Positions 1 through 22,044 of a stretch of DNA of 22,044 nucleotides are shown piece after piece. The notes under the pieces are model-generated. The model did not search any database, was not told where the DNA came from, and saw only the letters and a program-made list of their open reading frames with translations. Numbering within the stretch: the stretch's first letter is position 1; each line of letters opens with the position of its first letter. The position numbers and the translations under genes were made by a program. Source of the DNA: a virus; the IMG/VR virus record IMGVR_UViG_3300007519_000090, positions 1 through 22,044 of that record; one strand, written 5' to 3'.

Positions 1-2
1 CT

Positions 3-149
3 GCGCTAGCAGTGTTGGTCGGACTCGACCTAGAACTGGTCGCCGACATGGATGGGCAATCCATCCACGAAGCGATCGGAGTCAGGGTGCACGACCTGAT
101 GGTAGCAGCAGGATTCCCAACAACAAACAACCAAGGAGACAACAAATGA
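3..149 (+). CDS. 3' end of an unidentified gene
   Basis: An open frame enters from the left edge and ends in TGA overlapping the ATG of the next gene (ATGA). The 48 visible residues end with HDLMVAAGFPTTNNQGDNK. I do not recognise the family from this tail. The tight overlap implies co-transcription and translational coupling with the PurZ-like gene, so the upstream protein could belong to the same nucleotide-metabolism or replication module. The ribosome-binding sequence of the next gene (CAAGGAGAC, 132-140) lies inside this coding end. The partial gene itself is well supported; its function is unknown. Confidence 0.6.
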   Translation, partial: ALAVLVGLDLELVADMDGQSIHEAIGVRVHDLMVAAGFPTTNNQGDNK

Positions 150-1258
150 CCATCCACGCGATAGTCGGCGGGCAATTCGGTAGCGAAGCCAAAGGACACG
201 TCGCCGCCGAGATCACCCAACACTACGTCGACAAAGGAATCAGCAACCTGCTGGTGCGGATCGGCGGCAGCAACGCAGGACACTCAGCGGTAGACGCCGA
301 CGGGCGCACATGGGCGCTGAGGCAGATCCCAGCAGCAGCCGTCATCGACCGCAACGCGCCGCTCATCCTAGCGCAAGGCAGTGAGATCGACGTGGATGTG
401 GTGATGGCAGAACTTGACGCACTCGACGCAGCCAATTACAACGCCAGCGCACGGCTCTACATCGACCCGTCAGCCACCATCGTCGAACAACGACACCACG
501 ACCTTGAAGCAGGTAGCGACCTGAGCAAAAGAACAGGATCAACCAACAAAGGGATCGGCGCGGCGCGTGCCGACAGGCTGATGCGCAAAGCGATGACAGC
601 ACGCGACTGCCAGCCGCTAGAGCGCTGGCTCACCAACACCGCCAAGATGATCAAACGTGAACACACCGAGAACGACGTGAACGTGATCATCGAAGGCACA
701 CAGGGTTACGGACTGGGGTTGCACACAGACAACTACCCGCAAACCACCAGCGGCGACTGCCGCACCGTCGATCTGCTCGCACAGATCGGTTACGCACCGT
801 TGAACCCTGACGCCAACCGCGAGGTGCACACGTGGCTGGTGTGTCGTACCTATCCGATCCGTGTTGCTGGCAACAGCGGTGCACTGCTCGATGAACTGGA
901 ATGGTCGCAACTCACCGAACAGAGCGGCGGCTATATCCAACCTGAACTGACAACAGTGACACGCAAAACACGCAGGATCGGCGGCTGGGATGCACGGCTG
1001 GTGCGTGCCGCGATCGAAGCCAACGGCGGCACAGGCAGACACCTGCACCCGTGTCTCATGTTCATCGACTATCTCGATCCGATCCTTGCTGGTGCACGAT
1101 ACATCGAGACACTGCACGCACGGAAAACGACAGATGCAGCGATCCGCATCGCCGAGATGACCGCCGACATAGGTCAGCCATTCGACCTGTTCGGCACGTC
1201 ACCATCGACAGCGATGTTCGACCACGCCGCACTCACATCGACAATAAGCAACTGGTAA
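146..1258 (+). CDS. purZ: PurZ-like 2-aminoadenylosuccinate synthase (PurA family)
   Basis: The 370-residue protein belongs to the adenylosuccinate synthetase family. The P-loop region GGQFGSEAKG (residues 8-17) matches the PurA motif G-x-W-G-D-E-G-K-G, but the catalytic Asp is Ser13. Other PurA-family blocks are present: GGSNAGHS (about 40-47), GSTNKGIGAA (about 131-140), EGTQGYGLGLHTDNYPQTTS (about 183-202) and TRKTRRIGGWD (about 272-282). In characterised phage PurZ enzymes the lost Asp accompanies use of dGMP rather than IMP. They condense dGMP with aspartate to 2-aminodeoxyadenylosuccinate, which host PurB converts toward dZMP. The start is fixed by AAGGAG and the ATGA overlap with the preceding gene. 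The protein is shorter than bacterial PurA (about 430), like phage and archaeal forms. The family is certain; the Z-specific activity is inferred from the Ser. The alternative is a phage PurA acting on IMP. Confidence 0.88.
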   Translation: MTIHAIVGGQFGSEAKGHVAAEITQHYVDKGISNLLVRIGGSNAGHSAVDADGRTWALRQIPAAAVIDRNAPLILAQGSEIDVDVVMAELDALDAANYNASARLYIDPSATIVEQRHHDLEAGSDLSKRTGSTNKGIGAARADRLMRKAMTARDCQPLERWLTNTAKMIKREHTENDVNVIIEGTQGYGLGLHTDNYPQTTSGDCRTVDLLAQIGYAPLNPDANREVHTWLVCRTYPIRVAGNSGALLDELEWSQLTEQSGGYIQPELTTVTRKTRRIGGWDARLVRAAIEANGGTGRHLHPCLMFIDYLDPILAGARYIETLHARKTTDAAIRIAEMTADIGQPFDLFGTSPSTAMFDHAALTSTISNW

Positions 1259-1270
1259 AGGAGAAATACC

Positions 1271-1606
1271 ATGATAGGCACAAGGGCAAAAAACAAACTG
1301 CGCGGTTGGTGGCTCGACAGCGCCACCAACGAGATCGACGGGATGATGGACAAACTCGCCGAGTACGGCACAGGTGACCTGCACGAAATCGGCAGGCAGA
1401 TGTTGAAGATAAAAGGCGCGTATGACAGTGAGACAACCGACCAGCAGTGTTACGAGATCGGTATCACGTTCTACGCACTGGGCAAAATCCAGCGGATCAT
1501 CACAGCCGCAGAACAAGACAAACTCGCATCGACCGACACATGGCATGATCTCGCGATCTACGCCAAGATGGTGCTCGCAGGTCGTGCAGAAGTGATGCCA
1601 AAATGA
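1271..1606 (+). CDS. Small helical protein, possibly Nmad1/MazG-like
   Basis: A 111-residue protein starts 12 nt after the purZ stop behind a strong AAAGGAG. Its C-terminal half reads QQCYEIGITFYALGKIQRI, then a short linker and DTWHDLAIYAKM. This layout (a helix with Glu and Lys/Arg, then an Asp-rich helix ending in a Tyr) resembles the all-alpha nucleotide pyrophosphohydrolase-like and Nmad1 (DUF1599) proteins and recurs in small actinophage proteins of unknown function. A clear ExxE...ExxD MazG metal motif is not visible, so the call is tentative. Next to purZ, a MazZ-type dGTP-to-dGMP pyrophosphohydrolase would supply the PurZ substrate, but that is inference from position. It overlaps the next gene by ATGA. 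Confidence 0.45.
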   Translation: MIGTRAKNKLRGWWLDSATNEIDGMMDKLAEYGTGDLHEIGRQMLKIKGAYDSETTDQQCYEIGITFYALGKIQRIITAAEQDKLASTDTWHDLAIYAKMVLAGRAEVMPK

Positions 1607-1809
1607 ACAACGGCATCGACGCAGTGAACTACTGCTACGGCAAGACACTATACATCAACCAACTGGTGTTGTGCCAACGACGTGCAAACCTGAACGGCAC
1701 AACAGAACTGGTGCTGTGGATGGACAAACCGAATGGCAGGATCATCGAAGAGACAACACTGACACCCGACACTGACAGCACACTACCGAGGAACACGACA
1801 TGGCGATGA
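1603..1809 (+). CDS. Small hypothetical protein
   Basis: A 68-residue protein starts at the ATG overlapping the previous stop and ends inside the next gene (10-nt overlap), so it is a coupled member of the purZ operon. It has a beta-type pattern (LVLWMDKPNGRIIEETTLTP) and two cysteines. No membrane segment or known motif is visible. The role is unknown. Confidence 0.6.
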   Translation: MNNGIDAVNYCYGKTLYINQLVLCQRRANLNGTTELVLWMDKPNGRIIEETTLTPDTDSTLPRNTTWR

Positions 1810-2657
1810 TATATTTTGCACACCCGATCGACCACAGCAACAGCGTGCACAACGCGGTCGCCGACAGGATCAGGCACGCGCTCACCGAGCAGACCGACGT
1901 CGCGATCTTCGAACCGTCACGTGCGTGGATCGTCACGAAACCGTATAGTCCTGCGATTCAAGCAGTCAATGAACAAGCGCTGCACGCAGCCGACACCGTC
2001 ATCGCCTACATGCCCAGCGATGTGCACACACGCGGTGTGCCACTGGAAATCGGGATCGCACTAGGGCGCGGTATCCCGATCGTGCTGATCGTAGATCACG
2101 AATTTGGCAAACACTCAGCGGTCGAAGCGAACCTGATGGATCGCACTGACGTCGATGCGTTCAGTGTCGACTTCTGCAAAGTGGCGGCGTGGCGTGCCGC
2201 TTCGCTGGCACGGCTGCAAGACACAGACCAACGTGCAGTGGCTAAATACACAGGCGACACTAACCAACTGCAACAAGCACACGACGGCGACGCAGGTTAT
2301 GACCTAGCCTACAACGGTACAGAGCCGATGCAGATCGCAGCAGGTGCACGGGTCGCGATACCGACAGGTGTCAGCGTCGAGATGCCCGCAGGTTATTTCT
2401 CGCTGATCGTTGGCAGATCATCGTCATTCAGCAGACGCGACCTGCTAGTGCCGCTGTCGGTGATCGACGCAGGTTTCCGAGGTGAACTGTTCGCAGTGTG
2501 CTGGAACTACGGCACACAGACACAAGAAATCCAACCACGTGAACGGATCGCACAAGTGCTACCGATGCGACTGGAAGCAGCCAACATCCGTTGGATCAAC
2601 GCACCACTGACCGACAGCGCACGTGGCACTGACGGATTCGGATCGAGCGGTCGCTAA
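1800..2657 (+). CDS. Deoxyribosyltransferase-like domain fused to dUTPase
   Basis: This 285-residue protein has two domains. Residues 1 to about 130 resemble the nucleoside 2-deoxyribosyltransferase/DNPH1 fold: MIYFAHPID at the start, an Asp near 65 in AADTVIAY, and VPLEIGIALGRGIPIVLI with a candidate nucleophile Glu83. Residues about 150-285 are a trimeric-type dUTPase with all five motifs: DAGYDL (164-169), GRSSS (205-209), VIDAGFRGEL (221-230, catalytic Asp about 223), RIAQVLP (249-255) and GTDGFGSSG (276-284). The dUTPase part converts dUTP to dUMP and PPi. The N-terminal part may cleave or exchange the base of a deoxynucleotide. The Shine-Dalgarno is GAGG about 9 nt before ATG. It is the last gene before the terminator-like hairpins and lies in the purZ operon. 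The dUTPase is firm; the N-terminal activity is by fold resemblance. Confidence 0.85.
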   Translation: MAMIYFAHPIDHSNSVHNAVADRIRHALTEQTDVAIFEPSRAWIVTKPYSPAIQAVNEQALHAADTVIAYMPSDVHTRGVPLEIGIALGRGIPIVLIVDHEFGKHSAVEANLMDRTDVDAFSVDFCKVAAWRAASLARLQDTDQRAVAKYTGDTNQLQQAHDGDAGYDLAYNGTEPMQIAAGARVAIPTGVSVEMPAGYFSLIVGRSSSFSRRDLLVPLSVIDAGFRGELFAVCWNYGTQTQEIQPRERIAQVLPMRLEAANIRWINAPLTDSARGTDGFGSSGR

Positions 2658-2663
2658 GATGTC

Positions 2664-2736
2664 GCGCTCTCGGCAGTGTCCGCTGATCGAGCGCGGTACG
2701 ACGGGCGCGGTGCTATCCCCTAGTTGCCGCGCCCGT
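2664..2736 (+). terminator. Tandem hairpins, probable terminator
   Basis: Two consecutive inverted repeats follow the dUTPase stop. The first is GCGCTC (2664-2669) with GAGCGC (2689-2694). The second is stronger: ACGGGCGCGG (2701-2710) pairs perfectly with CCGCGCCCGT (2727-2736), and an inner CTA/TAG pair shortens the loop. There is no T-run after it, as is common for actinobacterial terminators. It separates the purZ operon from the exonuclease operon. Confidence 0.55.
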
Positions 2737-2765
2737 TCGATTTCCACAACCCCGTTACACCTAAC

Positions 2766-2774
2766 TGATAAGGT
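2766..2774 (+). promoter_or_regulatory. Possible extended -10 (TGA-TAAGGT)
   Basis: TAAGGT at 2769-2774 is preceded by TGA and lies 6 nt before the ATG at 2781. After a terminator-like structure a promoter is expected here. No -35 is obvious. The AAGG inside the box could instead act as a Shine-Dalgarno, so the two readings compete. Confidence 0.3.
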
Positions 2775-2780
2775 AACAAC

Positions 2781-4229
2781 ATGACATCACCAAAACTGGC
2801 AACAACCACCAACAACGGCAGAATGTACACACACCCGACCACAGGCAAACAATACCCGTCGGTCACCACCGTGCTGAACGTCGTCGGCAAAGGCGACGCA
2901 CTCAAACACTGGGCAGCGAAAATCGTCGCCACCTACGCAGTCGAACAAAAAGACACATGGCTACAACTCGACAATGAAGCAGCGATCGACCTGCTTAAAC
3001 GTGAACCGATGCGGTCACTCGACCGTGCATCGAACCGAGGTACAGACGTGCACGCCATCGCCGAAAGTTACTCACGCACAGGCACACTACCAGTGTGGGC
3101 TGACGCACTCGGCGGCTACATCGAAGCGTTACAGTCGTTCTTCACAGAACACCAGCCGCAACCAATGATGATCGAACAGACAGTGTTCAACGACGAGATC
3201 GGCTATGCAGGTTCATTCGACATGGTGTGCCGACTGCCCGCATTCGGTGACGCGTTGGTGATCCTAGACTACAAAACCAGCAAAGCGATCTACCCTGAAG
3301 TAGGTGCGCAACTCGCTGCATACGCACACGCGACCGAATGCATTGATGACACAGGGAGAGACACACCGATGCCCAAGATCGATCGCGGTGTCGCCGTCAG
3401 GTTCGCAGCCGACGGCATCTATGAAGTGATCGAGTGTGACATCGTCAAAGGCTGGGAGTATTTTAAACAGGTGCGCGGTCTGCACCGACTGGTCGCAAAA
3501 GAACTGATCATCGGCAAAGTGCTGACACCGCAAATCGACCCGACCGAATCGGCGACAAAAAAAACCGCACTACGTGAACGGCTCGCACACATCAAAACGA
3601 CATCACCAGCCGCAGTGACCGCACTGCTGGCAGCGTGGTCACCAGCGATGCCGACGTTGAAATCCGACCACCAACACACCACACATCAACTGGCAGAAAT
3701 CGAGAAACTACTGAACAGGATCGAGGGCGACCACAGCGTGTCGTTCCCACAACTGACAGTGAAACGACCACCAGCACGCAAAACCAAAACACCCGTCGAA
3801 GTGGCGAAACTGCCATCCGAGACGCTGCTGGTCGATGCGGTCACCGTAGACGCGCTACGCGAACGGCTCAAAAACACCGACGTGAAGACACAAGAAACAG
3901 CACGCGCTATCGCGAGACAAGCGGCGGCAGTGCAACGTTCGATCTCACTCAGCGGCAAACCATCACTGCGCCGTCTGCTGTTGATCGAGTTCATGATCGA
4001 AGCGATAGAAGAATCAGAAGGCACAGACCAACTGATCGACGTCATCATCCAACACTGCAGGCTCGACCAACCGAACACCACCATCGGCGCGATCCTAGGC
4101 AATTTAGATCTCGATCAGATCACCAAGATGTCCACAGCGTTAACACATTTCCGTGAAGGCGCTGCGGCAGTTACATACAACGGCAACACAAACACATACA
4201 CCTACAACACGAAAGAAGCAACAACATGA
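2781..4229 (+). CDS. Cas4/RecB-like PD-(D/E)XK exonuclease with long C-terminal extension
   Basis: This 482-residue protein carries the RecB/Cas4-type nuclease signature: NRGTDVH with His about 91, a Glu in MMIEQTVF (about 132), GYAGSFDMV with Asp about 147, LDYKTSK with Asp about 163 and Lys about 165, and QLAAYA (about 177-182). The family degrades or processes DNA ends during recombination and replication. It lacks the four Cys of iron-sulfur Cas4 enzymes. The nuclease domain ends near 270. Residues about 280-482 form a charged, helical extension with no domain I recognise. It opens the operon after the hairpins and overlaps the SSB-like gene by ATGA, which suggests joint work on single-stranded ends. 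An AAAAAAAA run at 3557-3564 lies in frame. Confidence 0.8.
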   Translation: MTSPKLATTTNNGRMYTHPTTGKQYPSVTTVLNVVGKGDALKHWAAKIVATYAVEQKDTWLQLDNEAAIDLLKREPMRSLDRASNRGTDVHAIAESYSRTGTLPVWADALGGYIEALQSFFTEHQPQPMMIEQTVFNDEIGYAGSFDMVCRLPAFGDALVILDYKTSKAIYPEVGAQLAAYAHATECIDDTGRDTPMPKIDRGVAVRFAADGIYEVIECDIVKGWEYFKQVRGLHRLVAKELIIGKVLTPQIDPTESATKKTALRERLAHIKTTSPAAVTALLAAWSPAMPTLKSDHQHTTHQLAEIEKLLNRIEGDHSVSFPQLTVKRPPARKTKTPVEVAKLPSETLLVDAVTVDALRERLKNTDVKTQETARAIARQAAAVQRSISLSGKPSLRRLLLIEFMIEAIEESEGTDQLIDVIIQHCRLDQPNTTIGAILGNLDLDQITKMSTALTHFREGAAAVTYNGNTNTYTYNTKEATT

Positions 4230-4576
4230 GCATCAACTGGGAAGAATACGCGAAACCAGCAGGCGACTACGTAAGATGGAAGCCTGAAAACGAAGGTGAC
4301 ACCATCAAAGGTGTGATCACCAGTGTCCGTGTGGCGACAATGCCCGACGGCAACAAATACCCATCGCTCACGGTGGACAGGAACGGCGAGCCAGTCGAGG
4401 TTTTGGTTTCGCAGTCGATCCTGTTGCGTTTAATGGCAGAGAAGAAGCCGAACGTCGGCGACACCATCGAGATCACACACACGAAAGTGGAGAAACTCGC
4501 AGGCAACAAAACGCTGAAGCATTTTGAAGTGGTGGTCACACGAGGCGCACCGCTAGCCGAATCAGACATCTTTTAA
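4226..4576 (+). CDS. SSB-like OB-fold protein
   Basis: A 116-residue protein. The pattern WKPENEGDTIKGVITSVR, GNKYPSLTVD, EPVEVLVSQS, VGDTIEITHTKVEK, KHFEVVVTR reads as a five-strand OB-type barrel, and the C-terminus ends with the acidic-aromatic tip AESDIF, like single-stranded DNA-binding proteins. It overlaps the exonuclease gene by ATGA and precedes the whiB gene by 3 nt. The likely role is coating or delivering single-stranded DNA during replication or recombination. I infer this from fold pattern, tip and context; no exact family is recognised. Confidence 0.55.
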   Translation: MSINWEEYAKPAGDYVRWKPENEGDTIKGVITSVRVATMPDGNKYPSLTVDRNGEPVEVLVSQSILLRLMAEKKPNVGDTIEITHTKVEKLAGNKTLKHFEVVVTRGAPLAESDIF

Positions 4577-4579
4577 CCG

Positions 4580-5008
4580 ATGTCCGATTTCCCATCACTG
4601 GTCGATTCGACCGATGGTTGGATGTACGATGCCGAATGTCGCGGCACTGGATTCCTTGACTTTTTCCCTGACACGATGAGTCAAGCCAGTGCCGCGCGTG
4701 CGGTCGCCATGTGCAACCGCTGTCCAGTACAAACCGAATGTGCGCAGTATGCGATCATCAATAGCATCGAATACGGTATCTACGGCGGTCTGTCGCCACG
4801 TGCACGACGTGAGATCGCATCATCGACAACCGACCGTGAAAGGACACACGAAACGGAAACATACAACTGGTACACGCACTACAAGAACGCAGGGAGGACA
4901 GACCCAGTGCAAGCGACATCGAAACAACTGGGGATCTCAACTGCGACCGTCTACCACCACGTGCGCATCATCAAATTCGCCACACTACTGCAAAAGAGAC
5001 AGAAATGA
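4580..5008 (+). CDS. WhiB-family iron-sulfur regulator with C-terminal HTH-like tail
   Basis: The 142-residue protein has the WhiB cysteine pattern C20-x24-C45-x2-C48-x5-C54, which binds a [4Fe-4S] cluster, followed by the GIYGG turn (66-70) and an Arg-rich LSPRARRE. WhiB proteins bind the principal sigma factor region 4 and alter promoter choice; phage copies can dominate the host homologue. Unlike the usual short WhiB, the C-terminal part (about 85-142) contains TSKQLGISTATVYHHVRI, which looks like a helix-turn-helix of the kind seen in recombinase or sigma-like tails. It is found essentially only in actinobacteria and their phages, so it anchors the host inference. The start is 3 nt after the preceding stop without a clear Shine-Dalgarno, so translation is probably coupled. 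Confidence 0.88.
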   Translation: MSDFPSLVDSTDGWMYDAECRGTGFLDFFPDTMSQASAARAVAMCNRCPVQTECAQYAIINSIEYGIYGGLSPRARREIASSTTDRERTHETETYNWYTHYKNAGRTDPVQATSKQLGISTATVYHHVRIIKFATLLQKRQK

Positions 5009-5196
5009 ACAAAAGAAAACGTGACTGGACAGCACGACCGACCACCGTCGAAGAGATGCTCGACGCCATCCAAAAAATCCACCGCTGGGAGACAGAACAC
5101 GGACAGCCGATAGACGAGTTCGACCACCCAGTGCTGTCATTCGCGTTGTTCTACGACATCGGTGCACGGATACTCGAACTGGAGAACCGACGATGA
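5005..5196 (+). CDS. Small hypothetical protein
   Basis: A 63-residue, mostly helical and charged protein with TTVEEMLDAIQKIHRWE near the N-terminus and FYDIGARILELENRR at the end. It overlaps the whiB gene upstream and the next small gene downstream by ATGA, so it is a coupled operon member. No membrane segment or metal motif is seen. Function unknown. Confidence 0.6.
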   Translation: MNKRKRDWTARPTTVEEMLDAIQKIHRWETEHGQPIDEFDHPVLSFALFYDIGARILELENRR

Positions 5197-5333
5197 CACT
5201 GACCATCCACGACCTGCGGCTACTGAGCGAGATGCTGCGACGTGTCTACTCGAAAGCACACGAAGACGCGATCACCACACTGCTCACCAAAATCGAAACA
5301 GAAATCAAAACAAGAGAAAAGAGAACGGCATGA
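5193..5333 (+). CDS. 46-residue hypothetical protein
   Basis: A very small gene starts at the ATGA overlap and ends at another ATGA overlap. The protein MTLTIHDLRLLSEMLRRVYS plus a Lys/Glu-rich tail is predicted to be helical. The chain of perfect stop-start overlaps on both sides supports it as real. Function unknown. Confidence 0.5.
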   Translation: MTLTIHDLRLLSEMLRRVYSKAHEDAITTLLTKIETEIKTREKRTA

Positions 5334-5749
5334 GCGAACCAGTAGATATTGTTGCGGCTGGGCGCGAAGCCGTAGAGCGCATCGTCTGTTACGACGCTCT
5401 CTCAATGGACATTAACGGTCGCCGCGATTCTGACATCGTGAGCGAGTTGTGCGACAAAGTGGAACGGCTACAGGCGCGTGAGGCGAAGATTCTCAAACTC
5501 CACACACCGTTTCCGATATACGAAGAATGCGGTCATGATGGCGATTGCCCGACCGAACCCATTGAGATTGACGGCGAGTTCTTCACTTGCGAGGAAGGCT
5601 TCATGTACTTCGTTTGCTTTGAGTGCTGTGTTGTCAACGATTATCAGCATGAAGATTGCGCTGGCGGACATGACCACGGCAAAGACATTCCGATATGCGC
5701 AACTGTTGCACTTTTAACAACACTTCAAACAGGAGACAGCAATGACTGA
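5330..5749 (+). CDS. Cys-rich, probably zinc-binding hypothetical protein
   Basis: A 139-residue protein starts at the ATGA overlap; an upstream in-frame extension is less likely because it would run through the previous gene. The C-terminal half holds clustered Cys and His: CGHDGDC, FTCEEG, VCFECC and DCAGGHDHGKDIPIC. This suggests one or two zinc sites. The N-terminus (EPVDIVAAGREAVERIV...CDKVERL) resembles that of the next gene. Base use differs from the neighbours: many TTT, TTC, GAT and GCG codons against the A/C-rich style around it, which hints at recent acquisition. Function unknown. Confidence 0.6.
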   Translation: MSEPVDIVAAGREAVERIVCYDALSMDINGRRDSDIVSELCDKVERLQAREAKILKLHTPFPIYEECGHDGDCPTEPIEIDGEFFTCEEGFMYFVCFECCVVNDYQHEDCAGGHDHGKDIPICATVALLTTLQTGDSND

Positions 5750-6203
5750 AAAGTTTCGTGACCGTCAAGGTTCGCAAAGCATGAGAGGCTGCAGATTGCC
5801 CGAACCAGTGGACACTATCGCCAATGCGATTTCCCGTGTCCGTTCACGGGAATGGCTGTCGGGTGGCTATAGCGGTGATGCCAACATTCTTGCCGACGAA
5901 GTGGAACGGCTGCGGTTGGTCGCCGCCGATGAATCGTGTGAACCAAAGTTCCATTGCTTTGACGACTGTTTTATTAACGACGATCATCCGCTCGCATGGG
6001 AATCTCAATACTGCCAAGTGTGCATGACAATGTGCCACGCTGGCAACAACGAAACAATGACCGCATGGTTCGAGACAAACATGGGCGCGGTTTGCATGCT
6101 GTGCTTCTACGATGCGTTTATGGCGAAGTCGGACAAGTTCTTTGACACCCTTAGCCTGACCGCTGGCGTGGAATCGAAACAGTCGGAATGGGTCAAGCGA
6201 TGA
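5742..6203 (+). CDS. Second Cys-rich hypothetical protein, possible paralogue
   Basis: A 153-residue protein starts behind AGGAGACAGCA, with an 8-nt overlap of the preceding gene. It has three Cys clusters: CEPKFHCFDDC, CQVCMTMCH and CMLC. The early segment PVDTIANAISRV...ILADEVERLR parallels the preceding protein, and the DNA around GAAGTGGAACGGCT is shared with the AAGTGGAACGGCT of that gene. I read the two as diverged duplicates or a two-gene acquired cassette. The protein probably binds zinc; its role is unknown. Confidence 0.6.
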   Translation: MTEKFRDRQGSQSMRGCRLPEPVDTIANAISRVRSREWLSGGYSGDANILADEVERLRLVAADESCEPKFHCFDDCFINDDHPLAWESQYCQVCMTMCHAGNNETMTAWFETNMGAVCMLCFYDAFMAKSDKFFDTLSLTAGVESKQSEWVKR

Positions 6204-6328
6204 CCGACGTTGCGACACTGCTGCTGGCGTTCATCATCGGCGCATCACTATGGGAGATCAGCCCACTGCTGGCGGCTATCGTTGTGCTCGGCTGGCTCTA
6301 CACACAAAGGGATCGCCGTGCGTGGTAG
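6200..6328 (+). CDS. Small single-pass membrane protein
   Basis: A 42-residue protein starts at the ATGA overlap. Its hydrophobic stretch (TLLLAFIIGASLWEISPLLA and on through IVVLGW) spans one long or two short membrane segments, ending in a basic tail (YTQRDRRAW). It lies between the Cys-rich pair and the resolvase-like gene. Function unknown. Confidence 0.5.
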   Translation: MTDVATLLLAFIIGASLWEISPLLAAIVVLGWLYTQRDRRAW

Positions 6329-6331
6329 ACT
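6323..6331 (+). promoter_or_regulatory. Possible extended -10 (TGG-TAGACT), leaderless spacing
   Basis: TAGACT (6326-6331) is preceded by TGG and is followed after 5 nt by ATG 6337. Transcription would start at or next to the ATG. A clear -35 is absent. Confidence 0.35.
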
Positions 6332-6336
6332 GCCGT

Positions 6337-6663
6337 ATGGCGAACCGCAACAAAGCGAAAGGCGACCGCGCCGAACGGGAACTCGCCACACTGCTCACCG
6401 ACCTGCTGCGCACACCGATCAGGCGTTACCTTGGTGCGGGCAGGATCGACGACATCGGCGACCTAGACGGGATGCCCAACTGCGCCATCCAAGTCAAACA
6501 CTGGCGCGACATCACCGCTGCGATCACCACTGGAATCACCCAACTGGCGCAGCAACAGAGAAACGCGAACAAACCGAACGGCGTGCTCATGATCAAACAC
6601 GCCAAACACGGATGGCTAGCGGTGACAACGCTAGAACAATGGACTAAAACACAACAACAATAA
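6337..6663 (+). CDS. PD-(D/E)XK nuclease, Holliday-junction-resolvase-like
   Basis: A 108-residue protein opening MANRNKAKGDRAERELATLL, then GAGRIDDIGDLDGMP and CAIQVKHW. Glu in the first helix, Asp in DIGDLDG and Q-x-K in IQVK form the PD-(D/E)XK arrangement of Hjc-like resolvases and related phage nucleases. The likely role is cutting branched replication or recombination intermediates. Two starts are possible. ATG 6337 lies 5 nt after a -10-like box and has no good Shine-Dalgarno. GTG 6322 follows AAGGGA at a usable distance and would add five residues. I prefer ATG because the conserved block begins there. The primase-helicase follows after 9 nt. Confidence 0.7.
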   Translation: MANRNKAKGDRAERELATLLTDLLRTPIRRYLGAGRIDDIGDLDGMPNCAIQVKHWRDITAAITTGITQLAQQQRNANKPNGVLMIKHAKHGWLAVTTLEQWTKTQQQ

Positions 6664-6672
6664 GGACACCAC

Positions 6673-8709
6673 ATGGACAACCTGACGGCACAAAACGAGA
6701 ACCTGACGCTCGACTGGGCGCTACACTACGCCGCACACGGCTACCGAGTCATCCCGATCAAACCGCGAGAGAAACGACCACCGATGGCGTCGTGGCAAGA
6801 CGTCGCCACCACCGAAACAGGCACGATCACCGCATGGTGGAGAGGCAACTACACCGATCACGGGATCGGGATCGTCACAGGTACACTCGACGACGGCACA
6901 CGCTACTTCGTACTGGACATCGACGAACACGACCCCGCAGCCAGCGGCAAAGCCACCATCGACCGACTGGAACAGGAACATGGCACACTGCCCGACACCA
7001 TCACCGCACGGACAGGTAGCGGCGGCATCCACCGACTGTACCAACTAGCCGACCACCACCGCGACATCGGCAACGGCGCAGGCAGGCTACTAGGTGCGGG
7101 TATCGACGTGCGTGCCATCAACGCGCAGATCGTGGTCGCACCGACGACCCACCCGAACGGCAGGCTCTACGAGTGGGTAACCGATCACGCCATCGGGGAG
7201 ATCGACATGGCGACAGCACCCGACTGGCTCGTTTCTTTGCTGACCCCCGTCGATGTGCCACGGGAGATCTCTAGCGCAAAGGAAAGGCTCGGAGACACCA
7301 AGGAGATACCGTCGGACACCACCACCGACACCCGTGCGGGCACACGGTTCAACCGAGAGACAACATGGGATGACCTGCTCGCCGCCGACGGCTGGACACC
7401 ACACGGTGCGACAGGCGCAGGACACACATGGACTAGACCGAACAAACACCCACGTGACGGCGCGAGCGCCACCGTCAACTACAACGATAACGATCGACTG
7501 ACCGTGTTCACCACCAGCATCACCAACCTGCCAGCAGGTACATACGACCGATTCGGATATTGGACACAGACACGCCACAGCGGAGACTTCAGCGACGCCG
7601 CACGACAGTTGAACGCACACAGCGACCAACAGATCGACAGTTGGGTACGATCGATCCAAAACGACGCGCCACCACTGATCGCCACACCGACAGAACAAAC
7701 CGACACCGACCCACTTGGCACGTGGTACGTCGACTGGACATCGCTGTGGGATGACGACACACCACAAGGTGAATGGCTACTCGAACCAATACTGGCACGC
7801 GGTCGCGCCCACGCACTATACGCCAGCGCCAAAAGCGGTAAAAGCCTGCTGCTGCTTGAACTGGCTGCAGCGTTAGCGACAGGACGTGCCGTGCTCAACC
7901 AACCAGCACGCGACCCGATCCCCGTGCTATATGTCGACTACGAGATGACAGCAGCCGACATCCGCGACCGACTGGAAGCATTCGGCTACGACCGCACCAT
8001 CGACCTGACCAGCCTGCACTATGTGCTACTGCCGTCGATCGCAGGACTGGACACACCCGAAGGTGCGAAAACCGTCATCGCAGCAGTCAAACAAAAAAAC
8101 ATCCAACTCGTCGTGATCGACACCACCGCTAGGGCGGTCGAAGGAGAAGAAAACACCGCCGACACCTACCGCGCTTTCTACCGTTGGACAGGTGTCAACC
8201 TGAAAGCACTCGGCTGCACATGGATCAGGCTCGACCATGCAGGGAAAGACAAAGAACGTGGACAACGCGGTAGCAGCAGCAAAAACGACGACGTCGATTT
8301 AGTGTGGCGGTTCACCAAACGCAACACGACATCGATCCTGCTCGAAGCCACACATAAACGCATGAATTGGGTAACCGACAAGATCGAACTGGAACTGCGT
8401 GAACACGACGGCGTGCTCATGCACACGATCGTCGGCGGTGACCAAGTGAGCGAAGCCGCCACCCAACTCGCCGCACAACTCGACCGACTTGGCGCACCAG
8501 CCGATATCGCCAACCGTGTCGCACGCCAACTGTTGAAAGACAACGGGATCAAAGCCGCCAGCGACATCCTACGTTCGGCACTACGGCTACGCAAAACACG
8601 GATCGCAGGTGGCGCGGTCGAAGCATGGCTCGACACGATCGAAAAAACAACCACGACAAAAACCAGCACACTACCACAGCGGCTACCCTACAATGATGAC
8701 CTGTTCTAG
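6673..8709 (+). CDS. Primase-polymerase / RepA-like helicase fusion
   Basis: The 678-residue protein joins an N-terminal archaeo-eukaryotic primase/polymerase domain to a RecA-fold ATPase. The first part has YRVIPIKPREKRPPMASWQD, GIGIVTGT, the metal-binding LDID (81-84) and TGSGGIHRLY (about 114-123). The second has Walker A ASAKSGKS (about 382-389), YVDYEM (about 419) and Walker B LVVIDTT (about 477), plus a helicase-type DHAGKDKERGQRGSSSKNDD loop. It would prime and unwind DNA at the phage origin. A linker (about 200-350) separates the domains. The start follows AAGGACACC. The putative origin region lies immediately downstream, as expected for an initiator/helicase next to its site. Confidence 0.88.
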   Translation: MDNLTAQNENLTLDWALHYAAHGYRVIPIKPREKRPPMASWQDVATTETGTITAWWRGNYTDHGIGIVTGTLDDGTRYFVLDIDEHDPAASGKATIDRLEQEHGTLPDTITARTGSGGIHRLYQLADHHRDIGNGAGRLLGAGIDVRAINAQIVVAPTTHPNGRLYEWVTDHAIGEIDMATAPDWLVSLLTPVDVPREISSAKERLGDTKEIPSDTTTDTRAGTRFNRETTWDDLLAADGWTPHGATGAGHTWTRPNKHPRDGASATVNYNDNDRLTVFTTSITNLPAGTYDRFGYWTQTRHSGDFSDAARQLNAHSDQQIDSWVRSIQNDAPPLIATPTEQTDTDPLGTWYVDWTSLWDDDTPQGEWLLEPILARGRAHALYASAKSGKSLLLLELAAALATGRAVLNQPARDPIPVLYVDYEMTAADIRDRLEAFGYDRTIDLTSLHYVLLPSIAGLDTPEGAKTVIAAVKQKNIQLVVIDTTARAVEGEENTADTYRAFYRWTGVNLKALGCTWIRLDHAGKDKERGQRGSSSKNDDVDLVWRFTKRNTTSILLEATHKRMNWVTDKIELELREHDGVLMHTIVGGDQVSEAATQLAAQLDRLGAPADIANRVARQLLKDNGIKAASDILRSALRLRKTRIAGGAVEAWLDTIEKTTTTKTSTLPQRLPYNDDLF

Positions 8710-8720
8710 GTCGCGACTGG

Positions 8721-8759
8721 CGACGTCGATAGTCTCTACACGCAAGATGGTCGACGTCG
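8721..8759. repeat. Two copies of palindrome CGACGTCG
   Basis: CGACGTCG occurs at 8721-8728 and 8752-8759, 31 bp start to start, about three helical turns. It could be a dimeric protein's operator just after the helicase gene. The same octamer also appears inside the post-capsid hairpin near 17830. Confidence 0.35.
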
Positions 8760-8803
8760 GTTGCTGCGACGGCAGGACAGACCACCTTGATGGCTGGTGC
8801 ACA

Positions 8804-9000
8804 CGGCACACTGGCGAAGCACATCGGCACGGTGTCGATATAGGTCGGCACACGATCCTGTCGGAGACCCGTGTGCCGAGCACATTAACAACTCGGCACG
8901 CTGCGCGGCACGACGGCACAAAATCGGCACAACCGCGACACGGCGCGGCGGCACGCACAACGGCACAAATAACACAGACAGACACAATGCCAGTGTGCCG
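8804..9000. repeat. Iteron-like cluster of CGGCAC repeats
   Basis: Eleven copies of CGGCAC lie within 197 bp. Direct copies start at 8804, 8825, 8846, 8894, 8906, 8914, 8925, 8949 and 8961; inverted copies (GTGCCG) start at 8873 and 8995. Most are followed by A or G. The first three are spaced exactly 21 bp; the inverted copy at 8873 is 21 bp before 8894; later ones are 8-12 or 24 bp apart. Phasing near multiples of one helical turn suggests cooperative binding of a replication initiator or repressor. Confidence 0.65.
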
Positions 9001-9006
9001 CTCGGC

Positions 9007-9026
9007 GCGGGTAACTAGTTACCCGC
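9007..9026. repeat. 20-bp perfect palindrome
   Basis: GCGGGTAACTAGTTACCCGC is a perfect two-fold palindrome just after the repeat cluster and about 110 bp before the -35 at 9135. It could be a dimer operator or part of an origin structure. Confidence 0.6.
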
Positions 9027-9063
9027 CGACGACACGCATCCACCGACGGGGCAACAGGGAGAT

Positions 9064-9087
9064 CCCCGCCAAAACCCCCCGACCCCC
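9064..9087 (-). other. C-rich tract (G-rich on minus strand)
   Basis: The + strand reads CCCC, CCCCCC and CCCCC runs at 9064-9067, 9075-9080 and 9083-9087. The minus strand therefore has three long G runs, one short of a classical four-run quadruplex unless two-tetrad layers or a run further away take part. Confidence 0.35.
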
Positions 9088-9134
9088 GTCAGACCGCGTC
9101 CGTACGGGCTTCTGTGGTCAGGTTGTGGGAATAC

Positions 9135-9164
9135 TTGACAAATGATACACTGGTGTGGTAAGAT
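9135..9164 (+). promoter_or_regulatory. Strong promoter, TTGACA-18-TAAGAT with TGG
   Basis: TTGACA (9135-9140) is followed by an 18-bp spacer and TAAGAT (9159-9164) with TGG directly upstream (extended -10). This is the best housekeeping-type promoter in the window. It would drive the small-gene run starting at 9210, giving a leader of about 40 nt. Confidence 0.75.
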
Positions 9165-9209
9165 AAAAGGGCAAGCAAGGACACCACCACTAGAACAAGG
9201 AGACAGGAC

Positions 9210-9746
9210 ATGAAAAAAGCAGACATCGCAAAGATCCTAGAGACAGACCCACAGACGATCTTCGCCAAGACAGAGCACGGCTACAACAGTTGGGAGACGC
9301 TATTCGTCATCAACGGCATCACCAGCAACCGTGAGGGTCAGACACAAGTCAACATCACCTACCTTCACACCAACAGCGAGAAGCAGTTGTTCGTGCCAGC
9401 CAAAGACAGCCAGAACAATGGCATCGGCAGGCTAATGATCAACCAAGTCGCCACAGTCTACACAACGACAATGGTCGAGGCACAAGAGAGGCGTGACGAG
9501 CAGACAGCACGCCGCGAGCGCAGCAATTACAACGCAGCGATCCAAGCAGAAGCCAAGAAAGTGCGGATCGCCGCCGAGATCACAGCCAACGACGCGACCC
9601 GCATCGCGCTCTACGCGTTGCTCGGCGGTTCACACGCGTCGAACTCAGCCGATGGCTTCAGCCTGACAGTGGATTACTTCACTGGTGCGATGAAGTTGGT
9701 CATGTCAGCCGCAGCAGCCGCCGCGCTCACCGAGCGCCTAGCCTAA
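9210..9746 (+). CDS. Hypothetical early protein
   Basis: A 178-residue protein and the first gene after the strong promoter, with ACAAGGAGACAGGAC before ATG. The N-terminus (MKKADIAKILETDPQTIF) is followed by a probable beta-rich part (about 30-80), then a long charged helix (MVEAQERRDEQTARRERSNY, then AAIQAEAKKVRIAAEIT) that may form a coiled coil, and an Ala-rich end. No known family recognised. Being first in the transcript next to the origin candidate, it could act early in takeover or at the origin; this is inference from position only. Confidence 0.65.
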   Translation: MKKADIAKILETDPQTIFAKTEHGYNSWETLFVINGITSNREGQTQVNITYLHTNSEKQLFVPAKDSQNNGIGRLMINQVATVYTTTMVEAQERRDEQTARRERSNYNAAIQAEAKKVRIAAEITANDATRIALYALLGGSHASNSADGFSLTVDYFTGAMKLVMSAAAAAALTERLA

Positions 9747-9775
9747 CCACAACCAAGAGCAAAGGACACAACGAC

Positions 9776-9934
9776 ATGACCAAGCCAAAGAACAAGACAC
9801 AACTGAAAAGAGAATTGCAAGCCGCGCTCGACGCGTGGAATGCCATCGACCCGACAACAAACCCGCGAGGATATGAGCGTGCCTATGGCATGTGGTTTGA
9901 TGCCGATCAAGCCTTGGCTGAGGTGACACGATGA
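9776..9934 (+). CDS. 52-residue hypothetical protein
   Basis: A small gene preceded by AAAGGACACAACGAC and ending in an ATGA overlap with the next gene. The protein (basic MTKPKNKTQLKRELQAALDA start, then YERAYGMWFDADQALAEVTR) is helical. It belongs to the run of small early genes. Function unknown. Confidence 0.5.
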   Translation: MTKPKNKTQLKRELQAALDAWNAIDPTTNPRGYERAYGMWFDADQALAEVTR

Positions 9935-10233
9935 CCATCGACACCGCAAGACTGGAAGCACTGAAGAGTGCATACATGACCGTGCGCCAGCAGACACCAA
10001 CAAGCAGCAAAGTGTACATCTACGACGGCGACACCATGATCCTAGTCGGTAAACTCACTGGCGGTCTGCGCGGCGCACAATGGACAGCGCACGACCTAGT
10101 CAAACAAGCCGATGGCACTCACATCACCACGATCAAAGTCAAAGTCGAGAGCAGGAAAGAGGGAATCAGCAGGATCAAGGGCTGGGCAGTCATGACACTA
10201 ATCAACACACCACAACAAGGAGACAGCAAATGA
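9931..10233 (+). CDS. Hypothetical protein
   Basis: A 100-residue protein starting at an ATGA overlap. A short helical N-terminus (TARLEALKSAYMTVRQQ) is followed by alternating beta-type segments (KVYIYDGDTMILVGKLTG, ITTIKVKVES, IKGWAVMTLI). The C-terminal coding end contains the ACAAGGAGACAGC ribosome-binding sequence of the next gene. No family recognised. Confidence 0.55.
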   Translation: MTIDTARLEALKSAYMTVRQQTPTSSKVYIYDGDTMILVGKLTGGLRGAQWTAHDLVKQADGTHITTIKVKVESRKEGISRIKGWAVMTLINTPQQGDSK

Positions 10234-10499
10234 GCACACCAGCAGGCAAAGACAGAGACAGACGTCGAGCGATCATCAACAAACGGCACGACGACGAGGT
10301 AGCCACAGCGAAAACCGACTACTTCACCGCGAAGAAACTGGCGAGGTCGATCTTCGACGAAGTGACAGCACCAGCACGGGCAGCGCACACCGTCAGTCAG
10401 GAGTTCGCACTGCGGACTTACCACTTCAAATCGCAGTTCGCACGGGAGATCCGACTTGAACAACTGGCGATCATCGACCGCGAAGACACACCCGCATGA
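10230..10499 (+). CDS. Charged helical hypothetical protein
   Basis: An 89-residue protein beginning MSTPAGKDRDRRRAIINKRH. The ATGA overlap and AAGGAGACAGCAA fix the start; the upstream in-frame extension is a shadow of the previous gene. It is rich in Arg, Lys, Glu and Asp with likely long helices. Function unknown. Confidence 0.55.
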   Translation: MSTPAGKDRDRRRAIINKRHDDEVATAKTDYFTAKKLARSIFDEVTAPARAAHTVSQEFALRTYHFKSQFAREIRLEQLAIIDREDTPA

Positions 10500-10645
10500 G
10501 ACACGCCGAGGGCACGACACCTGAACAGCATGAAACCAACCCGAATCGCGGATGCACCTGTCACGGTTCACACACTGGACACACCGACTGTGCATGGTGC
10601 GTGTGGGAAGATGAAACCGCCGAACGTGAAGGTACGTTCGAATGA
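10496..10645 (+). CDS. 49-residue zinc-knuckle-like protein
   Basis: A small gene with ATGA overlaps on both sides. The protein carries GCTCHGSHTGHTDCAWC (about 19-35), a C-x-C-H...H-x2-C-x2-C cluster likely to bind zinc. Small proteins with this type of motif are frequent in actinophages. Role unknown. Confidence 0.5.
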   Translation: MRHAEGTTPEQHETNPNRGCTCHGSHTGHTDCAWCVWEDETAEREGTFE

Positions 10646-10836
10646 GAGTAGTCGACCGCCGACGCTGGGCAGCAGCGCAACTGAACCTAGCCACCATCGT
10701 GTGGCTAGGTTGTGGTGTGTGGTGGGCATGGGTTGTCGGCGCAGGCGGCAACCCGTTAGGCAACCCGATCATCGTCGCACTGGCAACCCTATCTAGTGCG
10801 CACCTGTTGCGTGTACTGGTGACCTTGACACGCTAG
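10642..10836 (+). CDS. Small two-helix membrane protein, holin candidate
   Basis: A 64-residue protein with a basic start (MRVVDRRRW) and two hydrophobic segments (about 12-33, LNLATIVWLGCGVWWAWVVG; about 41-62, NPIIVALATLSSAHLLRVLV). It overlaps the previous gene by ATGA and lies 66 nt before the secreted lysozyme-like gene. Size, topology and neighbour fit a holin or pinholin, but small membrane proteins are common in phages, so this is inference. Confidence 0.5.
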   Translation: MRVVDRRRWAAAQLNLATIVWLGCGVWWAWVVGAGGNPLGNPIIVALATLSSAHLLRVLVTLTR

Positions 10837-10902
10837 ACTGGTCGCACCTTAACCGACTACCGCGCTGCAGGCACTGCCCAGCCGAACGAAAAGGAAACCC
10901 CG

Positions 10903-11439
10903 ATGAGAACAGCAAAAATTGCTATAGCCGCGATCCTGACAGCAGTGTTGGTGTTGGTGGCACAAGTGAAAGCACAACCAGTCGCCGCACCGATCCAACA
11001 CCGACCGATCACAACGACAGCAGCACCAACCACGACCACCACCACCACGCTGCCACCGATCATGTTCAGACACGGCGACGTCACATGGCTCGAACCGCTC
11101 GCACTGGAAGCAGGCTGGATGCTCGACCAAATCCCACGACTGGCACACATCATCCTACGCGAGAGCGGCGGCTGTCCACGTCGGATCGGCGGCTCGGTCG
11201 TCGACAAAAACTGCAACTTCATCAAGATGTCAACGATGACACACCCAAGCGACAGCGGACTGTTACAGATCAACGGTGTCCACTGGAAGAAAGACCACGC
11301 CCAATACGCAGGGCTGGTCTGCAAACGGATGAAGATCTGCACACAAGAGCCGCTGCTCGACGCACTCACCAATTTGCGTGCAGGTCGTCTACTGTTCGAC
11401 GTCGCAGGCTGGTCGCCTTGGGATGTGGCAAGACCGTAA
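10903..11439 (+). CDS. Secreted lysozyme/transglycosylase-like protein
   Basis: The 178-residue protein starts behind AAAAGGAAA. A signal peptide spans about 1-25 (hydrophobic IAIAAILTAVLVLVA, VKA-Q cleavage candidate), followed by a Thr/Pro-rich linker. The domain from about 60 has LRESGG with candidate catalytic Glu87, SDSGLLQINGVHW (about 116-128) and AGWSPWDV at the end, the pattern of lytic transglycosylase/lysozyme-like phage proteins. It would cleave peptidoglycan outside the membrane. As the only lytic-domain gene in the window it may be the endolysin, exported by Sec; a virion-associated wall-entry role is the alternative. Confidence 0.75.
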   Translation: MRTAKIAIAAILTAVLVLVAQVKAQPVAAPIQHRPITTTAAPTTTTTTTLPPIMFRHGDVTWLEPLALEAGWMLDQIPRLAHIILRESGGCPRRIGGSVVDKNCNFIKMSTMTHPSDSGLLQINGVHWKKDHAQYAGLVCKRMKICTQEPLLDALTNLRAGRLLFDVAGWSPWDVARP

Positions 11440-11450
11440 CGGTGTGGATA

Positions 11451-11459
11451 TGGTAGGAT
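11451..11459 (+). promoter_or_regulatory. Possible extended -10 (TGG-TAGGAT), leaderless spacing
   Basis: TAGGAT (11454-11459) with TGG before it lies 6 nt ahead of ATG 11466. The gene has no other initiation signal. About 10 bp upstream is the small palindrome ACCGTAACGGT (11433-11443), roughly where a -35 or operator would sit. Confidence 0.4.
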
Positions 11460-11465
11460 AGGCGG

Positions 11466-11612
11466 ATGGCAGACACTACTACCCTAAGACCGTGCGGAAC
11501 TTACGCCGCCGCACGCCGTCACCAACGCAAAAAAGAACCATCGTGCGACCCGTGTAAGGCAGCGATGGCAGCACGCCAACGGGCATTTTGGCACAAACGC
11601 AAAACAGCGTGA
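11466..11612 (+). CDS. 48-residue Cys-containing actinophage protein
   Basis: A small protein containing RPCGTYAAARRHQRKKEPSC and then DPCKAAMAARQ. The CGTYAA...RH.R...E..C..C.AA pattern recurs in small actinophage proteins near lysis or packaging genes and may bind zinc. It starts next to a -10-like box without a Shine-Dalgarno and overlaps the HNH gene by TGATG. Function unknown; it may help the HNH or packaging proteins. Confidence 0.55.
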   Translation: MADTTTLRPCGTYAAARRHQRKKEPSCDPCKAAMAARQRAFWHKRKTA

Positions 11613-11923
11613 TGAACGCGATCCAGCGACCGTGTGTCGACTGCCGCCGACTGACCACAGAGATCACACGGTGTGTGACATGCACCAGCACCAAGAACCG
11701 CGTACGCAACGCACGACGCGCCCACTACGCAGGCGGCTACCGTAAACTGGCAGCAGAAGTGCGCGCCACCGCGACGATCTGCTGGTTGTGTGGCGAAGCG
11801 GCACGTGCAAATGATCCTTGGACGGCAGACCATGTCCAGCAGTCACAACCCGATTCGCCGTTGGTCGCTGCTCATCGCAGTTGCAATTCGCGTCGCGGTG
11901 CAACGCATCGCATCCGACCATGA
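11612..11923 (+). CDS. HNH endonuclease
   Basis: The 103-residue protein has two N-terminal C-x2-C pairs (CVDC at about 8-11, CVTC at about 21-24), then CWLCGE, a DPWTADHV block with the catalytic His and SPLVAAHRSCNSRRG, the HNH core on a treble-clef zinc scaffold. Such proteins beside terminase genes are part of the packaging machinery in many cos phages, where they help cut the genome end. Here the terminase genes follow after a 204-bp gap. The start is chosen at the TGATG junction; an in-frame upstream codon would intrude into the previous gene. Confidence 0.8.
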   Translation: MNAIQRPCVDCRRLTTEITRCVTCTSTKNRVRNARRAHYAGGYRKLAAEVRATATICWLCGEAARANDPWTADHVQQSQPDSPLVAAHRSCNSRRGATHRIRP

Positions 11924-12127
11924 GAGGTATTCTTTTCTGCCGATGGACATATCTAAGAACCCTTGTGCAGGCTTTCTTTCATATCCTTGGGGATCGGCTA
12001 CCGTCTAGACACGTGTCCGATGTGGTTTCCTTGCCCTTTCCGAGGCTTTCCCTTGCATCGCGGGCGTGGTCAGGCTATGTCGGTGGGTCTGTGTTTTGTG
12101 GCGCAAGGGAAGGCACACGGGTGCGCC
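11924..12127. other. Non-coding gap before terminase, candidate packaging site or genome end
   Basis: No good gene lies here. The + strand has pyrimidine-rich patches (CTTTCTTTC near 11972, TTTCCTTGCCCTTTCC near 12026-12041, CTTTCCCTTGC near 12046-12056). AGGCTTTC occurs twice. Two palindromes overlap: GTCTAGAC (12003-12010) and GACACGTGTC (12008-12017). It also marks the change from A/C-rich to G/T-rich + strand. No consensus promoter is clear, though the late operon needs one nearby. Confidence 0.45.
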
Positions 12128-12667
12128 ATGCCGACTGCTAGAACTGGTACGGGTCGCGGGGCGAAGTCGCAGCCGATCGAGTTGCAGCGGGCGCGGGGGA
12201 ATCCGAACCACAAGAAACTGCCGCCAGCGCCGATGCCCGATTCACCGAATGCGGTTATTGTCTATGCTGGCGATATCCCGCCGACACCTGAGTGGTGCGA
12301 TGAGCATGGTGCACGTTTGTGGGTGCAGTTGTGGAATGCGGGTAGCCGATACCTGTCGAAAGGACATGATCTGCTGATGATGGAGTTGCTTGTGGAGAAG
12401 TTGCAGACGAGCCAGTTGTTGCGTGCGTGGCTTGGCACAGATGTGCGTAACCGTTGGTACACGACTGCGAATGGGCAGACGGTGTCGCATCCTGCGGTGA
12501 AGCAACTTGAAAATGCCGATGGGCAGATCACGGCGTGGTTGGTTTTGCTTGGTTTCCCTGTCAGTGAGCGGGCGCGGCTTGGTTTGTTCGAGGTGAGGGT
12601 CGCGGATGAACTCGATTCATATCGCCAACGTAGCGATGCACGTGCCGCTAAAGACAGCAAGAAGTAG
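12128..12667 (+). CDS. Terminase small subunit (P27-like)
   Basis: A 179-residue protein. The start ATG 12128 (MPTARTGTGRGAKSQP) is preferred over upstream TTG or ATG codons because the P27-type pattern RARGNPNHKKLP follows at about 20-31 and because AAGGGAAGG lies upstream. The middle is helical (WVQLWNAGSRYLSKGHDLLM) and the C-terminus basic. The small terminase recognises phage DNA and recruits the large subunit. Placement 2 nt before the large terminase and after an HNH gene supports this. Confidence 0.8.
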   Translation: MPTARTGTGRGAKSQPIELQRARGNPNHKKLPPAPMPDSPNAVIVYAGDIPPTPEWCDEHGARLWVQLWNAGSRYLSKGHDLLMMELLVEKLQTSQLLRAWLGTDVRNRWYTTANGQTVSHPAVKQLENADGQITAWLVLLGFPVSERARLGLFEVRVADELDSYRQRSDARAAKDSKK

Positions 12668-12669
12668 CC

Positions 12670-14142
12670 GTGTCTAGCGCTGTGGTTGTTGCGGGTTCGC
12701 CGACGTGGGCGACCAAGCGGTTCACTGGCAACCCTGATGGTGCGGATGTGATCGATTTCGCCCGTACGTTCATGCACGTCACTAAGGGGTTGCGTGCTGG
12801 TGAGCCGTTGGTGTTCACTGACTGGCAGCAGGATCTATTGCATTCGCTGTATGAGCGTCGCGTGGATGGGCGTCGTCGTCACCGTCGCGGGTTGCTTGGT
12901 TTGCCACGCAAGGATGGCAAGTCGTTGATCGGGTCGGCGATCGCGTTACATGGGTTGGTCGAGGGTGGTTTAGGTGCGGAGGTGTATGCGGCTGCGGGTG
13001 ACCGTCAGCAGGCTCGTATCGTGTTCGGTGAGGCACGTCTGCAGGTGATGCGCAGTTCTGCGTTGTCGGCGATCTGCAAGGTGTACCGCGATGTGATCGA
13101 GATCCCTGCGACTGGGTCGATCTTCCGTGTGTTGTCAAGTGATGCGAAGTTGCAGCAAGGACTGTCGCCGTCGACGGTGGTGTTAGATGAGTTGCATGTG
13201 CAGCCGAATGCAGATTTGTATGATGCGCTAACTTTGGGATCGGGTGCGCGTGTCGATCCGTTGACGGTTGCGATCACAACAGCAGGCTATGATCTAGAAT
13301 CACTGTGTGGCAAGATGTATCAGTATGGCAAGAGTGTCGCTGCTGGTGATGTGGTCGATGATGCTTTTTGGTTTCATTGGTGGGAAGCCGCAGCCGACTG
13401 CGCGCTGAATGACCGTGATGAGTGGTATCGGGCGAATCCGAACCTAGCGCTCGGTTTGATCGATATCGAGGACATGGAGACCGCTGCGAAGCAGACCAGT
13501 GAGAGCGCGTTTAGGCGTTACCGTTTGAACCAGTGGACTAGGTCGTTGGAGTCATGGCTTCCTGTTGGTGCGTTCGAGGCGTGTAGGTCGGCGCGTGAGG
13601 TGTCGTTCGATCTGCCGATCTATGTGGGTATTGACATGGCGTTGAAGCATGACTCGATCGCGGTGGTGGTGGCGCAGCCGCAGGATGGTGTGTTGGTTGT
13701 CCGTGCGAAGATTTGGCATCCGCAGGATGCGCCGTTGGATGTCGCTGCGGTCGAGGCACATTTGCGTTGGTTGCATCGTACTTACGAGGTGCGCGAGTTC
13801 GCTTACGATCCTGCCTATTTCCAGCGTAGCGCGGAGATCTTAGCGGATGACGGGTTGCCGATGGTGGAGTTCCCGCAGAACGCTGGGCGGATGATCCCTG
13901 CGTGTGGCAATGCGTTTGAGTTGATCGTGAACCAGCGTGTCGCACATGATGGGTCGCCGATGTTCGTGGATCAGGTGTTGTCGGCGGCGCAGCGGATGAC
14001 TGACAACGGTTGGCGGCTGTCGAAAGGGCGCAGCAAGCGCAAGATCGACGCGGCAATTGCACTAGTGATGGCGTTGGATCGTGCTACACTTGTCCTTAAA
14101 TCGGGTGATACGCCGTCGATCATAGATGTGTGGAAGGATTGA
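12670..14142 (+). CDS. Terminase large subunit
   Basis: The 490-residue protein starts at GTG 12670 behind AAGAAG. It has an N-terminal ATPase with Walker A-like LPRKDGKS (78-85) and Walker B TVVLDEL (169-175, Glu about 174). The C-terminal RNase H-like nuclease has GIDMALKHD (about 319-327) and KIDAAIALVMA (about 457-467) carrying metal-binding Asp residues. It powers DNA translocation into the prohead and cuts the concatemer. The length is typical of HK97-type phages. Confidence 0.93.
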   Translation: MSSAVVVAGSPTWATKRFTGNPDGADVIDFARTFMHVTKGLRAGEPLVFTDWQQDLLHSLYERRVDGRRRHRRGLLGLPRKDGKSLIGSAIALHGLVEGGLGAEVYAAAGDRQQARIVFGEARLQVMRSSALSAICKVYRDVIEIPATGSIFRVLSSDAKLQQGLSPSTVVLDELHVQPNADLYDALTLGSGARVDPLTVAITTAGYDLESLCGKMYQYGKSVAAGDVVDDAFWFHWWEAAADCALNDRDEWYRANPNLALGLIDIEDMETAAKQTSESAFRRYRLNQWTRSLESWLPVGAFEACRSAREVSFDLPIYVGIDMALKHDSIAVVVAQPQDGVLVVRAKIWHPQDAPLDVAAVEAHLRWLHRTYEVREFAYDPAYFQRSAEILADDGLPMVEFPQNAGRMIPACGNAFELIVNQRVAHDGSPMFVDQVLSAAQRMTDNGWRLSKGRSKRKIDAAIALVMALDRATLVLKSGDTPSIIDVWKD

Positions 14143-14147
14143 ACAGA

Positions 14148-14282
14148 ATGCGTGAGCGGTTGACGATGGCTATCGAGGTTATCGGTTTCGCGTTGATCGT
14201 GGTCGGTGTCGCGTTGATCTCTGTGCCGATCGGCGTGATGGTCGCTGGTGTTGCGTTGGTGGCGATCGGTGAGTTTGCATGA
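14148..14282 (+). CDS. 44-residue membrane protein
   Basis: A small gene between the large terminase (5-nt gap) and portal (ATGA overlap), with AAGGA upstream. After MRERLT the protein is almost entirely hydrophobic, with two likely membrane segments (about 8-25 and 27-41). No known function; position inside the packaging operon is its only clue. Confidence 0.55.
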   Translation: MRERLTMAIEVIGFALIVVGVALISVPIGVMVAGVALVAIGEFA

Positions 14283-15475
14283 GCCTGTTTAGAGAGAAGC
14301 GTGCACTGCCGTACACGATAGATCCGAATCAGATAACGGCACGACCGTATTACCCTAACTATTCTGGTGAGTTGGTCAACGAAACCAATGCATTCGCGTC
14401 GTCGGCTGTGTTGTCGTGCGTGTCGTTGATCGCCGATTCGGTGGCGACTATGCCGTTGGAGTTGACACGGGAACGCAATGGTCGTTTTGAGTCGATGCCG
14501 ACACCTAGCGTGTTGATCAAGCCGAACGCGACACAGTCGATGTTTGAGTTCGTCCATGAGGTGGTTGCGACGTTGGCGTTGCACGGTTGCGCCTACATTT
14601 ACGCACCGCGTCGCGCTGGTGAGTTGCCTGTAGAGATGCGAGCGATCCATCCGCACAGTGTGGTTGATGGTTACGATCCTGCGACTGGCGAATTATACTA
14701 CAAGATCGGGAAAGACCGCTATGAGAATGGCGATATCCGCGCCATCCATTGGTTGTTGTTGGCTGGTCAGCGTCGTGGTGTGTCACCGTTGGAAGCGCAA
14801 CGCAACACGATCGGGATGGCGTTGGCGATGGATCGTTTCTTGTCGCAGTTCTATGGTGAAGGTGCGACACCGTCGTCGGTGTTAGAGTCGGACAAACCTG
14901 TGACGCTTGAACAGGCGCAGGTATTGCGCGAAACTTGGGAAGAAGCACACAACAAACGGCGTCGTCCTGCGGTGCTGAGCAACGGGTTGAAGTGGCGTTC
15001 GATCACGACGAGCGCGTCTGACATGCAGATGATCGAGCACCGTGAGTCGGTGATCCGTGACATCGCACGCGTTTACCGTGTGCCGTTGAATCTGATCTCT
15101 GGCACTGGCGGCGATTCGCAGACCTATCAGAATGTCGAGTCGATGGGCATCAACTTCGTGCGTTTTACGTTGTTGGCGTGGATGCGTCGCGTCGAGGATG
15201 CGATCTCGGAGATGTTGCCGATCACGCAGCGTGTGCGGTTCAACGCCGACGAGTTTTTGCGTGCCGATCTGATCACACGTGTGCGTGCACAACAGATCCA
15301 GATCATGAATGGCACATTGACACCGAACGAGGCACGCGCCGATGATGACCGCGATCCGTATGCTGGTGGCGACCAATTCATCATCGGGATCGCTGGTGCG
15401 CCGATGTCATCGCTAACTGGTGGTGTCGACAGCAAATTGCCTACGCTCGGCGTAGATACGTCGCCACCCGAATGA
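14279..15475 (+). CDS. HK97-type portal protein
   Basis: The 398-residue protein carries HK97 portal hallmarks: SCVSLIADSVATMPLELTRE near the start (about 47-66), FVHEVVATLALHGCAYIY, MRAIHPHSV, GVSPLEAQRNTIGMALAMDR, and YRVPLNLISGTGGDSQTYQN (about 264-283) before the C-terminal crown helices. The portal forms the dodecameric DNA channel at one capsid vertex. Gene order terminase-portal-protease-capsid is standard. The C-terminal end is Gly/Pro-rich and probably disordered. Confidence 0.92.
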   Translation: MSLFREKRALPYTIDPNQITARPYYPNYSGELVNETNAFASSAVLSCVSLIADSVATMPLELTRERNGRFESMPTPSVLIKPNATQSMFEFVHEVVATLALHGCAYIYAPRRAGELPVEMRAIHPHSVVDGYDPATGELYYKIGKDRYENGDIRAIHWLLLAGQRRGVSPLEAQRNTIGMALAMDRFLSQFYGEGATPSSVLESDKPVTLEQAQVLRETWEEAHNKRRRPAVLSNGLKWRSITTSASDMQMIEHRESVIRDIARVYRVPLNLISGTGGDSQTYQNVESMGINFVRFTLLAWMRRVEDAISEMLPITQRVRFNADEFLRADLITRVRAQQIQIMNGTLTPNEARADDDRDPYAGGDQFIIGIAGAPMSSLTGGVDSKLPTLGVDTSPPE

Positions 15476-15487
15476 CAGGAGACTGCG

Positions 15488-16375
15488 ATGCCATATGGGA
15501 TCAGTGATCAAGAGAACGACTGTGCAGGCTGGGCGGCGGTGAAGGTACATGCGGATGGCAATTACGAGACGATCGGTTGCCATACGGTGAAACAAGATGC
15601 GATCGATCAGATGGTCGCGGTGTCGCTTGTCGATGGGATCGACCCGATCGGAGATGTCAACACAGGGATGCGTGCGATCGACGGATGCACCGATGTTGGT
15701 CTGTCGTCAGATACTGGAATGCGTGCGACGTCGACAAACGTGTACACTGTGAACAACATGGCAACCGATATAGCACCTGTCCAATGGGTAAGCGGCTTAC
15801 TAGACGAACGTCGCAGTGTCGCATACACTAATCTTGAACTGCGCGCCACCGACGACGGCAATACCTTCGTCGGCTACGCCGCGATCTTCGACTCGCCATC
15901 TGAGCCGATGCCGTTCACGGAGTACGTCAAACGCGGTGCGTTTGCAAAGACCTTGAATGATGGCGCGGATGTACGGCTGTTGATCGACCATGAAGGTGTG
16001 CCGCTGGCACGCACACGGTCAGGCACGTTGGTTCTTGAGGAAGACGATCGTGGGTTGCGTGTCGAAGCCGCATTAGATCCGTCGAACCCCGATGCGCAGC
16101 GTGTCATCTCGGCGATGCGACGCGGCGACTTGTCGCAGATGTCGTTCGCGTTTCGCACGATCAAAGATTCTTGGAACAATGACGGCAGTGTTCGCGAGTT
16201 GCGCGAGGTGCAGTTGTTTGATGTCAGCGTGGTGACCTATCCAGCCTACGAGGACACGGTAGCCGAACTGCGTCGCGCGCAGGCTGTTGATGTTGTCGAT
16301 GTCGTTGTACCGTTCAAGTCGTTGCTTTTGCGCACGAACCAGTTGGCGCTTGCACGCTACGCACGCCAACGTTAA
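15488..16375 (+). CDS. Capsid maturation protease (S78-like) with N-terminal extra domain
   Basis: The 295-residue protein starts behind ACAGGAGACTGCG. The protease domain begins near residue 105 (RRSVAYTNLELRATDDGNTF) and has FVGYAAIFDSPSEPMPFTEY, LLIDHEGVPLART with catalytic His about 168, and MRRGDLSQMSFAFR with catalytic Ser about 220. It cleaves the capsid scaffold/delta domain during prohead maturation. The N-terminal 90 residues are not part of S78: DCAGWAAVKVHADGNYETIG, then CHTVKQDAIDQMVAV looks like a small separate domain with two Cys. An in-frame ATG at 15758 would give a protease of about 205 residues, the usual family size. Confidence 0.85.
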   Translation: MPYGISDQENDCAGWAAVKVHADGNYETIGCHTVKQDAIDQMVAVSLVDGIDPIGDVNTGMRAIDGCTDVGLSSDTGMRATSTNVYTVNNMATDIAPVQWVSGLLDERRSVAYTNLELRATDDGNTFVGYAAIFDSPSEPMPFTEYVKRGAFAKTLNDGADVRLLIDHEGVPLARTRSGTLVLEEDDRGLRVEAALDPSNPDAQRVISAMRRGDLSQMSFAFRTIKDSWNNDGSVRELREVQLFDVSVVTYPAYEDTVAELRRAQAVDVVDVVVPFKSLLLRTNQLALARYARQR

Positions 16376-16407
16376 CCACCTATTGCAGCGGCACGCCGCA
16401 CACGGTC

Positions 16408-16416
16408 TGCTATGGT
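16408..16416 (+). promoter_or_regulatory. Possible extended -10 (TGC-TATGGT) before capsid gene
   Basis: In the 137-bp gap before the capsid gene, TATGGT (16411-16416) is preceded by TGC. The nearest -35-like TTGCAG (16383) is 22 bp away, too far, so only the extended -10 is supported. It would give the capsid gene its own strong transcript with a leader of about 90 nt. Nothing else was seen in this gap. Confidence 0.35.
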
Positions 16417-16512
16417 TTATTCACTGACAGCCGAACACCAGCCGACCATATAGGTCACTGGGGGAAGTTCACTCGCGGGATAACAACAACAACGAGTCAA
16501 GGAGTCCACCAA

Positions 16513-17808
16513 ATGAGGAAATACACCGACCAACTCAGCGAGAAGCGCGATGCCGCGCTTGCCCATGCTGAGCAGATCACACAGATTGCGATCACTGAGG
16601 AACGCGATTTGACGAAAGATGAAGACACAGCCGTTGCGACGGTACTTGATGAAGTGCGTGAGTTGGATGAGCAGATCACACGCCACGCTGAACTTGAAGC
16701 ACGTGCAGCAGCCGCTGTTGAAGTGCGCAAAGAGAAGCATGTCGATGTCGCTACAGTGGTCAAATCTGAACCGCGTACCTACACCCGCCAGTCTAGCAAC
16801 AATTTCCTAGCCGACGCGTACGCTTCGCAGTTCCAAGCCGATGCTGACGCATCGCAGCGCATCACGCGCCACATGACTGAGGAACGGATCGAACGTCGTG
16901 CAGTAGGCACAGGTGCTTTCGCGGGTCTTGTAGTTCCGCAGTACCTCACCGATCTCGCCGCGCCTTTGGCTCGTGCTGGTCGCCCATACGCTGACATCAT
17001 GCGCAAGCATCCGCTTCCAGATTCAGGGATGACTTTGAACATCAGCAAGGTCACGACTGGTTCAAGCACCGCAGCACAGAGCGAGAACGCTGGCGTGTCT
17101 GAAACCAACATGGATGACACGCTGTTGACACTGAATGTGTTTACCGTTGCAGGTCAGCAAACAGTGTCGCGTCAAGCGATCGATCGTGGCACTGGCATCG
17201 ACCAGATCGTCATGGAAGATCTGGTGCGCTCATATCACACCACACTCGACGCCGCTACGGTCGCCGATCTCACTTCTGTTGCGGGGATCACCGTGTCTTA
17301 CACCGACGCAAACCCAACTGTTGCCGAGATGTACCCGAAAGTTGCAGACGCAGTGCAGCAAATACAAACTGCTTACTTCGGCAACCCCGATTACATCCTG
17401 ATGCATCCACGTCGTCTAGCGTTTCTCTTGGCGGCAGTAGATGGACAGAGCCGACCACTTGCAGTGCCAACACCATACGCGATGAACGCAGTCGCGACAG
17501 GCAACGGCAGCGCGATCTACGGCAACAGCGGGTATCAGATGATGGGCTTGCCAATTATCACTGACGCGAATGTTCTTACGAACACAGGCGTAGGCACGAA
17601 TCAAGACACCATCTACATCGGCGTTTCTTCAGAAGCGCACTTGTGGGAAGCAGCCAATTCGCCGCTGATGTTACGATTCGACCAGACATCTGCAGCGTCG
17701 TTGGGTATTCTAGTGGTCGTGTTCGGGTACAACACCTACACACACAACCGCTATCCGAACGCGTTCGCCAAGATCACTGGCACAGGTTTGGTGGCGCCAG
17801 CCTTCTAA
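16513..17808 (+). CDS. Major capsid protein, HK97 fold
   Basis: The 431-residue protein starts behind CAAGGAGTCCACCAA. Residues 1 to about 80 are a charged coiled-coil delta/scaffold domain (KRDAALAHAEQITQ, AVATVLDEVRELDEQITRHA). The mature part follows: GAFAGLVVPQYLTDLAAPLA (N-arm/E-loop side), a core with TLNISKVTTGSS, YFGNPDYILMHPRRLAFL (P-domain helix), GLPIITDANV, and a C-terminus with LGILVVVFGYNTYTHNRYP. The capsid protease gene lies directly upstream and should cleave the delta domain. A hairpin terminator follows. Confidence 0.92.
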   Translation: MRKYTDQLSEKRDAALAHAEQITQIAITEERDLTKDEDTAVATVLDEVRELDEQITRHAELEARAAAAVEVRKEKHVDVATVVKSEPRTYTRQSSNNFLADAYASQFQADADASQRITRHMTEERIERRAVGTGAFAGLVVPQYLTDLAAPLARAGRPYADIMRKHPLPDSGMTLNISKVTTGSSTAAQSENAGVSETNMDDTLLTLNVFTVAGQQTVSRQAIDRGTGIDQIVMEDLVRSYHTTLDAATVADLTSVAGITVSYTDANPTVAEMYPKVADAVQQIQTAYFGNPDYILMHPRRLAFLLAAVDGQSRPLAVPTPYAMNAVATGNGSAIYGNSGYQMMGLPIITDANVLTNTGVGTNQDTIYIGVSSEAHLWEAANSPLMLRFDQTSAASLGILVVVFGYNTYTHNRYPNAFAKITGTGLVAPAF

Positions 17809-17831
17809 TCCTGACTAGATGACGGGATCGA

Positions 17832-17856
17832 CGTCGCCAGTGTCAGGCTGGCGACG
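17832..17856 (+). terminator. Hairpin after capsid gene
   Basis: CGTCGCCAG (17832-17840) pairs perfectly with CTGGCGACG (17848-17856) across a 7-nt loop. There is no T-run. It may be a partial terminator that lets less transcript into the connector and tail genes. Confidence 0.6.
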
Positions 17857-17882
17857 CCGACCACCAATTGAAAGAAGCGCGC

Positions 17883-18086
17883 ATGAATCCAAACATTGAG
17901 AGCCTACTGAGAGAACGCGCAGGATACGAACGGCGTGGTCTTGTTGAACGTGTTAAAGCCGTCGACGCCGAACTGCGCGAACTCGACTTCGATCACAAAT
18001 ACATGACTAGGCAAGATGAAACGGCAGCAGTTCAGCCACCTGCAGAACGCGCTACACGCGTCAAACCACAAAAACGCAGGCAGTAG
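17883..18086 (+). CDS. Small charged protein after capsid gene
   Basis: A 67-residue protein from ATG 17883 (MNPNIESLLRERAGYERRGL) with GAAAGAAG upstream; a TTG start 15 nt earlier is less likely. The first half is helical, rich in Arg and Glu (AVDAELRELDFDH); the tail is basic (KPQKRRQ). Similar short proteins of unknown role sit between capsid and connector genes in many actinophages. The stop TAG overlaps the GTG of the connector gene. Confidence 0.6.
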   Translation: MNPNIESLLRERAGYERRGLVERVKAVDAELRELDFDHKYMTRQDETAAVQPPAERATRVKPQKRRQ

Positions 18087-18691
18087 TGGCGATCGTCAAC
18101 GGCTACTGCACATTGGCGCAAGCCAAAGCCGCGCTGCGGATCGCAGACAGCACAGACGACACGCTGCTTGAAAACGCGATCACAAGTGCATCACGGCGCA
18201 TTGATGGTTATTGTGGTCGGTTCTTCTATCAAACCGCGTCATCTGTGGTGGCGATGAACCCGTATAGCCTTTATCTACTCACGTTCCCTGCTGACGTTTC
18301 TAGTGGCACGGGGTTGGTTATCAAAACTGACACCGCTGGAGATGGCACATACGCTACGACATTGGTGTTGAACACTGATTACATACTCACGCCGACTGAT
18401 GCGGCGTTGCAGTCGCGACCTTACCGCAATGCGTATATCGTCGGCAGCGAGACGTTTCCGTTGCCTGTGTTGCAGGCTGTGCCGCCGATACAAGTAACCG
18501 CGCTGTGGGGATGGGCGGCAGTGCCTGCCGACGTCGAACAGGCTTGTGTGCTATTGTCGATCCGTCAATTTGCACGTCTGAACGCCGCACTCGGTGTGGT
18601 CGGTTTCGCAGATATGGCGATAACGGTTCGCGCTGTCGATCCAGATGTGCGTGATCTGTTGTCACCTTATGTCGAGTTTGGTGTTGCCTGA
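18086..18691 (+). CDS. Head-tail connector (gp6-like adaptor)
   Basis: The 201-residue protein starts at GTG 18086, overlapping the previous stop by one base. The N-terminus LAQAKAALRIADSTDDTLLE, then NAITSASRRIDGYCGRFF is the helical pattern of HK97 gp6-like head-tail adaptors that bind below the portal. The middle is beta-rich (VIKTDTAGDGTY, DYILTPTDA) and ends with VTALWGWAAVPADVEQACVL. The next gene overlaps by TGATG. The adaptor call is strong from sequence and order. Confidence 0.75.
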   Translation: MAIVNGYCTLAQAKAALRIADSTDDTLLENAITSASRRIDGYCGRFFYQTASSVVAMNPYSLYLLTFPADVSSGTGLVIKTDTAGDGTYATTLVLNTDYILTPTDAALQSRPYRNAYIVGSETFPLPVLQAVPPIQVTALWGWAAVPADVEQACVLLSIRQFARLNAALGVVGFADMAITVRAVDPDVRDLLSPYVEFGVA

Positions 18692-19098
18692 TGGCGGCTA
18701 CAGTCGGCGCGATCGCCGCAGGTTTGAAAACTGCGTTGTCGACCGTATCGGGTTTGCGTACTTTCGCATCACAACCCGACTCATTACAGCCGCCAGTTGG
18801 CTACCCTGTTCTGAACTCGATTAGTTACCACCGTGCGATGGGTGGTGGCAATGTCACCACAGAGTGGTCGATCGTTGTGATCGTTGGCAGGTACACCGAT
18901 GATCGGGCATTCGCCGATTTGGACAATTACCTGTCTTATAGTGGCAGCAAGTCTATCCGCGCAGCAGTCGAAGCAGATCCAACGCTTGGTGGTATCGTTA
19001 GCACGCTACTGCTGCCGACTGGTGCACGTATCCAACCAGAGACCCAAGCAGACGCCGAGTTTCTTGCGGTGCGCTTTGAGTGCACGGTACACGGTTGA
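18691..19098 (+). CDS. Tail terminator / tail completion protein
   Basis: A 135-residue protein with VGAIAAGLKTALSTVSGLRT at the start, PPVGYPVLNSISYHRAMGGG, then TEWSIVVIVGRYTDDRAFAD and ADAEFLAVRFECTVHG at the end. This alpha-beta plan (helix, beta sheet with W-x-I-x-V, helix, final strand) fits tail terminator proteins that cap the tail tube and join it to the head. Position between connector and major tail protein agrees. A separate stopper gene is not evident. Confidence 0.65.
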   Translation: MAATVGAIAAGLKTALSTVSGLRTFASQPDSLQPPVGYPVLNSISYHRAMGGGNVTTEWSIVVIVGRYTDDRAFADLDNYLSYSGSKSIRAAVEADPTLGGIVSTLLLPTGARIQPETQADAEFLAVRFECTVHG

Positions 19099-19121
19099 AC
19101 GACCCGAACATGCGGAAGGTG

Positions 19122-19127
19122 TAGGCT
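19122..19127 (+). promoter_or_regulatory. Possible -10 (TAGGCT), leaderless spacing
   Basis: TAGGCT lies 6 nt ahead of ATG 19134, and the gene has no Shine-Dalgarno at a usable distance. TTGAAC (19095) is 21 bp upstream of the box, longer than usual. Confidence 0.3.
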
Positions 19128-19133
19128 AAAAAC

Positions 19134-19301
19134 ATGACGACTTACAAAGTGACAAGTGACCGATTAGCGGATCACAAACTCGGCGACATCGTCACCGATG
19201 ACGCGCTTGCCAATGTGAACATCGACGCGTTGATCGAAGGCGGACACATCAAACCGCAGGCAAGTATAAAACCAGTAGACAAACTAGATAACAAGGAGTA
19301 G
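19134..19301 (+). CDS. 55-residue hypothetical protein
   Basis: A small protein, MTTYKVTSDRLADHKLGDIV, followed by ALIEGGHIKPQ and a Lys-rich end. The short Lys/Asp pattern is like small actinophage proteins preceding the tail tube gene. The stop lies 6 nt before the tail protein start, and the AAGGAG used by the next gene is within its last codons. Function unknown. Confidence 0.55.
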   Translation: MTTYKVTSDRLADHKLGDIVTDDALANVNIDALIEGGHIKPQASIKPVDKLDNKE

Positions 19302-19307
19302 AGAACA

Positions 19308-19715
19308 ATGGCTATATTCGTACTAACAGACGCCGTGATCACCGTGAATGCGGTGGAACTAAGTAACAGGTCGAACAAGGTGGAACTCAATTTCGAGATC
19401 GACAGTGTCGAAGTCACCGCGATGGGTGCTGTCGGTCATGTGTTCGCTGGTGGTTTGCAGAACAATTCGTGCGCGGTCGATCTCTTCCAAGATTTCGCTA
19501 CGTCGAACGTTGAAGCAACCATCTACCCGTTGGTCGGTACGACTACCAGTGTCACGGTGAAAGCCACATCAGCCGCCACATCAGCGACTAATCCGCTTTA
19601 CACTTTGAGCGGTACGTTTTTGGCGGCTCACACGCCCGTATCAGGCTCGACTGGTGACGTTGCGATGACGTCGCTATCGTTCACTGGCGGCACACTTGTG
19701 AAAACGACTGCATAA
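19308..19715 (+). CDS. Major tail protein
   Basis: A 135-residue protein starting behind AAGGAGTAGAGAACA. Beta-rich with the tail-tube pattern: VNAVELSNRSNKVELNFEID, then SVEVTAMG, a Gly turn (FAGGLQNNSCAVDLFQDF), VEATIYPLVGTTTSVTVKA, and a final TLSGTFLAAHTPV...GDVAMTSLSFTGGTL. It forms the hexameric tube of the siphovirus tail. It is short but complete, followed directly by the chaperone genes, which is diagnostic order. Confidence 0.85.
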   Translation: MAIFVLTDAVITVNAVELSNRSNKVELNFEIDSVEVTAMGAVGHVFAGGLQNNSCAVDLFQDFATSNVEATIYPLVGTTTSVTVKATSAATSATNPLYTLSGTFLAAHTPVSGSTGDVAMTSLSFTGGTLVKTTA

Positions 19716-19721
19716 ACTGAC

Positions 19722-20015
19722 ATGAAGATCGACCTGACAGTAAAGATGGAAGACGGCGAAAGTGTCGATGTCACGGCACGGTTCGCAGATTTCGTTGCAT
19801 TCGAGCGCACTTGGAATCGCTCTGTCGTGAAACTGGAATCCGATATGCGGCTTACTGACATCGCGTGGCTTGCCTATCACGCGTTGAAACGGACACGCAA
19901 AACCAGCCTACCGTTCGACCCTGAGTGGATCGGGCTGGTTGAGGAAGTTTCGGTGCGCGAGGATGAGTCGCCAGTAGGTGATGATTTTTTGGAGAAGACA
20001 GCGCCCACTGGATGA
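19722..20015 (+). CDS. Tail assembly chaperone, short (0-frame) product
   Basis: A 97-residue protein starting 6 nt after the tail tube stop. It has an N-terminal sheet (MKIDLTVKMEDGESVDVTAR), then helical FADFVAFERTWNRSVVKLES, and MRLTDIAWLAYHALKR. This matches gpG-type chaperones that bind the tape measure protein during tail assembly. The zero-frame ends in DDFLEKTAPTG. A slippery site lies eight codons before the stop. Confidence 0.8.
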   Translation: MKIDLTVKMEDGESVDVTARFADFVAFERTWNRSVVKLESDMRLTDIAWLAYHALKRTRKTSLPFDPEWIGLVEEVSVREDESPVGDDFLEKTAPTG

Positions 20016-20149
20016 TCGCTGCTGTTGCGGCTGAAATGCACATCGCGCCAAGCGTGTTACTGGCAGAATCTGATGAAATGTTGGATGCTATAATCGGGTA
20101 TGTACAGTGGCGTAGCAAACGAGCAGAAAACGCGACACGAAAGCGGTAG
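19722..20149 (+). CDS. Tail assembly chaperone, frameshifted long product
   Basis: After the -1 slip at 19985-19991 translation continues as GEDSAHWMIAAVAAEMHIAP and ends at TAG 20147-20149, giving a fused product of about 142 residues (90 from zero frame, 52 from -1). The downstream part also exists as an ORF from ATG 20012 (45 residues, ATGA overlap). Its helix-rich HIAPSVLLAESDEMLDAIIG is the typical second chaperone domain. Gene position directly before the gp10-like and tape measure genes fits the gpG/gpGT system of lambda-like phages. Confidence 0.75.
19985..19991 (+). promoter_or_regulatory. -1 programmed frameshift site, T TTT TTG
   Basis: The zero frame reads GAT GAT TTT TTG, giving the canonical heptamer X XXY YYZ with T TTT TTG. 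Slipping back one base puts the ribosome in the frame of the overlapping downstream gene without a stop in between. No obvious strong pseudoknot was searched for. Confidence 0.8.
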
Positions 20150-20152
20150 CCG

Positions 20153-20701
20153 ATGACGGTGCAAATGAATGTCTACGGGATCGATGTCGCGTTGAAAGAG
20201 TTGCGCCATTACGACAGAGAGATGTATATACAACTCAGCAGGGGGATGTTGGCTGGCGCGAAGCCGTTGGCTTTGGTTGTCGGTGCTGAGTTTCCCCAAG
20301 CCGCGTTACGCAATTGGGTTGGTGACGGTCGTACTGCAGCACCTTCCCGTTTCCCGCGCGACTATGGGTATGCTGTTATCAGTGTAAAGCCGAAACTGCC
20401 GAAAACATCACGTAAAAGCACAGCGGGCAAGGGAATGGTGACGCGGCAAATCTTGCGGATCGAGGCGAGCAACGAAGGTGCAGCGATTTTTGAACAAGCA
20501 GGCAGGCACTCGAACCACATCTTCGTGCGTAACCTAGATGCGAAATTCGGCGGCAGATCATCAGGTGGTGGCACACGGTCACGTGTCATGTTTAAAGCAG
20601 TGAAAAACAACCAGCCGCTGGTCGAGCACGCTGTTGCCACTGTCGTGGCGTTGACAGACAAGATCGTCACACAGAACATCATCATGAACGCAGGGAAGTA
20701 G
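20153..20701 (+). CDS. gp10-like tail-associated protein (tentative)
   Basis: A 182-residue protein whose ATG lies 3 nt after the frameshifted product's stop. The N-terminal VYGIDVALKELRHYDREMYI, then AGAKPLALVVGAEFP, a variable Ser/Lys-rich middle, and GAAIFEQAGRHSNHIFVRNL followed by SRVMFKAVKNNQPLVEHAVA recall HK97 gp10-like tail components in actinophages. The usual position of gp10-like genes is before the tail tube gene; here it is after the chaperones. Function by resemblance only. Confidence 0.5.
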   Translation: MTVQMNVYGIDVALKELRHYDREMYIQLSRGMLAGAKPLALVVGAEFPQAALRNWVGDGRTAAPSRFPRDYGYAVISVKPKLPKTSRKSTAGKGMVTRQILRIEASNEGAAIFEQAGRHSNHIFVRNLDAKFGGRSSGGGTRSRVMFKAVKNNQPLVEHAVATVVALTDKIVTQNIIMNAGK

Positions 20702-20704
20702 CAC

Positions 20705-22044
20705 ATGGCTGTAGGCGTAAACATCATCTCGACTTTCAACTCGGCTGGTATCAACAAAGCGATCGCAGATTTCGGCAGGTTGAAAACGAGCGGACAAAAA
20801 GCGGCATTCGGACTACAAACGGTGAACGCTGGCTTCGCGAAACTAGCGAAAGTTGGCGCGATCACTGGCGGCATCATCGCTGCCATCGGCTTTAAACTGG
20901 CTCAAGCAGGGGAGACTGCAGAAGCATCGGATAGGCGCATCCAGTCAATCGCCAAATCGATGGGTATCTTCGGCAATGAAGCGGGAGTGGTCGCGTCACG
21001 GTTAATAAAATTGGCAGATGCACAAGCACTGCTCACTGGTATCGATGACAGTGCGATCAAACTGACACAAGCAAAGTTGCTGACTTTCAAGGAGTTGGCA
21101 ATCACTGCTGATCAAGTTGGTGGCAATTTCGACCGTGCAACGATGGCAGCGATGGATCTCGCAGCGGCGGGTTTCGGTGAGGTGAGTATGAACGCCGCAC
21201 AACTTGGCAAAGCGATGAACGACCCGATTAAGGGCATCACCGCGCTGCGGCGTGCTGGTGTCACATTCACCGAAGCCGAACGCGAAAAGATCAAGGTGCT
21301 GATCGAATCGGGTAAAATGCTAGAAGCACAGGGTGTGGTGTTGGCTGCGATCGAGACACAAGTCGGCGGCACAGCGAAAGCAACCGCGACCGCGACTGAC
21401 AAAATGAGGGTCGGTTTCAGCGAAATGGCTGAGGACATTGGCTCTCTGTTAGTGCCTGTCATCAATTCGTTGGCGGTGTTCATCAATGGCACGCTCGTGC
21501 CTTACATCAAGAATCTTGTCGCGGTCATCGGCACAGATGGACTCGGTGCGGCGCTACCAATAGTGGGCAAGGATCTGCTCAATTTCACTACGCACATGGG
21601 TGCGGTCGGCAACACGATCCTAGCGGTTACCACGTTATTTCTCGCCGTGAAAGCGGCAACTATCGCATATACGACAACGGTCGCGATCCTTTCGGTGGTC
21701 TTGCCGTTGCTGCGGACATCTTTGGTAGGTGCGACGGTGGCACAAACTCAACTCAATGTGGCGATGCTCTCAAACCCGATAGGGCTTATAGTCGCAGGCA
21801 TTGCTCTGTTGGTTGTCGCGTTGGTTGCGCTCTATCTGAAGTTCGAATTTGTGCGCACCGTGCTGAACTCCATATTCAACTTTTTGATCGGCATGTTCGA
21901 GAAATGGGTGAATGCGTGGATCAGCGCCATCAACATCATCATCAAGGGCATCAATTTTTTGATTAGAGCAGCCAATTTCTTTGGTGCTGACATAAACGAA
22001 ATCGGCTACATCGGGGAAGTGGCATTCGGTCGTATCGGGGATGC
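20705..22044 (+). CDS. Tape measure protein, N-terminal part (runs off window)
   Basis: An open frame starts at ATG 20705 (MAVGVNIISTFNSAGINKAI) and reaches the right edge without a stop (446 codons visible). It is Ala/Gly-rich and helical, with FGEVSMNAAQLGKAMNDPIK, FTEAEREKIKVLIESGKMLE and VGGTAKATATATDKMRVGFS, the repeating TMP block that precedes hydrophobic segments (about 320-350 and 360-380). TMP sets tail length and can enter the host membrane with the DNA. Order after the chaperones is diagnostic. Confidence 0.9.
   Translation, partial: MAVGVNIISTFNSAGINKAIADFGRLKTSGQKAAFGLQTVNAGFAKLAKVGAITGGIIAAIGFKLAQAGETAEASDRRIQSIAKSMGIFGNEAGVVASRLIKLADAQALLTGIDDSAIKLTQAKLLTFKELAITADQVGGNFDRATMAAMDLAAAGFGEVSMNAAQLGKAMNDPIKGITALRRAGVTFTEAEREKIKVLIESGKMLEAQGVVLAAIETQVGGTAKATATATDKMRVGFSEMAEDIGSLLVPVINSLAVFINGTLVPYIKNLVAVIGTDGLGAALPIVGKDLLNFTTHMGAVGNTILAVTTLFLAVKAATIAYTTTVAILSVVLPLLRTSLVGATVAQTQLNVAMLSNPIGLIVAGIALLVVALVALYLKFEFVRTVLNSIFNFLIGMFEKWVNAWISAINIIIKGINFLIRAANFFGADINEIGYIGEVAFGRIGD

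Follow-up and report, generated by a model that had tools for sequence, protein, structure and literature searches.

A PurZ0 phage lineage with no detected DpoZ that probably builds 2-aminoadenine DNA through control of the nucleotide pool

Base Z (2-aminoadenine) stands in for adenine in phage DNA. The closest described counterparts of the locus analyzed here are the PurZ0 clusters of Arthrobacter phage Wayne and Gordonia phage Ghobes, the S-2L pathway, and that of Vibrio phage phiVC8, which combines PurZ, DatZ, MazZ-2 and DpoZ. Among NCBI PurZ0 genomes, dutZ is linked to PurZ0 in all 98 and dmtZ usually is; the Wayne DmtZ-DutZ fusion hydrolyzes dATP and dGTP, and converts dAMP to adenine or, with the Z base, to dZMP, and residues Y6, D12, P57, N77 and E103 of Ghobes DmtZ have been biochemically characterized (PMC12884076). 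S-2L has only a PrimPol, which uses dATP and dZTP alike, and removal of dATP by DatZ is needed (PMC8065100); its three pool genes by themselves are enough to introduce Z into E. coli DNA (PMC8342488). Published work links PurZ0 to the Z-selective polymerase DpoZ-1, with S-2L as the exception.

We investigated a 22,044-base stretch of DNA (the window), which is an IMG/VR record in full and represents a genome fragment: comparison with the relative G005 shows that ~10 kb located between the tape measure gene and purZ in that genome are missing. The window resembles the Wayne and Ghobes clusters (PMC12884076) in encoding a PurZ0 with Ser, in gene order and in the catalytic residues of DmtZ-DutZ, which are fused as in Wayne. 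It differs in PurZ sequence (38–39% identity), in lacking DUF5664, in that no DpoZ was found in its clade, and in carrying a small protein (1271-1606, after its coordinates) that is absent from Wayne and in Ghobes forms the C-terminus of gp51. The window clade shares with S-2L (PMC8342488, PMC8065100) the lack of DpoZ, a PrimPol as the only polymerase candidate and a selectivity that likely comes from removing dATP, but S-2L employs PurZ rather than PurZ0, along with DatZ and MazZ-1, and its PrimPol has no PF09250 match, hence belongs to a different AEP family. phiVC8 likewise has a Ser-type PurA homologue in its Z pathway, but its PurZ comes from a distant clade (29.5% identity, GSTGKG P-loop), its other pool enzymes differ, and DpoZ is present. 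Drawing on tree placement, retained active-site residues, gene order and the absence of family A, B and C polymerases from relatives, all observed directly, we consider it likely that the window comes from an uncultured siphovirus-like phage that makes dZTP and copies its DNA without DpoZ by emptying the dATP pool. Its genome is probably built with base Z, and the activities of all the pool enzymes it encodes are those predicted from their sequences.

Table 1. Features of the window, all on the plus strand
Coordinates	Strand	Feature	Remarks
3..149	+	Truncated upstream gene, C-terminal 48 codons	TGA overlaps purZ ATG (ATGA, 146-149)
146..1258	+	purZ0, predicted 2-amino-adenylosuccinate synthetase	ATG start, 370 aa, Ser13 replaces catalytic Asp
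1271..1606	+	Unnamed all-helical protein, purZ0 neighbor	111 aa, directly downstream of purZ0
1603..1809	+	Small ORF, 68 aa	Overlaps both neighbors; kept only in closest relatives, 43–59% to G001, G005, G006
1800..2657	+	dmtZ-dutZ fusion	N-terminal deoxyribosyltransferase (dAMP hydrolase/transferase type), C-terminal dUTPase-fold (dATP/dGTP pyrophosphatase type), both predicted
2781..4229	+	PD-(D/E)XK exonuclease (recombination)	Pfam, PHROG
4580..5008	+	WhiB-family regulator	Pfam, PHROG; kept in relatives
6250..6663	+	RusA-like Holliday junction resolvase	PHROG 2.8e-16
6673..8709	+	PrimPol (AEP primase-polymerase, PF09250) fused to AAA_25 helicase	Only DNA-polymerase candidate of the window clade; AEP domain at 6673-7362
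11963..14142	+	Terminase small and large subunits	Both ends of relatives' contigs fall shortly before this locus
14279..22044	+	Portal, head protease, HK97-type major capsid, head-tail adaptor, major tail protein, tape measure	Tape measure cut by window end

An earlier note on this DNA had reported that Ser replaces the catalytic Asp in the P-loop of a PurA-like protein, a reading that alignment with E. coli PurA confirmed: the window sequence GGQFGSEAKGH (G9-Q-F-G-S13-E-A-K-G17) stands against GTQWGDEGKGK, with Ser13 aligned to catalytic Asp13. The protein matches Pfam Adenylsucc_synt (7e-34), PHROG 1211, '2-aminooxy adenylosuccinate synthetase' (4e-71), and NCBIfam PurZ (3.5e-85; 285.8 bits, slightly below the curated cut-off of 300), whereas every NCBIfam PurA model scored far under its own cut-off. 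The closest solved structure is 7VF6 (7e-69), the PurZ0 of Gordonia phage Archimedes (PMC12884076). Annotated phages are all below 60% identity, the top ones being Streptomyces phage Galactica (42%) and Archimedes (42%), followed by Microbacterium phage Theresita (40%) and, lower down, Wayne (39%). A scan of viral contigs with the single window sequence gave no matches; a profile search recovered the relatives.

In a maximum-likelihood tree of 86 proteins, comprising known PurZ0 and PurZ, IMG/VR relatives, chromosomal Ser-type homologues and E. coli PurA, the window protein fell not with PurA but inside the phage PurZ0 clade with Wayne and Ghobes (support 100/99), in an 11-row subclade (100/98). 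The PurZ proteins of S-2L, phiVC8 and SH-Ab 15497 formed a group separate from PurZ0. The long branch of E. coli PurA makes the deep order of the tree uncertain but leaves the nesting of the window protein unaffected. The proposal that this is a phage PurZ is supported by these results and, through the tree and the DmtZ-DutZ partners, refined to PurZ0. The S-2L residues S23, N49, A50, T132, R146, Q190, R240 and V241 of the dGMP pocket (PMC8342488 numbering) are all matched in the window, as are the T273-T276 tip (TTVT) and the PIRVAGNSG insertion. In S-2L PurZ, the pocket residues hold dGMP and exclude ribose (PMC8342488), and given the conserved pocket, the window PurZ0 would be expected to use dGMP. 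Asp stands at the ATP-base position (S-2L Q308) in the window protein, as it does in E. coli PurA and in every PurZ0 examined, which hints that PurZ0 perhaps does not handle ATP the way S-2L PurZ does.

Loss of the catalytic Asp, taken in the earlier note as the hallmark of PurZ, turned out to be necessary but insufficient, since many bacterial contigs carry Ser-type PurA outside phage clusters. Homologues turned up on 371 contigs when GTDB genomes were scanned with a profile; most of the 80 contigs fetched are chromosomal and encode a protein of ~348 aa with GSEGKGK and without the DmtZ/DutZ cluster, and full-length canonical PurA is also present in 13/13 genomes tested. These chromosomal proteins (L173-L251) resemble the window PurZ0 in Ser13, the PIRVA-NSG insertion and the TTVT tip, but they form separate tree branches, coexist with canonical PurA and lie in a different operon, with an RNase H/kinase protein and a dCTP deaminase-like protein. 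Because of these paralogues, Ser at position 13 is not diagnostic, and tree placement and gene neighbors carry the argument. The chromosomal operon, seen at L173:6064-10123 and ~60 more loci (L174-L251), consists of an RNase_H_2 + DUF429 + AAA-kinase-like protein, the Ser-type PurA and a dCTP-deaminase/dUTPase-like protein, its flanking genes being common to 63 and 65 of 78 loci. PADLOC has no named system for it, and it may represent a cellular modified-nucleotide or defense system.

The description of purZ as the first complete gene of a nucleotide-pool operon also stands: its ATG overlaps the stop codon of the truncated gene, which shows no similarity to the upstream genes of known PurZ0 phages, and its downstream neighbors are predicted pool genes. 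The order PurZ0 - 1271-1606 family - DmtZ - DutZ is kept in most of 80 IMG/VR relatives. In the fusion protein, Pfam detects a nucleoside deoxyribosyltransferase (PF05014, 7e-7) N-terminally and a dUTPase (PF00692, 1e-18) C-terminally, the same architecture as in Wayne. The catalytic Tyr6, Asp12, Asn77 and Glu103 of Ghobes DmtZ, plus Pro57, are all kept. The lid residue modeled for DmtZ, Trp124, is not, being Ala in the window and Ala, Leu, Ile or Val across its clade; as this position varies widely among PurZ0 phages generally and was not among the DmtZ residues mutated in PMC12884076, we do not treat it as defining DmtZ. The DutZ domain carries the GRSS and VIDAGF (VIDxGF/YRGEL) motifs of Z-phage DutZ and groups with those proteins in a tree where canonical phage dUTPases cluster apart, but three divergent Z-phage rows adjoin the latter, so that the DutZ clade is not clean.

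The earlier note had named datZ and mazZ as genes to look for; DatZ, MazZ and DUF5664 are absent from the window, and datZ and mazZ are also absent from nine relative contigs. Because the enzyme is PurZ0, the partners to seek are DmtZ and DutZ instead. At nine loci (L036, L043, L053, L055, L063, L065, L067, L068 and L082), a gene for a PurB-like adenylosuccinate lyase is inserted in the cluster between the 1271-1606 family and dmtZ, so that some PurZ0 phages apparently bring a lyase of their own for the reaction that follows PurZ. A full PurZ0 - orf2 - DmtZ - DutZ cluster with PurB also occurs on a contig of a Verrucomicrobia MAG (L172, CAIOKD010000330.1), which could be a provirus, a sign that PurZ0 phages infect a broader set of hosts, or a product of misbinning.

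The 1271-1606 protein has no convincing match in Pfam, PHROG, NCBIfam or PADLOC. Its phage homologues are Archimedes gp51 and the C-terminal regions of Galactica gp66, Parvaparticeps orf5, Theresita gp53 and Ghobes gp51, and every one of these adjoins purZ. Searching IMG/VR with this family alone yielded 72 loci, with PurZ in 71/72, on the same strand in 70 and at a median gap of 87 bases; for the sole exception (L139), only 400 bases upstream were fetched, and purZ may lie beyond. The predicted structure (pLDDT 92.8) is all-helical, with three helical elements, and the family conserves K28, E31-Y-G, E62, G71-K72, R75, D89, D93 and Y97, residues that, in our reading, resemble the three-motif layout of MazG-like pyrophosphatases. 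A Foldseek search of BFVD ranked its own family first, followed by DUF1599, DUF6378 and nucleotide-modification-associated proteins, among others, at probabilities of 0.84–0.98, yet with E > 0.1; nothing significant was found in PDB, and profile comparisons with DUF5664, one DUF6378 protein and S-2L MazZ were not significant. We lean slightly toward a MazG-like (DUF1599/DUF6378-like) dNTP pyrophosphatase that would take the place of MazZ or DUF5664, an assignment that stays a proposal because of these profile results.

Known PurZ0 phages encode PolI near purZ, just upstream of it in Wayne, Theresita and Parvaparticeps. In the subclade of the window, DNA_pol_A was found in 0/11 closest contigs and PrimPol in 10/11, and family B and C polymerases are absent from the contigs tested. 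A profile built from known DpoZ matched 0/20 relative contigs while recovering 3/3 positive controls. Two of the relatives, G005 (34,066 bases) and G006 (32,223 bases), are collinear from first to last base, with common ends that fall between the genes for an HNH protein and the small terminase subunit, and given this collinearity and both shared ends, they are probably complete linear genomes. Reading the ORFs predicted in G005 from the tape measure gene to purZ revealed no polymerase; we would assign them to tail, fiber, holin, endolysin, metallophosphoesterase-like and small unknown proteins. A second PurZ0 lineage without DpoZ and with PrimPol comprises G024 (34,098 bases) and G036 (35,464 bases), which share ends, and G025 (34,080 bases), a permutation of the same map. 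PrimPol alone was rejected as a mark of S-2L-like phages, because PolI-bearing PurZ0 phages also have it. As regards dpoZ, also raised in the earlier note, its absence holds for the window and for whole contigs of the closest relatives, the genome of the window phage being incomplete; as the window lacks ~10 kb, it is from the relatives that we infer the absence of DpoZ in this phage. The apparently DpoZ-free PurZ0 subclade is new with respect to open-access full texts, and subscription or unpublished work may already note such phages.

In the route that we propose, the DutZ domain, possibly together with the 1271-1606 protein, would convert dGTP to dGMP and dATP to dAMP; PurZ0 would join Asp and dGMP into succino-2-amino-dAMP, and host adenylosuccinate lyase and host kinases would complete dZTP. 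The DmtZ domain would break dAMP down to adenine, or transfer its deoxyribose phosphate onto free Z base, such that dATP is not rebuilt. DNA would then be copied by the phage PrimPol-helicase and/or a host polymerase without a Z-selective DpoZ, discrimination against A coming from the emptied dATP pool, that is, the logic of S-2L with unrelated pool enzymes: DmtZ-DutZ would replace DatZ, and the 1271-1606 protein perhaps MazZ. By analogy with S-2L, Z selection in the window clade probably rests on the destruction of dATP.

Three other explanations bear on this route. That 146-1258 encodes an IMP-using PurA, or merely supplies nucleotides to a phage with normal adenine in its DNA, strikes us as very improbable: the Ser-type paralogues on bacterial chromosomes do mean that Ser alone is no proof of Z synthesis, but the window protein branches within phage PurZ0, and a linked, dATP-destroying DmtZ-DutZ makes little sense if the phage needs dATP. 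It is also unlikely that the window belongs to an ordinary DpoZ-type PurZ0 phage with the DpoZ gene in the unsequenced part. In favor of this, the window starts 145 bases before purZ and would leave out a PolI gene placed as in Wayne, Theresita and Parvaparticeps, but close relatives have at least 10 kb upstream of purZ without PolI, and whole contigs of 28-35 kb, two of them probably complete, lack a family A polymerase.

Replication of the Z genome by the host DNA polymerase, with PrimPol just priming and loading the helicase, is a serious contender to which we give somewhat less than even chances. PrimPol genes also occur in PolI-bearing PurZ0 phages, and in E. coli the S-2L pool triad leads to Z in DNA made by the bacterial machinery (PMC8342488); on the other hand, phage NrS-1, as cited in PMC8065100, is replicated by a phage-encoded AEP alone, and the AEP motifs DID / SGGxH / GID are intact in the window PrimPol. 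Copying through an emptied dATP pool, without DpoZ, accommodates either enzyme.

The remaining genes form a siphovirus-like virion module (14279..22044) and an early region that includes the WhiB-family regulator at 4580-5008, which is kept in relatives and suggests an actinobacterial host. Separately, the early genes (window 1-11900) show a strong coding-strand bias of A>T and C>G, with an AT skew of +0.29 and ~8% T at third positions in purZ and PrimPol; G001, G005 and G006 likewise have an early skew of +0.30. The bias flips right where the genome likely ends, ahead of the terminase genes (11960-15500), the large terminase having 7% A and 29% T at third positions.

Overall, we regard it as reasonably probable that at least two PurZ0 lineages have dispensed with DpoZ and make Z-DNA by pool control only (PurZ0, DmtZ and DutZ as one protein or two, plus a new purZ0-linked dNTP pyrophosphatase of all-helical fold), using a non-selective PrimPol or host polymerase, in convergence with S-2L from unrelated parts. 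The conserved, unnamed purZ0 neighbor of the 1271-1606 family is a candidate new enzyme. If this reading is true, a compact gene set for Z-DNA would consist of three or four genes plus PrimPol, and a genome-wide base swap would have been enforced by metabolism alone more than once.
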